DNA from: Catellatospora paridis
Lineage (GTDB): Bacteria; Actinomycetota; Actinomycetes; Mycobacteriales; Micromonosporaceae
Assembly (NCBI RefSeq): GCF_009720365.1
Contig: NZ_WBZD01000017.1
Span: 62,001 to 126,000 of the forward strand
Length of the DNA: 64,000 bases
Reading direction: 5' to 3'
The notes below the pieces were generated by a model, which was not told the origin of the DNA, searched no databases, and saw nothing but the letters and a program-made list of their open reading frames with translations. How positions within the stretch are numbered: the first letter of the stretch is position 1; every line of letters begins with the position of its first letter. Below, piece by piece: positions 1 to 64,000 of this stretch. Both the position numbers and the translations under genes were made by a program.

Positions 1-1044
1 GGGGCGCGCTCGCTGGCGCAGATCGGCGCGGAGTACGCGGCGGCCTTCGGCCGCAGGCTGGGCGACGGCCACTGGGAGCAGCTGCTGTGGCTGCTGCACG
101 GGCGGCAGCTGCTGGCCGGCGGCCCGGTGGCCGTGGCGGACCCGGAGCAGGTCGGCCGGATCCACCGGTTCCGCCTGGTCCGCGACGCCGCGGCGGTGGT
201 GGACCGGGTCCACGGGTGGGTGCGCCTCGCCATCCGCGGCCCGGTCGTGCTGGCCGTAGCGCTGGCCTGCGCGGCCATGCTGGCCGTGCTCGGCCTGCAC
301 GTGGGCGAGCTGGTCGACGGGTTCCTCGGCCTCGGCGGGCAGCCGGGGGCGATCGTCGCGGTGTTCGCGCTGGTCTGGGTGAGCGCTGCGCTGCACGAAC
401 TGGCGCACGGCGTGTCGGCGCGACACTTCGGCTGCACGGTCAGCGGTATCAGCATGCTGACGCTATCGTGCACTGTGGACAACCTCCTGTACCTCCAATC
501 ACGACGGAGGCAGGCCGCTATCGCGGCGTCGGGAGCCCTGGTCAACGCGGCCTACCTGCTGCCGTTCGCGGCGGCCTGGCTGCTGCTGCCGGAGCAGTCC
601 GCGGTGCGGGCGCCGTTGGCGGGCTTCCTGCTCGTCGGCGCGGTGCAGTCGCTGGTGAACCTGATCCCGCTCGCGCCGCTGGACGGCTACCGCATGCTCA
701 GCTACGCGCTGCGGGTGACGAACCTGTCCGGGGAGAGCCGCCGCTTCCTGCAGCTGTCGCTGTGGCGGCTGTTCGGGCGCGGACCGGGTGTCGCAGGCTA
801 CCCGTATCGTGCGAAGGTCACCTATGTCTCGTACGGGCTGTGGTCCGCCGCCGTCATCCTACTGGTCGGTACGGGATTGACGTTGATCTGCTACTCCCCG
901 TTGGCAGATCATTTCGGTACATCGGCCGCCGTCATCCCCGGACTGATCGTCGTACTGACGCTCGCCGGCTGGTTGGCGCGTCCATCACGCATCCAGGCTC
1001 CACAAGCGACCGCAAGTGTCAGAGGAGAGGCAAAGGACCGATGA
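1..1044 (+). CDS. M50 (site-2-protease-like) membrane metalloprotease, 5' end outside window
   Basis: The frame is open from base 1, so the gene starts to the left; 347 residues are visible. The zinc motif HELAHG lies at visible residues 132-137 inside a hydrophobic segment. The second S2P signature, LIPLAPLDG, follows after further membrane helices, supplying the third (Asp) metal ligand. These are the hallmarks of intramembrane M50 proteases. The stop overlaps the next ATG (ATGA), making it the first visible gene of an operon with an ABC exporter and a YcaO enzyme. In such RiPP clusters a protease of this kind plausibly removes the leader peptide or helps maturation at the membrane; that role is inferred. 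Family assignment is secure, substrate is not. Confidence 0.85.
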   Translation, partial: GARSLAQIGAEYAAAFGRRLGDGHWEQLLWLLHGRQLLAGGPVAVADPEQVGRIHRFRLVRDAAAVVDRVHGWVRLAIRGPVVLAVALACAAMLAVLGLHVGELVDGFLGLGGQPGAIVAVFALVWVSAALHELAHGVSARHFGCTVSGISMLTLSCTVDNLLYLQSRRRQAAIAASGALVNAAYLLPFAAAWLLLPEQSAVRAPLAGFLLVGAVQSLVNLIPLAPLDGYRMLSYALRVTNLSGESRRFLQLSLWRLFGRGPGVAGYPYRAKVTYVSYGLWSAAVILLVGTGLTLICYSPLADHFGTSAAVIPGLIVVLTLAGWLARPSRIQAPQATASVRGEAKDR

Positions 1045-1988
1045 GTGAGGTTGAGGAATTGAGCGTCGTAGACGCGGTCGACGCGGGCAGCACACCCGCG
1101 ATCGTGATTGACGGGGTGTCCAAGAGCTACGGCGACGTGCACGCGGTGCAGGGCGTGTCCCTGTCCATCGGGCAGGGCGAGTTCTTCGGCATCCTCGGCC
1201 CCAACGGCGCGGGCAAGACCACCCTGATCGAGATCGTGGAGGGTCTGCGCGATCCGGACGCCGGCCGTGTGTCGATCTTTGGGTTGTCGCCGCATCCGCG
1301 CAACCCGGCACTGCTGCCCCGGATGGGGGTGCAGACGCAGAAGTCGGCGTTCTTCACCCGGCTCACCGCGCGCGAGCACCTGGAGACGGTGGCCGCGCTG
1401 TACGGCAAGGACGCCGCGGCGGCGCAGCGCGCGCTGACCGTGGTCGGCCTGGACGGCTCGGCGAACGTACGCGTCACCGACGTGTCCGGCGGGCAGCGGC
1501 AGCGGCTGGCGATCGCCTCCGCGCTGGTGCACGACCCGGAGGTCATCTTCCTGGACGAGCCCACCGCGGCGCTCGACCCGCAGGCCCGTCGCGACCTGTG
1601 GAAGCTGCTGCGTGAGCTCAAGGCGGCCGGCAAGACCATCGTCTACACCACGCACCACCTGGACGAGGCCGAAGCCCTCTGCGACCGCGTCGCGATCGTG
1701 GTCGCCGGCAAGGTCGTCTCGCTGGGCAGCCCGCACCAGCTGGTGAACGCCGCCGGCCTGCCGACCCGCCTGCTGGTGGCGGTCGACCGGATCACCGTCG
1801 AGCAGGCCCGCGCCATCCACGGCGTGGACTCGGTCACCGTGGAGGGCGGCTCCGTCGTCATCTCCAGCCGCAACGCCGCCAAGGTGCTGGCGGCCGTCGC
1901 CGAGGTCGCCGGCCTCGACGGCGTGCAGACCCGCACCGCGACCCTGGAAGACGTCTACCTCGAACTGACCGGAACGGAGCAGCAGTGA
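1041..1988 (+). CDS. ABC transporter ATP-binding protein (RiPP export/immunity)
   Basis: A 315-residue ABC-2-type ATPase. Walker A GPNGAGKTT is near residue 54, the signature VSGGQRQR near 150, and Walker B VIFLDEPTAALD just after, followed by the H-loop region TTHHLDEAEAL. The C-terminal ~80 residues match the extension of DrrA/CcmA-like drug-export ATPases. The start is the ATG that overlaps the preceding stop (ATGA), with a GAGAGG-type site upstream; its own stop overlaps the permease start (GTGA). With the next gene it should form an exporter, most likely for the modified peptide product or for self-protection. Confidence 0.92.
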   Translation: MSEVEELSVVDAVDAGSTPAIVIDGVSKSYGDVHAVQGVSLSIGQGEFFGILGPNGAGKTTLIEIVEGLRDPDAGRVSIFGLSPHPRNPALLPRMGVQTQKSAFFTRLTAREHLETVAALYGKDAAAAQRALTVVGLDGSANVRVTDVSGGQRQRLAIASALVHDPEVIFLDEPTAALDPQARRDLWKLLRELKAAGKTIVYTTHHLDEAEALCDRVAIVVAGKVVSLGSPHQLVNAAGLPTRLLVAVDRITVEQARAIHGVDSVTVEGGSVVISSRNAAKVLAAVAEVAGLDGVQTRTATLEDVYLELTGTEQQ

Positions 1989-2740
1989 GCGCCTACGCAG
2001 CACTGACCAGGGCGAGCTTCAAGGCCTCGGTCCGAGACACCGCCACCGTCTTCTTCACCTTCGCCTTCCCGCTGCTGTTCCTGATCACCTTCGGCCTGAT
2101 CTTCCAGGGCCGCGAGGTGGACGACACCGGCTACCAGTACATCGACTACATCGCCCCCGGCGTGCTGTCCTGGGGCGTGGCCAACGCCGCGCTGTTCGGC
2201 GTCGCGTTCAGCCTGATGAGCTGGCGCAACGACGACCTGCTGCGGCTGATCCGGCTCACCCCGGCCAGCATCTGGTCGGTGCTCAACTCGCGCGCCGTCG
2301 TCTCACTGCTGGTGTCCGTGGTGCAGTCGGTGCTGTTCATCGGCGTCGCGCTGCTGCCGTTCTTCGGGCTGAAGCTGCACGCCAACTGGCTGCTGTCGCT
2401 GCCGGTGCTGGTGATGGCGGTGTCGGCGTTCCTCGCCCTCGGCGTCATCGTCGGCAACTTCTCCAACACGCCCGAGGCGGTCGCCGCCATCGCCAACTGC
2501 ATCATCGTGCCGATGGCCTTCATCTCCGGCTCGTTCTTCCCGCTCGACATGATGCCGGGCTGGATCGAGGCGGTGTCGCGGGCGCTGCCGCTGCGCTACG
2601 TCAACGACGGCATGTCCTTCGCCCTCAACGGGCGCGGCGACCTGACCGACTACCTGGTCGCGCTCGGCGCGCTCGGTGTGTACACGCTGGTCTTCGGTGC
2701 CATCGCGCTCCGGACGTTCCGCTGGAGCAACAAGTCATGA
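1985..2740 (+). CDS. ABC-2 type permease
   Basis: A 251-residue membrane protein with six predicted helices and the ABC-2 pattern: an N-terminal cytoplasmic start, a helix near 20-45, and a C-terminal part containing the typical PMAFISGSFFPLDMMP segment before an amphipathic region and the last helix. It starts at a GTG overlapping the ATPase stop by 4 nt and ends in ATGA overlap with the YcaO gene, so it is translated in the same operon. It is the membrane half of the exporter encoded with the upstream ATPase. The exported molecule is inferred to be the azole peptide. Confidence 0.9.
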   Translation: MSAYAALTRASFKASVRDTATVFFTFAFPLLFLITFGLIFQGREVDDTGYQYIDYIAPGVLSWGVANAALFGVAFSLMSWRNDDLLRLIRLTPASIWSVLNSRAVVSLLVSVVQSVLFIGVALLPFFGLKLHANWLLSLPVLVMAVSAFLALGVIVGNFSNTPEAVAAIANCIIVPMAFISGSFFPLDMMPGWIEAVSRALPLRYVNDGMSFALNGRGDLTDYLVALGALGVYTLVFGAIALRTFRWSNKS

Positions 2741-4734
2741 CCCCCGTGGCCCCCACGGGAGCCGGAGCGGCGGCGCGCGTCAGCGCGCCGCTCGCCCCGG
2801 CGGCGCTCGCCCTCCAGGCGGCGCTGACCGAACGCCATGACCGCGCCGGTTACCCGTGGGTGCCCGGCGCCGTGCCCCCGCGTGTGGTGGCACTGGGCGA
2901 CGCCGACGTGCTCGGCGCGCCCGACCCGCGGCGGGCCGCCGCGAACGTCACGCTGACCTCGGGCGCGGTGCTCGTCGGACCCTGGTCCGGCCCGGGCGCC
3001 GCGCCCGCGGTCCCCGCCTGCGGGCACTGCCTCGGCGTGCGCTGGCAGCGGCTGCGGTTTCGCACCGAGCGCGACGCGCTCGAGATCGGCACCGAGATGA
3101 CCCCCGCCGGCAGCTGGCCGCTGCTGTCGGCGTACGTGGTCGACGCGACCTGGAGCCTCTACGAGGCCACCGTGCTCGGCCGGGCGGAGACGCCGCTGAC
3201 CCTGGCGCACACCACCGGGGACGGCGACGCCGACGCGGCGCTGCCCCGGGTGTGCGCGCTCGACCTGCGCACGCTGCAGGTGCGCACGGTGCCGATCCTG
3301 GCCGACCCGCTCTGCCCCAGCTGCGCGGTGTCCGGGGCCGACAGCCCGGTCGACGGCCCGCTGGCGCTGACCCCGCACGGCAAGCGCACCCCCGACAGCT
3401 ACCGGCTGCGCTCGGCCGACAGCTACCCGTTGCCGGTGCAGGCACTGGCCAACCCCGTGTGCGGGGCGCTGGGGGCGGGCACCTTCATCAACGTCACGTC
3501 GCCGACCACCGCCCCGGTGACCGGCAGCGTGTTCATCCGCGGGTACGCCGGGCTGCTCGACGTGAGCTGGAGCGGGCAGGCCAACTCGTTCGCCACCAGC
3601 CGCAGCCTGGCCTTCCTGGAAGGGCTGGAACGGTACGCCGGCTCGCACCGCCGCCGGGCGGAGCGGCTCATCGTCGACTCCTACGCCAACGTCGCCGACC
3701 ATGCGCTGAACCCGGAGGACTGCGGGCTCTACGACCCGGACGTCTACCGGACCGACCCGCTGGCCGCGCCGTACTCACCCGACGCGGCTATCCCCTGGAT
3801 CTGGGGCTACTCGCTGCGCGACGAGCGGCCGATCCTGGTGCCGCGCCGGTTCTGCCACTTCAGCTCCGGGGCGCCCGGCGACAACTTCGTCTTCTCCTCC
3901 TCCAACGGCTCCGCGACCGGCAGCTGCCTGGAAGAGGCCGTGCTGTTCGGCCTGCTGGAACTCATCGAGCGCGACTCGTTCCTGCTCGGCTGGTACGGCA
4001 ACGCCGACCTGCCCCGCATCGACCTGGACTCGTGCGACAACGAGGTGGTCCGGGCCATGGTGGACCGGGCGGCGCTGCAGGGATACGACATCCTCGCCTT
4101 CGACAACCGCATCGACCTCGCGGTTCCCGTGGTCACCAGCCTCGCGGTGCGCCGCGACGGTGGTCCGGGCACGCTGTCCTTCGCCGCCGCGGCGGGCTTC
4201 GACCCGCAGGCGGCGCTGGAGGGCGCGCTGTCGGAGGCGCTGACCTACATCCCGCAACAGCCGCGCTCGGTGCGCCGACGCGAGCCCGAGCTGCGGGCGA
4301 TGATGCAGGACTTCCGGCTCGTCCGCCAGCTCACCGACCATGCCGGGCTGTTCGGCCTGCCGGAGATGCGCCACCACGCGGACTCCTACCTGCGGGTCAC
4401 CGAGCAGCGCCCCATGTCCGACCTGTACGCGGCCTGGAACGCCCGGCGCGGCGCGTCCCGGCACCTGCTCGACGACCTGCGGCTGTGCCAGCAGGAGCTG
4501 GTCGAGGCGGGCTCGGACGTGATCGTGGTCGACCAGACCACGCCGGAGCAGTCCCGGATGGGGCTGCGTTCGGTGTGCACCATCGTGCCGGAGCTGCTGC
4601 CGATCGACTTCGGCTGGGCCCGCCAGCGGGCCCTGCGGATGCCTCGGCTGCGCACCGCGTTCCGCCGGGCCGGCCTGCGCGACACCGACCTCACCGACGG
4701 GGAGCTTCGGGTGGTGCCGCATCCGTTCCCCTGA
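2737..4734 (+). CDS. YcaO-type azoline-forming cyclodehydratase with N-terminal zinc-tetracysteine (TOMM C-D fusion)
   Basis: A 665-residue protein. Residues ~45-200 resemble the E1/ocin-ThiF-like partner domain, with two Cys pairs CGHC (95-98) and CPSC (193-196) forming a probable structural zinc site. Residues ~235-665 are a YcaO domain: SRSLAFLEGLERY (288-300), the CLEEAVLFGLLELIERDSF region (397-415), and the C-terminal PHPFP. This PxPxP end is characteristic of azoline-forming YcaO enzymes, which use ATP to cyclise Cys/Ser/Thr side chains onto the preceding amide. The N-terminal part looks short for a full E1-like protein with its own leader-recognition domain, so a separate partner may lie left of the window. 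Its substrates are almost certainly the three precursor peptides at 4904-6037. Confidence 0.92.
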   Translation: MTPVAPTGAGAAARVSAPLAPAALALQAALTERHDRAGYPWVPGAVPPRVVALGDADVLGAPDPRRAAANVTLTSGAVLVGPWSGPGAAPAVPACGHCLGVRWQRLRFRTERDALEIGTEMTPAGSWPLLSAYVVDATWSLYEATVLGRAETPLTLAHTTGDGDADAALPRVCALDLRTLQVRTVPILADPLCPSCAVSGADSPVDGPLALTPHGKRTPDSYRLRSADSYPLPVQALANPVCGALGAGTFINVTSPTTAPVTGSVFIRGYAGLLDVSWSGQANSFATSRSLAFLEGLERYAGSHRRRAERLIVDSYANVADHALNPEDCGLYDPDVYRTDPLAAPYSPDAAIPWIWGYSLRDERPILVPRRFCHFSSGAPGDNFVFSSSNGSATGSCLEEAVLFGLLELIERDSFLLGWYGNADLPRIDLDSCDNEVVRAMVDRAALQGYDILAFDNRIDLAVPVVTSLAVRRDGGPGTLSFAAAAGFDPQAALEGALSEALTYIPQQPRSVRRREPELRAMMQDFRLVRQLTDHAGLFGLPEMRHHADSYLRVTEQRPMSDLYAAWNARRGASRHLLDDLRLCQQELVEAGSDVIVVDQTTPEQSRMGLRSVCTIVPELLPIDFGWARQRALRMPRLRTAFRRAGLRDTDLTDGELRVVPHPFP

Positions 4735-4744
4735 CCCTGTCCAC

Positions 4745-4775
4745 GGCCCCGTCCGGCGCTCCGCCGGGCGGGGCC
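4745..4775 (+). terminator. Terminator hairpin after the YcaO operon
   Basis: A 14-bp GC-rich hairpin (GGCCCCG arms, one T-G wobble, 3-nt loop) begins 10 nt after the YcaO stop. There is no clear T-run, as is common in actinomycetes. Confidence 0.6.
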
Positions 4776-4847
4776 TCTGCCATTCCCGGCCCCGGCCCAC
4801 CCCGGGGCCGCCGGCATGTCCACCGGTGACCTTGCCCGGAAACGCTT

Positions 4848-4885
4848 TTGAGGCAGCCGCTCCCGGTGGGGGCGGACTGCCTCAA
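4848..4885 (-). terminator. Terminator of precursor gene A1
   Basis: Outer arms TTGAGGCAG and CTGCCTCAA pair perfectly and an inner GC stem continues with one bulge. It sits 18 nt downstream of the A1 stop on the - strand and is followed there by AAAAGCGTTTCCGG, which is also found behind the A3 hairpin (AAACCGTTTCCGG). Confidence 0.7.
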
Positions 4886-4903
4886 TGGGCCTTGCGGGTT
4901 GGC

Positions 4904-5080
4904 TCAGGCGCTGCAGCTCGTGGTGGAGGTGGTGGCACTCGTGGTCGACGTGGTGGACGAGCACGAGCACGAGGCGAGGATCGACTCGGCGGCGTCGGCG
5001 TAGTCCGAGATCGCGAACGTCTCGGTCTCCAGCGCCAGGATCTCGTCGGTCAGCTTCACCATCGTGGTGGTCTCCTGCAT
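4904..5080 (-). CDS. RiPP precursor peptide A1 (azole-type, Ser/Thr/Cys core)
   Basis: A 58-residue peptide. Residues 1-36 form an acidic leader containing ALETETFAISDYADAAE; the ETFAISDYADA part resembles thiopeptide leaders such as thiostrepton (DTLEISDYMDE). Residues 37-58 consist only of Ser, Cys, Thr and one internal plus one terminal Ala: SCSCSS, then Thr-Thr-Ser repeats, then SCSA. Every core residue except the two Ala can be cyclised or dehydrated. It carries three Cys (38, 40, 56). The ATG at 5080 is preceded by AAGGGGAG at good spacing, which favours it over the internal Met7. It faces the YcaO operon and has its own promoter module and terminator. Product structure is unknown. Confidence 0.88.
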   Translation of the reverse strand: MQETTTMVKLTDEILALETETFAISDYADAAESILASCSCSSTTSTTSATTSTTSCSA

Positions 5081-5101
5081 GACAACTCCCCTTGTCTCGG
5101 T

Positions 5102-5130
5102 GACCCCGGCCGGCCTGTCCGGCCCCGGTC
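5102..5130 (-). promoter_or_regulatory. 5' UTR hairpin of A1
   Basis: GGCCGG, 5-nt loop, CCGGCC, extended outward to GACC/GGTC across a 2x2 internal loop. It lies about 20 nt before the A1 start. The same GGCCGG-N5-CCGGCC core occurs at the same place before A2 and A3. Confidence 0.6.
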
Positions 5131-5160
5131 TCTGTTGCCTCTTCATTCCATCGGAGGCCG

Positions 5161-5211
5161 CTCACCGATCGACATGTCTGACCCTGTCAGGGCACTGTCC
5201 GCGGGTGACAG
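5161..5211 (-). promoter_or_regulatory. Conserved promoter/operator module of A1
   Basis: Read on the + strand: CTCACCGATCG, 12 nt, CTGTCA (5184-5189), 16 nt, TGACAG (5206-5211). The CTGTCA/TGACAG pair is an inverted repeat. On the - strand the proximal TGACAG could serve as a -35-like element toward A1. The same module with identical spacing precedes A2 and A3. Confidence 0.65.
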
Positions 5212-5318
5212 CGTTTTGACAGCACGAAGGGGCACCGTGCTCGCTCGACGGGGACGAGCGACGACGGCGCCGCAGACCGCCGCGCCGGCTGTCGTGCCGG
5301 CCTGGCGGGAGTCGGACC

Positions 5319-5356
5319 TGCGGCGGTCGCCCCGGGGGAGCGGGGCGACCGCCGCA
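5319..5356 (-). terminator. Terminator of precursor gene A2
   Basis: A perfect 16-bp stem (5319-5334 with 5341-5356) and a 6-nt loop, 33 nt downstream of the A2 stop on the - strand. The A3 terminator lies at the same distance from its gene. Confidence 0.72.
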
Positions 5357-5389
5357 CAGGTGGTGCAGGGCCCGTGCGGGCCGCGGGGA

Positions 5390-5566
5390 TCAGGCGCTGC
5401 AGCTCGTGGTGGAGGTGGTGCTGGAGGTGGTCGACGTGGTCGCGGACGACGAGCACGACGCGAGGATGGCCTCGGCGGCGTCGGCGTAGTCCGAGATCGC
5501 GAAGGTCTCCGACTCGAGCGCGAGGATCTCGTTGGCGAGGTTCGCGAGCTCGTTCTTGTTCTGCAT
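5390..5566 (-). CDS. RiPP precursor peptide A2
   Basis: A 58-residue paralogue of A1. The leader has NEILALESETFAISDYADA (residues 12-30); the core (37-58) starts SCSSS, continues with Ala-Thr-Thr-Ser and Thr-Thr-Ser repeats and ends SCSA, with two Cys (38 and 56). It differs from A3 only at residue 3 (Asn against His), so the two cores are identical and the copy is recent. The start is supported by AGGGAG upstream of the ATG at 5566. It has its own promoter module, UTR hairpin and terminator and so looks like an independent transcription unit read toward lower coordinates. Confidence 0.88.
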   Translation of the reverse strand: MQNKNELANLANEILALESETFAISDYADAAEAILASCSSSATTSTTSSTTSTTSCSA

Positions 5567-5587
5567 GATCTGCTCCCTGGTGTCCGC

Positions 5588-5610
5588 ACCGGCCGGCTTT
5601 TCCGGCCGGT
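5588..5610 (-). promoter_or_regulatory. 5' UTR hairpin of A2
   Basis: A perfect 9-bp stem (ACCGGCCGG with CCGGCCGGT) and 5-nt loop, just upstream of the Shine-Dalgarno of A2. It shares its GGCCGG/CCGGCC core with the A1 and A3 leaders. Confidence 0.6.
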
Positions 5611-5641
5611 CGCGCTTACAGATCTATTCAACAAGCCCTCT

Positions 5642-5692
5642 CTCACCGATCGACAGGCCTTTCGCTGTCACTGCGCTAACCGTTCGCGACAG
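5642..5692 (-). promoter_or_regulatory. Conserved promoter/operator module of A2
   Basis: CTCACCGATCG, 12 nt, CTGTCA (5665-5670), 16 nt, CGACAG (5687-5692) on the + strand. The spacing is the same as before A1 and A3, with one mismatch in the outer half-site. Confidence 0.65.
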
Positions 5693-5791
5693 CGCTCCGA
5701 TAGCGATCGGACATCCATTGGACAGGACGATCCGATAGTGGCCGGCGCGCCGACGAATGCGGCTTCGAATGACAGGCCCCGGAAACGGTTT

Positions 5792-5827
5792 GAGGCGGTC
5801 GCCCCCCGGGTGGGGGGCGACCGCCTC
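5792..5827 (-). terminator. Terminator of precursor gene A3
   Basis: A perfect 16-bp stem (5792-5807 with 5812-5827) and 4-nt loop, 33 nt downstream of the A3 stop. Confidence 0.72.
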
Positions 5828-5860
5828 ATGGGGTCGCCGTGCCGGCCGAAGCCGGGTTCG

Positions 5861-6037
5861 TCAGGCGCTGCAGCTCGTGGTGGAGGTGGTGCTGGAGGTG
5901 GTCGACGTGGTCGCGGACGACGAGCAGGAAGCCAGGATGGCCTCGGCGGCGTCGGCGTAGTCGGAGATCGCGAAGGTCTCCGACTCGAGCGCGAGGATCT
6001 CGTTGGCGAGGTTCGCGAGCTCGTTCTTGTGCTGCAT
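5861..6037 (-). CDS. RiPP precursor peptide A3
   Basis: 58 residues, identical to A2 except His3. Leader residues 1-36 include the thiopeptide-like ESETFAISDYADAAEA segment; core residues 37-58 are only Ser, Thr, Cys and Ala. The ATG at 6037 is preceded by AGGGAGCAGATC. It is the first of the three cassettes from the right and is divergent from the M20 amidohydrolase gene; the 149 bp between them carry the promoter module for A3 and probably also the promoter of that gene. Retention of an identical core in two tandem copies suggests dosage rather than product diversity, while A1 gives a second, more Cys-rich product. Confidence 0.88.
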   Translation of the reverse strand: MQHKNELANLANEILALESETFAISDYADAAEAILASCSSSATTSTTSSTTSTTSCSA

Positions 6038-6059
6038 GATCTGCTCCCTTTGTTGTGCT

Positions 6060-6076
6060 GGCCGGCCGTTCCGGCC
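6060..6076 (-). promoter_or_regulatory. 5' UTR hairpin of A3
   Basis: GGCCGG, 5-nt loop, CCGGCC, in the same position relative to the start codon as in A1 and A2. Confidence 0.55.
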
Positions 6077-6112
6077 CGCTTTTCTCTTGCTTCTCTATTT
6101 CACCCGGCCGCA

Positions 6113-6164
6113 CTCACCGATCGGCCGGTGTCCCGCTGTCACGTCGCTTTCGAGTGGTGACAGC
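6113..6164. promoter_or_regulatory. Conserved promoter/operator module between A3 and the M20 gene
   Basis: CTCACCGATCG at 6113-6123, 12 nt, CTGTCA (6136-6141), 16 nt, TGACAG (6158-6163). Here the dyad extends to GCTGTCAC and GTGACAGC. It ends only a few bases before the ribosome binding site of the M20 gene, so a regulator bound here could affect both directions. Confidence 0.65.
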
Positions 6165-6186
6165 AAAGCGAAAGGAGCGATGAACG

Positions 6187-7473
6187 ATGTCCGCTGAGGA
6201 AACGGTCCTGTCCGGAGTGGAGCAGGCGGCCGCGGCCGCCGGTGAGCTCTACCGGGACCTGCACGCCCATCCCGAGCTGTCGGGGGCCGAGCACCGCACC
6301 GCCGCCGTGCTGGCCGAGCGGCTGCGCGACGCCGGGTTCGCGGTGACCGAGGGGGTGGGCGGCACCGGGGTGGTCGGCGTGCTGTGCAACGGACCCGGGC
6401 CGACCGTGCTGCTGCGGGCCGAATTGGACGCGCTGCCGGTGGCCGAGCAGACCGGCCTGCCGTACGCGAGCCGGGCGGCTGCCGGCGACGGCACGCCCGT
6501 GATGCACGCCTGCGGGCACGACCTGCACGTGGCGGCGGTGGCCGGGGCGGCCGCGCTGCTCGGGTCAGGCCGGGCCCACTGGACGGGCACCGTGCTGGCC
6601 GTGGGGCAGCCCGCCGAGGAGACCCTCACCGGGGCCCGGGCCATGCTCGACGACGGGCTCTACGAGCGTTTCGGGCGGCCGGACGTCGTGCTGGCGCAGC
6701 ACGCGGCGCCGCTGCCGGCGGGCATGGTGGCGCACGGCGGCGGCCCGATGACCGCCGGCAGCGCCACCTTCGAGGTGGTGGTGCACGGGCGCGGCGGCCA
6801 TGCGGGCAGTCCGCACCGGGCCGTCGACCCGGTGGTGACCGCCGCGGCGATCGTGCTGCGGCTGCAGACGGTCGTGTCGCGGGAGGTCGGCCCGGCCGAG
6901 CAGGTCGTGCTGACGGTGGGCACGCTGCACGCGGGCACCCAGGCCAACGTGGTGCCGGACCGGGCGACGCTGGGCCTGACCGTGCGCTCGGTGTCGCCCG
7001 ACGCGCTGGCCCGGGTGAGCGAGGCGGTGCGCCGGGTGGTGACGGCCGAGTGCGCGGCGTCGGCCTGCCCGTCCGATCCGGAGATCACGCTGGTGTCGAG
7101 CTCGCCGGTGAACCTCAACGATCCGGCGGCGATGGCCCGCACCCGGGCCGCGCACGAGCAGTGCCTGGGCGGGCAGCGGGTGGCGTGGTTCCCGCCGTCG
7201 CTGGCGACCGAGGACTTCCCGCACTTCACCGAGTCCGGCGCGGCGGGCGTCTACTGGATGCTCGGCACGGTCGGACCCCGGCAGTGGGCGGCTGCCCCGG
7301 GCGCCACGGCGGCGGAGAAGCTGCAGTCGCTGCCCGCCAACCACTCGCCGCTGTACGCCCCCGATGTGGACCTGGCCCTGCCGACCGGGATCCGAGCCCT
7401 GGTCAGCGCGGCGCTGGCGCATCTGGACGGTGCCTCACCCGATGGTGAGAGATCTTCTTCCGTGGATGCTTGA
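6187..7473 (+). CDS. M20D-family amidohydrolase (hippurate hydrolase/N-acyl amino acid hydrolase type)
   Basis: A 428-residue dinuclear-metal hydrolase. Metal ligands and catalytic residues are recognisable: HACGHD (107-112), PAEET (Glu144/145), QHAAPLP (His172), and the C-terminal ATEDFPHF region. The M20D subfamily cleaves N-acyl amino acids, amino-acid conjugates and small peptides. GAAAGGAG upstream supports the ATG at 6187. It is divergent from precursor A3 and shares its promoter region, so it might trim a peptide or act in self-resistance; equally it may be an unrelated neighbour. Family assignment is secure, role is open. Confidence 0.88.
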   Translation: MSAEETVLSGVEQAAAAAGELYRDLHAHPELSGAEHRTAAVLAERLRDAGFAVTEGVGGTGVVGVLCNGPGPTVLLRAELDALPVAEQTGLPYASRAAAGDGTPVMHACGHDLHVAAVAGAAALLGSGRAHWTGTVLAVGQPAEETLTGARAMLDDGLYERFGRPDVVLAQHAAPLPAGMVAHGGGPMTAGSATFEVVVHGRGGHAGSPHRAVDPVVTAAAIVLRLQTVVSREVGPAEQVVLTVGTLHAGTQANVVPDRATLGLTVRSVSPDALARVSEAVRRVVTAECAASACPSDPEITLVSSSPVNLNDPAAMARTRAAHEQCLGGQRVAWFPPSLATEDFPHFTESGAAGVYWMLGTVGPRQWAAAPGATAAEKLQSLPANHSPLYAPDVDLALPTGIRALVSAALAHLDGASPDGERSSSVDA

Positions 7474-7483
7474 CACGACGACT

Positions 7484-7513
7484 TGCACCTGCCAACATCT
7501 ATTGGCATGTGCA
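7484..7513 (+). promoter_or_regulatory. Palindromic operator of the ArsR-type regulator
   Basis: TGCA, 2 nt, TGCCAA, 6 nt, TTGGCA, 2 nt, TGCA: a two-layer perfect dyad directly before the regulator start. A TTGACA (-35-like) hexamer lies just upstream at 7470-7475, so a bound repressor would cover the -10 region. Confidence 0.6.
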
Positions 7514-7523
7514 AGGGGCAAAC

Positions 7524-7841
7524 GTGAGATCCGCGGAACTGACGGGTGACGAGCTCGCCAGGCTGCTCGCCACCCTGGCGAGTCCGCACCGGTTGCGAGT
7601 GGTGGCCGCGCTGGCCGGCGGTCGCGACTACGTGAGCCGGCTGGCCCGGCAACTGGAGATCAGCCGCCCGCTGCTGCAGGTCCACCTGCAGAAGCTGGAG
7701 GCAGCCAGGCTCGTCCGCTCGGCGATCGAGGTGTCGGAGGACGGCAAGGCGATGAAGTTCTACGAACTTGAGGACTTCAGCGTGTTGCTGTCCCCCGAAA
7801 CGATCGCCGGCGCCGTCCGCACCCTCAGCCCGACCGACTGA
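7524..7841 (+). CDS. ArsR-family winged-helix transcriptional regulator
   Basis: A 105-residue protein made of one winged helix-turn-helix: ELARLLATLASPHRLRVVAAL, then the recognition region SRLARQLEISRPLLQVHLQK and a wing. No metal-binding Cys pair is visible, so it is probably a non-metal ArsR/HTH_20 type sensor. The GTG at 7524 is preferred because AAGGGG lies 5 nt upstream; a longer frame beginning at a TTG would overlap the operator. The palindrome at 7484-7513 points to autoregulation. A small membrane protein follows 50 nt downstream and is probably co-transcribed. Confidence 0.8.
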   Translation: MRSAELTGDELARLLATLASPHRLRVVAALAGGRDYVSRLARQLEISRPLLQVHLQKLEAARLVRSAIEVSEDGKAMKFYELEDFSVLLSPETIAGAVRTLSPTD

Positions 7842-7891
7842 CCCACCCGCCCTCCGGCCCGCAGGCGGCCGGAACACCCAAGGAGTCTCCC

Positions 7892-8074
7892 GTGAACTAC
7901 ATGATCATCGGCCTCGTCTTCGTGGTCAGCCAGGCCGTCGTGGCGATCGTCTACATCACCATGAACCGGCGCAACGTGATCGCCAAGCAGCAGCAGGACC
8001 AGCTCGGCACGCAGCTCGCCGAGATCAAGAACCGGATGGACTCGATCGAGCGGGTGCTCAAGACCGTCGACTGA
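7892..8074 (+). CDS. Small single-pass membrane protein
   Basis: 60 residues: one N-terminal hydrophobic helix (about 3-24), then a charged, coiled-coil-like tail (QQQDQLGTQLAEIKNRMDSI) ending at residue 60. It starts at GTG with AAGGAG 6 nt upstream, 50 nt after the ArsR-type gene, so the two likely form an operon. The function is unknown. It could be a membrane partner of whatever signal the regulator senses. Confidence 0.7.
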   Translation: MNYMIIGLVFVVSQAVVAIVYITMNRRNVIAKQQQDQLGTQLAEIKNRMDSIERVLKTVD

Positions 8075-8103
8075 CCCTCCCGCGTCCGGCCCGCAGACCC
8101 GCC

Positions 8104-8219
8104 GCCGGTGACGACACGTTGCGCTGCTCCCCAGCGGTGTCGTCACCGGGGGTGCCGGGCTCGCTGACCCGCTGCCGGTGACGACACGTTGCGCTGCTCC
8201 CCAGCGGTGTCGTCACCGG
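8104..8219. repeat. Two tandem copies of a 46-bp hairpin element
   Basis: Identical 46-bp units at 8104-8149 and 8174-8219. Each folds as a 13-bp outer stem (CCGGTGACGACAC with its complement) plus an inner CGCTG/CAGCG stem. They follow the ArsR/membrane-protein operon and are probably duplicated terminators. Confidence 0.75.
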
Positions 8220-8337
8220 CAGTGACGTAGGTAAGAAAACTACAGAGACTCAACGAGTTCCGTAGACATCTTTCTTTGATCTATCGAACGTCGTTATAGT
8301 CGCGCCGAGCCGACCCCCACCACCCTGAGAGGTGCTC

Positions 8338-9399
8338 ATGCTCGGTAACCCCTCCGTGCGCCGCCGCACCCTGCTGGCCGCCGCGGCCGGCATCGCGGCA
8401 GCCCCGTTCGCGGCGCGCCCCGCCTTCGCCGCCAACCCGAAGGTCTACCTCGATCCCGGACACGGCGGCACCGACCCCGGCGCGGTCGCCAACGGGCTGC
8501 AGGAGAAGGCGCTCACCCTGGACATCGCCCTGCAGATCCGCAACATCCTGCAGGCCAACTACGCTGTGGACGTGCGGATGTCGCGCACCACCGACGCGAC
8601 GGTCAGCCTCGCCCAGCGCACCAACGACGCCAACGCGTGGGGCGCCACGATCTTCGTCAGCGTCCACATCAACTCCGGCGGCGGCACCGGTTTCGAGAGC
8701 TACCGCTACCTGACCTCCGACGCGGCCACCGTCAACCTGCACAACGCCCTGCATTCCCGGGCGCTGTCGAGCATGCGCACCGTCGGCTCGGTCACCGACC
8801 GCGGCCTGAAGACGGCGAACTTCCACGTGCTGCGCGAGTCGAACATGCCCGCGGTGCTCACCGAGAACCTGTTCATCGACACCCTCGCCGACGCGAACCT
8901 GCTCAAGCGGGCCGACTTCCTCACCGCCGACGCGGTGGGACACGCCAACGGCATCGCGGCCCACCTGGGCCTGACCGCGCCGCCGCCCACGTTCAGCACC
9001 ATCGTGGACAACACCACCGCGGGCCGGTTCACGGCCAGCGCCAACTGGGGCACCTCGACGTTCTCCGGCCAGCGGTACGGTGCCGACTACCGCTTCGCCA
9101 ACCCGGTGCTGGCCAGCGACGCGGCCTGGTTCAAGGTGAACATCCCGGCCACCGCCAACTACCGGGTCGACGTCTGGCACGCCGCAGACCCCGGCTACAG
9201 CGCCTCCGCGCCCCACGTCGTGGTGACCTCGGGCGGCAATCAGACCGTCAACCTCGACCAGCGCACCGGCGGCGGCGCGTGGCGCTCGCTGGGCACCTTC
9301 AACCTCGCCGCGGGCGACTACAACGCCGTCGGCATCAGCCGCTGGACCAGCGCGGCCGGCTACGTCATCGCCGACGCGGTGCGGGTCACCCGCGTGTAG
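8338..9399 (+). CDS. Tat-exported N-acetylmuramoyl-L-alanine amidase with C-terminal golvesin-like domain
   Basis: 353 residues. A twin-arginine signal (RRRTLLAAAAG) is followed by cleavage near AFA-AN. Residues ~33-220 are an Amidase_3 domain with zinc ligands in LDPGHGG, the Glu of GLQEKAL, and SVHINSGGG, plus the catalytic Glu in VLTENLF. It would cleave the amide between MurNAc and L-Ala in peptidoglycan outside the cell. Residues ~225-353 (DNTTAGRFTAS ... YVIADAVRV) match the golvesin/xanthan-lyase-like beta domain common in secreted actinobacterial proteins. The ATG at 8338 has GAGAGG 5 nt upstream. A terminator follows. Confidence 0.9.
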   Translation: MLGNPSVRRRTLLAAAAGIAAAPFAARPAFAANPKVYLDPGHGGTDPGAVANGLQEKALTLDIALQIRNILQANYAVDVRMSRTTDATVSLAQRTNDANAWGATIFVSVHINSGGGTGFESYRYLTSDAATVNLHNALHSRALSSMRTVGSVTDRGLKTANFHVLRESNMPAVLTENLFIDTLADANLLKRADFLTADAVGHANGIAAHLGLTAPPPTFSTIVDNTTAGRFTASANWGTSTFSGQRYGADYRFANPVLASDAAWFKVNIPATANYRVDVWHAADPGYSASAPHVVVTSGGNQTVNLDQRTGGGAWRSLGTFNLAAGDYNAVGISRWTSAAGYVIADAVRVTRV

Positions 9400-9406
9400 G
9401 CGTGCC

Positions 9407-9450
9407 CGAAGCTCCGTCCATGCTGTTGGATCGGTGTGGACGGAGCTTCG
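9407..9450 (+). terminator. Terminator hairpin after the amidase gene
   Basis: A perfect 14-bp stem (9407-9420 with 9437-9450) and a 16-nt loop, between the amidase stop and the next start. The right arm lies just before the ribosome binding site of the following gene. Confidence 0.6.
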
Positions 9451-9465
9451 GCAGGGGGAGTGCGC

Positions 9466-9867
9466 ATGGCCGGCGGCAGGCGGGACCTCTCCAGCGCGGG
9501 CCTGCTGTTCCTCGCGGAGCGGCGGCTGGCGACGCTGACCACCCTGCGGCCCGACGGCAGCCCGCACGTCACCCCGGTCGGCTTCACCTACGACCCGGTG
9601 ACCGGCCTGGCCCGGGTCATCTGCGACGGGGCCAGCCGCAAGGCCGCCCACGCGCGCCGCAACCCGGCCGTGGCGCTGTGCCAGTTCGAAGGCCGCTTCT
9701 GGCTGACCCTGCAGGGCGAGGCGACCGTCACCGACGACCCGGCCGCCGTCGCCGACGCGGTCGCCCGGTACGCCACCCGCTACCGCGAGCCCCGGGTCAA
9801 CCCGAACCGGGTCGCGCTCGTGATCACGGTGACCCGCCTGCTGGGGGACTCCGCGCTGCTGGCCTGA
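9466..9867 (+). CDS. PPOX-class F420-dependent oxidoreductase
   Basis: 133 residues with a split-barrel flavin/deazaflavin-binding fold: FLAERRLATLTTLRPDGSPHVTPVGFTYD followed by RNPAVALCQFEGRFWLTLQGEATV. This is the usual layout of the small pyridoxamine-oxidase-like, F420-dependent proteins of actinobacteria. The ATG at 9466 is preceded by GGGGGAG at 5 nt. The physiological substrate is unknown. It is a single gene, convergent with the ATPase-like regulator at 9914. Confidence 0.82.
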   Translation: MAGGRRDLSSAGLLFLAERRLATLTTLRPDGSPHVTPVGFTYDPVTGLARVICDGASRKAAHARRNPAVALCQFEGRFWLTLQGEATVTDDPAAVADAVARYATRYREPRVNPNRVALVITVTRLLGDSALLA

Positions 9868-9913
9868 GCGTGCTCCGGCCGCCTGGCGCGCAAGCGGCCG
9901 TCGCGCGCCCCGG

Positions 9914-10315
9914 TCAGCTCAGGCGGCACTCCAGCCAGACGACCTTCCCGGTGCGTCCGGGCACCACGCCCCACCGGGCCGACAGGCCGTCGACGAGGCC
10001 CAGGCCGAGTCCGCCGTCGACATCCGCCGGACGCGGCGACGGCGGCCGCGGGCTGCGGTCGGTCACCTCGATGCGCAGCCCGTCACCGGTGCGGGCCAGC
10101 CGGATCGCGACCGCCCCGCCGCCGTGCAGTACGGCGTTGCTCACCAGCTCGCAGGCGAGGATGAGCGCGTCCCCCGCCGGGTCGCGCAGGTTCCACGCGC
10201 CGAGCTGCGTGCTGACGAACTGCCGGGCGAGGACGTTGCTGGCCCGACCGCCCGGCAGCCGGATCGATGCGGCCGTCACGGGCATCCCGCCTTCGCCGCG
10301 CCTGCCTGCGTTCAT
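9914..10315 (-). CDS. Anti-sigma-factor-type ATP-binding protein (HATPase_c_2)
   Basis: 133 residues with the GHKL ATPase motifs of RsbW-like serine kinases: the N-box ACELVSNAVLHG and the G-boxes around DVDGGLGLGLVDGLSARWGV. These proteins are abundant in actinomycetes and regulate sigma factors or partner switches. The ATG at 10315 has AGGAGG 6 nt upstream, so longer frames are not needed. No anti-anti-sigma or sigma gene is adjacent, so the partner cannot be read from context. Confidence 0.8.
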   Translation of the reverse strand: MNAGRRGEGGMPVTAASIRLPGGRASNVLARQFVSTQLGAWNLRDPAGDALILACELVSNAVLHGGGAVAIRLARTGDGLRIEVTDRSPRPPSPRPADVDGGLGLGLVDGLSARWGVVPGRTGKVVWLECRLS

Positions 10316-10408
10316 GATCCACCTCCTGGTCTCGGCAGGGATTCGGGGCCGGACGGCATCCGGATGGGCGGCCATCGACGGGAGGCTCACGCCGGTAGAG
10401 TCGGCGGC

Positions 10409-11419
10409 GTGCTGGACCGTCGCGCCCCCCTCCGCCTGCTCGCCCTCTGCCTGGTGCTGAGCGTCGCCGCGTGCTCCTCGCCGGCCCCCGAATCACCCGT
10501 GTTCGCCCAGCCGAGCGGCTCCGCCGCGGCCTTGGGCGCAGCCTCTGCCGCGCCGTCTGCCGCGCCGTCGGCGAGCGCGAGCGGGCGCCCGTCCGCGTCG
10601 CCGGTGGTGCGCGCCGCGCCGAAGAGCGCGCTGGCGGTGGGGGTGCGCACGCTGAAGTTCACCCGCGGCGACCGCGCCCTGCCGACCACCGTCTGGTATC
10701 CGGCCACCGGCAAGGCGGGTGGATCGCCGCGCAAGGACGCCGCTGCCGCCGCCGGCCGGTTCCCGGTGGTGCTGTTCAGCCACGGCCTGCACGGGCTGCC
10801 CACGAACTACCAGCAGCTCACCACCCGGCTGGCCGCCGCGGGCTTCGTCGTGGCCGCCCCGGCCTACCCGTTCACCAACCGCGACGCCAACCCGTTCAAG
10901 CCCGCCGACATGGAGAACCAGCCCGCCGACGGGTCCGCGGTGCTGACAGCGCTGCTGAAGCTGGACGGCAAGTCCGGCGACCTGCTCGCCGGGCACCTAG
11001 ACGGGGGGCACCTCGGCGTGGCGGGTCACTCCGCCGGCGGGTTCACCTCGGCGGGCATGCTGGCCAACACTCGCGACACCCGCGTCGACGCGGCGATCGT
11101 GATCTCGGGCGGCTCGATGGGGACGTTCCGCGGCACCCGTACCCCCGTGCTGTTCGTGCACGGTGACGCCGACGCCGTGGTGAGCTACCAGACCGGGCGG
11201 AACGCGTACAGCGCGACGTCCTGGCCGCGGGCCTTCCTGACGCTGCTGGGCGGCGACCACGGCGCGTTCCTCGGGCCCGGCGCGAAGGGTTTCGACCAGA
11301 CCATCAAGACCATGACCGACTTCCTGCGCTGGACGCTCTGGGGCGACGCCGCGGCCAAGGCGCGGCTGTCGGCCGACGGCACCCGCGCGGGTGTGGCGAA
11401 GTTCGAGGCGAAGCTGTGA
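10409..11419 (+). CDS. Lipoprotein alpha/beta hydrolase (PAF-acetylhydrolase/cutinase-like)
   Basis: 336 residues. A lipoprotein signal (LRLLALCLVLSVAAC, lipobox VAAC) leads into an Ala/Ser/Pro-rich linker (~25-75). The hydrolase domain then contains VVLFSHGLHG (oxyanion region), GVAGHSAGGFTS (nucleophile Ser in GHSAG), VLFVHGDADAVV (acid) and GGDHGAFL (His). It should be an extracytoplasmic esterase/lipase. The GTG at 10409 fits the signal peptide. The stop forms a GTGA overlap with a 25-residue linker frame leading to the PPTase gene. Confidence 0.85.
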   Translation: MLDRRAPLRLLALCLVLSVAACSSPAPESPVFAQPSGSAAALGAASAAPSAAPSASASGRPSASPVVRAAPKSALAVGVRTLKFTRGDRALPTTVWYPATGKAGGSPRKDAAAAAGRFPVVLFSHGLHGLPTNYQQLTTRLAAAGFVVAAPAYPFTNRDANPFKPADMENQPADGSAVLTALLKLDGKSGDLLAGHLDGGHLGVAGHSAGGFTSAGMLANTRDTRVDAAIVISGGSMGTFRGTRTPVLFVHGDADAVVSYQTGRNAYSATSWPRAFLTLLGGDHGAFLGPGAKGFDQTIKTMTDFLRWTLWGDAAAKARLSADGTRAGVAKFEAKL

Positions 11420-11493
11420 GCGAGCGCAGCGAGCGAACCGGCGGGTTCGGGAAGGCTCGTGCCGGCGACGAGCGCAGCGAGGAGCGGGCATGA
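11416..11493 (+). CDS. 25-residue linker micro-ORF bridging two genes
   Basis: The GTG overlaps the hydrolase stop (GTGA) and the TGA overlaps the PPTase start (ATGA). The peptide begins SERSERTGG and ends DERSEERA. The DNA is built of GAGCGCAGCGAG repeats. A second micro-ORF with the same ending lies at 59111-59176. It may exist only to couple translation. Confidence 0.45.
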   Translation: MSERSERTGGFGKARAGDERSEERA

Positions 11494-12206
11494 CCATCCT
11501 GCGCCCCGGACAATGCCAGGTGTACTGGGCCGATCCGGCCGACGAGCAGCCCTGGCACCAGCGGCTGCTGAGCGAGGGCGAGCGGGCGCGGCGCGAGTCG
11601 CTGCGCAGGCCGGAGGACCGCGCCCGGCAGACCGTGGCCGCGGCGCTGCTGCGCCTGCTGGCCGGGCGGCACCTGGGCGAGAAACCCGCGGACGTACGTG
11701 TGGAGCGCGCCTGCACCGACTGCGCGATCCCGCACGGCCGCCCGACCGTGCTCGGCGGGCCGGACGTCTCGGTGTCGCACTCGGGTGACCGGATCGCGGT
11801 CGTGTTGAGCCTGGCCGGACCGGTCGGCGTCGACGTCGAGCAGGCCCAGCCGCAGCGCGACATCCTCGGCGTGGCCCGGCTGGCGCTGTGCGAGGCCGAG
11901 CTGGCCGCCTCCGCGCCGCTGGACCGGGACGGCTTCTACACGTACTGGACGCGCAAGGAGTCGGTGCTCAAGGCCACCGGCGACGGCCTGCGGGTGGCCA
12001 TGACCAAAATCGAGGTTTCGGCCCCGGTGCAGGCCCCACGCCTGCACCGCTTCGACGGGCGGCCCGACGTGGTCGAGGCGGCCCGTATGTTCACCCTCGC
12101 GGCGGGCGCGGGCTACCAGGCGGCGCTGACCGTGCTCGGCACGCCGTCGGCGGTCACCGAGCACGACGCGTCAGAGCTGCTGCGTCACCAGGCCGAGGGC
12201 TTGTAG
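11490..12206 (+). CDS. Sfp-type 4'-phosphopantetheinyl transferase
   Basis: 238 residues. Conserved motifs are present in order: the VSVSHSGD region, GPVGVDVEQ (Mg-binding Asp/Glu), and FYTYWTRKESVLKATGDGL (catalytic W-x-x-KE). Sfp-type enzymes transfer phosphopantetheine from CoA to carrier proteins of polyketide and peptide synthetases. No such synthetase is in the window, so it probably serves clusters elsewhere. The start has GAGGAG upstream and overlaps the linker frame. Its 3' end overlaps the convergent SDR gene by 22 bp. Confidence 0.92.
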   Translation: MTILRPGQCQVYWADPADEQPWHQRLLSEGERARRESLRRPEDRARQTVAAALLRLLAGRHLGEKPADVRVERACTDCAIPHGRPTVLGGPDVSVSHSGDRIAVVLSLAGPVGVDVEQAQPQRDILGVARLALCEAELAASAPLDRDGFYTYWTRKESVLKATGDGLRVAMTKIEVSAPVQAPRLHRFDGRPDVVEAARMFTLAAGAGYQAALTVLGTPSAVTEHDASELLRHQAEGL

Positions 12207-13636
12207 TCCTTCAGGAAGCAGCCGTAGAGGTCCTCGCCGAGTTCGCCGCGCACGATGGGGTCGTACACCCGGGCCGCGCCGTCGACCAGGTCCAGCGGGG
12301 CGTGGAAACCCGCGTCCGCGAGGCGGATCTTGGTCGGGTGCGGGCGCTCGTCGGTGATCCAGCCGGTGTCCACCGCGGTCATCAGGATGCCGTCGTCGAG
12401 CATCTCCCCGGCGCTGGTGCGGGTCAGCATGTTCAGGGCGGCCTTGGCCATGTTGGTGTGCGGGTGGCCCGGCCCCTTGTACTTGCGGCTGAACTGCCCC
12501 TCCATCGCCGACACGTTCACCACGTACTTGCGGCGGGCGGTCGACGCGGCCATCGCCGCGCGCAGCCGGGCGACCAGCACGAACGGGGCGGTGACGTTGC
12601 ACAGCTGCACTTCGAGCAGCTCGATCGGGTCGACCTCCTGCACCACCTGCACCCAGCTGTTGCTGGGGTCGAGGTCGGGCACCAGGCCGCCGGCGTCGAT
12701 CGCGGAGCCGTCGGCGATGCGGGCCAGGCTCGCCCCGCCCGTGGTCAGCGCCAGCGAGGTGACCAGCTCCGGGCTCAGCTGCTGGTGCGGCATGGCCTGG
12801 ATGGCCGCGGCGGCCGGGCTCGACCCGGTGTAGTGGCCGAAGCTGATCAGCTCGGGCAGCGGCCCGTCCGGCAGCGGGGCCGACTCGGCGGCCAGCAGCT
12901 GCGCGTACGCCTGCGGCGACCGGCGTACCGTCTGCGCCGCGTTGTTGATCAGGATGTCCAGCGGGCCCTGCGCCGCGACGGAGTCGGCCAGCGCGACGAC
13001 CTGGGCCGGGTCGCGCAGGTCGATGCCGACGACACGCAGCCGGTGCAGCCACTCGGCGCTGTCCGGCATCGCCTGGAAGCGGCGCACCGCGTCGGCCGGG
13101 AACCGGGTGGTGATCGTGGTGTGCGCGCCGTCGCGCAGCAGCCGCAGCGCGATGTACATCCCGATCTTGGCGCGGCCGCCGGTGAGCAGCGCCCGGCGGC
13201 CGGTCAGGTCGGTGCGGGCGTCGCGGCGGGCGTGGTTCAGCTCCGCGCACGGCGGGCACAGCTGGTGGTAGAACGCGTCGACCTGCGTGTACCGGTCCTT
13301 GCAGGTGTAGCAGGCACGCGCCTGGCGCAGGTGCCCGGCGATGTCGCCCTTGGTGGGCGAGGTCAGGCCGAACACGCCCGCGGTCTCGTCGTCGATGCGG
13401 CCCGGCGCGCCCGTGGCGGTCGCCGCGGTCACCGCCTCGTCCGCGGCGAGGATCTCCTCGCGCTTGTCCCGGCGGCGCTGCAGCTTGACGCTCTTGAACA
13501 GCCGCCCGACGGCCCGGCGCACCGCGACGGCGTCGGGGTGCTCGGTCGGCAGGTTCTCGACCTGGGCCAGCACGCTCAGGCACACCTCAAGGTGCGCAGC
13601 GTCGATCCCGGTGCGCTCCTGCTCGCTGATCGTCAT
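12185..13636 (-). CDS. SDR-fold protein with N-terminal zinc-ribbon-like region and no canonical Tyr
   Basis: 483 residues, far longer than a usual SDR (~250). Residues 1-105 are an acidic helical region. CYTC (109-112) and CPPC (127-130) form a probable zinc ribbon. From ~145 a Rossmann domain follows (ALLTGGRAKIG, DILINNAA, YVVNVSAMEGQFS). In the active-site position the expected YxxxK reads TNMAK, so the Tyr is absent. It may therefore be a non-classical enzyme or a binding/regulatory protein. The ATG at 13636 is the first Met consistent with the family-like N terminus. Function unknown. Confidence 0.7.
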   Translation of the reverse strand: MTISEQERTGIDAAHLEVCLSVLAQVENLPTEHPDAVAVRRAVGRLFKSVKLQRRRDKREEILAADEAVTAATATGAPGRIDDETAGVFGLTSPTKGDIAGHLRQARACYTCKDRYTQVDAFYHQLCPPCAELNHARRDARTDLTGRRALLTGGRAKIGMYIALRLLRDGAHTTITTRFPADAVRRFQAMPDSAEWLHRLRVVGIDLRDPAQVVALADSVAAQGPLDILINNAAQTVRRSPQAYAQLLAAESAPLPDGPLPELISFGHYTGSSPAAAAIQAMPHQQLSPELVTSLALTTGGASLARIADGSAIDAGGLVPDLDPSNSWVQVVQEVDPIELLEVQLCNVTAPFVLVARLRAAMAASTARRKYVVNVSAMEGQFSRKYKGPGHPHTNMAKAALNMLTRTSAGEMLDDGILMTAVDTGWITDERPHPTKIRLADAGFHAPLDLVDGAARVYDPIVRGELGEDLYGCFLKDYKPSAW

Positions 13637-13766
13637 CCCAGTCGCCCGTTCCCGTGCTCGCCTGCTACCTCGCCCGGAAACTGTACGCAAGCACACGGGA
13701 AACGGCCGAACCGCCGCCCAAACCCACCCCCGAACTGTCGGCCATCTCACCCACACCCCGCCCGTC

Positions 13767-13831
13767 ATAGACGTTGGCCTATCCAGATGAAGTTGATCGC
13801 GAAAAAGTCATCTGGATAGGCCAACGTCTAT
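13767..13831. repeat. 24-bp perfect inverted repeat
   Basis: Arms 13767-13790 and 13808-13831 (starting ATAGACGTTGGCCTATCC) are exact complements separated by 17 nt. The element is less GC-rich than its surroundings. It lies downstream of the P450-ferredoxin operon and upstream of the SDR gene, so it could be a terminator for the former or a binding site for the latter. Confidence 0.75.
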
Positions 13832-13862
13832 TAAAAGCGCGGCGGGACGGGGCGGGGTGAGG

Positions 13863-14087
13863 TCAGATGGGGGCGATGGTGTCGCCTGTGGCGGGGTCGG
13901 TGACGAGGATGGCTTCGACGGGGCAGCAGTCGGCGGCGTCGCTGACCGTTTCGTCGGGGTCGACCAGGTCACGTAGTGGTGTGGACTTCTTGTCGACGAG
14001 GGCGAAGTAGTCGGGTGCGGTGCCCGCGCACAGGCCGGACCCGATGCAGCGGTCGCGGTCGACCGCGACCTTCCATTGGCCGCTCAC
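13863..14087 (-). CDS. Ferredoxin of the P450-partner (3Fe-4S) type
   Basis: 74 residues with CIGSGLC (Cys14, Cys20) and DCCPVEAI (Cys54/55). The central cysteine of a 4Fe-4S motif is missing, which is typical of 3Fe-4S ferredoxins that feed electrons to actinomycete P450s. Its start overlaps the P450 stop by 4 nt, so the two genes are translationally coupled. It should be the electron donor to the P450 encoded just upstream. Confidence 0.92.
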   Translation of the reverse strand: MSGQWKVAVDRDRCIGSGLCAGTAPDYFALVDKKSTPLRDLVDPDETVSDAADCCPVEAILVTDPATGDTIAPI

Positions 14088-15289
14088 CAGCGCACCGGCA
14101 GTTCCTTGAGCCCCCGCACCAGCATGCCCTTCTTCCAGGGAAGTTCCTCTTCGGCAACGGCCAGTGCGAGGTTCGGGAAACGGGTGATCAGGGTCTGCAG
14201 CGCGACCTGCAGCTCCATCCGGGCCAGCTGGGCGCCGACGCAGTGGTGCGGGCCGTGCCCGAAGCCGAGGTGCGGGTTGCTCTCGCGGTGGAAGTCCAGC
14301 TCGTCGGGGTGGTCGAAGACCTTCTCGTCGCGGTTGGCGGAGGCCAGCGCGCCGAGCACCGGCTCACCGGCGCGGACCAGCACGTCGCCGACCATGATGT
14401 CCTCGGTGGCGTAGCGGGCGAAGGCGGCGGCCGTGCCCAGCGGCACGTATCGCATCAGCTCGTCGACGGCGGCGGGGACCAGCGACGGGTCCGCCCGCAG
14501 CTCGGCGAGCCGGTCGGGGTTGGTGAGCAGCACGTACACGAAGTTGGGCAGCTGGGTGACCGTGGTCTCGTGCCCGGCGGCGAGCAGGCCGGCCGACAGC
14601 TGCACCAGCTCGGCCTCGGTGAGCCGGTCCTCGTCCTCGTCGCGGGCCTTGACCATGGCGCCGAGCAGGTCGTCGGTCTCCTGGACGCGGCGCTGGGCGA
14701 TCAGGCCGGCGATGTAGGCGTGCAGGTTGCCGAGGTACTCCATGATCTGCTGCGGGGTGAGCGAGGTGGTCGAGATGATCGCCTCGGACCACAGCTGGAA
14801 CCGGTCGTGGTCGGCGAAGGGCACGCCGAGCAGCTCGCAGATGACGGTGACGGGCAGCGGGGTGGCGAAGTGCTCGACCAGGTCGGCGGGGGAGCCGTGT
14901 CGCTCCATGTCGTCGAGCAGCTGGTTCGCGATCTCCTGGGTGCGCGGGCGCAGCGTCTCGACGCGGCGGGCGGTGAACGCCTTGGCGATGAGCTTGCGCA
15001 GCCGGGTGTGCTCGGGCGGGTCCATCGCGAGCATGCCGGACTCGCCCTGGTGCGGGTGGGTGCGCGGCTCGTCGCGCCCGACGCTGGCGGCGCGGCTGAA
15101 CCGGGCGTCGCCGAGGACCAGGCGCACGTCGTCGTAGCGGGTGGCGAGCCAGGCCTCCTCGCCGTACGGCAGGCGCACCCTGGCCAGTGGCTCGTTGCGG
15201 CGTAGCTGCTCGTAGAGCGGGTTCAGGTTGAGCCGGTCGGGGTCGCCGAACGGGTAAGTGCGGGCCGCCATGAGTTCGCTGGTCGACAT
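14084..15289 (-). CDS. Cytochrome P450
   Basis: 401 residues. The I-helix motif AGHETT, the ExxR of the K-helix (ELMR), and the heme loop FGHGPHHCVGAQLAR with axial Cys are all present. Sequence style is that of soluble bacterial CYP105/107-like enzymes. The ATG at 15289 has GGGAG 6 nt upstream, so the N terminus begins STSELMAARTYPF. It forms a two-gene operon with the ferredoxin. The substrate cannot be told: no secondary-metabolite genes adjoin it. Confidence 0.92.
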   Translation of the reverse strand: MSTSELMAARTYPFGDPDRLNLNPLYEQLRRNEPLARVRLPYGEEAWLATRYDDVRLVLGDARFSRAASVGRDEPRTHPHQGESGMLAMDPPEHTRLRKLIAKAFTARRVETLRPRTQEIANQLLDDMERHGSPADLVEHFATPLPVTVICELLGVPFADHDRFQLWSEAIISTTSLTPQQIMEYLGNLHAYIAGLIAQRRVQETDDLLGAMVKARDEDEDRLTEAELVQLSAGLLAAGHETTVTQLPNFVYVLLTNPDRLAELRADPSLVPAAVDELMRYVPLGTAAAFARYATEDIMVGDVLVRAGEPVLGALASANRDEKVFDHPDELDFHRESNPHLGFGHGPHHCVGAQLARMELQVALQTLITRFPNLALAVAEEELPWKKGMLVRGLKELPVRW

Positions 15290-15421
15290 CGTCGCTCCCT
15301 CGTGTGCGTACGAATTCAACTCTATGGATGGTAGTGTGGGTCAGTCCCGAAGTCGATGCCCATTCTATGAAAAAGCCGGATATTCAAGACAGTTCCGGCA
15401 GCAGTTGGCTTGACTGGGAAC

Positions 15422-15532
15422 GTGACCACCATCCGCCGCCGCCGGACCTCGGCGGTGGCCGTGCTCGCGGCGCTGCTGGCCCTCGCCGCGTCCTCGGCCC
15501 GACGCGGTCCGGTCCTAGGCGCCCGCAGCTGA
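15422..15532 (+). pseudogene. Possible remnant of a secreted protein gene (signal peptide only)
   Basis: A 36-codon frame from GTG encodes RRRR followed by SAVAVLAALLALAASSA, a signal-peptide-like start that then stops. It lies alone in the 289-bp gap between the P450 and serine hydrolase genes. It may be a decayed gene or chance. Confidence 0.25.
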
Positions 15533-15578
15533 CAGCCGCCCGGGCCGCCGCGGTCTGCGGCAGCGCGCCGCCGCCGGC

Positions 15579-16676
15579 TCAGGCGGCGCGGCGGACCGCT
15601 TCGACGATCATCTCGCGTAGCCGCTCCATCGGGTCGCCGTCGCCGACGGCCAGCGCGTTCTTCGTCGCCGCCACGGCCAGCCCGAGTTCGGGCAGCGCCC
15701 CGGCCAGGCTGCCGCCGAGCCCGCCCACTCCGATGATCGGTCCGTCGACCGCGTAGCCGAGCGTCCAGGCCACCGGCATGCCGAACGTCCACTCCGGACC
15801 GCGGGTCAGCGGCGTGCTCACCGCACGCAGCCGCTCCGGGGAGATCAAGCGGACCCCGTCCACCTCGCCGAGCAGCGCCGCGTACATCCGGGCCGCCGCG
15901 CGGGCGCTCATCGTGCCCACCGCGGGGACGTCCGCGCGCAGGAAGGCGCGGTCGTTGCCCAGGTCGGCGTCGGGTCGCGTGCCGTGCGGCACCGCCCGGT
16001 CGAAGTTCGGCAGCTGCGCGCTCAGCTGCTTGAGCGCGTCCGACCAGCTCCGGTCGGACAGCACCGCGAGCTGGTCAAGATCGGAATCGGGTACGCCGAG
16101 CAGCAGCTCACCGGGCACGCCCAGCGGCGCGGCGACCTCAGTGGCCAGCACCTGCGACACCGTGCGGCCGGTGGCCCGGCGGACCGTCTCGCCGACCAGC
16201 CAGCCGTACGTCCACACGTGGTAGCCGTGCGCCGTGCCCGGCTCCCAGAGCGGCGTCGCGTCGGCCATGATCGCGCACATGCGGTCCCAGTCGGCGAGGT
16301 CCACGGCGGTCACGTCGGGCGGCAGCGCGGGCAGGCCCGCGGTGTGGGTGAGCGCGTGGCGCAGCGTCACGCCGGACTTGCCGTGCCGGGCGAACTCCGG
16401 CCAGACCTCGGCGATGCGCAGGTCGTAGTCGAGCCGGCCCTGCTCGGCCAGCACGTGCACCACGGTCGAGGTGAGCGCCTTGCCGGTGGAGTAGCTGAAG
16501 AACGGGGTGCCCGGCGTGACCGGTCGCCCCGTCGCGGGGTCGGCCAGCCCGGCGGCGACGTCGACGATCGGCTCGCCGTGCAGGTACGCGGCGACCTGCA
16601 CGCCGGTCTCCTGCCCGGAGTCGACGAGGTCGTCGACGTGCTGCTGGACGCGCTGCTGAAGGTGGTGCCAGGTCAT
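15579..16676 (-). CDS. Serine hydrolase of the beta-lactamase/EstB family
   Basis: 365 residues without a signal peptide. The catalytic SxxK motif is STGK (in FFSYSTGKALTSTV) and the region HTAGLPALP is typical of class C beta-lactamase-like esterases. These cytoplasmic proteins are usually esterases or D-amino-acid-ester hydrolases rather than true beta-lactamases. The start overlaps the stop of the upstream TetR-type gene by 4 nt (ATGA), so regulator and enzyme form one operon and the regulator probably responds to a related ligand. Confidence 0.87.
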   Translation of the reverse strand: MTWHHLQQRVQQHVDDLVDSGQETGVQVAAYLHGEPIVDVAAGLADPATGRPVTPGTPFFSYSTGKALTSTVVHVLAEQGRLDYDLRIAEVWPEFARHGKSGVTLRHALTHTAGLPALPPDVTAVDLADWDRMCAIMADATPLWEPGTAHGYHVWTYGWLVGETVRRATGRTVSQVLATEVAAPLGVPGELLLGVPDSDLDQLAVLSDRSWSDALKQLSAQLPNFDRAVPHGTRPDADLGNDRAFLRADVPAVGTMSARAAARMYAALLGEVDGVRLISPERLRAVSTPLTRGPEWTFGMPVAWTLGYAVDGPIIGVGGLGGSLAGALPELGLAVAATKNALAVGDGDPMERLREMIVEAVRRAA

Positions 16677-17284
16677 GGTGCGGGGGTGTCCTCTCGGGCG
16701 GGTCCCGCCGGGGGCATGGCGGGCCAGTGTTCGAGCAGCACGTGCAGCGCCTCGACGGCCCGCCGCCACGACTGCGCGACGTCGCGCGGGTGGCCGAAGC
16801 CGCCGGTGGCCTCCAGGCTCACGAACCCGTGGAACGTGCTGCGCAGCACGCGCACCGCGTCGGTGAGGTCGGGTTCGGACAGTCCGTAGCCGCGCAGCAT
16901 GCCGTAGGTCAGCTCGTAGGTGCGCCGGAACGCGACCGGGTCGGCGGTGAGGAGTTCGGGTGGCAGCTGAAGCTGGGTGGCCGCGTACCGGCCGGGGTGG
17001 GCCAGGGCGTAGGCCCGGTAGGCGTCCGCGAACGCGATCAGCGCGTCGCGGCCGGATCGGCCCGCCACTGCCGCGCCGATCTCGTCGACCAGCTCGCCGG
17101 CCGCGAGCAGGGCGATGCGGTGCCGCAGGTCCTGCAGGCTGCGGACGTGGGAGTAGAGGCTCGCGTCCTTCACGCCGAATCCGCGCGCCACCGCGGTGAT
17201 CGTGACGTGGTCGAGCCCGGCGGTGTCCGCCAGGTCGGCCGCTGCCAGCGTCACCCGCTGCGCCGTGAGCCCTGCCCGTGCCAT
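16673..17284 (-). CDS. TetR/AcrR-family regulator with WHG-type C-terminal domain
   Basis: 203 residues. The N-terminal HTH (ADTAGLDHVTITAVARGFGVKDASLYSHVRSLQDLRHRIA) is of TetR type. The C-terminal domain contains the FHGFVSLE signature of the TetR WHG group. It is the first gene of a two-gene operon with a serine hydrolase. An imperfect dyad just upstream (CTAGG, 6 nt, CCTAG) suggests autoregulation. Confidence 0.87.
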   Translation of the reverse strand: MARAGLTAQRVTLAAADLADTAGLDHVTITAVARGFGVKDASLYSHVRSLQDLRHRIALLAAGELVDEIGAAVAGRSGRDALIAFADAYRAYALAHPGRYAATQLQLPPELLTADPVAFRRTYELTYGMLRGYGLSEPDLTDAVRVLRSTFHGFVSLEATGGFGHPRDVAQSWRRAVEALHVLLEHWPAMPPAGPAREDTPAP

Positions 17285-17297
17285 GAACCTAATGGTA

Positions 17298-17313
17298 CTA
17301 GGTAACAGCCTAG
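17298..17313 (-). promoter_or_regulatory. Candidate TetR operator
   Basis: CTAGG, 6 nt, CCTAG, 14 nt upstream of the regulator start, in a stretch rich in CTAGG-like words (17288-17325). The arms are short, so this is tentative. Confidence 0.3.
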
Positions 17314-17332
17314 GACGGCTAGGGAATAAGGC

Positions 17333-17611
17333 TCAGTCCACGTACGGCCGGACCAGGCCGGGGGCCGGCAGGTACGGCTCCCAGTAGACGATCTGCCAGG
17401 CCGCCTGGAGCGCGTCCTCGCACGGATAGGTGTGCCCGCACCGGTCGCAGATGCCCTGCACCTGCATGTGGTGCTCGCTCCAGCGCTGGCGGCCCTCGCT
17501 GACCATGGTCAGGGCGCGGCTCTGGATCGCCGTGCGGCCGACGTAGGTCGTGCCGTGTGCGTTGCGCCGGACGTCGTTCGAGGATCTGGGTCGTGGCTGC
17601 GGCCTTGACAT
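17333..17611 (-). CDS. Small conserved-type protein with CxxC zinc-binding motif
   Basis: 92 residues: a basic N terminus, a middle region SRALTMVSEGRQRWSEHHMQ, and ICDRCGHTYPCEDA, which carries three Cys suited to a metal site. The ATG at 17611 is preceded by AGGAGAAGG. The aromatic C terminus contains WEPYLPAPGLVRPY. I recognise no named family; the layout resembles small actinobacterial zinc-ribbon hypotheticals. It is divergent from the methyltransferase gene at 17717. Confidence 0.6.
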   Translation of the reverse strand: MSRPQPRPRSSNDVRRNAHGTTYVGRTAIQSRALTMVSEGRQRWSEHHMQVQGICDRCGHTYPCEDALQAAWQIVYWEPYLPAPGLVRPYVD

Positions 17612-17716
17612 ACGCCTTCTCCTGCCGTCATTCGGCATAACGCGGCACGGGACGCAAAGGTGCCGAGCTGTCGTAAACCCGTTGCCCGGGCATACGCCCT
17701 GCGATGGACTGGCCGG

Positions 17717-18478
17717 ATGAGATCGTTTGAGGAATTGCTCGCAGAGGGCGCGAGCGCGCCCGTGGACGGCTGGGATTTCGGCTGGTTCGCCGGGCGGGCC
17801 ACCGAGCAGCGCCCAGCCTGGGGCTACGCGCGGATGCTGGCCGAGCGCGTCGGGACCGCGACCGCCGTGCTCGACGTGCAGACCGGTGGCGGCGAGGTGT
17901 ACGCCGAGGTCCTGCACCGCGCGCCGCGCCACCCGGCGACCGCCGCCGCCACGGAGTCCTGGGCCCCGAACCTGGCGCTGGCCCGCCGGAACCTGGCCCC
18001 GCTGGGCGTCGCCGTCGCCGAAGCCGCCGACGGGGCGGAGCTGCCGTTCCCGGACGCGTCGTTCGACCTGGTGGCCAGCCGGCATCCGACGGTCACCGAC
18101 TGGGCCGAGACGGCGCGGGTGCTCGCCTCCGGCGGCGCCTACCTGTCGCAGCAAATCGGCGCCGGGTCGATGCGGGAGCTGAGCGAGTTCTTCCTCGGCC
18201 CCGTCGACCCGGGCACGGGCCGCCTGCCGCAGACCGTGGCCGCCGCGGCGCGGGCCGCCGGGCTCACCGTCACCGACCTGCGGCCGCAGGCGCTGCGTAC
18301 CGAGTTCTACGACGTCGCCGCAGTGATCGTGTTCCTGCGCAAGGTGATCTGGACGGTGCCGGGCTTCGACGTGGAGAAGTACCACGACCGCCTGGTCGCG
18401 ATGGACGAGCGCATCCGCAGCGACGGTCCCTTCGTGGCCCACTCCCAGCGCTTCCTGCTCACCGCCCGCAAGCCCTGA
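17717..18478 (+). CDS. Class I SAM-dependent methyltransferase
   Basis: 253 residues. Motif I is AVLDVQTGGGEVYAEVL. The acidic post-motif region and PFPDASFDLVASRH (motif II/III region) are as in UbiE/Methyltransf_11 proteins. The ATG at 17717 gives the usual N terminus MRSFEELLAEG. The genes on both sides point in other directions, so the substrate is unknown. Confidence 0.82.
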   Translation: MRSFEELLAEGASAPVDGWDFGWFAGRATEQRPAWGYARMLAERVGTATAVLDVQTGGGEVYAEVLHRAPRHPATAAATESWAPNLALARRNLAPLGVAVAEAADGAELPFPDASFDLVASRHPTVTDWAETARVLASGGAYLSQQIGAGSMRELSEFFLGPVDPGTGRLPQTVAAAARAAGLTVTDLRPQALRTEFYDVAAVIVFLRKVIWTVPGFDVEKYHDRLVAMDERIRSDGPFVAHSQRFLLTARKP

Positions 18479-18505
18479 CCGCCGCCCCGTGACGCCGCTT
18501 CTTCA

Positions 18506-19087
18506 TTACGCCGCGCCGCCGGGGCGCGGGTAGCGGATGAGGAGGCTGGCGTGGACGGGGTGGTCGCCGACGGCTTCGTAGAGGTGGGGGACGTCGGAAC
18601 GCCAGGAGATGTGCTCGCCGGGGTGGGCGGTGAGCGGGGCGCCGGCGGGGCCGGCGCGCAGGACGCCGTCGAAGACGGTGATGTGCTCGGTCACCCCGGC
18701 GTGGTGCGCTGGTGAGTGTTGTGCGGCGCCGGGCGGGACGACCATCCGGTACAGCTCGTAGGTGACCGTGTCGTCGTCGAAGACCTGCAGCAGCGTGGCC
18801 TCGACGGCGGTGCCCCGCATCACGCCGGCCGGCCGCCCGGCCAGCAGCGCGGTGATCGGCACGCCCAGCGCGGCGGTCACCGACCACAGTGTGTCCAGGG
18901 TCGGGTTGCGGGTGCCGTTCTCCAGCCCGGACAGCGTCGCCTTGCCCACGTTCGCCCGGCGGGCCAGCTCCGACAGCGAGATCCCGGCCTGTTCCCGCAG
19001 GTGGCGCAGCCGTGGGCCGACGCCCTCGGCCCCGGGCTCCAGGGCCGGGGGCGGGCTGCTGCGGGCGGTTGCCGGACGCGCGCTCAT
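18506..19087 (-). CDS. XRE-family regulator with C-terminal cupin domain
   Basis: 193 residues. The HTH_3 domain is RHLREQAGISLSELARRANVGKATLSGLENGTRNPTLDTLWSV (~28-75). The cupin begins near 100 and includes GVTEHITVFDGVLRAG and HPGEHISWRSDVPHLYEA. Such proteins sense small metabolites through the cupin and repress a neighbouring transporter. It is divergent from the BenE-type transporter, and the 67-bp gap contains a CGTTCCG/CGGAACG palindrome that is the likely shared operator. Confidence 0.88.
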   Translation of the reverse strand: MSARPATARSSPPPALEPGAEGVGPRLRHLREQAGISLSELARRANVGKATLSGLENGTRNPTLDTLWSVTAALGVPITALLAGRPAGVMRGTAVEATLLQVFDDDTVTYELYRMVVPPGAAQHSPAHHAGVTEHITVFDGVLRAGPAGAPLTAHPGEHISWRSDVPHLYEAVGDHPVHASLLIRYPRPGGAA

Positions 19088-19112
19088 GGGGCTATCGTGC
19101 ACCACGAGCCAC

Positions 19113-19130
19113 CGTTCCGTTTGCGGAACG
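19113..19130. promoter_or_regulatory. Operator palindrome between XRE-cupin regulator and benE
   Basis: CGTTCCG, 4 nt, CGGAACG: a perfect 7-bp dyad in the divergent intergenic region, placed to control both genes. Confidence 0.6.
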
Positions 19131-19154
19131 ATGGTGGAGCAGCGAGGAGCGGGC

Positions 19155-20396
19155 GTGGGCAGGGGAGTCTTGCAGCCGGTGCTGGCCGGGGTGGTCACGG
19201 CCGTGGTGGGGTTCGCGAGCACGTTCGCCGTGGTGCTGGCGGGGTTGCGAGCGGTGGGGGCCGACTCGCGGCAGGCCGCTTCGGGGCTGCTGGCGGTATG
19301 CGTGGCCGCCGGCGCGACGGCGATCGTGCTGGGCCTGCGGCACCGCATCCCGATCAGCATCGCCTGGTCGACGCCGGGCGCGGCGCTGCTGGCCGCCACC
19401 GGCGCGGTCGACGGCGGGTTCGCCGCGGCCGTGGGCGCGTTCCTGGTCACCGGCGCGCTGATCGTCGCGGCAGGGCTGTTCCCGGCGCTGGGCCGGGCGA
19501 TCGCGGCGATCCCGCGGCCGATCGCGGCGGCGATGCTCGCGGGCGTGCTGCTGGACCTGTGCATCGCCCCGGTGCGCGCGCTGGTCGACGTGCCGCTGCT
19601 CGCCGCGCCGATCGTGGGAGTGTGGCTGGTGCTGAACCGCTTCGCGCGGGCCTGGGCGGTGCCCGCCGCGCTGGCCGCGGCCGTGCTCGTGATCGCGCTG
19701 GACTCCCCGGGCGCGCTGCGCGGGGCCGCCGCCGCACCCGAGGTCGTGCTCACCGCGCCGGTGTTCACCTGGCAGGCGCTGGTCAGTCTGGCGGTGCCAT
19801 TGTTCCTGGTCACCATGGCCTCGCAGAACGTGCCGGGCATGGCGGTGCTGCAGGGGTACGGCTACACCCCGCCGCTGCGCGGCGTGCTGCTGGGCACCGG
19901 CGCGGCCACGGCGGTCGCCGCGCCGTTCGGTTCGCACGCGGTGAACCTGGCCGCCATCACCGCCGCGCTGGCCGCCGGTCCCGACGCGCACCCCGACCCG
20001 CGGCGGCGCTGGATCGCCTCCGTGACCGCGGGCATCGGCATGATCACGCTCGGGCTGGGCGCGAGCGCGGCGACGGCGTTCGTGCTCAGCTCGCCGCCGC
20101 TGCTGATCGAGGCGGTGGCGGGCCTGGCCCTGCTCGGCGCGCTCGGCGCGGCGATCGCGTCGGCGACCGCCGAGGCCGAGGGCCGGGAGGCGGCGGTGGT
20201 CACCTTCGTGGTGACCGCGTCGGGCGTGGCGCTGCTCGGGGTCGGCGCGGCCTTCTGGGGCCTGCTGGCCGGCGGCCTCATGCTGCTGCTGCGGCCTCGC
20301 TCAGGAACGACTCCACCGTCGCCGCGAACGTCCGCGGATCGTCCACCCACGGAAAGTGACCCGACGCCGGCTGCACCGTCAGCCGTGCCGAGCTGA
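19155..20396 (+). CDS. benE: BenE-family benzoate/H+ symporter-like transporter
   Basis: 413 residues with about 12 transmembrane helices and the typical BenE features VLQPVLAGVVTAVVGFASTFAVVLAGL at the N terminus and SQNVPGMAVLQGYGY in the middle. The family imports benzoate or related aromatic acids. The GTG at 19155 is chosen because GAGGAG lies 5 nt upstream; an ATG at 19131 would touch the operator. The last ~35 residues (Pro/Ser/Thr-rich) overlap the convergent hydrolase gene by 119 bp. No benzoate catabolic genes lie next to it. Confidence 0.85.
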   Translation: MGRGVLQPVLAGVVTAVVGFASTFAVVLAGLRAVGADSRQAASGLLAVCVAAGATAIVLGLRHRIPISIAWSTPGAALLAATGAVDGGFAAAVGAFLVTGALIVAAGLFPALGRAIAAIPRPIAAAMLAGVLLDLCIAPVRALVDVPLLAAPIVGVWLVLNRFARAWAVPAALAAAVLVIALDSPGALRGAAAAPEVVLTAPVFTWQALVSLAVPLFLVTMASQNVPGMAVLQGYGYTPPLRGVLLGTGAATAVAAPFGSHAVNLAAITAALAAGPDAHPDPRRRWIASVTAGIGMITLGLGASAATAFVLSSPPLLIEAVAGLALLGALGAAIASATAEAEGREAAVVTFVVTASGVALLGVGAAFWGLLAGGLMLLLRPRSGTTPPSPRTSADRPPTESDPTPAAPSAVPS

Positions 20397-21141
20397 GCCG
20401 CTCGGCCAGCGCGCGTACGGCGTGGCGGGTGGGCCAGATGTCGTGCTCGCCGACCACGAGCAACGTCGGCACGGCGAGCGCGGCGAGCCGGTCGGGCAGC
20501 GCCGGATCGGGCTCGTAGCCGGCGTAGAAGCCGTCCGTGGCGGGCTTGGCGAACTCGGCCGGCTCGGCGGCGGCCTGCGCCTTCGCGGCGTCGTTCCACT
20601 GCCCGTAGAGCAGCGGGGCGGACAGCCAGCGCAGGCGCTCCAGTTCCTCGTCGTCGGCGGCCTCGTCGGTGAGGGCGGCGGCCGCCTCGTCGATCCACGG
20701 CTCGTGCGAGCGCTCTGCCAGCACGTGCGTCACGTCCAGATCGGACGGCAGGCCGAGCACGCGCAGCGACGGGTCGACGATGACCAGGCGGCGCAGCCGG
20801 TGCGGGTGCGCGTCGGCATACAGGAAGCACACGCCGCCGCTGGCGGAGTGGCCGAACAGGTCCATGGTGGGCAAGCCGAGGTGGGCGCGCAGCGCCTCGA
20901 CGTCGTCGGCGATGCGGTCCACCCGGTAGGTGGCCGGGTCGGCGGGCTCGGCGGAGTCGCCCGTGCCGCGGTTGTCGAGCAGGATCAGCGTCCGGGTCGC
21001 CGACAGCCCGCCCAGCTCGCCGAGGTATCGCACCGCCTGCCCCGGCCCGCCCGGCACGCACACGAGCGGCGGCCCGTCCCCGACGACCCGGTAGACGAGT
21101 TCGGTCCCATCCCATGATCGAAAGCTAGGCACCCACCCCAT
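20278..21141 (-). CDS. Alpha/beta hydrolase (proline iminopeptidase-like)
   Basis: 287 residues. The oxyanion region is VCVPGGPGQAVRYLGELGG, the nucleophile elbow is DLFGHSASGGVCFLYA, the acid is in LLVVGEHDIWPT, and the catalytic His in QPASGHFPWVDDP. The HGGPG-like motif and layout fit proline iminopeptidase or haloperoxidase-like hydrolases. The 3' end overlaps the convergent transporter gene by 119 bp, unusually much; both frames look genuine. It is followed upstream by the three palindromes at 21160-21257. Confidence 0.85.
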   Translation of the reverse strand: MGWVPSFRSWDGTELVYRVVGDGPPLVCVPGGPGQAVRYLGELGGLSATRTLILLDNRGTGDSAEPADPATYRVDRIADDVEALRAHLGLPTMDLFGHSASGGVCFLYADAHPHRLRRLVIVDPSLRVLGLPSDLDVTHVLAERSHEPWIDEAAAALTDEAADDEELERLRWLSAPLLYGQWNDAAKAQAAAEPAEFAKPATDGFYAGYEPDPALPDRLAALAVPTLLVVGEHDIWPTRHAVRALAERLSSARLTVQPASGHFPWVDDPRTFAATVESFLSEAAAAA

Positions 21142-21159
21142 TCTGCCAGCCCCTCCCAC

Positions 21160-21257
21160 CGCAACTCCTAAGGAGTTGCGCCCACCCCTCCTGCCGCAAC
21201 TCTTAAAGAGTCGCGCCCTTCGAGGCGCACAGAGGACGCAACTCTTTAAGAGTTGCG
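21160..21257. repeat. Three copies of a 21-bp palindrome
   Basis: CGCAACTCCT-A-AGGAGTTGCG (21160-21180), CGCAACTCTT-A-AAGAGTCGCG (21195-21215, one mismatch) and CGCAACTCTT-T-AAGAGTTGCG (21237-21257). They fill the gap between the starts/ends of two - strand genes. They may be stacked terminators of the ABC pair, or operators of the hydrolase gene. Confidence 0.75.
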
Positions 21258-21291
21258 CCTCGGGGCGGGCACCGTGGGGTGGTGGGGCGGG

Positions 21292-21972
21292 TCAGGTGCG
21301 GGTGCGGCGGAGGTGGGCGTAGGCCCAGGCTGTGGCGGCGGTCCACAGGGCCGCGTGCGCGGTCAGGGTGAGGGCGGTGAGGGTGGAGCCGCCGGAGGTG
21401 GTGAAGCGGGTGGCGGCCATCAGTGGCGGCACCAGCCACGGGGCGGGGGAGCCCTGCAGGCCCAGCACGATCGCCAGCACGGATCCGGTGACCAGGACGG
21501 CCGCGCCCGTGCCTGCCGTGCGGGTGACCGCGCGGCTGGACAGCGCGCCCAGGGCGACGGCCGGTCCCAGCGCCAGCAGGTGCACGCCCAGTCCGATCAG
21601 GAGGATGCGCGGGAGGCTGTCCGGTCCGGTCTTGACGCCGCCGGAGATCCACGGCACGGCCAGCGCGACGGCGATGGTGCCGAGCCCGGCAGCGGCGGCG
21701 GCCAGCAGTCCGGCGACGATCTCGTGCCGGGCCGAGCCGAGCGCCACGCGGGCCAGTCGGCGCTGCACGTCCGGCTCGACGTCCAGCAGGATCTTCGTCT
21801 GCCAGGCCAGTAGAGGGAACACGACCAGGGCGGAGACGCCGTATGCCTCACGGGCCTCGGCCTGCCCGCCGCCGTAGAGGATCGACAGCACCGCGAGCGC
21901 GGCGATCAGGGGCGCGACGGCCCGGCCGGTGCGGACGAAGCCGTGCAGCCGCATCCTGGCCAGCGCGATCAC
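21292..21972 (-). CDS. ABC transporter membrane subunit
   Basis: 226 residues with about six hydrophobic segments and no domain that I can name more precisely. It starts with a 4-nt overlap with the upstream ATPase gene, so the pair forms one transporter. The size and lack of large loops fit the ABC-2 type. Substrate and direction are unknown. Confidence 0.75.
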   Translation of the reverse strand: MIALARMRLHGFVRTGRAVAPLIAALAVLSILYGGGQAEAREAYGVSALVVFPLLAWQTKILLDVEPDVQRRLARVALGSARHEIVAGLLAAAAAGLGTIAVALAVPWISGGVKTGPDSLPRILLIGLGVHLLALGPAVALGALSSRAVTRTAGTGAAVLVTGSVLAIVLGLQGSPAPWLVPPLMAATRFTTSGGSTLTALTLTAHAALWTAATAWAYAHLRRTRT

Positions 21973-22706
21973 GAGCCCACCTCTTCGCGTACCCGCAGCA
22001 CCTGATGCCCCTGCTCACGCAGGCGCGCGACGGCGTCGGCGAGGTCGGCGGCCTCGACCGCCACCTCGACGACGCAGCGCTGCCCGGTGTCGGGTGCGGC
22101 CGTGGCCAGCGTGCCGTCGGCGACGGTCCACGTCGCCGCGCCGGGCAGCCGTACGGTCTCTCCGCGGTGGTCGCTGACCAGCACCGAGCCGCCGCGCGCG
22201 ACGACCTCCAGGACGATCCCGGGGACGAGGTCGCGGGTCGCGGCGTCCAGGCCCTCCCACGGCTCGTCGAGGATCAGCAGGTCCGGCGGGGCGAGCAGAG
22301 CCTGGGCCAGGCCGACCTTCTGGGCGGTGCCCTTGGACAGTTCGGGCAGTTTGACGTCACGGAAGCCGCCGAGGCCGAGCCGCTGCACCCACTCGTCGAC
22401 GGCCCGGGTGGCGGCGGCGGGGCGGAGCCCGCGGACCGCGGCCATGGCGCTCAGGTAGCCGGTGACGGTGCCGGTCTGGTCGGCGGGAGAGCGTTCCGGG
22501 ACCCAGCCCACGACGGCGGGGCGGTCGGTGACCCGGCCCCGGGTCGGGCGCAGCACCCCTGCGATCAGCTGGAGCAAGGTGGACTTGCCGGCGCCGTTGC
22601 GGCCCAGCACCACCACGATGCCGCCGGGTTCCACCCGGGCCGTGACGGCTTGCAGGACCCACGGGGCGCCGCGGTGGTAGCGCAGCCACACGTCGTCGAG
22701 ATGCAC
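21969..22706 (-). CDS. ABC transporter ATP-binding protein
   Basis: 245 residues. Walker A is GRNGAGKST, the signature is LSKGTAQK (a variant of LSGGQ), Walker B is LLILDEPWEGLD, and the H-loop His is in VSDHRGE. A C-terminal ~40-residue beta-alpha extension follows. It is the first gene of the two-gene operon with the membrane subunit. The degenerate signature is frequent in ABC-2 exporters of actinobacteria. Confidence 0.88.
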   Translation of the reverse strand: MHLDDVWLRYHRGAPWVLQAVTARVEPGGIVVVLGRNGAGKSTLLQLIAGVLRPTRGRVTDRPAVVGWVPERSPADQTGTVTGYLSAMAAVRGLRPAAATRAVDEWVQRLGLGGFRDVKLPELSKGTAQKVGLAQALLAPPDLLILDEPWEGLDAATRDLVPGIVLEVVARGGSVLVSDHRGETVRLPGAATWTVADGTLATAAPDTGQRCVVEVAVEAADLADAVARLREQGHQVLRVREEVGS

Positions 22707-22862
22707 CGGGCGATTGTGTCACCGGCTGTGCCGTACCGGCTATGGACGATCTTGGAAGTGGTCCGGGCGGGTGGCGGGCGGCGACATAGGATGGTGCTTT
22801 CGTGCATGATCGTCGGGTTCCGCGGTGTGGCGGGCCGGACGGCCGACGGCAGGGAGCTTTCC

Positions 22863-23756
22863 ATGGATCTCGGGGTGCACCTCATCAGCTTCACGTTCCC
22901 CGGCGGGACGGCGGCGATCGGCCCGACCCTGGCGGCGGCCGGGCGGACGGCCGAGGACGCCGGGGTGGCCAACCTGTCGGTGATGGACCACTACCTGCAG
23001 ATGGACGGCATGGACCTGGGCGGCCCGCTCATGCCCATGCTGGAGGGCTACACCACGCTGGGCTTCCTGGCCGCGAACACCAGCACCGTCACGCTTCAGC
23101 TGCTGGTCACCGGCGTGACCTACCGGCACCCGGGCCTGCTCGCGAAGATCGTGACCACGCTCGACGTGCTGTCCGGCGGCCGGGCCGTGCTCGGCATCGG
23201 CGCGGCCTGGTACGACCGCGAGCACGCCGCCTACGGGGTGCCGTTCCCGCCGGTCGCCGAGCGGTTCGAGCGGCTGGAGGAGACGCTGCGCATCGTGCGC
23301 CAGATGTGGAGCGACGACGACGGTCCTTTCGAGGGCAGGCACTATCAGCTGGCGGAGACGGTCAACTCGCCGCAGGCGCTGTCCGCCCCGCACCCGCCCA
23401 TCATGATCGGCGGTGGGGGCGAGAAGAAGACGCTGCGCCTGGTCGCCAAGTACGCCGACGCCTGCAATCTGTTCGCCGGGCCGGACAGCGCCCCGGAGCA
23501 GATCGCGGCGAAACTCGACGTGCTCAAGCGGCACTGCGAGCGCGAGGGCACCGACTACGACCGCATCCGCAAGACCATCGCCTGGTCGGCGCCGGTGACC
23601 CCGGACGCGGCCGGTGGGGCGGACTTCGCCGCGTCACTGGAGCCGTACGCGAAGCTGGGCGTCACCCAGGTGCACCTGATGCCGTACACGGCCGAGCCGG
23701 TGGCCTTCCTGAGCGGCCTCGGCGAGCACGTGGTGGGCCGCCTCAAGCAGCTGTGA
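22863..23756 (+). CDS. LLM-class F420-dependent oxidoreductase
   Basis: 297 residues with the luciferase-like TIM-barrel pattern: MDLGVHLISFTFPGG at the N terminus, SVMDHYLQM, LGIGAAWYDREHAAYGVPFPP, ERFERLEETLRIVRQMW, and PPIMIGGGGEKKTLRLVAKYAD. Proteins of this type in actinomycetes use F420 to reduce or oxidise small substrates. The ATG at 22863 has AGGGAG 6 nt upstream. It is a single transcription unit convergent with the HAD gene. Confidence 0.9.
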   Translation: MDLGVHLISFTFPGGTAAIGPTLAAAGRTAEDAGVANLSVMDHYLQMDGMDLGGPLMPMLEGYTTLGFLAANTSTVTLQLLVTGVTYRHPGLLAKIVTTLDVLSGGRAVLGIGAAWYDREHAAYGVPFPPVAERFERLEETLRIVRQMWSDDDGPFEGRHYQLAETVNSPQALSAPHPPIMIGGGGEKKTLRLVAKYADACNLFAGPDSAPEQIAAKLDVLKRHCEREGTDYDRIRKTIAWSAPVTPDAAGGADFAASLEPYAKLGVTQVHLMPYTAEPVAFLSGLGEHVVGRLKQL

Positions 23757-23759
23757 GCG

Positions 23760-24410
23760 TCAGCCGAGCCCGAGCAGCGGCGGGACCTGCGCCATCGCGG
23801 TGACCACGTGCTCGGCCCCGGCGGCGCGCAGCGTGTCCGCCGAGGCCAGCGCGGCGTAGCCGAGCACGGTCATGCCCGCGGCCCGGCCGCCGCGCACCCC
23901 GAACGGGCTGTCCTCGATCAGCGCGCAGTCCGCCGGGTCCACCCCGATGCGGTCGGCGGCCAGCAGGAACAGGTCGGGTTCGGGCTTGCCCCGGGCCACC
24001 ATCGACGCGCTGTAGCAATGGTCGCCGAAGTATCCGGCCAGCCCGGTCACCCGAAGCCGGAACGCGATCTCCTGCGGGGTCCCGCTGGACGCCACGCACA
24101 CCGGCACCGCCGCATCGCGCAGCAGTTCGAGCAGCTCGCGTACGCCGTCGACGGCCACCAACTCGTCGCGCTGGCGGGCCAGCACCTCGCGCTCATACTC
24201 CGCGGGCAGGTCGAAGCCGACGGGGCGGCCCAGCTCGCGCTCGACGTCGGCGACGCACTCGACCGTGGCGCGGCCCATGTAGCGCTCGATGCTCTGCGCC
24301 AGGGTCGTGGGCAGGCCGGCGCGGGTGACCAGCTCCGCGAAGACCGCGTTGTTGATGATCTCCGAGTCCACCAGCACGCCGTCGCAGTCGAACACCACCG
24401 CTTTGATCAC
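23760..24410 (-). CDS. HAD-family phosphatase/phosphomutase (beta-phosphoglucomutase-like)
   Basis: 216 residues. All four HAD motifs are visible: FDCDGVLVDSE (nucleophile Asp), VASSGTPQE, GKPEPDLF (Lys) and LIEDSPFGV (acidic pair). The cap domain is of the small helical class seen in phosphoglycolate phosphatase and beta-phosphoglucomutase. The GTG at 24410 puts the first strand at the N terminus; there is no strong ribosome binding site, so the start is approximate. Substrate unknown, probably a small sugar phosphate. Confidence 0.85.
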   Translation of the reverse strand: MIKAVVFDCDGVLVDSEIINNAVFAELVTRAGLPTTLAQSIERYMGRATVECVADVERELGRPVGFDLPAEYEREVLARQRDELVAVDGVRELLELLRDAAVPVCVASSGTPQEIAFRLRVTGLAGYFGDHCYSASMVARGKPEPDLFLLAADRIGVDPADCALIEDSPFGVRGGRAAGMTVLGYAALASADTLRAAGAEHVVTAMAQVPPLLGLG

Positions 24411-24548
24411 CCGTACAGGCTGCCACGTCCGGGTGCGCCGCTGCTTCCTGGGTGTGACCGTGGTGTCGCTAAATGGACAAATCGGATGTAGTGCATCACA
24501 TGCCGGGCGGATCATTCGCGGCAACGATCGAGCACGCGGAGGTAGACC

Positions 24549-25703
24549 ATGTCCCGTCAGCTGACCCGCAGATCCGTGATGGCCGCCGGGATGGGACTCG
24601 CCGCGGCGCCGCTGCTGCCCGCAGGGCGGTCCGCCGCCGCCGATCCGCCGCTGCGCGTGGGCGTGCTCGTCGCGCGCACCGGCGGCCTCGTCGACTACGG
24701 CCGCCAGCAGCTGCTGGGCGTGCAGCGACGGGCCGACGCGCTCAACGGCGCGGCCGGGCACGGCGGCGCACACCCTGCCCCGCAGCTGGACCTGCTGCTC
24801 CAGGACGTCGGTGACACCGCCGCGACCGCCCGTGAAGCCGTCTCCCGGCTGCTCGACCGGGGCGTACACGCGCTGGTCGGGTCACCCGCCGGCTGGCTCG
24901 ACGACGCGGTCACCGGCACCGCGCAGGCCGCCTGCACCCCGCTCGTGCTCCCGTCCCACGGCCCGACGCCGACCTCGCCGTACGCGTTCCGCAGCGCGCC
25001 GACCGACGCGCAGGTGCACCGGGCGCTGCTGGCCGCGATGACGGCCGGCGGTCAGCGCGCCGCCGGGGTGCTGCGCCTCGACGCGCGCGACAACCCGGCC
25101 CTGCGCGAGGCGCTCGCCGCCGAGGCGGCCGGGCAGGGCGCGCGCATCGTGTCCACCGAGACGGTGCCGCTCGACGGCACGGGTTTGGCGGACAAGGTGA
25201 AGGCCCTGGTCGCCGCTGCTCCCGAGGCGCTGCTGCTGGACCTGCCGACACCACTGGCCGCCGCGGCGGCCGCCGCCGCGAAGACCGCCGGCTGGACCGG
25301 CCCCGTGCTGTCCACACCGGACGCCGCGCAGGCCGCGTTCCATCAGCTCGCGGGCGAGGCCGCGGCGGGCGTACGGGCCGTGAGCCCGTGGCTGCCCGTG
25401 GCCGCCGAGGCCCCGGAGGCGCTGCCGAACTGGTCGAGTGTGCGCCGGTTCGCCGCCGAGCTGGGCGCTGCCCCCGCCCCGTCCGCCGGGTATGCCGCCG
25501 ACGCGATAACGCTGCTGCACCAGGCATTCCTCGGCCACCGCGACAAGATGGCCGCCCGCGACCAGCTCGAACGCGCCTGCTGCGTCGGCGTCACGGGCGT
25601 GTTCAACATGACCGCCGACAACCACGCGGGCCTCGCCGCCGACGCCCTTACCGTGCTCACCTCCCGTGCCGGCACCTGGACGACCCTGCCGCTCGCACCA
25701 TGA
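24549..25703 (+). CDS. Tat-exported periplasmic-binding-type (LivJ-like) protein
   Basis: 384 residues. It has a twin-arginine signal (SRQLTRRSVMAAGMGLAAAPLLP) and then a type-1 periplasmic binding fold: LRVGVLVARTGGLVDYGRQQLLGV, VHALVGSPAG, and paired lobes to the C terminus. Such proteins bind branched amino acids, amides or other small ligands for ABC uptake or signalling. GGAGG lies 6 nt before the ATG. No permease or ATPase genes follow, so it is an orphan binding protein. Confidence 0.83.
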   Translation: MSRQLTRRSVMAAGMGLAAAPLLPAGRSAAADPPLRVGVLVARTGGLVDYGRQQLLGVQRRADALNGAAGHGGAHPAPQLDLLLQDVGDTAATAREAVSRLLDRGVHALVGSPAGWLDDAVTGTAQAACTPLVLPSHGPTPTSPYAFRSAPTDAQVHRALLAAMTAGGQRAAGVLRLDARDNPALREALAAEAAGQGARIVSTETVPLDGTGLADKVKALVAAAPEALLLDLPTPLAAAAAAAAKTAGWTGPVLSTPDAAQAAFHQLAGEAAAGVRAVSPWLPVAAEAPEALPNWSSVRRFAAELGAAPAPSAGYAADAITLLHQAFLGHRDKMAARDQLERACCVGVTGVFNMTADNHAGLAADALTVLTSRAGTWTTLPLAP

Positions 25704-25755
25704 GCCCGCCGTCGACGGGGTGATCGAATTCCGGTGTCATCACATACTGGGTCGC

Positions 25756-26649
25756 GTGGCTCGCGACGATTCCTCCCCGACCTTGACGGCCAGGCTCATG
25801 CGGCGGTTCGCGGCCTGGAACGACAGTCCGCCGATCGGCTGGCAGGTGACCTGGGCGCTGTTGCTGGCCAGCGCGGCCACCGGTGCGGTGTACCGCCGCC
25901 ACGGCTGGGCGCTCGGCCTTGCCGCGGCGTTGTACTACGGTGCGGTGACCGTGATCGGCATGGTCTCGACCCCGCGGCTCGTGGCCTGGCGTGAGCAGAT
26001 GATCGCCTGGGCCGCGGTCGTCGCCGCCCCGATGGTGTTCTTCGTGCTGGCGATCCTGTTCCCGGCGATACCGCTGTGGCAGATCGCGGTGATCGCCCTC
26101 GTGGCGAGCGCGATCCTCGCCCCGCTCGCCCCGCTCGTCAGTCGCCGCCGGCAGCGCGACGCCGCTCAGGCGACACCGTCGTTGCTGCCGTCCTCCCGGC
26201 CCGACCCGACCATGCTGCCCGACGGCGACTGTCTACTGTGCCGACCCGCTGACGCGGACAAGTTCTTCAACCGCCGCCGGGTATGGGAGGACGAGCACTG
26301 GCGGCTGTCGGTGGTGCTGCGCGGCGCGGTGGCGGGGTTCGCGCATCTGGAAACACGCAGGCACATTCCGTACATCACCGATCTCGCCGCGCCGGAGGCA
26401 GCGACCCTCGGACCCGTGCTGGCCAGGGCCACAGCGGCGGTGCGCGAGGCGACCGGGGCGGACAAGGTCTACGTGAACGTCTTCGGCGACCGCGTCCCCC
26501 ACCTGCACTTCAACCTGGCCCCCTGCCATCCGGGCGGGCCGCTCGTCGGCGGAGCCGGTCAGGTCCGGCCGGACGCGCCCGCGGCCAGTCCGGCAGCACA
26601 CGACGCCGCCGCGAAGGCGGTGCGCCGCCTCCTCACCGGCCTGGCTTGA
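25756..26649 (+). CDS. Membrane protein fused to a HIT-like nucleotide-binding domain
   Basis: 297 residues. The N-terminal half (~20-140) carries about four hydrophobic helices. The C-terminal half (~155-290) is HIT-like: CLLCRPADADKFFNRR, the strand region WRLSVVLRGAVAGFAHLETRRHI, and HLHFNLAP. In the last motif the canonical HxHxH reads HLHFN, keeping the middle (nucleophilic) His but replacing the third. HIT proteins are normally soluble, so the fusion is unusual. The start codon is uncertain; GTG at 25756 is the best choice. Both halves are in one frame with no sign of a frameshift. Confidence 0.72.
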   Translation: MARDDSSPTLTARLMRRFAAWNDSPPIGWQVTWALLLASAATGAVYRRHGWALGLAAALYYGAVTVIGMVSTPRLVAWREQMIAWAAVVAAPMVFFVLAILFPAIPLWQIAVIALVASAILAPLAPLVSRRRQRDAAQATPSLLPSSRPDPTMLPDGDCLLCRPADADKFFNRRRVWEDEHWRLSVVLRGAVAGFAHLETRRHIPYITDLAAPEAATLGPVLARATAAVREATGADKVYVNVFGDRVPHLHFNLAPCHPGGPLVGGAGQVRPDAPAASPAAHDAAAKAVRRLLTGLA

Positions 26650-26775
26650 GCGGGGGAACCGTTCGGCTGTCAATCAATGGGGCATTTCGGTAATTTTGCG
26701 AGTTCTTGTCCGGTTTACCCGGATTATCGGTAGCGTCAGGGCAACCCGATCATCCCCGAGCAGTGGAGAGAAGCC

Positions 26776-27795
26776 ATGCGCCGCCCTGTGCGACGTGGTC
26801 TCTTGTTGCTGACCACGGCTACCGTCCTCGTCCTCGGCTGGCCCGGCGCCAGCGCGCAGGCCGCCGCCTACCTGAGCCACCGCACCACCGTCGACATCTT
26901 CCGCGACGCCGGGATCTCGATCTGGTCCAGTGGCAACTGCTCCAACCGCAACAACGCCAGCTGCACGTCGTTCGAGCGCATCCGGCGGTCCACCGTCGAC
27001 GGCCTGCTCACGCTGCGCAAGGCCAGCAAGTGCGACCTGCGCGTCACCGGCGGCACCGAGACCGGCCACGGCTCCGGCACGTACACCCACTGGAACGGCT
27101 GGAAGATCGACATCAGCAAGTACGACTGCATCGGCCGCTACATCAAGCGGTACTTCCGCTACGTCGGCTACATCAAGGGCTGGGGATACCAGTACAAGGC
27201 CCCGTCCGGGAACATCTACACCGACGAGGGCAACCACTGGGACATCCTGTACTACAGCTGCGGCGGCTGCTCCGGCGACGACGACGAACCGTCGTTCACG
27301 CCGTCCCCGTCCCCGTCCCCGTCCCCGTCCCCGTCCCCGTCGCCGAGCGCGAAACCGTCGCCGAGTGTGTCGTCGGCCAAGCCTTCCGTGAGCGCTTCCC
27401 CGTCGGCCACGCCTTCGGCCAGTCCGTCGGCGGCCCGCCCGCCGGTGTCCACGACGCCGTCCACCGGCTCGTCCGCGAGCCCGTCGGCATCCGCGAGCGT
27501 GTCGCCGTCGGCCATGCCGCTGACGTCGCCGTCGGGCACGCCGTGGCCGTCAGGAACGCCGTCGCCGTCGGTCAGTCCGTCGCCGTCCACGACGACCCAG
27601 CCGTTCGGCGCGGCAACCGTGCCGGACGCCGCGCCGGGGAGCCAGGCCCAGGTCGAGCCGCCGGTGGCGCTGCCGCCGCCACCGGTTGGTGAGCCGGTGC
27701 CGCAGCCGACGAAGCTGCTGCGGGCCGTGGACCCGGAGCCGCGTACGCCGCCCGCGACGATGGATCCCGCCCAGGTGGACGCGCCGCTGGGCTGA
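26776..27795 (+). CDS. Secreted M15-like peptidase with long Pro/Ser tail
   Basis: 339 residues. A Sec signal ends near ASAQA-A. Residues ~32-165 carry H105-WNG-WKI-D112 (HxxGxxxD) and E151-GNHWD (ExxHWD), the metal-ligand patterns of M15 D-Ala-D-Ala carboxypeptidase-like domains, plus several Cys for disulfides. From ~172 to the end the protein is a low-complexity Pro/Ser/Ala/Thr tail beginning with SPSPSP repeats, probably spanning or binding the wall. GGAGAG precedes the ATG. The enzymatic assignment rests on the motifs only. Confidence 0.7.
   Translation: MRRPVRRGLLLLTTATVLVLGWPGASAQAAAYLSHRTTVDIFRDAGISIWSSGNCSNRNNASCTSFERIRRSTVDGLLTLRKASKCDLRVTGGTETGHGSGTYTHWNGWKIDISKYDCIGRYIKRYFRYVGYIKGWGYQYKAPSGNIYTDEGNHWDILYYSCGGCSGDDDEPSFTPSPSPSPSPSPSPSPSAKPSPSVSSAKPSVSASPSATPSASPSAARPPVSTTPSTGSSASPSASASVSPSAMPLTSPSGTPWPSGTPSPSVSPSPSTTTQPFGAATVPDAAPGSQAQVEPPVALPPPPVGEPVPQPTKLLRAVDPEPRTPPATMDPAQVDAPLG
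27301..27342 (+). repeat. CCGTCC hexanucleotide tandem repeat inside a coding region
   Basis: About seven units of CCGTCC in tandem encode the Ser-Pro dipeptide stretch of the secreted M15-like protein. Such a tract can vary in length by slippage without breaking the frame. Confidence 0.9.
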
Positions 27796-27801
27796 GCGGG
27801 C

Positions 27802-27837
27802 CGGTCCCGCCGCGGGTCGACGCCCGCGGCGGGACCG
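27802..27837. terminator. Bidirectional terminator
   Basis: A perfect 15-bp stem (27802-27816 with 27823-27837) and 6-nt loop, between the convergent M15-like and SnoaL-like genes. Confidence 0.75.
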
Positions 27838-27854
27838 CCTTCCATCAATGCCCG

Positions 27855-28193
27855 TCAGCCCTTGACGTAGGACAGCTTCTCGGCGATCCGGCCGGCGCGG
27901 ACCCGGATGACGTCGACGCCGCGGACGTGGCCGGTGCCCCAGTCGTAGCGCCAGCGCTGCACCACCAGGTCACCGGCGATGGTCAGCTCCTCGATGTCGA
28001 ACCGGCCCGAGAGCTGCTCGAACACCGGCCGCCAGGCCTCGCGGACCTCGTCGCGTCCGTCGTGCCGCCGGCCGTCCGGGGCCGGGTTCGTGCTCTCGAA
28101 CACCACGTCGGCCGTGCACAGGTCGAGCGCGGCTTCGAGGTCGTGGTCGTTCCAGGCACCGTTGAAGGCGTCGACCAGCGCGGGCGTGTCCAT
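27855..28193 (-). CDS. SnoaL-like (NTF2-fold) protein
   Basis: 112 residues with the cone-shaped NTF2/SnoaL pattern: LVDAFNGAWNDHDLEAALDLCTADVVFES, then GRDEVREAWRPVFEQL and VVQRWRYDWGTGHVRGVDVIRVRAGRIAEKLSY. The family contains polyketide cyclases, isomerases and non-enzymatic binders. It is a single gene, not in a biosynthetic context here, so no substrate is suggested. Confidence 0.85.
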   Translation of the reverse strand: MDTPALVDAFNGAWNDHDLEAALDLCTADVVFESTNPAPDGRRHDGRDEVREAWRPVFEQLSGRFDIEELTIAGDLVVQRWRYDWGTGHVRGVDVIRVRAGRIAEKLSYVKG

Positions 28194-28317
28194 GCCTCGA
28201 CGATAGGGCTGGGTGCGGCTCAGGGGCGCAAGGGCGAGCCGCGCGCCGGTGCCGGGTTCCGGACATGGTCCGCGCGCCGGTCCGTTGGCCCGGAACCGGC
28301 GCGCGGAGTCGGTGCGG

Positions 28318-29442
28318 TCAGACGGTGAAGCCCGCGAACAGGATCGAGGCCAGCCCGAGGCCGATGGCGAGGTTGGCCAGGGTCGCGCCGCCGAACACGA
28401 CGACCGGCCGCCAGCCCGCCTCGCGCAGGGCGCCGACGCGCAACTGCAGGCCGATGCTGACGAAGGCGAGGATCAGGAACCAGGTGCGCAGGTCGTTGAT
28501 GACGCCGATGTGGGCCTTGGCCTCGGCGGCGCTGACCGTCCCGGCATACCAGGTGCCGATGGCGGAGGCGGCGATGAAGCCGAGCACGAACTTGGGGAAG
28601 CGGTCCCACAGCTGGCGCAGGCCGGGGCGCTGCGCGTCGGCGTCCTTCTCCACCTTGAACGCGAAGTACGCGGTCAGCGCGACCGCGACGATGCCGATCA
28701 GCGCGTTCTGGGTGGCCTTGACGATGGTGGCGATCTGCAGGGTCTGCTCGCCCGCGATCGCGCCGGCGGCGGTGACCGCGGCGGTGGTGTCGATGTTGCC
28801 GCCGATCCACGCGCCGGCCACGGCGGGGCTCAGCCCGAGCAGGTCGGCCAGCCACGGCAGGATGAAGATCGACGGCAGCGCGAAGATGATGACCAGGCTG
28901 GCCGCGTACGCGAGCTGCTCGCGTTTGGCCCGCACGGCTCCGGCGGCGGCGATGGCGGCGCTGACGCCGCAGATCGAGACCGCGGCCGACAGCAGGGCGC
29001 GCAGCTTCTCGTCGAGGCCGAGCAGGCCGCCGAGATACCACGTGATCAGGAAGACGCTGCTGATCAGCAGCACGGCCTGCAGGATGGCGGGTCCGGCGGC
29101 CTTGACGATCAGGCTGAGGTTGATCGACGCGCCGAGCAGCACCAGGCCGGTCTTGATGAAGAACTCGGTGCGCACCGCGTCGGCGATGCGCTCGCGCAGG
29201 CCCGTGAAGTAGACGATGACGTTGCCGATGAGGCCGAGCGCGATCGCGTAGATCGGATATTCGACGGCGGCGGCGAACTTCTCCAGGCTGGTGCCCTTGG
29301 CCGCGGCGGGGATGGTGTCCTCGAGATACCGGGCCACGGAACCGAGGACGAGCACGATGAGCAGGCCGAGGACGAGCCACGGCCAGGTGCGGGCGGGGCG
29401 CTCGGCAGGCGGCGCGACGAGTTCTTCTTCAGTGGCGACCAT
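28318..29442 (-). CDS. YeiH/UPF0324-family putative sulfate exporter
   Basis: 374 residues with about 10-11 helices and the family features GLVLLGASINLSLIVKA, SICGVSAAIAAAGAVRAK and GAWIGGNIDTTAAVTAAG. The family (PF03601) is annotated as a putative sulfate exporter, a function known in only a few members. Its start shares one base with the stop of a 49-residue membrane peptide (TGATG), so the two are translated together. Confidence 0.85.
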   Translation of the reverse strand: MVATEEELVAPPAERPARTWPWLVLGLLIVLVLGSVARYLEDTIPAAAKGTSLEKFAAAVEYPIYAIALGLIGNVIVYFTGLRERIADAVRTEFFIKTGLVLLGASINLSLIVKAAGPAILQAVLLISSVFLITWYLGGLLGLDEKLRALLSAAVSICGVSAAIAAAGAVRAKREQLAYAASLVIIFALPSIFILPWLADLLGLSPAVAGAWIGGNIDTTAAVTAAGAIAGEQTLQIATIVKATQNALIGIVAVALTAYFAFKVEKDADAQRPGLRQLWDRFPKFVLGFIAASAIGTWYAGTVSAAEAKAHIGVINDLRTWFLILAFVSIGLQLRVGALREAGWRPVVVFGGATLANLAIGLGLASILFAGFTV

Positions 29443-29591
29443 CAGGGCACCAGACCCGTCGGGATGACGCCGACCAGCACGAGGGCGACCAGGAGCAGGC
29501 CGACGGCGGTGGCCAGCCAGTCCTCGTTCAGGGCGGCGCGCTGCGCGCGGGCGACGGTAGGGGATTCGGCGGGTGGGGTCGGGTCACTCAT
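29442..29591 (-). CDS. 49-residue single-pass membrane peptide coupled to the YeiH-type exporter
   Basis: The reading frame starts at ATG 29591: a soluble N terminus (SDPTPPAESPTVARAQRAAL), then NEDWLATAVGLLLVALVLVGVIP as one helix, then a short end. Its TGA overlaps the exporter ATG in TGATG, a strong sign of a real, coupled gene. It may be a small subunit or chaperone of the exporter. A TATAGA-like -10 lies about 45 nt upstream on the - strand. Confidence 0.65.
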   Translation of the reverse strand: MSDPTPPAESPTVARAQRAALNEDWLATAVGLLLVALVLVGVIPTGLVP

Positions 29592-29687
29592 GGCGTACGC
29601 CTTTCGGGGCGGGAGGTGGCGACGCCGTCGATTCTATACAAGACCGGTAGGAGTAGTCGAGATTAGATTTCCTCCCTGGTCACAGGG

Positions 29688-29721
29688 CTGCGCCCCTGCT
29701 GTTGTAGCAGCAGGGGCGCAG
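29688..29721 (-). terminator. Terminator of the large secreted protein gene
   Basis: A perfect 14-bp stem (29688-29701 with 29708-29721) and 6-nt loop, 25 nt past the stop of the 1124-residue gene on the - strand. Confidence 0.75.
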
Positions 29722-29746
29722 CTTTCATGCGATTTGCGGGTGGTGG

Positions 29747-32700
29747 CTACAGCGGTTCGAGCCAGATGTTGCGGAACCGCGGGTTCGCGCCCGCGTCCCC
29801 GTGGTCCTGCAGCCGGATCGGTCCGCCCGCCGCGCCTTCCGGTGCCCCGGCCCCGGTCGGCCCGTTGATCGTGATGTCGTTGTGCACCACGAATCCGTTC
29901 CACACGATGGTGACCCGGGCGTCGGCCGTCTTGTTGCCCGAGCCGTCGAAGCGGGCCGCCTTGAACACGACGTCGTAGGACTGCCAGGTCTCCGGTGCGC
30001 CCGCCGCGTTCACACTGGCGGCCGCCTTGGTGTAGATCGAGCCCGCCTCGGTGTTGTCCAGCGCCGTGTCGCCGTAGGAGTCCAGCACCTGGAGCTCGTA
30101 CCGGTCCTGCAGGTAGATGCCGCTGTTGCCGCGCTGCTGGCCGGTGACGTTGGCCGGGTAGAGCGGCTCGTACCACTCCACGTGCAGCTTGAAGTCACCG
30201 AATGCCTGCCTGCTGCGGATGTCGCCGCCCAGCGACTCCAGCGAGCCGCCGGCGAACGGCCACGTCGCCGCGCCGCCGCTGGAGTTCTGCCACGAGGCCA
30301 CGTCGTCGCCGTCGAACAGCTGGATGCGCTGCCCGCTGCCGGACACCGCCCAGCGCTGGCTGAGCACCCCGGCCGCCTGCCAGATGTGCAGCTGGGTGCC
30401 GTCGGCGGAGCTGCCGCTGAGCGCGTCGAGCACCTTGCCCGACTGCGGGTTGAGGATCGTGCCGTCCGGCTGCGGCTGCCAGACCTGCGAGCCGGTGCCG
30501 TTGCAGGTCCACAGCTGCACCTTGGTGCCGTTGGCGGTGCCCGCGTTGTCGACGTCCAGGCACTTGCCCAGCGCCTGCAGGGTGCTGCCGACCCGGCTCC
30601 AGCGCTGCGCGGCCGAGCCGTTGCAGGTGTACAGCTGGATCTTCGTGCCGTTGGCGGTGCCCGCGTTGTCGACGTCGACGCACTTGCCGCCGATGCCGAC
30701 GATCGCCCCGGCTCCGCCGGACACCGTCAGCGCGTCCAGGTTGACGTGGCCGGTGTCGCCGCTGTCGTACTTGAACGCGACGGTGTTCGCCCCCGCGTTC
30801 AGCGCGACGCTCTCGGTGATCGTCGACCAGGTGTCCCAGTTGCCGGTGTTGCCGAGGGTGACCTGCCGCTGCTTGACGCCGTTGACGTACAGGCTGACGG
30901 TCTTCGGCCCGGCGAACGGGTTCGGGCCGTTGCTGTAGCGCAGCGCCGCCTGGTAGGTCCCGGCCGTGCCCGCGGTGACGGTGAACGTGGTGGCCGCGCC
31001 CAGCGTGCCGTACCCGGCGACGAAGCCGGTGCCGGTGTAGCCGGTGTGGTCGGTGGCGACCGTCGCGCCGCCGCTGCGGGCCGCCGACTCGGCCTGGTAG
31101 ATCCCGTCCGCCGGGGGCGGGGTCTGGCCGGGGATGGCGTTGAGGGTGTACCAGGCCTCGGTGCTCCACAGCGAGGCGCCGGTGCTGGAGGTGAACGGGC
31201 GCGGCGAGCGGATGTGCACGACCCGCCCGGCCAGCCGGCCGTCCACCGCCAGGGTGACCTTCCTGCCGTCGGCGGACAGCGTGGCCGAGGTGACGGTCAG
31301 GTTCTGCTCGTCGAGCTTCGGGCCGCCGTAGTCGGCCGTGGCCTGGTAGCGCCACTGCTTGAGCTTGTACGCCGAGGCCAGGCTCGCCGCGGTCGCCGCC
31401 GACAGGGGCTGGGTGTACTCGATCTCGAACCCGGCCCCGGTGGCCCGCACGGCCAGGATGTCGAACACGGACGTGCCGTTCGGGGTCAGCTTCTGCAGGC
31501 CGTAGGTCAGCTTGCCGGACTGGCCCCAGTTGCCGCCCGCGCCGAGCCCGCCGAGGTAGATCGCCCCGTCCGGCCCGATGTTGACCTCCGAGACGCCTGC
31601 TTCCAGGCCCTGCGTCATCCGGAACAGCGCGCCCTGGTACTCCCCGTTGACCTTCTCCACGAACGCGCGCTGCAGGCCGCCGTAGGTCACGTCGCCGATC
31701 ACGAACTGCCCGGCGTACGTGCCGCTGGGCAGCAGGATCGGGGTGCTCGGCGAGTTGGCGATCTCGTTCTGCGGCATCCACAGCACCGGCGGGGTCACCG
31801 GCGCGGTGTCGAACGGGCCCGCCGGGGTCGTGTAGTGGTTGAAGAACCGGCCCTGCTTGATGTGCAGCAGCTTCGACGAGGGCAGCCAGCCGCCCTGGTT
31901 GTCGGTGACGAAGATGCCGTTCTCCGGGCCCCAGCCGATGCCGTGCGGGGTGCGCAGGCCACCGGCGATGTAGGACACCGCGCCCGTGGCCCGGTTCACC
32001 TTGATCGCGGTGCCCCGGTTGCTCGCGGGCTGCGGGACCGTGGTCGCGCCGCCGTAGTTGATGGACACCGACAGGTTCAGGTAGAAGAACCCGTCCTGGT
32101 ACAGCAGGCCGAACGCGAACTCGTGGAAGTTGCCGCCCCAGGGCCAGGTCGCGATGGTGTTGTACTGGTCGGCGACGTCGTCGCCGTTGGTGTCGAGCAG
32201 CTGCGTCAGCCGCTGCTTCTCGGTGACGTAGACGACCCCGTCGACCACCTTGAGACCCATCGGCTCCTTGAGGTTGCCGGCGATCTTCTTCGTGGTCACG
32301 TTGCCGGGGCTGGTCGCCCCGCCCGTGTTGCCGAGCACGTAGACCTCGCCGGCCTGCGACGTGCCGGACTGGTCGGTGCCGCCCCAGGTGCAGATCACCA
32401 GGCGGCCGTCGGGCAGCCAGTCCATGCCGGTGACCTTCGGCTGGAACGTGCCCGGCCGCAGGTTGGTCAGCGAGTAGCCGGGGTGCACGCCGGTCAGCGG
32501 CAGGCCGTCGCCCGGGGAGTCGGCCACGCCCTCGCACTCCTTGCGGCCCGGCGCGGTCACCCGCACCACCCCCGCGTCGGTGCTCAGTGCCGAGTTCGGC
32601 ACCAGCGTGAACGTCGACGAGCCGGGGGTGCGCCACTCCAGGGTGAGCTGCTGGCCGCCGGTGCGCTCGAAGTAGTCGAGGCGCAGCGCGTGGTAGCCCG

Positions 32701-33121
32701 CGGTGAGGCTGACCGTGCCCTCCATGGCGGTCGCGCCGTGCAGGCCGTCGTGGTTGACCACCATCGCGCCGTCGATCATCAGCTCGGAGCCGTCGTCGCT
32801 GGTGAGCCGGAAGGTGTACGAACCGGCGGTGGTGATGTTGACGTTGCCGAGCACCTGGGCGAGGAACAGGTCCTCGAACCCGAAGTCGGCGGCGGTGGTC
32901 CAGTTGACCGTCGGCATCAGCTTGTCGACGTTGGGCGTCTGGCCCGGCTTGAGGACGCAGATCTCGTTGAGCGGCACCTGGAGGTCGAACACGCGCAGGG
33001 TGACGCCGGGTTCCTGGGTGGGGATCGCGGCGGCGGGCGCGGCCCACACCCCGCCCGCGAGGGCGAGCGCCAGTGAGACCAGCACGGGACCGCGAATTCG
33101 GCGTAGCAGTCGTCTGCCCAT
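29747..33121 (-). CDS. Secreted multidomain protein: PA14, glucose/sorbosone dehydrogenase-like propeller, CBM, ricin-B lectin, DUF1080
   Basis: 1124 residues. A Sec signal is followed by a PA14-like domain (~30-180: AGSYTFRLTSDDGSELMIDG). A six-bladed propeller resembling PQQ-type sugar dehydrogenases comes next (~200-560: GMDWLPDGRLVICTWGG, AFGLLYQDGFFYLNLSV, GLRTPHGIGWGPENGIFVTD). A CBM35/CBM6-like domain (~665-800) and a ricin-type QxW lectin with two near-identical units (KCVDVDNAGTANGTKIQLYT and KCLDVDNAGTANGTKVQLWT) follow. The C terminus is a DUF1080/3-keto-disaccharide-hydrolase domain (from ~925). It should act on an extracellular, possibly oxidised, glycan. AGGAGC precedes the ATG. 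Confidence 0.85.
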   Translation of the reverse strand: MGRRLLRRIRGPVLVSLALALAGGVWAAPAAAIPTQEPGVTLRVFDLQVPLNEICVLKPGQTPNVDKLMPTVNWTTAADFGFEDLFLAQVLGNVNITTAGSYTFRLTSDDGSELMIDGAMVVNHDGLHGATAMEGTVSLTAGYHALRLDYFERTGGQQLTLEWRTPGSSTFTLVPNSALSTDAGVVRVTAPGRKECEGVADSPGDGLPLTGVHPGYSLTNLRPGTFQPKVTGMDWLPDGRLVICTWGGTDQSGTSQAGEVYVLGNTGGATSPGNVTTKKIAGNLKEPMGLKVVDGVVYVTEKQRLTQLLDTNGDDVADQYNTIATWPWGGNFHEFAFGLLYQDGFFYLNLSVSINYGGATTVPQPASNRGTAIKVNRATGAVSYIAGGLRTPHGIGWGPENGIFVTDNQGGWLPSSKLLHIKQGRFFNHYTTPAGPFDTAPVTPPVLWMPQNEIANSPSTPILLPSGTYAGQFVIGDVTYGGLQRAFVEKVNGEYQGALFRMTQGLEAGVSEVNIGPDGAIYLGGLGAGGNWGQSGKLTYGLQKLTPNGTSVFDILAVRATGAGFEIEYTQPLSAATAASLASAYKLKQWRYQATADYGGPKLDEQNLTVTSATLSADGRKVTLAVDGRLAGRVVHIRSPRPFTSSTGASLWSTEAWYTLNAIPGQTPPPADGIYQAESAARSGGATVATDHTGYTGTGFVAGYGTLGAATTFTVTAGTAGTYQAALRYSNGPNPFAGPKTVSLYVNGVKQRQVTLGNTGNWDTWSTITESVALNAGANTVAFKYDSGDTGHVNLDALTVSGGAGAIVGIGGKCVDVDNAGTANGTKIQLYTCNGSAAQRWSRVGSTLQALGKCLDVDNAGTANGTKVQLWTCNGTGSQVWQPQPDGTILNPQSGKVLDALSGSSADGTQLHIWQAAGVLSQRWAVSGSGQRIQLFDGDDVASWQNSSGGAATWPFAGGSLESLGGDIRSRQAFGDFKLHVEWYEPLYPANVTGQQRGNSGIYLQDRYELQVLDSYGDTALDNTEAGSIYTKAAASVNAAGAPETWQSYDVVFKAARFDGSGNKTADARVTIVWNGFVVHNDITINGPTGAGAPEGAAGGPIRLQDHGDAGANPRFRNIWLEPL

Positions 33122-33277
33122 CGTTGCTCCTGGGAGAGGGGAGGTGGCCGTGCACGGGTGGTCATCGACGCCGACGATTAACACGCCCGTTACATCGGAG
33201 GGTGGATCGAGACATTAGACGCTTTCGATCGCGCTGTCCATATCTTTCGATCAATGCTGCAAAAGTTCTTGCTGTCT

Positions 33278-34036
33278 CTACAGAAGTCGGCGGGCGCGGT
33301 AGCGCAGCGACGCCTCCAATGTGGCCGCATGCACTGCTCGGGCCAGGCGAGATCCCCATTCCGAACGCGGCCCGGCGAACAGGACCTCCTCGCCCGCCTC
33401 CCGGGCGGCGACGCACACCGCGTCGGTGGGGGTGCCCGAGGCGTCGAAGCCGGCGTCCAGCAGCGACTGCACCTTCGCCTCGGTGGCGGTGGCCACCGCG
33501 TTGACCATCGCGCCGGGCGACAGCGCCACCGGCAGCGCGACGATCATGTTGATCGTGCCCGGAACCGGGGCGGCCCTTCCCGGTGCGGCCGTCACGGAGG
33601 CGGCCGTCACCGGTGCGGTCCCCGTCGGAACCGCCGCCGGGGTCGGGGCCACGTCTCGCGCGTTCGCGGCGGGCTCCGCGGCCCAGCCGCACACGCCGAT
33701 TCCCGCCGTGACCAGTGCCTCGACGCCGCCGTCGACGGCGAAGGCCCCCTCTGACACGCGGGCGGCCGTCATCAGGCCGACGCCGCGCCCGGTCATGCCG
33801 TGCCGCTGAGCGATCTCGGCCAGGTGCCGGTCCGGGTCCAGCCGGGTGTACCCGTGTCCGACCTGGGCGTTGAGCACCCACGCCCGCGGTCCCAGGCCGC
33901 CGCCGAGCACCGCGCTGGAGATCATCTGCCAGCCGTCACCGGCCCGCCACAGCAGCGCAGGCATGCTGCCCGAGGTGTCCCCGTGGTGGACCAGCAGGGC
34001 ACGCAACAGCACGGCATCGGGATGGGGCATCGGCAC
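33278..34036 (-). CDS. cbiZ: Adenosylcobinamide amidohydrolase CbiZ-like
   Basis: 252 residues. The conserved CbiZ block is GTINMIVALPVALSPGAMVN followed by AVATATEAKVQSLLDAGFDASGTPTDAVCVAA. CbiZ removes the nucleotide-loop precursor side from pseudo-cobinamides so that they can be salvaged. Residues ~125-160 are an Ala/Pro/Thr-rich stretch inserted ahead of this block. The GTG at 34036 has an AGGG 7-8 nt upstream; an ATG at 34030 is an alternative. No other cobalamin genes adjoin it, but the window also has a cobalamin-type MerR regulator at 57.4 kb. Confidence 0.82.
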   Translation of the reverse strand: MPMPHPDAVLLRALLVHHGDTSGSMPALLWRAGDGWQMISSAVLGGGLGPRAWVLNAQVGHGYTRLDPDRHLAEIAQRHGMTGRGVGLMTAARVSEGAFAVDGGVEALVTAGIGVCGWAAEPAANARDVAPTPAAVPTGTAPVTAASVTAAPGRAAPVPGTINMIVALPVALSPGAMVNAVATATEAKVQSLLDAGFDASGTPTDAVCVAAREAGEEVLFAGPRSEWGSRLARAVHAATLEASLRYRARRLL

Positions 34037-34075
34037 ACGGCACCCTAACGCGCCTGCCCGCGCCCCTCGCAGTGT

Positions 34076-36271
34076 CTATGAGGAGCGGGGTGTGTGGGCA
34101 GCGGCGGAGGACGCCTTCGCGGGGTCGCGGCGTGGGCGGGGTAGGTTCGGCGAGGCGGTCCCAGGGGTGGGCGGCAGCGCGGCGCCTCGGGCGGGCCACC
34201 AGTTGGCGCGGCCGAGCAGCGACATCATGGCGGGCAGGAGCAGGCCGCGCACCACGGTGACGTCGAGCAGGACCGCGACGGCCATGCCGACGCCGATCTC
34301 CTTGACGGCGACCAGCTCGCCCAGCGCGAAGCCGAGGAAGACGATGCCGATCGACACCGCTGCGGCGGTCACCACCGGACCGGTGGCGGTGATCCCGGCC
34401 AGCACGGCGCGGTCGTTGGCGGCGCGGTCGTCGCCGGTGCGGCGGGCCCACTCCTCCCGGATCCGGGCCAGCAGGAACACCTCGTAGTCCATGGACAGGC
34501 CGAAGACGAACACGAACAGCAGCAGCGGCGTGGTCAGGTCCAGCGCGCCCCAGGGCGTGAAGCCGAGCAGACCCGAACCCCAGCCCCACTGGAACACCGC
34601 GACCAGCACGCCGAGCGTGGCCAGCATGGTCAGCAGATTCATCAGCAGCGCCTTCACCGGCACCACCAGCGAGCCGGTGAGCAGGAACAGCAGCAGCGCC
34701 GTCGCGACCACGACGACGGCGAGCGCGATCGGCAGCCGGTCGGCGGTGGCGTCCTTAGCGTCGACGAGCTGCGCGGCGGGTCCTGCCACCAGCATCGGCA
34801 CCGAGGTCTCCAGCGCGCGCAGATCGTGCACGAACTGCTGGGCCTGCTCGTCCGTGGCCGGGCCCGGTCGCTCCACCTCGGCGATGACGACCTGTGGCGG
34901 CACGTTCTCGCGCAGATCCACATCGGTCACGCCGGGCAGGGCGCGCATCCGCGCGAGCAGCACCTGCACGGCAGGATCGGCGGCGGCGGCCTCGATGACC
35001 ACGGGGACCGGCTGCGGGTACTTCGCGGCGAAGTGGTGCTCGTACGCCTCGTACGCCTGCCGGGCCTCGCTGCTCGCCGGCAGCGAGCGGGCGTCGGAGT
35101 CGGCGAGGTTGACGTGCAGCAGGGGCACGCTCAGGGTGAGCAGGGCCGCGGTCACCGCGAGCGCCACCGCGGCGGGCCGGCGCTGCGCGAACGCCGCCGA
35201 CCGGGCCAGCATTCCCGGGCCGCGCCGCATGGGACGCCGCCAGACCCAGGTCCGGGTCCCGGGCGCGGGGATGCGCCGGTGCGCGATCGCGATCAGCGCG
35301 GGCACCAGTGTCAGGCCGGTCGCCGTGGCCAGCAGGACCACCAGCGCGCCGCCCAGCGCCATCGCGGCCAGCAGCGGGTCGGCGAAGACGAACAGGCCGG
35401 ACAGCGCGGCGCCCACGGCCAGCCCGGACACCAGCACCGCCCGCCCGGCGGTGGCCACCGTCCGGGCCAGCAGGTCCGGTATCGGCGCGCGGGGGTCGGC
35501 GGCGCGTTCCTCGCGGAAGCGGGCCAGGATCAGCAGGCTGTAGTCGACGGCCAGGCCCAGGCCGAGCAGGGTGACCACGTTGACGGTGTAGTCGCTGACG
35601 CCGATCGTGCCGGCCAGTCCGGTCAGCGCCAGCAGGGTGCCGGCGACCGTGGCCAGCGCCGCGCCGATCGGCAGGCTGCCCGCGGCCAGCCCGCCCAGCA
35701 TCACCACCAGCGCACCGCACAGCACGATCAGCGCCACCGACTCCCCGAGCGCGGCGTCCGCGATCGCCTGGTCGCCGAAGTCGCGCTCGGCCAGCAGTTT
35801 CCCGCCGACCAGCACCTGCGGCACGGACACCCGGTGCAGTGCGGCCCGCACCTGGTCGGCGACGGCGAGGGCGTCGTCGTCGCTCAGCTGCGGCGACAGC
35901 TCGACGACGACCAGCGAGTGCTGATTGTCGGCCGTGATCTGCACCGTCCCCGCCGTGTACGGGTCGGTGACCTTGACGACGCCCGGGATGGCCCGGATCT
36001 CGAACATGATCCGGCTGGCCTGGTCGACGAGGTCGGTGGCGAAGAAGTTCCGCCCGGACAGCACCGCGACCAGCTGCTCGCCGGTCGGCGTCAACTCGTC
36101 GAGGCGGGCCTGCGCGGCGGTCGAGGGCGCGTCCGGGCGCAGGTCGTCCAGGGGCTGGGTCCGGTCGTAGACCGTGCCGCCGAAGACCGCCCCGCACAGG
36201 GCGATCCCGGCCCAGCCGGCGATGACGGCGTACCGCCCCCGGGCGGCGATCCGACCGAGCCGTGCGAGCAT
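34076..36271 (-). CDS. MMPL-family (RND-type) transporter
   Basis: 731 residues with two repeated halves, each of one helix, a large extracytoplasmic loop and five helices. Typical words are LLGLGLAVDYSLLILARFREERA in the first half and LFVFVFGLSMDYEVFLLARIREEW in the second (GLSMDYE motif). Such proteins export lipids or drugs using the proton gradient. The start is the ATG at 36271. It is monocistronic, with no lipid synthesis genes nearby, so substrate is unknown. Confidence 0.9.
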   Translation of the reverse strand: MLARLGRIAARGRYAVIAGWAGIALCGAVFGGTVYDRTQPLDDLRPDAPSTAAQARLDELTPTGEQLVAVLSGRNFFATDLVDQASRIMFEIRAIPGVVKVTDPYTAGTVQITADNQHSLVVVELSPQLSDDDALAVADQVRAALHRVSVPQVLVGGKLLAERDFGDQAIADAALGESVALIVLCGALVVMLGGLAAGSLPIGAALATVAGTLLALTGLAGTIGVSDYTVNVVTLLGLGLAVDYSLLILARFREERAADPRAPIPDLLARTVATAGRAVLVSGLAVGAALSGLFVFADPLLAAMALGGALVVLLATATGLTLVPALIAIAHRRIPAPGTRTWVWRRPMRRGPGMLARSAAFAQRRPAAVALAVTAALLTLSVPLLHVNLADSDARSLPASSEARQAYEAYEHHFAAKYPQPVPVVIEAAAADPAVQVLLARMRALPGVTDVDLRENVPPQVVIAEVERPGPATDEQAQQFVHDLRALETSVPMLVAGPAAQLVDAKDATADRLPIALAVVVVATALLLFLLTGSLVVPVKALLMNLLTMLATLGVLVAVFQWGWGSGLLGFTPWGALDLTTPLLLFVFVFGLSMDYEVFLLARIREEWARRTGDDRAANDRAVLAGITATGPVVTAAAVSIGIVFLGFALGELVAVKEIGVGMAVAVLLDVTVVRGLLLPAMMSLLGRANWWPARGAALPPTPGTASPNLPRPRRDPAKASSAAAHTPRSS

Positions 36272-36397
36272 CGCGTCCTCCTGGTGACCGGGCCGATCCG
36301 GTGATCGCCGACGCCATGAAATACCGCCGACCGTCCGAACGCAACAGCCGTCGCGCGCCCCTGTTCACCGCGGCCGCCCGTTGGTACGTTCTCGCGC

Positions 36398-37012
36398 ATG
36401 TCGATCGCCCGTGCGCTGCGCGCCCTCACCGCGGGCTGCGCCCTCGCGGGCGTGGTGCTGCTGCTGGTGGACACCGGAGGCGACCCGGGCGTGGCCGTCT
36501 ACTTCACGGTGCAGAGCAACCTGATCGTCGCGGCCGTGTTCGGGTGCGCCGCGCTCGGGAGGGGCGGCGTGCGGCTGCGCGGGGCCGCGACCCTCTACAT
36601 CGCCATCACCGGCACCGTGTACCACCTGGTGCTGACCAATCCGGTGAGCCCGTTCTTCACGGCCGACCCGGGTGCGGACACGATGCACAACCTGCTCCTG
36701 CACACGGTGACCCCGCTGCTGGCGGCGATCGACTGGCTGCTGGTCAACCGGGAGCGGGTGCGCTGGTGGCACGCCGGCGCGTGGCTGGCCTACCCGCTGG
36801 CCTACCTGGCGTTCGCGCTGGTACGCGGGCCGCTCACGGGCCGGTACCCGTACCCCTTCATCGACGCGGGCGCGCTCGGCTACGGCGCGGTCGCGGTGAA
36901 CGCCGCCATTTTCTCGGTGTTGTTCTTCCTGCTGGGACTGCTGCTCATCGGGCTGGGCGAGCTGGCCCGGCGGGTCCGGCGCGCGCCGGCCACCGCGCCC
37001 GACGCCGGCTGA
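36398..37012 (+). CDS. Pr6Pr-like integral membrane protein
   Basis: 204 residues, six helices. The motifs YFTVQSNLIVAAVFGCAAL, FHxxL-like YHLVLTNPV, MHNLLLHTVTPLLAAIDWLL and the late YPYPFID are those of the Pr6Pr/FAR-17a-AIG1-like family. Eukaryotic relatives hydrolyse fatty-acid esters of hydroxy fatty acids; the bacterial function is unknown. The ATG has no strong ribosome binding site. It is divergent from the MMPL gene. Confidence 0.78.
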   Translation: MSIARALRALTAGCALAGVVLLLVDTGGDPGVAVYFTVQSNLIVAAVFGCAALGRGGVRLRGAATLYIAITGTVYHLVLTNPVSPFFTADPGADTMHNLLLHTVTPLLAAIDWLLVNRERVRWWHAGAWLAYPLAYLAFALVRGPLTGRYPYPFIDAGALGYGAVAVNAAIFSVLFFLLGLLLIGLGELARRVRRAPATAPDAG

Positions 37013-37016
37013 CCGA

Positions 37017-37754
37017 TCATCGGATGGCGGCCGTCACCATGCCCGTCGTGCCGAGCGGGACCTGCGCGAGCACCTCGCCGGCCGGGCTCAGCACACTCGT
37101 CGGGCCGTAGCCGACCCGCAGCTCGTCGCGCTCGCCGGTGACGTCGGCGGAGACCAGCCACATCCTCGTCTCCCGCGCCCGCTCGGCCCTGATCCGGTGA
37201 TGGCGGTCGCGCCACTCGTCGGCGGCGGGGCGTCGCATCATGTTCTGCGCGGGCACCAGCAGCACCCGCGCGCCCTGCCCGGCGACCGCCGCGGCGGCCT
37301 CGGGGAACTGCGTGTCGTAGCAGATGTTGATGCCGAACCGGACGCCGTTGCAGACGAACGTCGGATACGAGCCGCCAGGTGCGAAGTACTGCTCGCCGTC
37401 GGTGAGGTGCGTCTTGCGGTAGACCCCGGCCAACTCGCCGCCGGTGACCACCGCCGCGGAGTTGTACAGGTCGTCCCCGTCGGCCTCGATCATGCCGAAG
37501 ACCAGCGTCTGCCGGATCGGGCGCAGCCGGCGCAGCACCGCGGCGAACCCGGCCGAGTCGAGGCTCAGCGCGTGCCTGTTCAGGTGCGCGGGCTCCACCA
37601 GGTAGCCCTGCAGGAAACCTTCGGGGAACAGGAGCAGGTCGAGGTCGTGGGCCTCGTCCCGTTCGGCGAAGCCTGCCATGCAGGCGATCGCCGCATCGAC
37701 GTCTCCCAACAGCTCCGGCGTCTGGCAGGCGCCGACCCGCAACACTGCGCGCAT
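37017..37754 (-). CDS. Carbon-nitrogen hydrolase (nitrilase superfamily)
   Basis: 245 residues. The catalytic Glu-Lys-Cys triad is clear: LLFPEGFLQGY (Glu), YRKTHLTDGEQY (Lys) and GINICYDTQFPE (Cys). The length and sequence fit the amidase/omega-amidase-like branches rather than true nitrilases. It would hydrolyse a small amide in the cytoplasm. The start at 37754 is inferred from the family N terminus (RAVLRVGACQTPELLGD); the upstream ribosome site is poor, so it might be leaderless. Confidence 0.87.
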   Translation of the reverse strand: MRAVLRVGACQTPELLGDVDAAIACMAGFAERDEAHDLDLLLFPEGFLQGYLVEPAHLNRHALSLDSAGFAAVLRRLRPIRQTLVFGMIEADGDDLYNSAAVVTGGELAGVYRKTHLTDGEQYFAPGGSYPTFVCNGVRFGINICYDTQFPEAAAAVAGQGARVLLVPAQNMMRRPAADEWRDRHHRIRAERARETRMWLVSADVTGERDELRVGYGPTSVLSPAGEVLAQVPLGTTGMVTAAIR

Positions 37755-37792
37755 CTCCAGGAGCGTAGTGGCGTCGATGCGGGCCGGTGCGC

Positions 37793-38074
37793 CTAGGAGA
37801 AGGCGGCGGCGAGCGCGCCGGCCTCGATGATGATGATCGCCAGGGGCAGTACCAGGCAGGTGTAGAGGCCGGTCACCGACCAGCCGATGACGACCGCGGC
37901 CAGGGCGAACCCGTTGCCGGTCTGACCCCGCTCGCGGATCTGCCGGCGAGTGACGTGGTCGAGGATCGCACCGACGGGCGCGCACACGTAGGTGACCACG
38001 CCGAGGCAGGCCAGCAGTTGGGCAGGCACGGCCAGCACGTTGTTGCGGCTGACGAACTGCTTGGCATGACCCAC
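37793..38074 (-). CDS. DUF4190-like small membrane protein
   Basis: 93 residues with two or three hydrophobic stretches. Between them, APVGAILDHVTRRQIRERGQTGNGFALAAVVIGW is the DUF4190 pattern (helix, HxxxxxIRxRGExGxGxA, helix). Function unknown; common in actinomycetes. It stands alone between the nitrilase-family gene and the LuxR-type regulator. Confidence 0.72.
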   Translation of the reverse strand: MGHAKQFVSRNNVLAVPAQLLACLGVVTYVCAPVGAILDHVTRRQIRERGQTGNGFALAAVVIGWSVTGLYTCLVLPLAIIIIEAGALAAAFS

Positions 38075-38145
38075 GGCCGCTGCCGTCGCCCTGGCTGTCC
38101 GGTCGAACGGGATGTTACCGAAGCATCAGCGGACGTGTCACCCGT

Positions 38146-39633
38146 TCATGCGCCATTGTGGACGGCCGGGGTCCGGGTTGCGGAGGCCAGTTCGGTGCGG
38201 TTGCGTACGCCCAGTTTGCGGAAGATGTTGCCGAGGTGGAACTCGACGGTCTTGGCGGACACCCCCAGCAGCGCCGCGACCTCCCGGTTGCTGAGCCCGC
38301 CCGCGACGGCCCGGGCGACCCTGGCCTCGGCCTCCGTCAGCTGCGGCCCGTCGGGCGCAGGCGTGTGCACGCCGCCGGCTTCGGTGGGCTGCGACCCGTG
38401 GGGCCGGGGCGCGGGCACGGCGCCGGAAGGGCCCGCGCCCGCCGGGCCGCCGGGCCCGCCGACGCGCTGCAGGTCGGCCATGACCTGGGCGAGCAGCCCG
38501 GCCGCGCCGATCGCGGCGTAGCCGGTGCAGGCGGCCTCCAGCAGCCGGGTCGCGTCCGCCCGGCGGCCCAGCCGGGCGTGCTGCGCGCCCAGCAGCCAGG
38601 CCATCCGGGGGCGGGAGAGCCGCTCCACGGGCCGGTTGAGCCCGGCCAGCGACGCCTCGAACCGGGCCATCGCCGCGAAGTCGGTGGGCTGCGCGATCCA
38701 GCCGCGCCAGGCGGGCAGCGCCGGTGCGCCGGGCCAGCCCAGCGGCGGGTCGGGCATGCCCGACAGCAGCGCGGCGGCGGCGTCCGGGCGGCCGTGCAGG
38801 GCGTAGTGGGTGGCCAGCTCCCAGCGGTGTTCGAAGATGAGGCCGGAGTTGACCCCGACCACGGTGTCGACGAGGAATTCGAGCATGCCGAGCCAGGCTT
38901 CGGTGTCGCCGGAGGCCAGGTGCAGCGTGGCCGCGCATTCGGCGATGTGCGCCGCGACCCAGTGCGACCCCGACCGTGCCGCCAGGTCGCGGGCCTGGGG
39001 CAGGCAGGCCGCCGCGGCGGCCAGGTCGCCGCACATGGCCTCGATCTTGATCAGCCACGAGGTGACTTCGGCCTCGATGTCGAGCCGCTGCGCCGCGCGG
39101 GCCAGCCGCTGCGCCTCGTGCAGTCCGACCCGACCGCGCAGCAGGTCGCCGCTCCAGGCGTCGCCGAGGCCGAGCATGGAGACCAGCCGGGCGCGGCGCG
39201 CGGGTTCGGTGTCGGCCGCTGCGACGAGGTGGGCGAAGCGCGGCCGGATCTCCTGTGGACGCATCAGGGTCAGCGTGCAGAACATGGCGCACTCCAGGTA
39301 GAGCGGGTCGGCGTGCAGCCGGTGCGTCTCGATGAGCCGCAGGGCGATCTCCAGATGCCTGGTGGCGTGGGGTTTCCTGGTGCGTACGCCGACGGCTCCG
39401 GCCACCGTGTGGAACAGCACCTCGGTATGCGGGCGGGCCGGGTCGGAGCGCAGCGCTGACAGCCGGTCGGCCAGCGGGCTCATGGCGGCCGGGTCGGCGG
39501 TGCGGGACACCTGGAAGAACGCTTCGGTGACCAGCCGGGCGGCGGCCACCGGCTCGGTGGTGCGCCGCGCGGCGGCCAGCAGCCGATCGGACTCGACATC
39601 GGGGAACACGCGCACAGAGTAGTGGGGCCGCAC
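38146..39633 (-). CDS. LuxR-family regulator with helical (TPR-like) sensor half
   Basis: 495 residues. The C-terminal GerE HTH is LTEAEARVARAVAGGLSNREVAALLGVSAKTVEFHLGNIFRKLGV. The first ~400 residues are an Ala/Leu/Arg-rich helical array like the C-terminal half of LAL (large ATP-binding LuxR) regulators, but no Walker ATPase precedes it, so it is a short LAL relative. An Ala/Pro/Gly-rich linker (~405-430) joins the two. A possible start lies at 39633; an internal GTG at 39612 is an alternative. Target genes are not evident. Confidence 0.78.
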   Translation of the reverse strand: MRPHYSVRVFPDVESDRLLAAARRTTEPVAAARLVTEAFFQVSRTADPAAMSPLADRLSALRSDPARPHTEVLFHTVAGAVGVRTRKPHATRHLEIALRLIETHRLHADPLYLECAMFCTLTLMRPQEIRPRFAHLVAAADTEPARRARLVSMLGLGDAWSGDLLRGRVGLHEAQRLARAAQRLDIEAEVTSWLIKIEAMCGDLAAAAACLPQARDLAARSGSHWVAAHIAECAATLHLASGDTEAWLGMLEFLVDTVVGVNSGLIFEHRWELATHYALHGRPDAAAALLSGMPDPPLGWPGAPALPAWRGWIAQPTDFAAMARFEASLAGLNRPVERLSRPRMAWLLGAQHARLGRRADATRLLEAACTGYAAIGAAGLLAQVMADLQRVGGPGGPAGAGPSGAVPAPRPHGSQPTEAGGVHTPAPDGPQLTEAEARVARAVAGGLSNREVAALLGVSAKTVEFHLGNIFRKLGVRNRTELASATRTPAVHNGA

Positions 39634-39659
39634 CAGGGATATCCCCAGGTCGCGCCAGG

Positions 39660-39794
39660 GTGCGACTGGCGGAATGGCGACAGCCGGCGGCCGAGCAGCC
39701 GCGCCGTGAGCACCGGGTGCTGCGCCTGTGCGACGCCACCGCGTGTTACGTGGCCTGGCGGGCGTACGACGAGCCGGCGGCCGGGTGGCGGTGA
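39660..39794 (+). CDS. Possible 44-residue small protein
   Basis: A GTG-started frame encoding a basic peptide that ends LRLCDATACYVAWRAYDEP followed by AAGWR. The C-terminal half has protein-like composition (Cys, Tyr, Trp). The ribosome site is weak and the 3' end overlaps a hairpin. The rest of the 428-bp gap 39634-40061 shows only that hairpin and the cydA leader. Confidence 0.35.
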   Translation: MRLAEWRQPAAEQPRREHRVLRLCDATACYVAWRAYDEPAAGWR

Positions 39795-39810
39795 TCGGCC
39801 GCCACCCGGC
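39780..39810 (+). terminator. Hairpin in the gap upstream of cydA
   Basis: A perfect 12-bp stem (39780-39791 with 39799-39810) and 7-nt loop. It overlaps the end of the small frame at 39660-39794 and may insulate cydAB. Confidence 0.5.
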
Positions 39811-40061
39811 CGGGTCCCGGCCTTTGACACGTGTGCACGGGAATCCTTTCCGGGACGGAAGTCGGAGCGCTTCCAGAGCCTCAGGATTCAGGTGGGACGA
39901 GCGATCGCATAGACGTTTCGAAATGGCCGGCGGTCCGGGGACGAGGCGGACAGTGACCTACGAGCGTGACACAGCTCCCATTCGGGGGAGACCCCGTCAT
40001 TCAGCTCATATTCAGGGAGGACGCTGCTGCCAGTAGCCTCGCACAGGCAGGAGTCCCCGGC

Positions 40062-41465
40062 ATGGACGTGACGGAGCTGGCCCGCTGGCAGTTCGGCATC
40101 ACCACCGTGTATCACTTCCTATTCGTGCCGCTCACCATCGGCTTGGTGTTCATGGTGGCCGCCTTCGAGACGGCCTGGGTGCGCACCGGCAACGAGAAGT
40201 GGCTCAAGCTCACCAAGTTCTACGGCAAGCTCTTCCTCATCAACTTCGCGATGGGCCTGGTGACGGGCATCGTGCAGGAGTTCCAGTTCGGCATGAACTG
40301 GAGCGAGTACTCGCGCTTCGTCGGCGACGTGTTCGGCGCGCCGCTGGCCATGGAGGCGCTGGTCGCCTTCTTCCTGGAGTCCACCTTCCTCGGCCTGTGG
40401 ATTTTCGGCTGGGACAAGCTGCCGAGGAAGATCCATGCGGCCTGCATCTGGGTCGTCGCGGTCGGCACGGTGCTCAGCGCGTACTTCATCCTGGCCGCGA
40501 ACTCCTGGATGCAGAACCCCGTCGGCTACCGCATCAACCCGGACACCGGGCGCGCCGAGCTGACCGACATCGTGGCCGTGCTGACCAACAAGGTCGCGCT
40601 GATCACCGTGCCGCACACCGTCGCCGGGTGCTTCCTGGTCGCCGGCGGCCTGGTCACCGCGGTAGCGGTGTGGCACCTGGTGCGCCGCCCCGGGCAGGAC
40701 ACCGGCGCGTACCGCAGCGCCGTGAAGATCGGCGCGTGGACCACCCTGGTCGCGATGGGCGCGATGCTGCTCACCGGCGACATCCAGGGCAAGATCATGA
40801 CCGAGGTGCAGCCGATGAAGATGGCCGCCGCCGAGGCGCTCTACGAATCCGAGCAGCCCGCGCCGTTCTCCGCGTTCACCATCGGCACGCTCGACGGCAG
40901 CCGGCCGGTCTGGTCGGTGGAGATCCCCGGCCTGCTGTCGTTCCTCGGCACCGGCAGCTTCGACGGCAAGGTCGAGGGCATCAACGACCTGCAGGCCGAG
41001 TACGAGCAGAAGTACGGCCCCGGCAGCTACAAGCCGAACATCCCGCTCACCTACTGGACGTTCCGCCTCATGATCGGCCTGGGCGCCGCGGCCGCGCTGC
41101 TGGCGCTGTGGGCGCTGTGGGCCATCCGGCGCGGGCGTACGCCCAGCTCCCGGTGGCTGGTGCGAGCGCTGCCCCTGCTGCCCCTGCTGCCGCTGGTGGC
41201 GAACTCGACGGGCTGGATCTTCACGGAGATGGGCCGCCAGCCGTGGGTGGTGTTCGGCGAGATGAAGACGGCCGCCGCCAACTCGCCCAACGTCGGCGCG
41301 GCCGAGCTGATCACCTCGCTGGCGGTCTTCACCCTGCTCTACGGGGCGCTGGCCGTCATCGAGGTGCGGCTGCTGCTGAAGTACGCCCGCGCCGGGCTGC
41401 CCGACGTGACCCCGCCACCCGTGAGCGAGTCCGAAGAGGACCGCCCGCTGGCCTTCGCGTACTAG
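40062..41465 (+). CDS. cydA: Cytochrome bd quinol oxidase subunit I
   Basis: 467 residues. The N-terminal ARWQFGITTVYHFLFVPLTIG contains the heme b595 ligand His. GRQPWVVFGEMKTA and the short Q-loop region (TIGTLDGSRPVWSVEIPGLLSFL) are characteristic. It lacks the long E. coli-type insert, as in other actinobacteria. With subunit II it reduces O2 with menaquinol electrons at low oxygen. The ATG at 40062 has AGGAG 8 nt upstream; longer frames start before any ribosome site. cydB follows 12 nt later. Confidence 0.95.
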   Translation: MDVTELARWQFGITTVYHFLFVPLTIGLVFMVAAFETAWVRTGNEKWLKLTKFYGKLFLINFAMGLVTGIVQEFQFGMNWSEYSRFVGDVFGAPLAMEALVAFFLESTFLGLWIFGWDKLPRKIHAACIWVVAVGTVLSAYFILAANSWMQNPVGYRINPDTGRAELTDIVAVLTNKVALITVPHTVAGCFLVAGGLVTAVAVWHLVRRPGQDTGAYRSAVKIGAWTTLVAMGAMLLTGDIQGKIMTEVQPMKMAAAEALYESEQPAPFSAFTIGTLDGSRPVWSVEIPGLLSFLGTGSFDGKVEGINDLQAEYEQKYGPGSYKPNIPLTYWTFRLMIGLGAAAALLALWALWAIRRGRTPSSRWLVRALPLLPLLPLVANSTGWIFTEMGRQPWVVFGEMKTAAANSPNVGAAELITSLAVFTLLYGALAVIEVRLLLKYARAGLPDVTPPPVSESEEDRPLAFAY

Positions 41466-41477
41466 GAGAGGTGCGCC

Positions 41478-42515
41478 ATGGAACTGTCCACCCTGTGGTT
41501 CCTGCTGATCGCGGGACTGTTCGTCGGCTACTTCGTGCTGGAGGGCTTCGACTTCGGCGTCGGCATGCTGGTGCCCGTGCTCGGCCGCGACGACCGCGAG
41601 CGCCGCGTGGTGATCAACACGATCGGCCCGCTGTGGGACGGCAACGAGGTGTGGCTGATCACCGCGGGCGGGGCGATGTTCGCCGCGTTCCCCGAGTGGT
41701 ATGCCACCCTGTTCTCCGGGTTCTACCTGCCCCTGCTGCTGATCCTGCTGGCGCTGATCCTGCGCGGGGTGGCCTTCGACTTCCGCGGCAAGCGCCCGGA
41801 GGCGGCCTGGCGGCGGCGCTGGGACCGGTGCATCGTGTTCGGCTCGGCGGTGCCCGCGTTCGTGTGGGGTCTCGTGTTCGCCAACGTGGTGCGCGGAGTG
41901 CCGCTGGACGCCGGGCACAACCACGTCGGAAGCGTGCTCGACCTGCTGAATCCGTACGCGCTGCTGGGCGGGGCGACCATGGTGGCCCTGTTCCTCACCC
42001 ACGGCGCGATCTTCATCGCGCTGAAGACCAGCGGTGACATCCGGCGGCGGGCGAACCGGCTCGCTGGGCGGGCCGGTCTGGGCGCGGCCGCGCTGGCGGT
42101 GCTGTTCCTCGGACTGACGCTGGCCCACCGGGGCGGCACGGCGGCGGTGGTGCTCTCCGTGCTGGCGGCGCTGTGCCTGATCGGCGGGCTGGTCGCGAAC
42201 CGGGTGCCCGCGCGCACGGACCCGGCGCGCACGGATCCTGGCGGCCGCCGCGAGGGCTGGGCGTTCACCGGCACCGCGGCGGCGATCGCGCTGGCCGTGG
42301 CATCGCTGTTCGCGGGGCTGCACCCGTTCGTGTTGCCGTCGACCGTCGAGCCCGCTGTCAACAGTCTGACCGTGCTCAACGCGGCCTCGTCGGCGTACAC
42401 CCTGAAGATCATGTCTTGGGTGGCCGTGGTGTTCGCACCGATCGTGCTGCTCTACCAGGGCTGGACCTACTGGGTGTTCCGCAAGCGCATCGGCATACAG
42501 CACATCCCGGAGTGA
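41478..42515 (+). CDS. cydB: Cytochrome bd quinol oxidase subunit II
   Basis: 345 residues, eight to nine helices. GYFVLEGFDFGVGMLVPVLGRDD and the following GPLWDGNEVWLITAGGAMFAAFPEWYA are signature CydB sequences. It is encoded 12 nt after cydA with its own AGGAGAGG site and forms the heterodimer with CydA. The cydCD assembly transporter that often follows is absent here; a secreted protease gene comes next. Confidence 0.95.
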   Translation: MELSTLWFLLIAGLFVGYFVLEGFDFGVGMLVPVLGRDDRERRVVINTIGPLWDGNEVWLITAGGAMFAAFPEWYATLFSGFYLPLLLILLALILRGVAFDFRGKRPEAAWRRRWDRCIVFGSAVPAFVWGLVFANVVRGVPLDAGHNHVGSVLDLLNPYALLGGATMVALFLTHGAIFIALKTSGDIRRRANRLAGRAGLGAAALAVLFLGLTLAHRGGTAAVVLSVLAALCLIGGLVANRVPARTDPARTDPGGRREGWAFTGTAAAIALAVASLFAGLHPFVLPSTVEPAVNSLTVLNAASSAYTLKIMSWVAVVFAPIVLLYQGWTYWVFRKRIGIQHIPE

Positions 42516-42662
42516 AACGGAGGGATGCGATCGGCTCCGCCGGAGTGACCGGACGGGTCGAATATGTGACGGCCATGGATGGATCGCGCGCGAGTATGTC
42601 ACACATGAATCTGCATACTCAAGTCTTTCTATGTAAGGGGGGAACAGGGTATCCATAGGGAA

Positions 42663-42682
42663 CTCGTGGCTACCGCCACGAG
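42663..42682 (+). promoter_or_regulatory. Hairpin in the leader of the M4 protease gene
   Basis: CTCGTGGC, 4-nt loop, GCCACGAG: a perfect 8-bp stem 17 nt before the ribosome binding site of the protease gene. Confidence 0.45.
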
Positions 42683-42709
42683 AACTTTGTGGAGAGTCGG
42701 GGAGGACTC

Positions 42710-44941
42710 GTGAGGAAGATCCTCGCCACTGCCGGCGTGGCCGTCACCGCGGTCGCGTTCGTGGCAGTGTCAGCAACCTCGGGCGCGGCAGCGCCTGACA
42801 CGGCCGCGGCGACGCGTGCCGCGTCCGTCGGCGCCAATGCCGCGGACATCCGTTCGTCGGCCTCGGACGGTTACGCCGTCGACCGCGTCCGCCAGGACGC
42901 CAACGGCGCCACCCACACCAAGTACACCCGCACCTACCAGGGTCTGCGGGTGTACGGCGGTGACTTCGTGGTGCACACCAAGGCCGGCGGCGCCTACGCC
43001 GGCGTGTCCAACGGCCTGATCGCGCCCATCACCGTGGCGACCACCCCGAAGGTCACCGCGGCGAAGGCGCTGGAGACGGCCAAGGCCAACTTCTCCGGCA
43101 CGATCACCCAGGCGGTGGGTTCGGAGCTGTTCGTCGACGCCAGCACCGGTCAGGGCCGACTGGCCTGGGAGACCACGCTGCACGGCTGGCTGGCCGACGG
43201 CCAGACCCCGTCCAAGCTGCACGTCGTCACCGACGCGCAGACCGGCGCGCTCATCGGCTCGTTCGACGAGATCGAGACGGTCACCGGCACCGGCAACGGC
43301 ATCTACACGGGCAACGTCAGCATCGACACGACGCTGTCGGGCTCGACGTACCAGATGATCGACCCGGTCCGCGGCAACGGCCGCACCTGTGACATGAACA
43401 ACGGCACGTCGACCTGTACGACGTTCACCGACGCGGACAACGCGTGGGGCACCGGGGCCAACTCCAACCGGCAGTCCGCCGGCGTGGACGCCCACTTCGG
43501 CGCGGCCAAGACGTTCGACTACTTCAAGAACATCCACGGCCGCAACGGCATCTTCGGCAACGGCTCGGGCGTGCCCAGCCGGGTCCACTACGGCAACGCG
43601 TACGTCAACGCGTTCTGGGACGGCGCGCAGATGACCTACGGCGACGGCTCGGGCAACAGCCGCCCGCTCGTCTCCATCGACGTCGCCGGCCACGAGATGA
43701 GCCACGGCGTCACCGAGGCCCTGGCGGGCCTGGTCTACTCGGGTGAGTCCGGCGGCCTGAACGAGGCCACCTCGGACATCTTCGGCAACATGGTCGAGTT
43801 CTACGCGGCCGCGCCGTCGGACCCGGGTGACTACCAGGTCGGCGAGAAGATCAACATCAACGGCAACGGGACCCCGCTGCGCTACATGTACAACCCGACC
43901 CTGGACGGCGCGTCGCACGGCTGCTGGTCGACCAGCACCAACAGCGTCGACGTGCACTACAGTTCGGGCCCGGGCAACCACTTCTTCTTCAACCTGGCCG
44001 AGGGCACCGGCGCCACGTCGTTCGGCACCAGCCCGGTCTGCGGTTCGGCTCCGGCCGTGACCGGCATCGGCCGCACCAAGGCCGAGAAGATCTGGTACCG
44101 CGCGCTGGACGTGTACTTCACCTCCAGCACCCGCTACGTGCTGACCAGCAACCCGGCCAACACCGCCCGCGCCTACACCCTGCGGGCTGCCACGGACCTC
44201 TACGGCACCTGCTCGGTCGAGTACAAGACCGTCCAGGCCGCCTGGACCGCGGTCAACGTGGCGGGCAACGACGCCGCCTGCCCGACCGGCAACGACTTCT
44301 CCCTCGCCGCCGCGCCGGCGTCGGGTGCGGTCAACCCGGGCAGTTCCGTCACCACCACCATCGGTGCGACGCTGACCAACGGCAGTGCGCAGACCGTCAG
44401 CCTGTCGGCCAGCGGCCTGCCGAGCGGCGCGACCGCGTCGTTCAACCCGGCCTCGATCTCCTCGGGCGGTGGCAGCTCGCTTCTGACCATCGCCACCAGC
44501 GCGTCGACCCCGGCGGGCACGTACGCGGTGGTCGTCACGGGCACGGGCGCCAGCTCGACCCGGACCACCACCTACAGCCTGACCGTGAACGGCGCGCCGG
44601 GCTGCACCGGGACCAACCCGACCGACGTGGCCATCCCGGACAACACCACGGTGAGCAGCACCATCACCATCTCCGGGTGTGCCCGCAACGCGTCGGCGAC
44701 CAGCTCGGTCGCGGTGACGATCTACCACACCTACAAGGGTGACCTGGTCGTCGACCTGGTCGCGCCGGACGGCAGCGTCTACAACCTGTCCAACCGGGCC
44801 GGCGGCAGCGCCGACAACATCATCCAGACCTTCAGCCGGAACCTCTCGACTGAGGCCGCCAACGGCACCTGGACCCTGCGGGTCCGCGACGCCGCGTCGG
44901 CGGACACCGGGCGTATCGACACATGGTCGCTGACCCTCTGA
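42710..44941 (+). CDS. Secreted thermolysin-like (M4) metalloprotease with C-terminal P-domain
   Basis: 743 residues. A Sec signal is followed by an FTP/PepSY propeptide (to ~210). The M4 catalytic domain holds DVAGHEMSHGVTEAL (HExxH near 327) and GGLNEATSDIFGNMVE (third ligand Glu). After ~530 come an Ig-like segment (NDFSLAAAPASGAVNPGSSVT) and a proprotein-convertase P-domain (IPDNTTVSSTITISG ... GTWTLRVRDAASADTGRIDTW). It is an extracellular protease. The GTG at 42710 has GGGGAGG 5 nt upstream. A bidirectional terminator follows. Confidence 0.93.
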   Translation: MRKILATAGVAVTAVAFVAVSATSGAAAPDTAAATRAASVGANAADIRSSASDGYAVDRVRQDANGATHTKYTRTYQGLRVYGGDFVVHTKAGGAYAGVSNGLIAPITVATTPKVTAAKALETAKANFSGTITQAVGSELFVDASTGQGRLAWETTLHGWLADGQTPSKLHVVTDAQTGALIGSFDEIETVTGTGNGIYTGNVSIDTTLSGSTYQMIDPVRGNGRTCDMNNGTSTCTTFTDADNAWGTGANSNRQSAGVDAHFGAAKTFDYFKNIHGRNGIFGNGSGVPSRVHYGNAYVNAFWDGAQMTYGDGSGNSRPLVSIDVAGHEMSHGVTEALAGLVYSGESGGLNEATSDIFGNMVEFYAAAPSDPGDYQVGEKININGNGTPLRYMYNPTLDGASHGCWSTSTNSVDVHYSSGPGNHFFFNLAEGTGATSFGTSPVCGSAPAVTGIGRTKAEKIWYRALDVYFTSSTRYVLTSNPANTARAYTLRAATDLYGTCSVEYKTVQAAWTAVNVAGNDAACPTGNDFSLAAAPASGAVNPGSSVTTTIGATLTNGSAQTVSLSASGLPSGATASFNPASISSGGGSSLLTIATSASTPAGTYAVVVTGTGASSTRTTTYSLTVNGAPGCTGTNPTDVAIPDNTTVSSTITISGCARNASATSSVAVTIYHTYKGDLVVDLVAPDGSVYNLSNRAGGSADNIIQTFSRNLSTEAANGTWTLRVRDAASADTGRIDTWSLTL

Positions 44942-44962
44942 CCTGATCCTCCCCAGAAGGAA

Positions 44963-45006
44963 ATGGCGGAGGCGTCACCCGCACCCCTGGGTGGCGCCTC
45001 CGCCAT
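44963..45006. terminator. Bidirectional terminator
   Basis: An 18-bp stem (44963-44980 with 44989-45006, one T-G wobble) and 8-nt loop, between the convergent protease and SDR-DUF2867 genes. Confidence 0.78.
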
Positions 45007-45019
45007 GTCCTGCCGGCGT

Positions 45020-46606
45020 CTACGGGCCGGACGGGGCGGCGTCGGCGCGGACCCGCGTCGGCGACAGTGCCCGGACCGACGGCGGCGTCGGCTCGGCGGG
45101 CGAGGCGGCCCGCTCGGCGGCGCGGGCGATGTTGCGGGCCATGCCGCCGAAGATGAAGTGGTGGAACGGCGAGATGCACTGCCAGTACAGGTGTCCGGGC
45201 AGCCCACGCGGGATGAACACGGCCCGCTGGTCGTAGCGGCACACGTGCTCCGGGCTCAGCAGGTCGTGGTCCACCCGCAGCTCCAGCCAGGCCCGGCCGG
45301 GCAGCAGCATCTCGGCCCGCAGCCGCAGCAGCCTGCCGTGCTCGATCTCCTCGACCCGCCAGAAGTCCAGCGCCTCCCCGACGTAGATCTCCACCGGGTC
45401 CCGGCGGCCCCGGCGCAGCCCCACGCCGCCGATCACCCGGTCCAGCCAGCCGCGCAGCACCCAGGCCAGGGGTGAGGAGTACCAGCCCGTCTCGCCGCCG
45501 ATGCGGATGATGACGTTCCACAGCGCGTCCGGCGGCGCGTGCACCCGGCGCGTCTTGTGGTCGATGTACACGCTGCCGCCCGACCAGTCCGGGTCGGTGG
45601 GCAGCGGCTCGGCCGGCGCGCCCGTCCAGGTGGCGGTCGACCAGCGGGTCTCCACCTCGGCGTCGCGGATCTTCGCCAGCGCCAGCTCCACCGCCTCGTC
45701 GAAGCCCTTGAGCCCCTCCGGCGGGTCGGGCACGTAGCGCGCGATGTCGTGCTCGCGGCACACCGCCTCGTGGATCAGGCTGGCGACCAGCGGTTTGGCG
45801 ATCGCACCGGGCACCGGCGTGACCAGGTTGACCCACTGCGAACTGAGCCACGGCGTGAGCACCCCGACCGGCACGATGACGCGCGGGCGCAGCCCGGCGA
45901 TACGGGCGTAGCGGTCCATCATCTGGCGGTACGTGAGCACTTCGGGGCCGCCGATGTCGAAGGAACGGCTCACCTGCTCCGGCACGCTCGCCCAGGCGAC
46001 CAGGTAGTGCAGCACGTCGCGGACGGCGATCGGCTGGATGCGGGTGCCGACCCAGCGCGGGGTGACCATGACCGGCAGCCGCTCGGTGAGGTAGCGCAGC
46101 ATCTCGAACGAGGCCGAGCCGGAACCGATGATGACCGCCGCCCGCAGCGTCACCGTGGGCACCCCGGAGGCGGCCAGCAGGGTCGCCACCTCGTCGCGGG
46201 AGCGCAGGTGGGCCGATGCCGGCTCACCGCCGGGGGTGGAATGCGGTTCCGGGCCGCCGAGGTAGACGATGCGTTTGACCCCGGCCTCTCGTGCGGCCTC
46301 GGCGAACGTGTGCGCGGCTCGCCGGTCGACGTCCTCGAATCCCGGCGAGCCCAGTGAGTGGACCAGGTAGTAGGCCACGTCGATGTCGCGCAGCGCGTCG
46401 CGAGTGGCGTCGAGGTCGAGCACGTCCGCTTCGGCGATCTCCGCCCCGCGGGCCCACGGCACGTCCCGCAGCCGCCCCGCCGACCTGGTCAGGCAGCGCA
46501 CGTGGTGCCCGGCCTCGATCAGGCGCGGTGCGAGCCGCCCGCCGATGTAGCCGGTCGCCCCGGTCACCAGCACTCGGGCTCGCCGACCTGTGGATGGCCG
46601 TGCCAT
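45020..46606 (-). CDS. NAD(P)-binding SDR fused to DUF2867
   Basis: 528 residues. Residues ~10-320 are an extended, NmrA-like Rossmann fold (RVLVTGATGYIGGRLAPRLIEAGH, AYYLVHSLGS, RIVYLGGPEP). Residues ~370-500 are a DUF2867/SRPBCC-like domain (WNVIIRIGGETGWYSSPLAWVLRGWLDRVIGGVGLRRGRRDP, then the HLYWQCISPFHHFIFGGMARNIA end). The combination is well known in actinobacteria but its substrate is not. The gene is monocistronic and ends in the shared terminator. Confidence 0.85.
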   Translation of the reverse strand: MARPSTGRRARVLVTGATGYIGGRLAPRLIEAGHHVRCLTRSAGRLRDVPWARGAEIAEADVLDLDATRDALRDIDVAYYLVHSLGSPGFEDVDRRAAHTFAEAAREAGVKRIVYLGGPEPHSTPGGEPASAHLRSRDEVATLLAASGVPTVTLRAAVIIGSGSASFEMLRYLTERLPVMVTPRWVGTRIQPIAVRDVLHYLVAWASVPEQVSRSFDIGGPEVLTYRQMMDRYARIAGLRPRVIVPVGVLTPWLSSQWVNLVTPVPGAIAKPLVASLIHEAVCREHDIARYVPDPPEGLKGFDEAVELALAKIRDAEVETRWSTATWTGAPAEPLPTDPDWSGGSVYIDHKTRRVHAPPDALWNVIIRIGGETGWYSSPLAWVLRGWLDRVIGGVGLRRGRRDPVEIYVGEALDFWRVEEIEHGRLLRLRAEMLLPGRAWLELRVDHDLLSPEHVCRYDQRAVFIPRGLPGHLYWQCISPFHHFIFGGMARNIARAAERAASPAEPTPPSVRALSPTRVRADAAPSGP

Positions 46607-46738
46607 GCCTGAATTCTACGAACCCGGGTGGGTTCCCGGGCCTTTGCGGCGGATGCTGCGTCGATTCACCGCGCGGGCAAGGGCGATTTCTGTGCTTCAT
46701 GCGGCTTGCGGGTGGCGGCGCGGTTGATCGAGGCGGGG

Positions 46739-47428
46739 TCAGGCGTGGGGGAGGAGGGGTTGGGGTGCCGGGTGGGGCGTTGCGAGTGCGGGTTGGCGGG
46801 CCGCGTGGATCAGGGTCGCGACCACGGCGGACTGCAGCCCGAGCTCGCCGACGTTGCCCAGCCAGAAGTGGGCGGCGCCGGCGGCCGCGGCGGCGAACAT
46901 GGCGATCGCGCCCAGGCATAGCCAGGGCCGGCGAGCGGTGCGCCAGGTCAGGATGCCGATGGCGACGAGCAGGAGCATCGTGATGATCGCCGGGATCGGC
47001 GGGCCGGCGGCGGCCGCGTTGACGTAGCGCAGCGTGTCGGCGTACTCGCGTGGCTCCAGGCGCAGCGCGACGATGTCGCCCGCGACGCCCAGCCCGATCA
47101 GCGCCGCGACCAGCACCGCCCCGGCGAACCGCACCGAGCGCCTGGTCAGCAGGGTGACGCCGAGCCGGGCCGCGAGCGCCGCACCGGCGACGACGAGCAG
47201 CGGGGTGAGCACCGCATGGATCCAGTAGCGCGGCGCGTTCACGGCCTCCAACGAGGGGCCGAAGCCGAGCGGCCGTCCGATCGCGACGGCCGCGTTGTCG
47301 TAGGCGAGGCCCACGCAGATCACCGCGATCAGCATGGCGGCGGGCCCGGCCGCGCCGCGTAGGCGGGCCGCGACGACGGCCAGGACCAGCAGGCATACCG
47401 CGATCGCCGACAACAGCACTGAGATCAT
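46739..47428 (-). CDS. Polytopic membrane protein of unknown function
   Basis: 229 residues with six or seven predicted helices, short loops and a few fixed polar residues (YDNAAVAIGRPLGFGPSLEAVNAPRYWIHAVLTPLLVVAG). The loop NAPRYWIHA followed by a helix resembles small heme- or retinal-type membrane proteins, but I cannot place it in a family. The ATG at 47428 is chosen from the hydrophobic N terminus and an AGGGCGG upstream. It stands alone. Confidence 0.65.
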   Translation of the reverse strand: MISVLLSAIAVCLLVLAVVAARLRGAAGPAAMLIAVICVGLAYDNAAVAIGRPLGFGPSLEAVNAPRYWIHAVLTPLLVVAGAALAARLGVTLLTRRSVRFAGAVLVAALIGLGVAGDIVALRLEPREYADTLRYVNAAAAGPPIPAIITMLLLVAIGILTWRTARRPWLCLGAIAMFAAAAAGAAHFWLGNVGELGLQSAVVATLIHAARQPALATPHPAPQPLLPHA

Positions 47429-47649
47429 CCGAGCCGCCCTGGTGTTTCGTAGGTGGGAACACCGTTTCGTCAGAGGGAAAGTTATTCCTCGCGTCCCTGA
47501 TGGCGCAAGGGTTTCCCGCGGTGCGCGCAAACATCTCCGGTCGGACGGTCGACAAGCCGGGTCACCGCCGACTTCATTGACGTAGAGGCCCGCAGCCTGG
47601 CGCGCAGGTGCGCCGCCGAGGACAGCGGGACCTGCCGGTCGGACAGCGA

Positions 47650-47678
47650 AGGGGCGGGAGCCGTCGGCTCCCGCCCCT
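47650..47678 (-). terminator. Terminator of the pectate lyase gene
   Basis: A perfect 13-bp GC stem (47650-47662 with 47666-47678) and 3-nt loop, 23 nt downstream of the stop on the - strand. Confidence 0.78.
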
Positions 47679-47700
47679 CTTCGTGCCGTTGCGACAGCTG

Positions 47701-49296
47701 TCAGCTGGCGTAGGTCTCGAACTCGGCGACCTTCGGCGCGGCGGTGGAGCTGGTGATCCGGAAGGTGACCTTGGTGGTCGAGGTGGCGGTGAAGGTGATG
47801 GTGCCCGCGCCGCTGCCCGACTTCAGCACGGCGCCGGTGGCACCGTTGAGGACCTGCCAGGACCCGATGGCCCCGGTGGAGCCGGACGCCTCGCGGATGA
47901 TGATCCGGGACACCGACTTGGCGGCACTCCACTTGACCGAGATGTCACCGGTCGCGCCGGAAGGCGACCAGAAGGTGCTCAGGTTGCCGTCCTTCACGTT
48001 GCCGTAGCTCGTGCCGCTGGCCTTGCTGGTGCCGTCGGCACCGGCGTCGGAGGCGAGGCTGAGGTTGGTGCCGCTGGGCGGCGGCGGGCTGCTGCTCGGC
48101 GAGGTCGACGGCTGCGGCGACGGGCCGGTGCTCGCCGACGCGGACGGGCGCGGCGAGGGGCTGCTGCTCGGGCCCGCGGACGGCGACACCGGCGTGCAGC
48201 TGCCGTTCGACACCTGCAGGCCCTTGTTCGCGCCCGCCGTCGCGGCGACGACGCTCGGCACGCAGCTCGCCGCGTCCAGCGTGTAGGAGTACGGGATGCT
48301 GACCGTGGTGTTGGACTGCACGTTCGGGCCGGCGGGGTTCGTGTCGGTGCCGGGGCTCGACCAGGTCACGTTGTCGAAGATGTTGCCGCTGACCTGCCAG
48401 TAGCCGGCCTCGCTGGTGTAGAACGTGCCGAGCACGTCCTTGGAGTTCTTGAAGTAGTTGTTGTCGACCTTGGCGCGCGCCCCGGCCCGGGAGTTGATGC
48501 CGGACTCGTGGAGGCTCACGTAGCTGTTGTTGTAGATGTGCGCGATGCCGCCGCGCAGCAGGGGCGTACGTGAGTCGATGTTCTCGTACAGGTTGTGGTG
48601 GAACGTGATGAAGCTGTTGCCGGTGTCGCTCTCGCTGGACCCGATGAGACCGCCGCGGCCCGAGTTGCGCAGGGTGCTGTAGGACAGCGTCACGTACTCG
48701 ACGTCGTTCTTCATGTCGAAGAGGCCGTCGAAGCCCTCCGCCTCGCCGCCCGAGGCCTCAAGGTTGACGTGGTCGACCCAGATGTTGCGGACGGTGCTCT
48801 CCATGCCGATGGCGTCGCCGCCGTTGGACAGGGGCGAGCCAGACTTCTTGACGTTCCGCACGGTCACGTTCTGGATGATGATGTTGCTGGAGTCCCGGAT
48901 GTGGATGCCCAGCTGGTCGAAGATCGCGCCGCCGCCGACCCCGATGATCGTGACGTTGCTGATCTCCTTGAGCTCGATCACATCAGCGGCGGTGTTGCAG
49001 CTCGAGCCCGACACCTTGGTGGTGTTGCCGTGGTTGATGGTCCCGGAGACCTGGATGATGATCGGGGTGCTGCTGCTGGCCCGGCTGCACAGAGCCGCGT
49101 GGATCGCGGTTCCCGTGGAGGCCTGCACCGTCGCACCGCCCGCGCCGCCGGTGGTCCCGCCGTTCTGGGTGGCGAAGCCGGTGACGCCGCCGGTTGCCGC
49201 GGACGCCTGGGGCGCCTGCAGCGCCACGCCGATCGCGGCCACCGCGGCCGTGGTGGCCGCCGCCGCCAGAAGTCGCCGTGTGACTGGTCGTTTCAT
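47701..49296 (-). CDS. Secreted pectate lyase (PL1) with C-terminal discoidin-like domain
   Basis: 531 residues. A Sec signal (to ~33) leads into a parallel beta-helix with the PL1 landmarks SNVTIIGVGGGAIFDQLGI, NIWVDHVNLEA, GLFDMKNDVEYVTLSYS and NSFITFHHNLYENIDSRTPLLRGG (catalytic Arg region). A Pro/Ser linker (~370-405) connects to an F5/8-type-C/CBM32-like domain (~405-531: LASDAGADGTSKASGTSYG, NLSTFWSPSGATGDISVKW). It should cleave de-esterified pectin outside the cell. The ATG at 49296 has only a weak ribosome site. Confidence 0.92.
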   Translation of the reverse strand: MKRPVTRRLLAAAATTAAVAAIGVALQAPQASAATGGVTGFATQNGGTTGGAGGATVQASTGTAIHAALCSRASSSTPIIIQVSGTINHGNTTKVSGSSCNTAADVIELKEISNVTIIGVGGGAIFDQLGIHIRDSSNIIIQNVTVRNVKKSGSPLSNGGDAIGMESTVRNIWVDHVNLEASGGEAEGFDGLFDMKNDVEYVTLSYSTLRNSGRGGLIGSSESDTGNSFITFHHNLYENIDSRTPLLRGGIAHIYNNSYVSLHESGINSRAGARAKVDNNYFKNSKDVLGTFYTSEAGYWQVSGNIFDNVTWSSPGTDTNPAGPNVQSNTTVSIPYSYTLDAASCVPSVVAATAGANKGLQVSNGSCTPVSPSAGPSSSPSPRPSASASTGPSPQPSTSPSSSPPPPSGTNLSLASDAGADGTSKASGTSYGNVKDGNLSTFWSPSGATGDISVKWSAAKSVSRIIIREASGSTGAIGSWQVLNGATGAVLKSGSGAGTITFTATSTTKVTFRITSSTAAPKVAEFETYAS

Positions 49297-49729
49297 CTTC
49301 GTCTCGCTTTCGTCTTCGTTCGCGGGTTGCGCCGCGGAGGTGATGGGTCGGCGCGGCGGTCCGGCGAGGCTGTGGGCCTGTCGCCTGGTGCCGGGCAGGT
49401 CGCGGATCGACCCTGAGCGGTGCTCTTCTCGATATGGCCTGGTCTGCGATGCCGCCGAAGCCTGGATCGGGCCGTCGAGGCCGTCAGCGGCTGCGCTCGC
49501 GCCGAATCGTCGGGGCCGTGGGTTCCGTCTCGAGGTCGGAGCCGCCCGATAGGGAACGTTCGGGCGTCAGTACCCACGCGCCCCGGTCACGTCCGGCGGG
49601 AGGCCCGTTCCGTCGGCGTTTCGGGAAAGCGCATTCCTTAACAAGGTGCAGTCCGAACGAGACGAAGTCAATGGATCACCGTGTGCAGGATTGTTGCAGC
49701 GCGGAGCCCTTCGGACCGCTCTTGAGCCA

Positions 49730-49786
49730 TTGACAGGCGTCGGCGGGCCGCCATATGTTGTCCTACCTGGAATGCGCTTTCCAGGT
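49730..49786 (+). promoter_or_regulatory. Promoter with LacI-type operator, no clear gene behind it
   Basis: TTGACA (49730-49735), 17 nt, ATATGT (49753-49758). Right after it lies ACCTGGAA, 6 nt, TTCCAGGT (49765-49786), with the LacI-family core GGAATGCGCTTTCC. This is the arrangement of sugar-regulated CAZyme promoters. It is the main content of the gap 49297-50091, with the short frame described next. Confidence 0.5.
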
Positions 49787-50075
49787 GCGGCCGCGAGGCT
49801 GCCCGTCATCGGAGGGAGTCGCTGGCGCGGGTTGCCGGGTCCGGCAGCCGCGAACGCTGATCGACGACGACCGGGTGCCTTCGGTGCGGGCGGCGGTGCG
49901 CTACTACGAGCAGAACCTCGGCTGGACGCCGCTTGCCGGGGCGTTCGCGGGCGGCACCCTGGTGGCCGTCGGCGGCGACGCCGCGGCCGAGCCGGTGACC
50001 AGGTGCAACGCCTTCCGCCTGCCTGACTGCGTGTTCGAGCCGCCGTTCGAGGACTTCAAGCACTTCGGACAGTGA
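49755..50075 (+). pseudogene. Possible remnant gene behind the LacI-type promoter
   Basis: An open frame without a convincing start. GGAGGG at 49811 has no start codon in this frame nearby; GTG at 49875 is possible. The C-terminal part (VRAAVRYYEQNLGWTPLAGA, GTLVAVGGDAAAEPVTRC, then LPDCVFEPPFEDFKHFGQ) looks protein-like with two Cys. It may be the 3' end of a deleted secreted enzyme. I cannot name a family. Confidence 0.3.
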
Positions 50076-50091
50076 GGATGTGGCAGCGGGT

Positions 50092-51210
50092 CTACCAGCG
50101 CCGGTCGAGCCAGAGCGGCCCCCGGGGTCGCAGCGCGATCGCGGCGCTCGGGGTCGGGTCGCCCTCCACCTGGGCGAGTTTCGCCTCGCACCACGGCGTC
50201 AGGGCGGCGCGCAGCATGGCCCGGGCCAGGTGCGCGCCGAGGCAGGTGCGCCGCCCGCCGCTGAACGGCAGGAAGCCCCAGGCGGGCCGCCCGTCCTCGA
50301 AGCGCTCGGGCCGGAATGTGTCCGGTTCGGGCCACAGCCGCTCGTCGCGATGGGTGAGCAGCGGGGAGTACAGCACCAGCGTGCCCGCGGGCAGGTGGAC
50401 GCCGTTGATCGTGGCGTCGTGGGCGGTGATGCGGCTGCCCAGCCACCCGGCCGGGTAAAGGCGCAGGATTTCGTCGAGCACCTGCCCGAGCGTGTCGGCC
50501 TGCCGCCACTCGGGCGCGCCGGCCAGGTGCCACAGGGCCCAGGCCAGGGTGTGCGCGGTGGTGTCGTAGCCGGCGGCGAGCCCGACCCGGAGCTCCGCGA
50601 CCGCGTCGTCCATCCCGGACAGCGCCTCGGCGAGGCTGCCCGGCCGCGGGTCGGCGAGGATCGCGGCGATGGCCGCGTCGAGGCGGCGGAACAGCAGCGG
50701 CCGCGGGATCATCGGGCCGGGCGCGGGCCGCTGCAGCGGGTGCAGGAAGTCGGCCAGCAGCCGGTCGGGCATGGCGCCGGCGAAGAAGGCGGCGTTGAGC
50801 ATCCGGCGCACCACGTCGCTCGCCCAGCCCAGCGCCTCGAACCGGCCGGTGGGCAGATCCGCGCGCGCCACCAGGTCGAGGCGTTCGGGCAGGTGGTCCA
50901 GGGCGCGGGCGTGGAAGTGCGGGTTGAGTTCCCGGCGGCGCGGGTCGTGGGCGGGATTGTCCTGGTAGACCACCCCGGCGGACAGGTACGGCGTGAGCCC
51001 GCTGAGGCTGCCGACGCTGCGGAACGTGTCCAGGTCGCCGAGCACGGCGCGATTCCAGTCCGGGGTGTAGCCGACCACGGCGGTGCGCCACAGCCGCAGC
51101 CGGAACACGTCGCCGGTGCGGGCCCCGTCCTGCAGCAGCCGCACCGGGTCGGTGGTCCACCGCCACAGGTGGCCCAGCAGCGGCGTGCCCGCGGGCGCGG
51201 GGAGGTTCAC
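50092..51210 (-). CDS. Cytochrome P450 of the carotenoid operon
   Basis: 372 residues. [12 protein letters not shown] (I-helix), DEILRLYP (ExxR) and [18 protein letters not shown] (heme loop) are all present. Being the last gene of crtB-crtYc-crtYd-acyltransferase-glycosyltransferase-P450, with a GTGA overlap with the glycosyltransferase, it probably oxidises the carotenoid end group or chain, giving the hydroxyl to be glycosylated. Hydroxylation or ketolation is inferred from position only. The GTG at 51210 gives the usual N terminus [14 protein letters not shown]. Confidence 0.88.
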
Positions 51211-52277
51211 CGGTATTCCCGTCCCTTCCAGACCGCCGTGCGGCGCAGCGCGGTCAGGTAGACGGGCAGGGCGGCGGGCGCGGTGAACGGCACCAGCGCG
51301 GCTTCGGCGTACGCCCCGCGCCCGGTCTTGGCGTTGGACAGCACCCGCTCGGCGAGCCCGAGCACCGCCGCGGCCCGCCACCCCCCGCCGCGCCGCCACA
51401 GCAGCCACGGCACCGTGTACGCGGTCAGGTTCCAGGCGAAGCTCGCCGCCAGCAGCACGTCACTGCCGCCGTGCGCGGCCCGCATGCTCTTGCCGACGCC
51501 GCGTACGGCGCTGTGGTAGTCGTCGTACATGCGGGTGCTCACCAGGTCGCCGCCGAGCGCGAGCCCCAGCTTGAGGCCCTTGCGGCGGCTGAGCCGGGCC
51601 AGTGCCAGGTCTTCGACGATCTCGCCGGCCACCGCCGCGTGCCCGCCCACGTGCGCGTAGGCGGCGCGGCGGAAGGCCAGCAGCTGCCCGTTGGCGACCG
51701 CGGCGGCCGGGATCGGCAGGTCGAGCAGCTGGTGCGGCAGGAAGCCGAGCAGGTTCTCGTCGATCAGCGGCACCAGGAAGCGCTCGCCGAGGGTGCCCGT
51801 CTGCTGGCGCGGGAACACCGAGAACACGTCGGCGCGCTGGCGGCGCAGCTGCGCCCACACCGCGTCCAGCGCACCGGGTCGCAGGGTCACGTCCGCGTCC
51901 AGGAAGACCAGCAGGTCGCCGGTGGCGGCCAGGGCGAGCTGGTGGCAGGCCCAGTTCTTGCCGATCCAGCCGTCGGGGCGGGGCGCGCCGGTGATCAGCT
52001 TCAGGCGCGGGTCGGCGAAGCCCGCCACGACGTCGGCGGTGCCGTCGGTCGAGCCGTCGTCGAGGACCAGGATCTCCTCGGCGGGCTGGGCGAGCAGGCC
52101 GGGCAGGGTGTACGGGAGCCGGGCGGCCTCGTCGCGCGCGGGCACCAGCAGCGAGGTGCGCGGACGGCCCGGCGCCGAGCGCCCGCGGGCCAGCACCGGG
52201 AAGGAACGGGTGTTGCTCACCAGCCCGGCGGTCTTGACCAGGTGGAAGCCCAGCACGGCGGCGCTCAGGACGCCCAC
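51207..52277 (-). CDS. Family 2 glycosyltransferase (CrtQ/CruC-like)
   Basis: 356 residues. An N-terminal membrane helix precedes [58 protein letters not shown] (metal-binding DAD) and [12 protein letters not shown]. Two C-terminal hydrophobic segments follow. The WIGKNWAC word and layout match carotenoid glycosyltransferases of the diaponeurosporenoate type. It starts at GTG 13 nt before the end of the acyltransferase gene and overlaps the P450 gene by 4 nt. It likely transfers glucose to a hydroxylated or carboxylated carotenoid at the membrane. Confidence 0.87.
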
Positions 52278-52930
52278 GGCGCCGCTCCCTGCATGGCGTC
52301 GATGCGCTCGTCCACGCTGCGCCGCCCGGCGAGCACCCGGCGGAAGCTCGCCAACGGGCGGCGCGGATCCGCGACGGCGAGCTGGCTGTCCAGCGCGGAC
52401 AGATCGGCGGCGAGGGTTTCGGCCAGCCGCTCGGTGACCTGGTCGTCGCGGCCGCGGCGGGTCACCTCGGTGCAGGAGACGTACGCCTCGGGCTTGGTCT
52501 GGCCGCGCATGGCCACCCGGACCGCGACCGCGTACAGCGGCACCCGCGCCTGGCGGGCAAACCAGGCCGCGCCGGGGGACAGCGGGGCGGGCGGGCCGGC
52601 GGGGCGCAGCTCGCCCTCGGGGTAGATGACCAGGGTGCGCCCCTCGGCCAGGTGCCGCAGCCCGGTGCGAGGCTCGGCGGTGCCGAACACGCCCACTCGG
52701 CGCACGAACCGGTACCGGGCCAGGTTGTCCTGCGCCATGATCAGGCACGCGGGGTGCCGCGAGCGATCCAGCACGACGGACGCCACGAACGGGTCCCACC
52801 AGCTGTGATGGTTGGCGGCCCAGACGAACGGGCCGCGGGGCAGCCCGCCGCGCAGCCACACCCCGCGCAGGTCGCGTCGGACCAGGTAGGTGAAGCCGTG
52901 TCGCAGGAACGCCGCCACCGGGTCACCCAT
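52265..52930 (-). CDS. PlsC-type 1-acylglycerol-3-phosphate acyltransferase-like protein
   Basis: 221 residues. The acyltransferase motifs are NHHSWWDP (HxxxxD) and [10 protein letters not shown]. It overlaps crtYd by 8 nt and the glycosyltransferase gene by 13 nt. In staphyloxanthin-like and CruC/CruD-type pathways an acyltransferase esterifies the sugar of a carotenoid glycoside; the operon position supports that role here, but a phospholipid role cannot be excluded. Confidence 0.85.
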
Positions 52931-53309
52931 CGCGGCCCTCGCCGCCGTCGGCCGGGCGCAGCCGCTGCCACAGCAGCAGGGTCAGCGTGATCAGGGCGAG
53001 GCCGAACCCGTAGTCCTCGACGGGGATGTGCCACGGCACGCGAATCCCGCTGATCTGGTCCTCGGCGTAGTGCACCACGGTGGCGTCGGGCCGGGTGAGC
53101 CAGCCGTCGACGGGCACCATGAACGCCAGCGAGATCGCCACGGTGATCCAGTACCGGGCCGTCCGCAGCAGCCCGGTGCGCAGCACGACGAACTCCAAGG
53201 CCACCACCGCGACCGGGGCGGCGACGGCGGCGACCGTGTACTCAGCGGCCACGTCGGCCCCCGGCGGAGGCCCTGGCGCGCGGGGCGTCGGGTCCGGTGG
53301 CCGGATCAC
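52923..53309 (-). CDS. crtYd: Lycopene cyclase domain protein, second subunit
   Basis: 128 residues, three helices. The motif VPWHIPVEDYGFGLALITLTLLLW carries the PxE(E/D) box typical of the heterodimeric lycopene cyclases of actinobacteria. It starts at GTG 53309, inside the last 68 bp of crtYc, and is thus tightly coupled. The two subunits together close beta or epsilon rings on lycopene. Confidence 0.85.
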   Translation of the reverse strand: MIRPPDPTPRAPGPPPGADVAAEYTVAAVAAPVAVVALEFVVLRTGLLRTARYWITVAISLAFMVPVDGWLTRPDATVVHYAEDQISGIRVPWHIPVEDYGFGLALITLTLLLWQRLRPADGGEGRDG

Positions 53310-53685
53310 GCCGTGCGGGCTCTTCGGCGGGGACGCCGCGGGCTCGGCGCAGCATCCCGGCGCGCTCAGCGCGGCGCAGCAGTCGCGGGCCGCCGCCCAG
53401 CACCTCGAAGGTGAGCAGCGCGCACAGCGGCACGACCACGAAGAACAGCCACTCCTCCCACGGTAGGCCCGCGACGGTGACGCCGGTGGTGTACCGCGGC
53501 GAGAACCACCAGTGGCCGCGCGCGACGGCGATCAGGTCCCAGAGCACGAACACGGCCACCACCGGGACGAGCGTGGCCAACAGCCGCCGCGGCTGCCGGT
53601 AGACGCGCGCGCCGAGCACCGGCTCCAGCGGCAGCGTCACGGCGACGCAGGCAGCCAGGATCAGCAGGTAGCGCAGGGCGTCCAT
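53242..53685 (-). CDS. crtYc: Lycopene cyclase domain protein, first subunit
   Basis: 147 residues. Three hydrophobic segments with FVLWDLIAVARGHWWFSPRYTTGVTVAGLPWEEWLFFVVVPLC, containing the conserved PWEEWLFF box. An Arg-rich tail of ~40 residues follows, overlapping the crtYd start. The ATG shares one base with the crtB stop (TGATG). It pairs with the next gene as a heterodimeric cyclase. Confidence 0.87.
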   Translation of the reverse strand: MDALRYLLILAACVAVTLPLEPVLGARVYRQPRRLLATLVPVVAVFVLWDLIAVARGHWWFSPRYTTGVTVAGLPWEEWLFFVVVPLCALLTFEVLGGGPRLLRRAERAGMLRRARGVPAEEPARRDPATGPDAPRARASAGGRRGR

Positions 53686-54602
53686 CAGCTCGCCCGCTCC
53701 GGCGCGCGGGATGTCGCGATCGGGGTGCCGGCGGGGGTGAGCAGGCAGCGGGCGGCTACCTGCAACCGGCGGCGGGTGGGCACGGTCGCGCGGCGGGCGA
53801 AGACGTCGAGGTCGGCGCGTTCGATCTCGTCGAGGATGCCGCCGTAGAGGTGGAACGCGGTGCGGATGCAGGCCTGCGAGGTCGGCGCGAGCATGGTCAC
53901 GCCCGGAGCCGCCGCGGCGTAGTGCTCGCGGGCCCGGGTGATCTCGTAGCGGACCAGCTCCCGGATGGCCGTGGTGGCGGTGCCGCACGCCGCGGCCTGG
54001 TACAGCTCCGCCGGGCTCACGCCGAACGTGCGCAGGTCGCACTGGGGAAGGTAGATCCGTCCCCGCTGCAGGTCCTCGCCGACGTCGCGCAGGAAGTTGG
54101 TCAGCTGGAAGGCCAGCCCGAGCTGGCGGGCGGGTTCACGGGCCACGTCGGCGTCGGCCGGTTCCAGGATCGGCAGCATCATCGTGCCGATGACCGCTGC
54201 GCTGCCCTCCATGTAGCCGAGCAGGTCGCCGTAGTCGGCGTACTCGGTGACCTCGAGGTCCATGGCCATGCTGCGCAGGAACGACGCGAAGTCGGCGCGG
54301 TCCATGGCGAAGCGCTCGATGGTGTGCAGCACGGCGGGCAGCAGCGGATCGTCGACCCGGGCGCCGTGCAGGCCCGCCACGAAGCGGTCGGACCACTCGC
54401 GCAGCCGGGCGGCGCGCACGGCGGGCGGCAGGTCGTCGGTGCTGTCGACGATCTCGTCGGCGTAGCGGGTGAAGCCGTAGAGCGCGTGCACGTGCGGGCG
54501 CTTCCAGGCCGGGAGCAGGCGGGTGGCCAGGTAGTACGTGCGGCCGTGGCGGCGGTGCAGCTGCCGGCAGCGCTCGTACGCCGCGGCGAGTTCAGGCTCC
54601 AC
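53685..54602 (-). CDS. crtB: Phytoene synthase
   Basis: 305 residues from the GTG at 54602, which has CAGGAGAG upstream; a longer frame would start inside the crtE gene. The substrate-binding Asp motifs are YADEIVDSTDD (DExxD) and NFLRDVGEDLQRGRIYLP (DxxED). The enzyme condenses two geranylgeranyl diphosphates to phytoene. It is the first gene of the six-gene - strand operon, divergent from crtE. Confidence 0.92.
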   Translation of the reverse strand: MEPELAAAYERCRQLHRRHGRTYYLATRLLPAWKRPHVHALYGFTRYADEIVDSTDDLPPAVRAARLREWSDRFVAGLHGARVDDPLLPAVLHTIERFAMDRADFASFLRSMAMDLEVTEYADYGDLLGYMEGSAAVIGTMMLPILEPADADVAREPARQLGLAFQLTNFLRDVGEDLQRGRIYLPQCDLRTFGVSPAELYQAAACGTATTAIRELVRYEITRAREHYAAAAPGVTMLAPTSQACIRTAFHLYGGILDEIERADLDVFARRATVPTRRRLQVAARCLLTPAGTPIATSRAPERAS

Positions 54603-54670
54603 GGGGCTCTCCTGTCGGGAATATCGACTCAACAATCGACGCAACTTCGAGTCTACGTTAATCTGGGCCC
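54603..54670. promoter_or_regulatory. Divergent crtB/crtE promoter with direct repeats
   Basis: 68 bp with low GC for the region. It contains ATCGACTCAAC (54623) and ATCGACGCAAC (54635), an almost exact direct repeat with a 12-bp period, and a GACTC/GAGTC inverted pair. A TACGTT -10-like element ends 11 nt before the crtE GTG, which has no ribosome site and may be leaderless. The repeats are candidates for binding by the MerR-type regulator at 57386. Confidence 0.5.
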
Positions 54671-55801
54671 GTGGCAAACGACACCTACTCCGCGACCGCC
54701 CCCTTCCATACCCCGGCTGCGGGTGCCGGGCCGGTAGACCACGCCGCTGACCTGCACCAACGTGTCGAACAAGCGCTCAGCGACTTCGTGCTCGCCGAGA
54801 CGGCCGCGCTGCTGGACGTCGACCACGCGCTCGAACCGCTGCTGGCCGCGGCCCGCGACGCCGTGCTCGGCGGGGGCAAGCGCATCCGCCCGCTGTTCGC
54901 CTACTGGGGCTGGCGCAGCGTGGCCGGCCCGGATGCGCCCGTGCAGCCGGTGCTGCCCGCGCTCGCCGCGCTGGAGCTGCTGCACGCGTTCGCGCTGGTC
55001 CACGACGATGTGATGGACCGCTCCGCCACCCGCCGGGGCCGCCCCACCGCGCACCGGGCGCTCGCCGCCGCGCACGCCGGGCAGCGGCTGCGTGGCGACG
55101 CCGACCGCTTCGGCGACGCCGGCGCGATCCTCGTCGGTGACTTGTGCCTGGTCTGGGCCGACCGGCTGATGAGCCGGGCCAGGGTGCACTCGGCGGCGCT
55201 GGCCGGCGCGCGGGCGGCGTACGACCGGATGCGGATCGAGGCCATCGCCGGGCAGTTCCTGGACGTGCTCGGCGACCACGCGCCGACCTGGTCCCCGGAG
55301 CAGGCGCTGCGCACCGCCCGGCTCAAGACGGCCGGTTACACCGCCACCTGGCCCCTGCACTACGGAGCGGCGCTGGCCGGAGCCCCGGCGGCGACGTTCG
55401 CCCGCGGGCCGCTCGGGCGCGCCTACACCCGCTACGGGCTGGCCGTCGGCGAGGCCTTCCAGCTGCGCGACGACCTGCTCGGCCTGTACGGCGAACCCGC
55501 CGTCACCGGCAAGCCGGTGGGCGACGACCTCGGCAAGCCGACCGTGCTCCTGCTGCTGGCTCGCGCCCGGGCCACCGCGGCTCAGCACGCCGAGCTGGAT
55601 AAACTGCTGGCCGCCGCGCATCCCGACATCACCCGGCTGGGCGAGGTGATCCGCGCGACCGGGGCCGCGCAGCGGCTCGGCGACATGATCACCGAGCGGG
55701 TGGCCGAGGCGCGGGGCGTGCTCGCCGACGCGCCCGTCGACCAGCCCGTCCGTGCGGCGCTCGGCGAGCTCGCCGCCGCGGTGGCCTGGCGCGCGGCATG
55801 A
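54671..55801 (+). CDS. crtE: Polyprenyl (geranylgeranyl) diphosphate synthase
   Basis: 376 residues. The two Asp-rich motifs are LVHDDVMDRS (first DDxxD) and FQLRDDLLGLYG (second). GGGKRIRPLFAYWGW is the pyrophosphate-binding region. It makes the C20 precursor used by phytoene synthase. The GTG at 54671 has no Shine-Dalgarno, consistent with a leaderless message. Its stop region overlaps or abuts crtI. Confidence 0.9.
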   Translation: MANDTYSATAPFHTPAAGAGPVDHAADLHQRVEQALSDFVLAETAALLDVDHALEPLLAAARDAVLGGGKRIRPLFAYWGWRSVAGPDAPVQPVLPALAALELLHAFALVHDDVMDRSATRRGRPTAHRALAAAHAGQRLRGDADRFGDAGAILVGDLCLVWADRLMSRARVHSAALAGARAAYDRMRIEAIAGQFLDVLGDHAPTWSPEQALRTARLKTAGYTATWPLHYGAALAGAPAATFARGPLGRAYTRYGLAVGEAFQLRDDLLGLYGEPAVTGKPVGDDLGKPTVLLLLARARATAAQHAELDKLLAAAHPDITRLGEVIRATGAAQRLGDMITERVAEARGVLADAPVDQPVRAALGELAAAVAWRAA

Positions 55802-55818
55802 CCGGAAGGAGCGCACGC

Positions 55819-57291
55819 ATGCGGACGGTGCCCGGAAGAACCGATCACGTGGTCGTGGTGGGGGCGGGGCTGGGCGGGCTGGCGTGCGCGCTGCACCTGG
55901 CCGGCGCCGGGCGGCAGGTGACCGTGCTGGAGCGCGAGGACGTCCCGGGCGGCCGGGCCGGGCGGCTGGACCGCGACGGGTACACGTTCGACACCGGCCC
56001 GACCGTGCTGACCATGCCGGACCTGATCGCCGAGGGCTTCGCCGCGGTGGGTGAGGACATGGCCGACTGGCTCACCCTCACCCCGCTGGACCCGGCATAC
56101 CGGGCCTGGTTCCCGGACGGCTCGAAGCTCGACGTCATCGCCGACCCGGACCGGATGGCCGAGGAGATCGCCCAGGTCTGCGGGCCTCGGGAGGCCGACG
56201 GCTACCGGCGCTTCGTCGCGTACGCCCGCAGGCTCTGGGAGCTGGAACGCCACGACTTCATCGAGCGCAACTTCGACAGCCCTCGCGACCTGCTCACCGC
56301 CAACCTGCTGCGGCTGGTCGCGGCAGGGGCGTTCGGGCGGCTGCAGAACCGCGTCGACTCGTTCCTCTCCGACGAGCGCACCCGGCGGATCTTCTCGTTC
56401 CAGGCGATGTACGCGGGCCTGTCCCCGCACAAGGCGCTGGCCGTGTACACCGTCATCGCGTACCTCGACTCCGTCGCCGGGGTGTACTTCCCGCACGGCG
56501 GCATGCACGCGGTGCCCAAGGCCATGGCCGCGGCCGCGGAGAAGCACGGTGTGCGCCTGCGCTACGGCACCGAGGCACTGCGCGTGGAGACGAGCGGCGG
56601 CCGGGCGACCGCGGTGGTCACCACGGAGGGCGAGCGCATTCCCGCCGACGCCGTCGTGCTCAACCCGGACACCGCCGCCGCGCACGCGCTGCTGCCCGGC
56701 TCGCACCCCCGCAAGCTGCGCTACTCGCCGTCGTGCGTGGTGATGCACATCGGCTCCGGCGCGGCTTACCCCGAAGCCGGACACCACAACATCCACTTCG
56801 GTCATGAGTGGCGGCGCACCTTCGACGAGGTGATCACGAAGGGGGAGCTGATGAGCGACCCGTCGCTGCTGGTCACCAACCCGAGCCGCACCGACCCGTC
56901 GGTCGCCCCGGCCGGACGGCACACCTACTACGTGCTCGCGCCCGTGCCCAACCTGGTCACCGGGGACCAGGACTGGCGCGGGGCGCTGGCCGACCGGTAC
57001 GCCGACGAGCTGGTCGACGTTCTCGAAGCGCGGGGCTACCCCGGCTTCAAGGCGGGCGTGCAGACCCGGACCGTGATCACCCCGGCCGACTGGGCCGACC
57101 TGGGCATGGACGCGGGCACCCCGTTCGCGGCCGCGCACACGCTGACCCAGTCGGGCCCGTTCCGGCCGCGCAACCTGCACCCGGCCCTGTCCAATGTGGT
57201 CTTCACCGGCTCCGGCACCACCCCCGGCGTCGGCGTGCCGATGGTGCTGATCTCGGGCAAACTCGCCGCACAACGCATCGTCGGCGGCTGA
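55819..57291 (+). CDS. crtI: Phytoene desaturase
   Basis: 490 residues. The FAD-binding N terminus is VVVVGAGLGGLACALHLAGAG, followed by VPGGRAGRLDRDGYTFDTGPTVLTMP. The C-terminal flavin motif is LSNVVFTGSGTTPGVGVPMVLISGKLAAQRI. It desaturates phytoene to lycopene. The ATG at 55819 has GGAAGGAG upstream; an alternative ATG at 55798 overlaps the crtE stop (ATGA) and would add seven residues. Confidence 0.93.
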   Translation: MRTVPGRTDHVVVVGAGLGGLACALHLAGAGRQVTVLEREDVPGGRAGRLDRDGYTFDTGPTVLTMPDLIAEGFAAVGEDMADWLTLTPLDPAYRAWFPDGSKLDVIADPDRMAEEIAQVCGPREADGYRRFVAYARRLWELERHDFIERNFDSPRDLLTANLLRLVAAGAFGRLQNRVDSFLSDERTRRIFSFQAMYAGLSPHKALAVYTVIAYLDSVAGVYFPHGGMHAVPKAMAAAAEKHGVRLRYGTEALRVETSGGRATAVVTTEGERIPADAVVLNPDTAAAHALLPGSHPRKLRYSPSCVVMHIGSGAAYPEAGHHNIHFGHEWRRTFDEVITKGELMSDPSLLVTNPSRTDPSVAPAGRHTYYVLAPVPNLVTGDQDWRGALADRYADELVDVLEARGYPGFKAGVQTRTVITPADWADLGMDAGTPFAAAHTLTQSGPFRPRNLHPALSNVVFTGSGTTPGVGVPMVLISGKLAAQRIVGG

Positions 57292-57293
57292 GC

Positions 57294-57389
57294 ATGTCCC
57301 ACGCCACGCCGGGTGCGCCGGGCATGAGCGGGCGAACCGGGACGACCGTGACTCATGCCGCAGCCGAGCGACGCGAGGTGAAGGCATGA
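57294..57389 (+). CDS. 31-residue linker micro-ORF between crtI and the MerR gene
   Basis: It starts 2 nt after the crtI stop and its TGA overlaps the next ATG (ATGA). The peptide contains TVTHAAAERREVKA. It fills the gap in the same way as the micro-ORFs at 11416 and 59111, though without their repeat sequence. It could simply couple translation. Confidence 0.35.
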   Translation: MSHATPGAPGMSGRTGTTVTHAAAERREVKA

Positions 57390-58258
57390 GCGAACAGGGC
57401 CGCAGCGCCGGGGACGTCGCGCGGCGGCTCGGCGTCGCGGTGACCACGCTGCGCACCTGGCACCAGCGGTACGGACTCGGGCCGAGCGAACATGTCGCGC
57501 ACCGGCACCGCCGCTACACGCCCGACGACGTGGCCCGCCTCGAAGTGATGTGCCGGCTGACCACCGAGGGCGTGCCCGCCCACGAGGCGGCCCGGATCGC
57601 GCTGGCCGGGCTGCCCGGCGAACCCGCCGCCGCCCGCCTCGCCCCGGTCGCCGACCCATCGGCGCGCGGGCTCACCGTCGCCGCGGTGCGCCTGGACATG
57701 CCGGCCATGCTGGCGACCATCGCCTCGGCGGTACGCGGCCGCGGCGTCGTCCACGCCTGGGACCACCTGCTGTGCCCGGTGCTGGTGGAGGTCGCCCGGA
57801 GGCAGGAGCCGGACGGCCACCTGATCGAAGCCGAGCACCTGCTGTCGCGCTGCATCCTGGAGGTGCTGTGGACGGTCCCCCGCCCGTTCGGTGCGGCCGC
57901 CGCCCGCACCCTGCTGGCCTGCGCCGCCGAGGAGCAGCACACCCTGCCCCTGGAGGCGCTGGCCGCCGCGCTGGCCGAGCAGGGCTGCGGCAGCCGCATG
58001 CTGGGTGCCCGCGTGCCACCCCCGGCCCTGGCCGACGCCATCCGCCGCACCGGCCCCGCCGCCGTCTTCATCTGGTCCCAGTTCGCCCCCACCGGCGACC
58101 CGGCCCAGCTCACGCCCGTCCTCGCCGCCCGCCCCCGCCCGGCCCTGATCGCCGCCGCCGGCCCCGGCTGGACCGCCCCACTCCCCGCCGGAGTGACCCG
58201 CCCTGTCGACCTCTCCGACGCCCTACGCCTAGCCCTACCCCTGACAACCCGCCACTGA
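57386..58258 (+). CDS. MerR-family regulator with cobalamin-binding-like domain (CarH/LitR type)
   Basis: 290 residues. The MerR HTH is SAGDVARRLGVAVTTLRTWHQRYGLGPSE. Then comes a helical cap with HAWDHLLCPVLVEVARRQ and HLIEAEHLLSRCILEVLW, and a Rossmann-like domain with CAAEEQHTLPLEALAAALAEQG. In CarH/LitR photoreceptors the cap has W-x9-EH and the second domain a His that ligates cobalamin. Here the W-x9-E is kept but His is Val, while the EQH His is present, so binding of adenosylcobalamin is possible but not certain. It follows crtI and probably controls the cluster, perhaps in response to light. Confidence 0.82.
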   Translation: MSEQGRSAGDVARRLGVAVTTLRTWHQRYGLGPSEHVAHRHRRYTPDDVARLEVMCRLTTEGVPAHEAARIALAGLPGEPAAARLAPVADPSARGLTVAAVRLDMPAMLATIASAVRGRGVVHAWDHLLCPVLVEVARRQEPDGHLIEAEHLLSRCILEVLWTVPRPFGAAAARTLLACAAEEQHTLPLEALAAALAEQGCGSRMLGARVPPPALADAIRRTGPAAVFIWSQFAPTGDPAQLTPVLAARPRPALIAAAGPGWTAPLPAGVTRPVDLSDALRLALPLTTRH

Positions 58259-58277
58259 CCGCCCCGCCCCGCCCACC

Positions 58278-58369
58278 CGCAAGATCGCGACGATCTTGCG
58301 CGAACTGTTGGGATATGCCCGGAAAGGGTGTGTCATACCCCCAGTCCACGCAAGATCGTCGCGATCTTG
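58278..58369. repeat. Pair of CAAGATCG palindromes
   Basis: CGCAAGATCG-CGA-CGATCTTGCG at 58278-58300 and CAAGATCG-TCG-CGATCTTG at 58351-58369. Each is a palindrome and the second is the inverse of the first. They lie between the convergent MerR and maleate-isomerase-like genes and probably terminate both transcripts. Confidence 0.75.
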
Positions 58370-58370
58370 G

Positions 58371-59114
58371 TCAGTGGTCGCGGAGGAGGGAGCCGGCGCC
58401 GTGGATCTTGTCGGTGATGCCGTTGTCGCGTAGTGCCATCCACCAGGTGGCGGCGTTGATGGCGAGGACGGGTTTGCCGAGCCAGCGCTCGGCTTCGTCG
58501 GCCAGGCGGACCATCGACAGGTTCGTGCCGCACTGGACGATGGCGTCGACGTCGGGGCCGTCGACCTTGCGGATCGCGTCGCGCAGCTCGTCCTCGGTGA
58601 CGTGGGCGATGGCGACGGCGGTGGGGCACTTGAGGCCCTCGATCGCGGTCACCTCGAAGCCGATCTCACTGAAGAACTTGACCACGTTCTGGTCGCCGAC
58701 GGGCTGGTAGGGGGTGACCACGCCGATGCGGCGGGCGCCGTAGATCTTGAGGGCACGCTCGCAGGCCTCGGCGCCGGTGGCGACCTCCAGGCCGGTGATG
58801 GCCTTGATCTGGCGGACGAACTCGCGGTTGCCCTCGACCCCGCCCCAGAACGTCTCCGCCGACATGCCCATGACCATGTAGTCGGGCTCGCAGGTCAGCA
58901 CCCGTTCGCAGGCCGCGCCGATCTCGTCGCGGATCTGCACCAGCAGGTGCTCGAAGTTCGCGTCGTCGGACAGGTCCTGGTTGCGGATGTGGATGCGGGA
59001 GAAGTGCGCGGTCACGCCCGGCACCGTCATCGAGTAGAAGTCCGGCTCGACGATGGTGTTGGTGGACGGGGCGATGACGCCGAACTTGCGTCGCCAGCCG
59101 AGTGCGTCGGTCAT
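58371..59114 (-). CDS. Maleate cis-trans isomerase/Asp-Glu racemase superfamily enzyme
   Basis: 247 residues. The N-terminal APSTNTIVEPDFY matches the maleate isomerase/arylmalonate decarboxylase signature. The second catalytic Cys is Cys195 in IVQCGTNLSM. At the first catalytic position, where maleate isomerases have Cys, the sequence is MGMSAETFWGG with Ser85. One Cys is therefore missing, so a decarboxylase- or isomerase-like reaction on another acid is possible. It is the last gene of the - strand operon starting beyond the right edge. Confidence 0.8.
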   Translation of the reverse strand: MTDALGWRRKFGVIAPSTNTIVEPDFYSMTVPGVTAHFSRIHIRNQDLSDDANFEHLLVQIRDEIGAACERVLTCEPDYMVMGMSAETFWGGVEGNREFVRQIKAITGLEVATGAEACERALKIYGARRIGVVTPYQPVGDQNVVKFFSEIGFEVTAIEGLKCPTAVAIAHVTEDELRDAIRKVDGPDVDAIVQCGTNLSMVRLADEAERWLGKPVLAINAATWWMALRDNGITDKIHGAGSLLRDH

Positions 59115-59176
59115 GCCCGCTCCTCGCTTCGCTCGCCGCCGGCATGGACGCCGGTTGCCATGATTCGCTCGCTCAT
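59111..59176 (-). CDS. 21-residue linker micro-ORF
   Basis: Its ATG overlaps the stop of the membrane-protein gene and its TGA overlaps the start of the isomerase gene (ATGA on both sides). The peptide starts MSERIMATG and ends GGERSEERA, the same ending as the micro-ORF at 11416-11493. Confidence 0.45.
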   Translation of the reverse strand: MSERIMATGVHAGGERSEERA

Positions 59177-59832
59177 GCGGTCACCTCCACGGGACGAGTC
59201 GCGGCGGTGGCCGCGCGGACGGTGAGCAGGGCGGCGGTCAGGAAGACGGCCTGGGCGAGGGTGTTGGTGCCCTGCTCCAGCCACTGGAAGCCGAGCGTCT
59301 CGTGCTGCGGGTGGTTGCGCAGCGGCACCAGTGAGGTGACCGCGATGATGCCGAGCACGTACAGCGCGACCGCGCCCCAGGCCCGGCGGCGGCCGGCCAG
59401 CACCGCGCCGAGCACGCTGATCGCGGTGACCCCAGTGGTCGCCGCGATGAACGCCGGCTGCACGCTCCCCAGCGCGACCGCGGACCCCGCGACACCCACA
59501 CCCACCAGGGCGTACGGCCACCACGGCGCGCGCCGCCCCCGCAGTGTCGTGTGCAGCGACCACAGCACCAGCAGCGCACCGGTCGCCATCAGCGGGAACA
59601 GCGACTGCTCCAGCCAGCGCACGTCGCTGCCGAACGCGGACAGGATCAGCTTCCAGGTGGACTTGGCCACCCCGCCGAGGCCGATCAGCACGGCCCCGAA
59701 CCGGCCGATCGCGGCGACCCGCCGGTCGATCGCGGCGGAGGCCCCGCCGAGCAGCCAGAACCCGGCCAGTGCCAGCAGCGTGGGGACGTAGTCCTCCAGT
59801 GCCATGATCACCGGGTAGTCGTTGGTGTTCAC
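59173..59832 (-). CDS. Polytopic membrane protein of unknown function
   Basis: 219 residues with six or seven helices. Identifiable words are LLALAGFWLLGGASAAIDRR, GLGGVAKSTWKLI and PLRNHPQHETLGFQWLEQGTNTLAQAVF. No family recognised. The GTG at 59832 overlaps the stop of the upstream SDR gene by 4 nt, so it belongs to the ring-oxygenase operon. It might be a transporter or a membrane anchor for a pathway enzyme. Confidence 0.72.
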   Translation of the reverse strand: MNTNDYPVIMALEDYVPTLLALAGFWLLGGASAAIDRRVAAIGRFGAVLIGLGGVAKSTWKLILSAFGSDVRWLEQSLFPLMATGALLVLWSLHTTLRGRRAPWWPYALVGVGVAGSAVALGSVQPAFIAATTGVTAISVLGAVLAGRRRAWGAVALYVLGIIAVTSLVPLRNHPQHETLGFQWLEQGTNTLAQAVFLTAALLTVRAATAATRPVEVTA

Positions 59833-60602
59833 GCGTCCTCCCCGAACACGTCGCGCTTGCGGAACGCGGTCAGGAAACGCCAGAACGCCTTGCCCCGGGT
59901 CAGCCACGCCACCCGGCCCCCGTTCGGGGCACCGGCCAGCACTTTCTCGGCGAGCCACGGGGTGACGGTCTCCACCCGGTCCGCGAGGATGTTGAAGATC
60001 TTCTTGGCCTGCGCCAGTTCCTCAGGCGTGTAGTCGTGCGTGAGCAGGTCGGTGACGACCATGCCGGGAGACAGGTGGTGCACGGTGACCCCGGTGCCGG
60101 CGACCTCCTTGGCGAGGCTGTCCGTGGTGTATGTGACGGCCCGCTTGGTCGCGCCATACACGGTCAGACCTGGGCGGAGCATCCCGTTGGAGCCGAAGCC
60201 CTCCATGTTCCACAGCGCGCCCGAGCCCTGGGCCTGCATTCCGGCCAGCACGACGGCGCTGGCGTGCAGCAGGCCGCGCAGATTCAGGTCCACGGTCGCG
60301 TCCAGCTCCCCGGGGGCGAGTTCCCACAGCTTGCGGCGGGTCGGGGACATGCCCGCGTTGTTGATCCAGATGTCGACCCGACCGTGCCGTTCGACGGCCG
60401 CGTCCCAGAGCCGCTGCACGGCCTCCCGGTCGGTGACGTCGGCGACCACGCCGAAGGCCTGTGGCACCTGCTCCTCGGCCCGCTTCACCGAGTCGACGGA
60501 CCGTCCGCAGTAGACGACCTGGGCTCCCCGTGCCGCGAGTTCCCGCACCAGCCCGAGCCCGATGCCCCTGGTCCCGCCGGTGACGACCACTACCTTGGTC
60601 AT
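59829..60602 (-). CDS. Short-chain dehydrogenase/reductase
   Basis: 257 residues, classical SDR: VVVTGGTRGIGLGLVRELAARGA (cofactor), WINNAGMSP, and the active site VYGATKRAVTY (YxxxK). The insert and C terminus (ELAQAKKIFNILADRVETVTPWLAEKVLAG) are longer than in polyol dehydrogenases and resemble plant chlorophyll b reductase/NYC1-like SDRs only in a general way. The ATG at 60602 has GGAGGG 7 nt upstream. It belongs to the Rieske oxygenase operon. Confidence 0.87.
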   Translation of the reverse strand: MTKVVVVTGGTRGIGLGLVRELAARGAQVVYCGRSVDSVKRAEEQVPQAFGVVADVTDREAVQRLWDAAVERHGRVDIWINNAGMSPTRRKLWELAPGELDATVDLNLRGLLHASAVVLAGMQAQGSGALWNMEGFGSNGMLRPGLTVYGATKRAVTYTTDSLAKEVAGTGVTVHHLSPGMVVTDLLTHDYTPEELAQAKKIFNILADRVETVTPWLAEKVLAGAPNGGRVAWLTRGKAFWRFLTAFRKRDVFGEDA

Positions 60603-60654
60603 GCCGTCGCCCTCCGGGTCGCCCCGACCGACGCGGGGTCGAAGTGCCGTGCGC

Positions 60655-61605
60655 TCACGCGGCGTCCTCCCATTCCAGCAGGCCGTGCAGGACGCCGTCG
60701 AGCACGTTGCCGTCGAAGATCTCATAGACGACGGCGAGCCGCTTGCCGGCTGACATGCCAGGTTCGGCGTCGATCATGAACTCGCGGTACTTCAGTTTGG
60801 TCACGTCGGTGAAGTGCAGCGAGCCGAACGCGGCGCGGCCGAAGGCCACCCCGTTGCCCCAGGCGTCCGGGCCCTCGTGGAACAGCCGGTTGCCGTCGCG
60901 CCGGGCCGACGCCGTGGCGGTCCGGTCCAGTGCCCCGGACCAGGTGAGAGTGCGGCGGGTGTGCAGCAGGTCGAGCGGTTCGAGGGTGATGCGCACGTCG
61001 ACCGTGCCGCGCGGTTTCTGGTCGGCGCCCCAGAGCTCGCAGTTGCCCGCGTACGCCCCGGACTGCTTGGTGGGCATGATGTGCGGGACCGGGCCGCGGC
61101 GCGCCTCGGCCGCCAGGAAGTCGGCGACCCGGGCCTGGGTGGCGGGGTTGTCGTCGTGGTCGGTGCTGCGGGTGTAGACGCCGTTGAAGCAGCCGACGAC
61201 CGCCCAGCCCTGGTAGAGCACGGAGGAGTACACCTGGGTCTGGCCGTCGGGCAGGATCTGGTTCCAGGTGTTGAGGTCGACCTGCCAGCCGGGGCCGTAG
61301 TAGTGCGAGTCCACGAACGAGCCGTAGGGCTGCCCGGTGCCGTAGAAGTCCGGCCCGGTGTACACCCGGTCGTCGTCGGCGTCCTTCACCCCGAACGCGA
61401 ACGGCGCGCCCAGCCGGAACTGCCCCGCCAGCGGCCCGCCCCCGGTCAGCCCGCCGTCCATGTAATACGTGGTCACGCCGTTGTCGAACACCGACGAGCG
61501 CCGGATGTCCTCGTAGCCGCACCAGGTGCCGGTGGCGTCGAACAGCGACGGCCGCCCGTGCCACTCGCCGGTGATGCGCTGCTGCCACTCGCTGGGCTCA
61601 GCCAT
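60655..61605 (-). CDS. Unrecognised 316-residue protein of the Rieske/RCCR-like operon
   Basis: A soluble, beta-rich protein full of Trp, Tyr and Gly, without signal peptide. Two similarly built parts can be seen: residues ~1-130 (QQRITGEWHGRPSLFDATGTW, DNGVTTYYMDGG) and ~190-316 (CELWGADQKPRGTVDVRITL, HTRRTLTWSGALDRTATASA, KLKYREFMIDAEPGMSAGKR). This suggests a lipocalin- or calycin-like barrel that binds a hydrophobic ligand, but the assignment is only by shape. It overlaps the RCCR-like gene by 8 nt and so is part of the pathway. Confidence 0.72.
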   Translation of the reverse strand: MAEPSEWQQRITGEWHGRPSLFDATGTWCGYEDIRRSSVFDNGVTTYYMDGGLTGGGPLAGQFRLGAPFAFGVKDADDDRVYTGPDFYGTGQPYGSFVDSHYYGPGWQVDLNTWNQILPDGQTQVYSSVLYQGWAVVGCFNGVYTRSTDHDDNPATQARVADFLAAEARRGPVPHIMPTKQSGAYAGNCELWGADQKPRGTVDVRITLEPLDLLHTRRTLTWSGALDRTATASARRDGNRLFHEGPDAWGNGVAFGRAAFGSLHFTDVTKLKYREFMIDAEPGMSAGKRLAVVYEIFDGNVLDGVLHGLLEWEDAA

Positions 61606-62311
61606 TGGCCACCAGCTCGGCCCGGATCGCGTCGGTGGTCTCGTCGCCGAGCAGCCGGGACACCTGCGCCCAGACCGGGTCGACGTCGCGGCTGAAGATG
61701 TTGGCGCGCACCGCCGCGTCCCTGGCGGCCAGGTCGACCCCGTCCGGGGCGGGCAGCCCCTTCTCGACCAGCGTCGACCAGTGGTCGGCGTACGCGTTCA
61801 CGTGCGCGTCGATGCCCGCGAACGCCTCCTCGGTGGCCCGGTTGACCAGCATCCACGGCGACATGATGGCGCGCTGGCGCGGGCCGATCGCGGCGGGGGA
61901 CAAGCCCTCGGTCGCCGAGGCGGCCTCGAACACCGGGGTCAGCGGGTGGAACGCCGCGTCCAGGTAGGGCAGGTTGACGGCCAGGTCGGCGCGCGGGATC
62001 AGGTCGAGGTGGAAGGCGTGGTACGAGCCGCCGTACACCGAGTCGAGGGTGAAGTGCGGGACGGCCGAGTCCTCGGGCGTGAACGCGAAGATCATGTGGC
62101 TGTCCAGGTGGATCATCGGGACCACCAGGCCCACGTACACGACCTTGGCGACGGCCTCGCCGCGGAAGATCCGCACCGAGCCGACCGGGGCGGGCGACAT
62201 CGGGCTGGTCAGCTCGGCCAGCGGCGTCTCCTGCGCGACCAGGTCGGGGTGGCGGGCGAGTAAACGTTGCAGGGTGCGCTCGCACAGGTCGGCGGGCAGG
62301 CTCACGGTCAC
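61598..62311 (-). CDS. Red chlorophyll catabolite reductase-like (bilin-reductase superfamily) protein
   Basis: 237 residues. Recalled plant RCCR sequence lines up along the C-terminal two thirds: LDLIPRADLAVNLPYLD (102-118, plant LDLPHRKDLVLNPDYL), IMSPWMLVNRA (149-159), a helix ending in a Trp, and RDAAVRANIFSRDVD (197-211) to LGDETTDAIRAEL (221-233, plant GEEVSSRVVHAI). Plant RCCR reduces the oxygenolytically opened chlorophyll product using ferredoxin. The GTG start overlaps the Rieske gene by 4 nt. Identification is from memory of one sequence and needs a profile search. Confidence 0.6.
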   Translation of the reverse strand: MTVSLPADLCERTLQRLLARHPDLVAQETPLAELTSPMSPAPVGSVRIFRGEAVAKVVYVGLVVPMIHLDSHMIFAFTPEDSAVPHFTLDSVYGGSYHAFHLDLIPRADLAVNLPYLDAAFHPLTPVFEAASATEGLSPAAIGPRQRAIMSPWMLVNRATEEAFAGIDAHVNAYADHWSTLVEKGLPAPDGVDLAARDAAVRANIFSRDVDPVWAQVSRLLGDETTDAIRAELVANG

Positions 62312-63510
62312 TCCTCAGGGGTGGAATCGGACTCGGCCGCCGCGGCCGCGTCCCAGGCGGCCTGGACGGTCGGGTGCTCGCCCCGGGCCTTGTGCACCCA
62401 GGCGCGGGCCAGCTCGGGGTTCTCCCGGCGGGCCGGGGACGCGATCACGGTCGCGGTGCGGCGCGGCACGTCGCCGGTGATGCTGTCCTCCTCGGACAGC
62501 AGCCAGCCCTTCTCGGCCAGCTCCTGGCGGCGGCGGCGGTAGTGCACCGCGATCAGGTCGCTCTTGATGTGCAGCTCCGCGCCCAGGTCGAAGGGCAGCA
62601 GCTCGGGCCGCACCTTGTTCACGACCTCCGCGTCCTCGTAGAAGATCTTCAGGGTGCGGCTGATCGCGTTCTTGTCGGCCCACCTGCCGGTGAAGAAGGT
62701 GCGCAGTGCGACCCACTTGACCAGCGTGGTCGTCTCGTCGATCGGGATGTTCGTGTCGTAGATGATCAGCTCGCCGATCGGCAGCCGAACGTGCAGCTTG
62801 ATCATGTTGGGCAGCATCCAGCCCGCCGACGTGCGCACCGGTGGCCGGTTGTTCAGATCGCCCTTGTTGCGGTTCAGCGCCGCCCAGATGCCCTTCGGCC
62901 GCGGCGGGTACAGGTCCACCGTGGCGAACGCCGACCACTCGTCGGGGGTCTCCAGCTCGTACTCGGCGACCTCGGGGCGCTCCGGGTTGCCGAACGCGCC
63001 CGCGTGCACGAACGGCGCGTGCGCGATGTCGCAGCCGTTCTCCAGGATGCGCTCGTAGTTGGCCTGCCACAGGAACTCGCCGGTCACCGCCCGGAAGCGG
63101 CCGCCGTTCTCCTTCAGGTCGTCGAACTCCGGCCACACCGGGATCGGCGGGCGCTCGGACTCGGGCAGGTCGCCCATGAACACCCAGACGAAGCCGTACT
63201 TCTCCTGCACCGGGTACGAGTCGACGCGGGCCTTCTTCGGGATGCCGCGGCCGGGCAGGTTGGCCGGGATCTTCGTGACCTGGCCGTCGGCGTCGTACTC
63301 CCAGCCGTGGTACGGACAGACGAGGCAGCCGTCCTTGGTCCAGCCGCCGGACAGCGCCGCGCCGCGGTGCACGCACAGGTCGCTCAGCGCGACCGGGCGG
63401 CCCTTCGGGGTGCGGTAGAGGGCCAGGTGCTGGCCGAGCACGGTGACGCGGGCCGGCTTGACGGTGACCCGGTCGGCGAACTCGACCGCGTACCAGAAGT
63501 TCTTCAACAT
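62308..63510 (-). CDS. Rieske non-heme iron oxygenase (PaO/VanA-like)
   Basis: 400 residues. The Rieske cluster ligands are CVHRGAAL (Cys46, His48) and CPYHGW (Cys65, His68). The mononuclear iron site is NGCDIAHAPFVH (Asp161 bridge, His164, His169). It hydroxylates or opens a ring using O2 and electrons from a separate reductase, which is not in the window. The C-terminal CxxC of plant pheophorbide a oxygenase is absent, so it is only a general relative. GGAGGT lies 5 nt before the ATG. The upstream hydrolase gene ends 3 nt before. Confidence 0.9.
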   Translation of the reverse strand: MLKNFWYAVEFADRVTVKPARVTVLGQHLALYRTPKGRPVALSDLCVHRGAALSGGWTKDGCLVCPYHGWEYDADGQVTKIPANLPGRGIPKKARVDSYPVQEKYGFVWVFMGDLPESERPPIPVWPEFDDLKENGGRFRAVTGEFLWQANYERILENGCDIAHAPFVHAGAFGNPERPEVAEYELETPDEWSAFATVDLYPPRPKGIWAALNRNKGDLNNRPPVRTSAGWMLPNMIKLHVRLPIGELIIYDTNIPIDETTTLVKWVALRTFFTGRWADKNAISRTLKIFYEDAEVVNKVRPELLPFDLGAELHIKSDLIAVHYRRRRQELAEKGWLLSEEDSITGDVPRRTATVIASPARRENPELARAWVHKARGEHPTVQAAWDAAAAAESDSTPEE

Positions 63511-63513
63511 CGG

Positions 63514-64000
63514 TTACCTCCGCTGGATCGACGCGACGCCGCCGTGGTCGGCGAGTTTGTCCCATTCGGTATACGACGCCTGATCGCCGGTGAGGTGCAT
63601 CCGGCAGAACGTGCCGAGCAGGTCGGCCAGCAGTTCGCGGTGGGCCGCCGGGTCGCCGTCGGCGGGCTGATCGAGGAAGGCGCGCGCGGCGGTGTGGTCG
63701 ACCGGGTGCACGATCGCGAAGTGGTTCGCCCCGGCCAGACGTACCAGCGCGTTGTCGCCTCCCCGGTCGGGCAGGGCCTCGTCGAAGGTCCGCGTGATCG
63801 GGTCGCGGCGGGTGGCCGCGTCCTCGCCGTAGCGGTCCGCCGAGCCGTTGATGACGCCGTCGTTGGTGCCCGCGACCAGCAGCACCGGGCAGTCGGCCTG
63901 GGCCGGCAGCACGGTGCCCGCGGGCCAGCCCAGCATGGTGGCGACCATGGTGTGCGCGCCGTAGGTCGCCACGGCCTTGACCTCGGTCACGAACCGCGCG
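63514..64000 (-). CDS. Alpha/beta hydrolase, 5' end outside window
   Basis: The frame remains open to base 64000, so the N-terminal part lies beyond the edge. The visible 162 residues include VLLVAGTNDGVIN (acid Asp) and GANHFAIVHPVDHTAAR (catalytic His), the second half of an alpha/beta hydrolase; the nucleophile Ser must be outside. It ends 3 nt before the Rieske gene, so it belongs to the same operon and may hydrolyse an ester before or after ring opening. Confidence 0.75.
   Translation of the reverse strand, partial: ARFVTEVKAVATYGAHTMVATMLGWPAGTVLPAQADCPVLLVAGTNDGVINGSADRYGEDAATRRDPITRTFDEALPDRGGDNALVRLAGANHFAIVHPVDHTAARAFLDQPADGDPAAHRELLADLLGTFCRMHLTGDQASYTEWDKLADHGGVASIQRR

Follow-up and report, generated by a model that had tools for sequence, protein, structure and literature searches.

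Precursor genes

Three short genes in a 64,000-nucleotide stretch of the Catellatospora paridis genome (the window; positions 62001-126000 of contig NZ_WBZD01000017.1) encode peptides whose cores consist solely of Ser, Thr, Cys and Ala, which raises the question of what product is made from a core that is modifiable almost throughout. A1 (4904..5080), A2 (5390..5566) and A3 (5861..6037) lie on the minus strand, each with 58 codons plus stop and a purine-rich Shine-Dalgarno-like stretch (read by eye) 5' of the ATG. A1 has the core SCSCSSTTSTTSATTSTTSCSA, while A2 and A3, which are near-copies of each other, share the core SCSSSATTSTTSSTTSTTSCSA. A sequence-only reading of this DNA had described three 58-codon genes opposite a YcaO gene ending in PHPFP, with leaders sharing ETFAISDYADA and 22-residue S/T/C/A cores, identical in A2 and A3 and richer in Cys in A1. 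The frames, the YcaO C-terminus and all three translations agree with this description: S, T and C make up 20 of the 22 core residues in each peptide, with three Cys in A1 and two in A2 and A3. Exactly three open frames (≥40 aa) in the window have their last 20 residues solely S/T/C/A, and frames of this kind numbered zero in 60 dinucleotide shuffles of the window.

In the profile comparison with thiopeptide and LAP families that had been proposed for the leaders, A2 and A3 (29.7 bits) scored above the cut-off of NCBIfam TIGR03892, 'thiazolylpeptide-type bacteriocin' (25 bits), and A1 (19.7 bits) below it. NF033400 gave sub-cut-off matches to A1, A2 and A3, and a Pfam-A scan of the three gave no match. 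The precursor family can thus no longer be called undescribed, since TIGR03892 takes in A2 and A3 and many such clusters occur in actinobacteria (see below). The idea that 58 codons are too few for ordinary gene callers is likewise corrected from general knowledge: this length does not by itself put a gene out of their reach, although genes of such size can escape annotation. On the Streptomyces sp. NBC_00316 plasmid NZ_CP108024.1, a 'hypothetical protein' (WP_328891754.1, 14408-14659) is annotated antisense over a likely real precursor (14427-14600, plus strand, 57 aa, ending in SSSSCSCSSCCSCSTSSCCSCSSSTS), and in the gene table, which is incomplete, the strand of the precursor has no entry there.

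The 11-mer CGATCGGTGAG has three copies in the window, all on the minus strand and each 75-80 bases before a precursor start: 5161..5171 upstream of A1, 5642..5652 upstream of A2 and 6113..6123 upstream of A3. Among the other genomic contexts compared, a form of this element precedes precursors only in a near relative (G129) and lies away from precursors in 10 others; it is likely a shared control element of the lineage of C. paridis and this relative. SARP-type 11-bp direct repeats are not claimed, because a perfect 7-mer pair precedes A1 only, and the pairs before A2 and A3 match at 6 of 7 positions and lie elsewhere. No sigma-70-like promoter was found, and terminators were not above chance. 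Separately, two identical 41-base copies with inverted ends lie just after a small ORF (8107-8147 and 8177-8217 of the window), where shuffles predict none.

Gene cluster

Within the window, the genes run in the order M50-type membrane metallopeptidase (1..1044, plus strand; HExxH; start left of the window; a probable leader peptidase), DrrA-like ABC exporter ATPase (1041..1988, plus), ABC-2 type exporter permease (1985..2740, plus), the YcaO cyclodehydratase D2 (2737..4734, plus), the three opposite-strand precursors, and an M20 amidohydrolase/carboxypeptidase (6187..7473, plus), which may serve in trimming or self-protection. D2 has 665 aa with a leader-binding N-terminal region, ends in PHPFP, and scores 330 bits on TIGR03604 and 82 bits on TIGR03882. 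Left of the window, with starts chosen among possible start codons, the contig carries a SARP/AfsR-like regulator (49912-52143), an F protein (52162-54396) matching ocin-ThiF-like (TIGR03693) and TIGR03882, a further YcaO, D1 (54363-56312), which also ends in PHPFP and is 41% identical to D2, a SagB dehydrogenase (56340-57944), LanB-N (Lant_dehydr_N; 57968-60781) and LanB-C (60778-61836).

Two further regulator-like genes were observed at the edges. An ArsR-like regulator (window 7494-7841) adjoins the cluster and, among the first 22 contexts, is present in C. paridis and G129 only. A 361-aa regulator-like protein is encoded upstream of the SARP gene (contig 48094-49179), and has homologues in 12 two-YcaO contexts, that of C. 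paridis included, and in one one-YcaO context.

The sequence-only reading had staked its proposal on azole partner genes to the left of the window, and it stands on this point because the F protein, D1 and SagB are encoded there, together with a split LanB dehydratase. It had left the choice between a linear azole and an azole/dehydro peptide; with the split LanB present, the second is the better option for the predicted product. The dehydratase is a PF04738/PF14028 LanB; DUF4135, the LanM-type dehydratase, had no match among the proteins scanned.

A LanB-type dehydratase, with Cys as well as Ser/Thr in the core, could also belong to a class I lanthipeptide pathway, in which Cys adds to dehydrated Ser/Thr to form thioethers. 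That reading is very improbable, and we rejected it for want of a LanC in the cluster: the only LanC-like match at E ≤ 0.01 in the genome is on contig C5, not on the cluster contig (C8). It would also leave the two YcaOs and SagB unexplained, and Cys is scarce (2-3 per core). We instead hold with good confidence that this is a RiPP cluster for linear azole/dehydro-amino-acid peptides, which would follow the logic of goadsporin with thiopeptide-type leaders.

Related clusters and the two YcaO paralogues

With A2 as query, 32 of 300 Micromonosporaceae genomes, in 12 of 44 genera, gave matches at E ≤ 0.01. Contexts were taken for 26 of the 32; outside these, G194, G200, G252 and G287 have precursors and a LanB-C, and G016 and G132 are weak, unchecked matches. 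In the class Actinomycetes, a precursor profile matched at least 20 of 394 genomes and at least 6 of 138 genera, a lower bound with at most 16 candidates scored per genome; 17 contexts besides that of C. paridis were taken from this set, with G356 and G629 left out. A LanB-C profile at E ≤ 1e-30, with 5 candidates per genome scored, matched at least 24 of the 394 genomes. Weak matches account for five of these 24, and the four examined, all but G627, are two-LanB-C loci. A contig scan for named relatives yielded one locus, on a Micromonospora matsumotoense contig.

The cluster type spans four bacterial families, one of its genera (g70) being probably Streptomyces. The C. paridis cluster is one of many such in actinobacteria and belongs to a widespread, apparently uncharacterised family. 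An antiSMASH survey of marine Micromonosporaceae reports 37 LAP and 36 thiopeptide clusters (PMC10868606), some of which may belong to the S/T/C/A-core family. Six core and leader strings were absent from the literature searched, which consisted of papers available without subscription.

The comparison set comprised 44 contexts from 43 genomes. LanB-N, LanB-C and SagB are each present in 41, and the F protein and the M50 peptidase in 40. The two-YcaO form accounts for 33 contexts, with both D genes in 28 and the other five cut by contig or fetch ends; M20 is present in 28 of the 33. The one-YcaO form accounts for 11 contexts, and is the form carried by plasmid NZ_CP108024.1. In the first batch of contexts, HExxH is kept in 21/21 M50 orthologues and HACGHDxH in 19/19 M20 orthologues.

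In the YcaO tree, D1 (29 rows) forms one clade with support 99/94 and D2 (31 rows) another with support 98/96, but the single YcaOs, 11 in number, are not united in a clade. D1 and D2 are, on this phylogeny, ancient paralogues, and their split predates the dispersal among the bacterial families represented, since each has its own clade. Both YcaOs of G452 (family f22) group inside Micromonosporaceae rows, which suggests whole-cluster transfer between families.

The precursor profile gave 93 matches at E ≤ 1 over the contexts. A filter requiring at least 10 of the last 14 residues to be S/T/C/A/G removed a chance match and a match in G388, leaving 91, and two more were dropped for lack of a 12-residue core (one at E 0.97, and a Lys-ended one in G083 that is probably real). 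With leading A/G/N/Q/F trimmed from the core, the two-YcaO form has 52 precursor genes in 33 contexts, which encode 31 distinct cores, and the one-YcaO form has 37 in 10 contexts, which encode 23. Mean Cys content is 16% in two-YcaO cores and 24% in one-YcaO cores, and mean Thr content 30% and 16%, respectively. The contrast is a lead, rather than a test, for action of D2 on Thr/Ser, because related cores are not independent.

Eight one-YcaO contexts (G127, G116, G293, G297, G400, G462, G490 and G497) hold three co-occurring precursors, or four in G490, with distinct S/T/C(/G/A) cores. The set is retained in two bacterial families and may constitute a multi-peptide system. The G388 cluster is a divergent one-YcaO form, in which the precursor match ends in SCTTTGSHCHDTIL, a tail with other residues, and the LanB-C is without HMTNNR; it is perhaps a bridge to another family.

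Type of LanB-C and class of the product

The main alternative is that the product is a thiopeptide, in which a [4+2] reaction would join two dehydroalanines into a pyridine macrocycle, with a bifunctional LanB-C or an enzyme coded elsewhere as the catalyst. Leaders and cores match thiopeptide precursor models, the core begins Ser-Cys, the F/YcaO/SagB/split LanB set is common to thiopeptides, and some thiopeptide clusters have an additional cyclodehydratase as well (Cox et al., PMC4603692), so two cyclodehydratases are not unique to the present clusters. The predicted LanB-C fold is moreover nearest to TbtD; in the fold comparison, pyridine synthases take the first ranks and are followed by elimination domains of full-length LanB, but this settles nothing, as the two types cannot be told apart by predicted fold alone.

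The LanB-C inventory points the other way. A six-frame profile search found one LanB-C in 41 of the 44 contexts and never two, the remaining three contexts, without any, being truncated. Of 36 genomes searched in full, 19 have a single PF14028 match, the C. paridis genome being among those with one such protein; in the remaining 17, any additional PF14028 match is more than 29 kb away from the one in the cluster. HMTNNR, present in 40 of the 41 LanB-C proteins, aligns with the NisB/MibB elimination domain; the NisB variants R786A, R826A and H961A are reported to glutamylate without elimination (PMC4979651). At control loci, the His-type LanB-C stands beside a Tyr type in 8/8. Against NF045556, the pyridine synthase model, which has a cut-off of 325 bits, all five Tyr types tested scored 389-470 bits and all five His types 49-105, and the C. 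paridis LanB-C, at 79, falls within the His range.

A second, Tyr-type LanB-C or pyridine synthase was not found in the 44 contexts, which makes a linear product likelier. On the single LanB-C, HMTNNR and the NF045556 controls, the thiopeptide macrocycle was set aside as the main reading, and we consider it unlikely. The cluster is filed as a linear azole/dehydro RiPP and not as a thiopeptide, because the defining [4+2] pyridine synthase was looked for in the C. paridis genome and not encountered. By sequence, the cluster conforms to a goadsporin-like azole/dehydro LAP, in that the C-terminal protein of its split LanB is of the elimination type and a pyridine synthase was not found.

It is equally unlikely that the product is a linear azole peptide without dehydration, with the split LanB acting elsewhere or vestigial. 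YcaO and SagB would suffice for such a peptide, and LanB dehydration is a prediction here. LanB-N and LanB-C homologues, however, accompany the cluster in 41 of 44 contexts over four bacterial families, the other three being truncated, and the elimination-domain residues are conserved.

For the preferred linear azole/dehydro product, the enzyme families suggest the following route. The F protein would bind the leader; D1 and D2, two non-redundant YcaOs, would convert chosen Cys, Thr and Ser residues to azolines, D1 perhaps being kept for Cys and D2 for Ser/Thr; and SagB would oxidise these to azoles. The split LanB would turn Ser/Thr directly before an azole into Dha/Dhb. The M50 peptidase would cut the leader near Ala-Ser, an M50 enzyme being reported to mature the epipeptide EpeX (PMC10885120), the ABC pair would export the product, and the M20 hydrolase may trim one end.

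Core conservation and register

The core block STSTCSSTTSTTSCSA, about 15 residues long, is shared by two bacterial families, Micromonosporaceae and that of genus g70. The 28 genes ending in TTSTTSC[ST]A have 22 DNA sequences and 5 amino-acid sequences over the last 15 residues, and both Ser codon families are in use at four invariant core Ser columns; the last nine residues are fixed by the search pattern, and columns -14 and -11 are free of it. We did not take pN/pS as proof of selection, as values of 0.73 (core) and 0.89 (leader) are insufficient on their own to show strong constraint; the ratio is unconvincing because it scores changes between AGY and TCN codons for Ser as non-synonymous, and codon counts were used instead.

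These observations bear on whether the genes are decayed or silent remnants without a product. A2 and A3 are alike as after a recent duplication, and the core pN/pS is not low. The idea is nonetheless quite improbable, given enzyme frames that translate without stops, Ser kept at the four invariant columns despite both codon families, and the same core block in two bacterial families.

The cores also show a period. For the 31 two-YcaO cores, residues three positions apart are identical at a frequency of 0.474, as against 0.305 in shuffled cores, and one-YcaO cores show identity at lag 8 (0.499 against 0.348). Counted from the C-terminus with the last triplet omitted, a pattern that was found by inspection so that P values are nominal, 19 of 26 Cys in 16 cores of types I-III fall on one register and 13 of 14 inert residues on another; in the other 15 two-YcaO cores the register is weak or absent (Cys 22/48, inert 3/7).

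The period of three suggests triads of [Dha/Dhb]-[azole]-[unmodified], and the core would probably be read in threes. This agrees with a reported dependence of Dha in goadsporin on the azole that follows it, and with the triads of nostatin and the spongiicolazolicins. For A2/A3 it predicts 7 azoles and 7 dehydro residues, with a monoisotopic mass of 1778.55 from 2044.81 unmodified, and for A1 7 azoles and 5 dehydro residues (1830.55 Da). The sequence-only reading had counted 20 of 22 positions as modifiable; this is chemically true, and the register suggests about 12-14 actual modifications per core.

More tentatively, and with somewhat less than even confidence, we propose a family whose enzymes read a near-wholly modifiable core in fixed triads with two specialised YcaOs, giving regular linear dehydro-azole chains that would be nearly unchanged across actinobacterial families. 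Choice of sites by residue type would then be impossible, because practically the whole core is modifiable.

Comparison with known systems

The goadsporin cluster of Streptomyces sp. TP-A0584 likewise has a YcaO, a dehydrogenase and a split LanB (GodF/GodG) and no [4+2] enzyme, and its product is a linear azole and Dha peptide (PMC4603692, PMC5303826), in which Dha formation at S4 and S14 could depend strictly on the azole that follows each of them (PMC5303826). Unlike it, the C. paridis cluster combines S/T/C/A-only cores and a leader of thiopeptide type with an F protein, an M50 peptidase and a pair of YcaOs. The goadsporin core has several residues other than these four. No acetyltransferase was found above the curated cut-off among the 16 proteins scanned, part of the surrounding ORFs. 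The goadsporin family proper is marked by its own type of leader and core and by an acetyltransferase; leader and core here match TIGR03892. With thiopeptides of the thiostrepton/thiocillin/thiomuracin type the cluster shares the ISDYxD-type leader, as in thiostrepton, the F protein, YcaO, SagB, split LanB and the TIGR03892 precursor model; it differs in that no second, Tyr-type LanB-C was found and in a core free of other residues.

The coryneazolisins of Corynebacterium (Cox et al. 2015, PMC4603692), compared by description only, resemble it in having two D proteins, LanB-like dehydratases, a Cys/Ser/Thr core and no [4+2] enzyme, and differ in having Ile in the core and one discrete and one fused D; they too are uncharacterised as far as the literature covered goes. 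Ile is absent from the 54 distinct cores, although the core-cutting pattern itself stops at Ile. Dehydrazoles (carnazolamide) have many azoles plus dehydro residues, with Ser dehydrated before an azole, but a LanM-type (DUF4135) dehydratase and a long NH-like leader (PMC10676384), where the present clusters have, by family, a tRNA-type split LanB. Spongiicolazolicins A and B, nostatin A and phazolicin have triads of Dha/Dhb, heterocycle and unmodified residue (PMC11583998). The spongiicolazolicins, compared by description, have 29 and 28 residues (PMC8838263), and this length and triads with unmodified residues speak against their being products of this precursor family. The combination seen here is, by gene content, one of goadsporin enzymes, a thiopeptide leader and F protein, and a coryneazolisin-like two-YcaO layout without a [4+2] enzyme.

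If the preferred reading is right, these clusters would represent a class of hypermodified peptides that is common and long conserved in actinobacteria, a group of antibiotic producers, yet apparently unstudied. It would then be testable how YcaO and LanB, both acting on Ser/Thr, divide a near-wholly modifiable core. Residue selectivity could be approached through a contrast that nature provides, as two ancient YcaOs go with Thr-rich cores and a single YcaO goes with Cys-rich ones.
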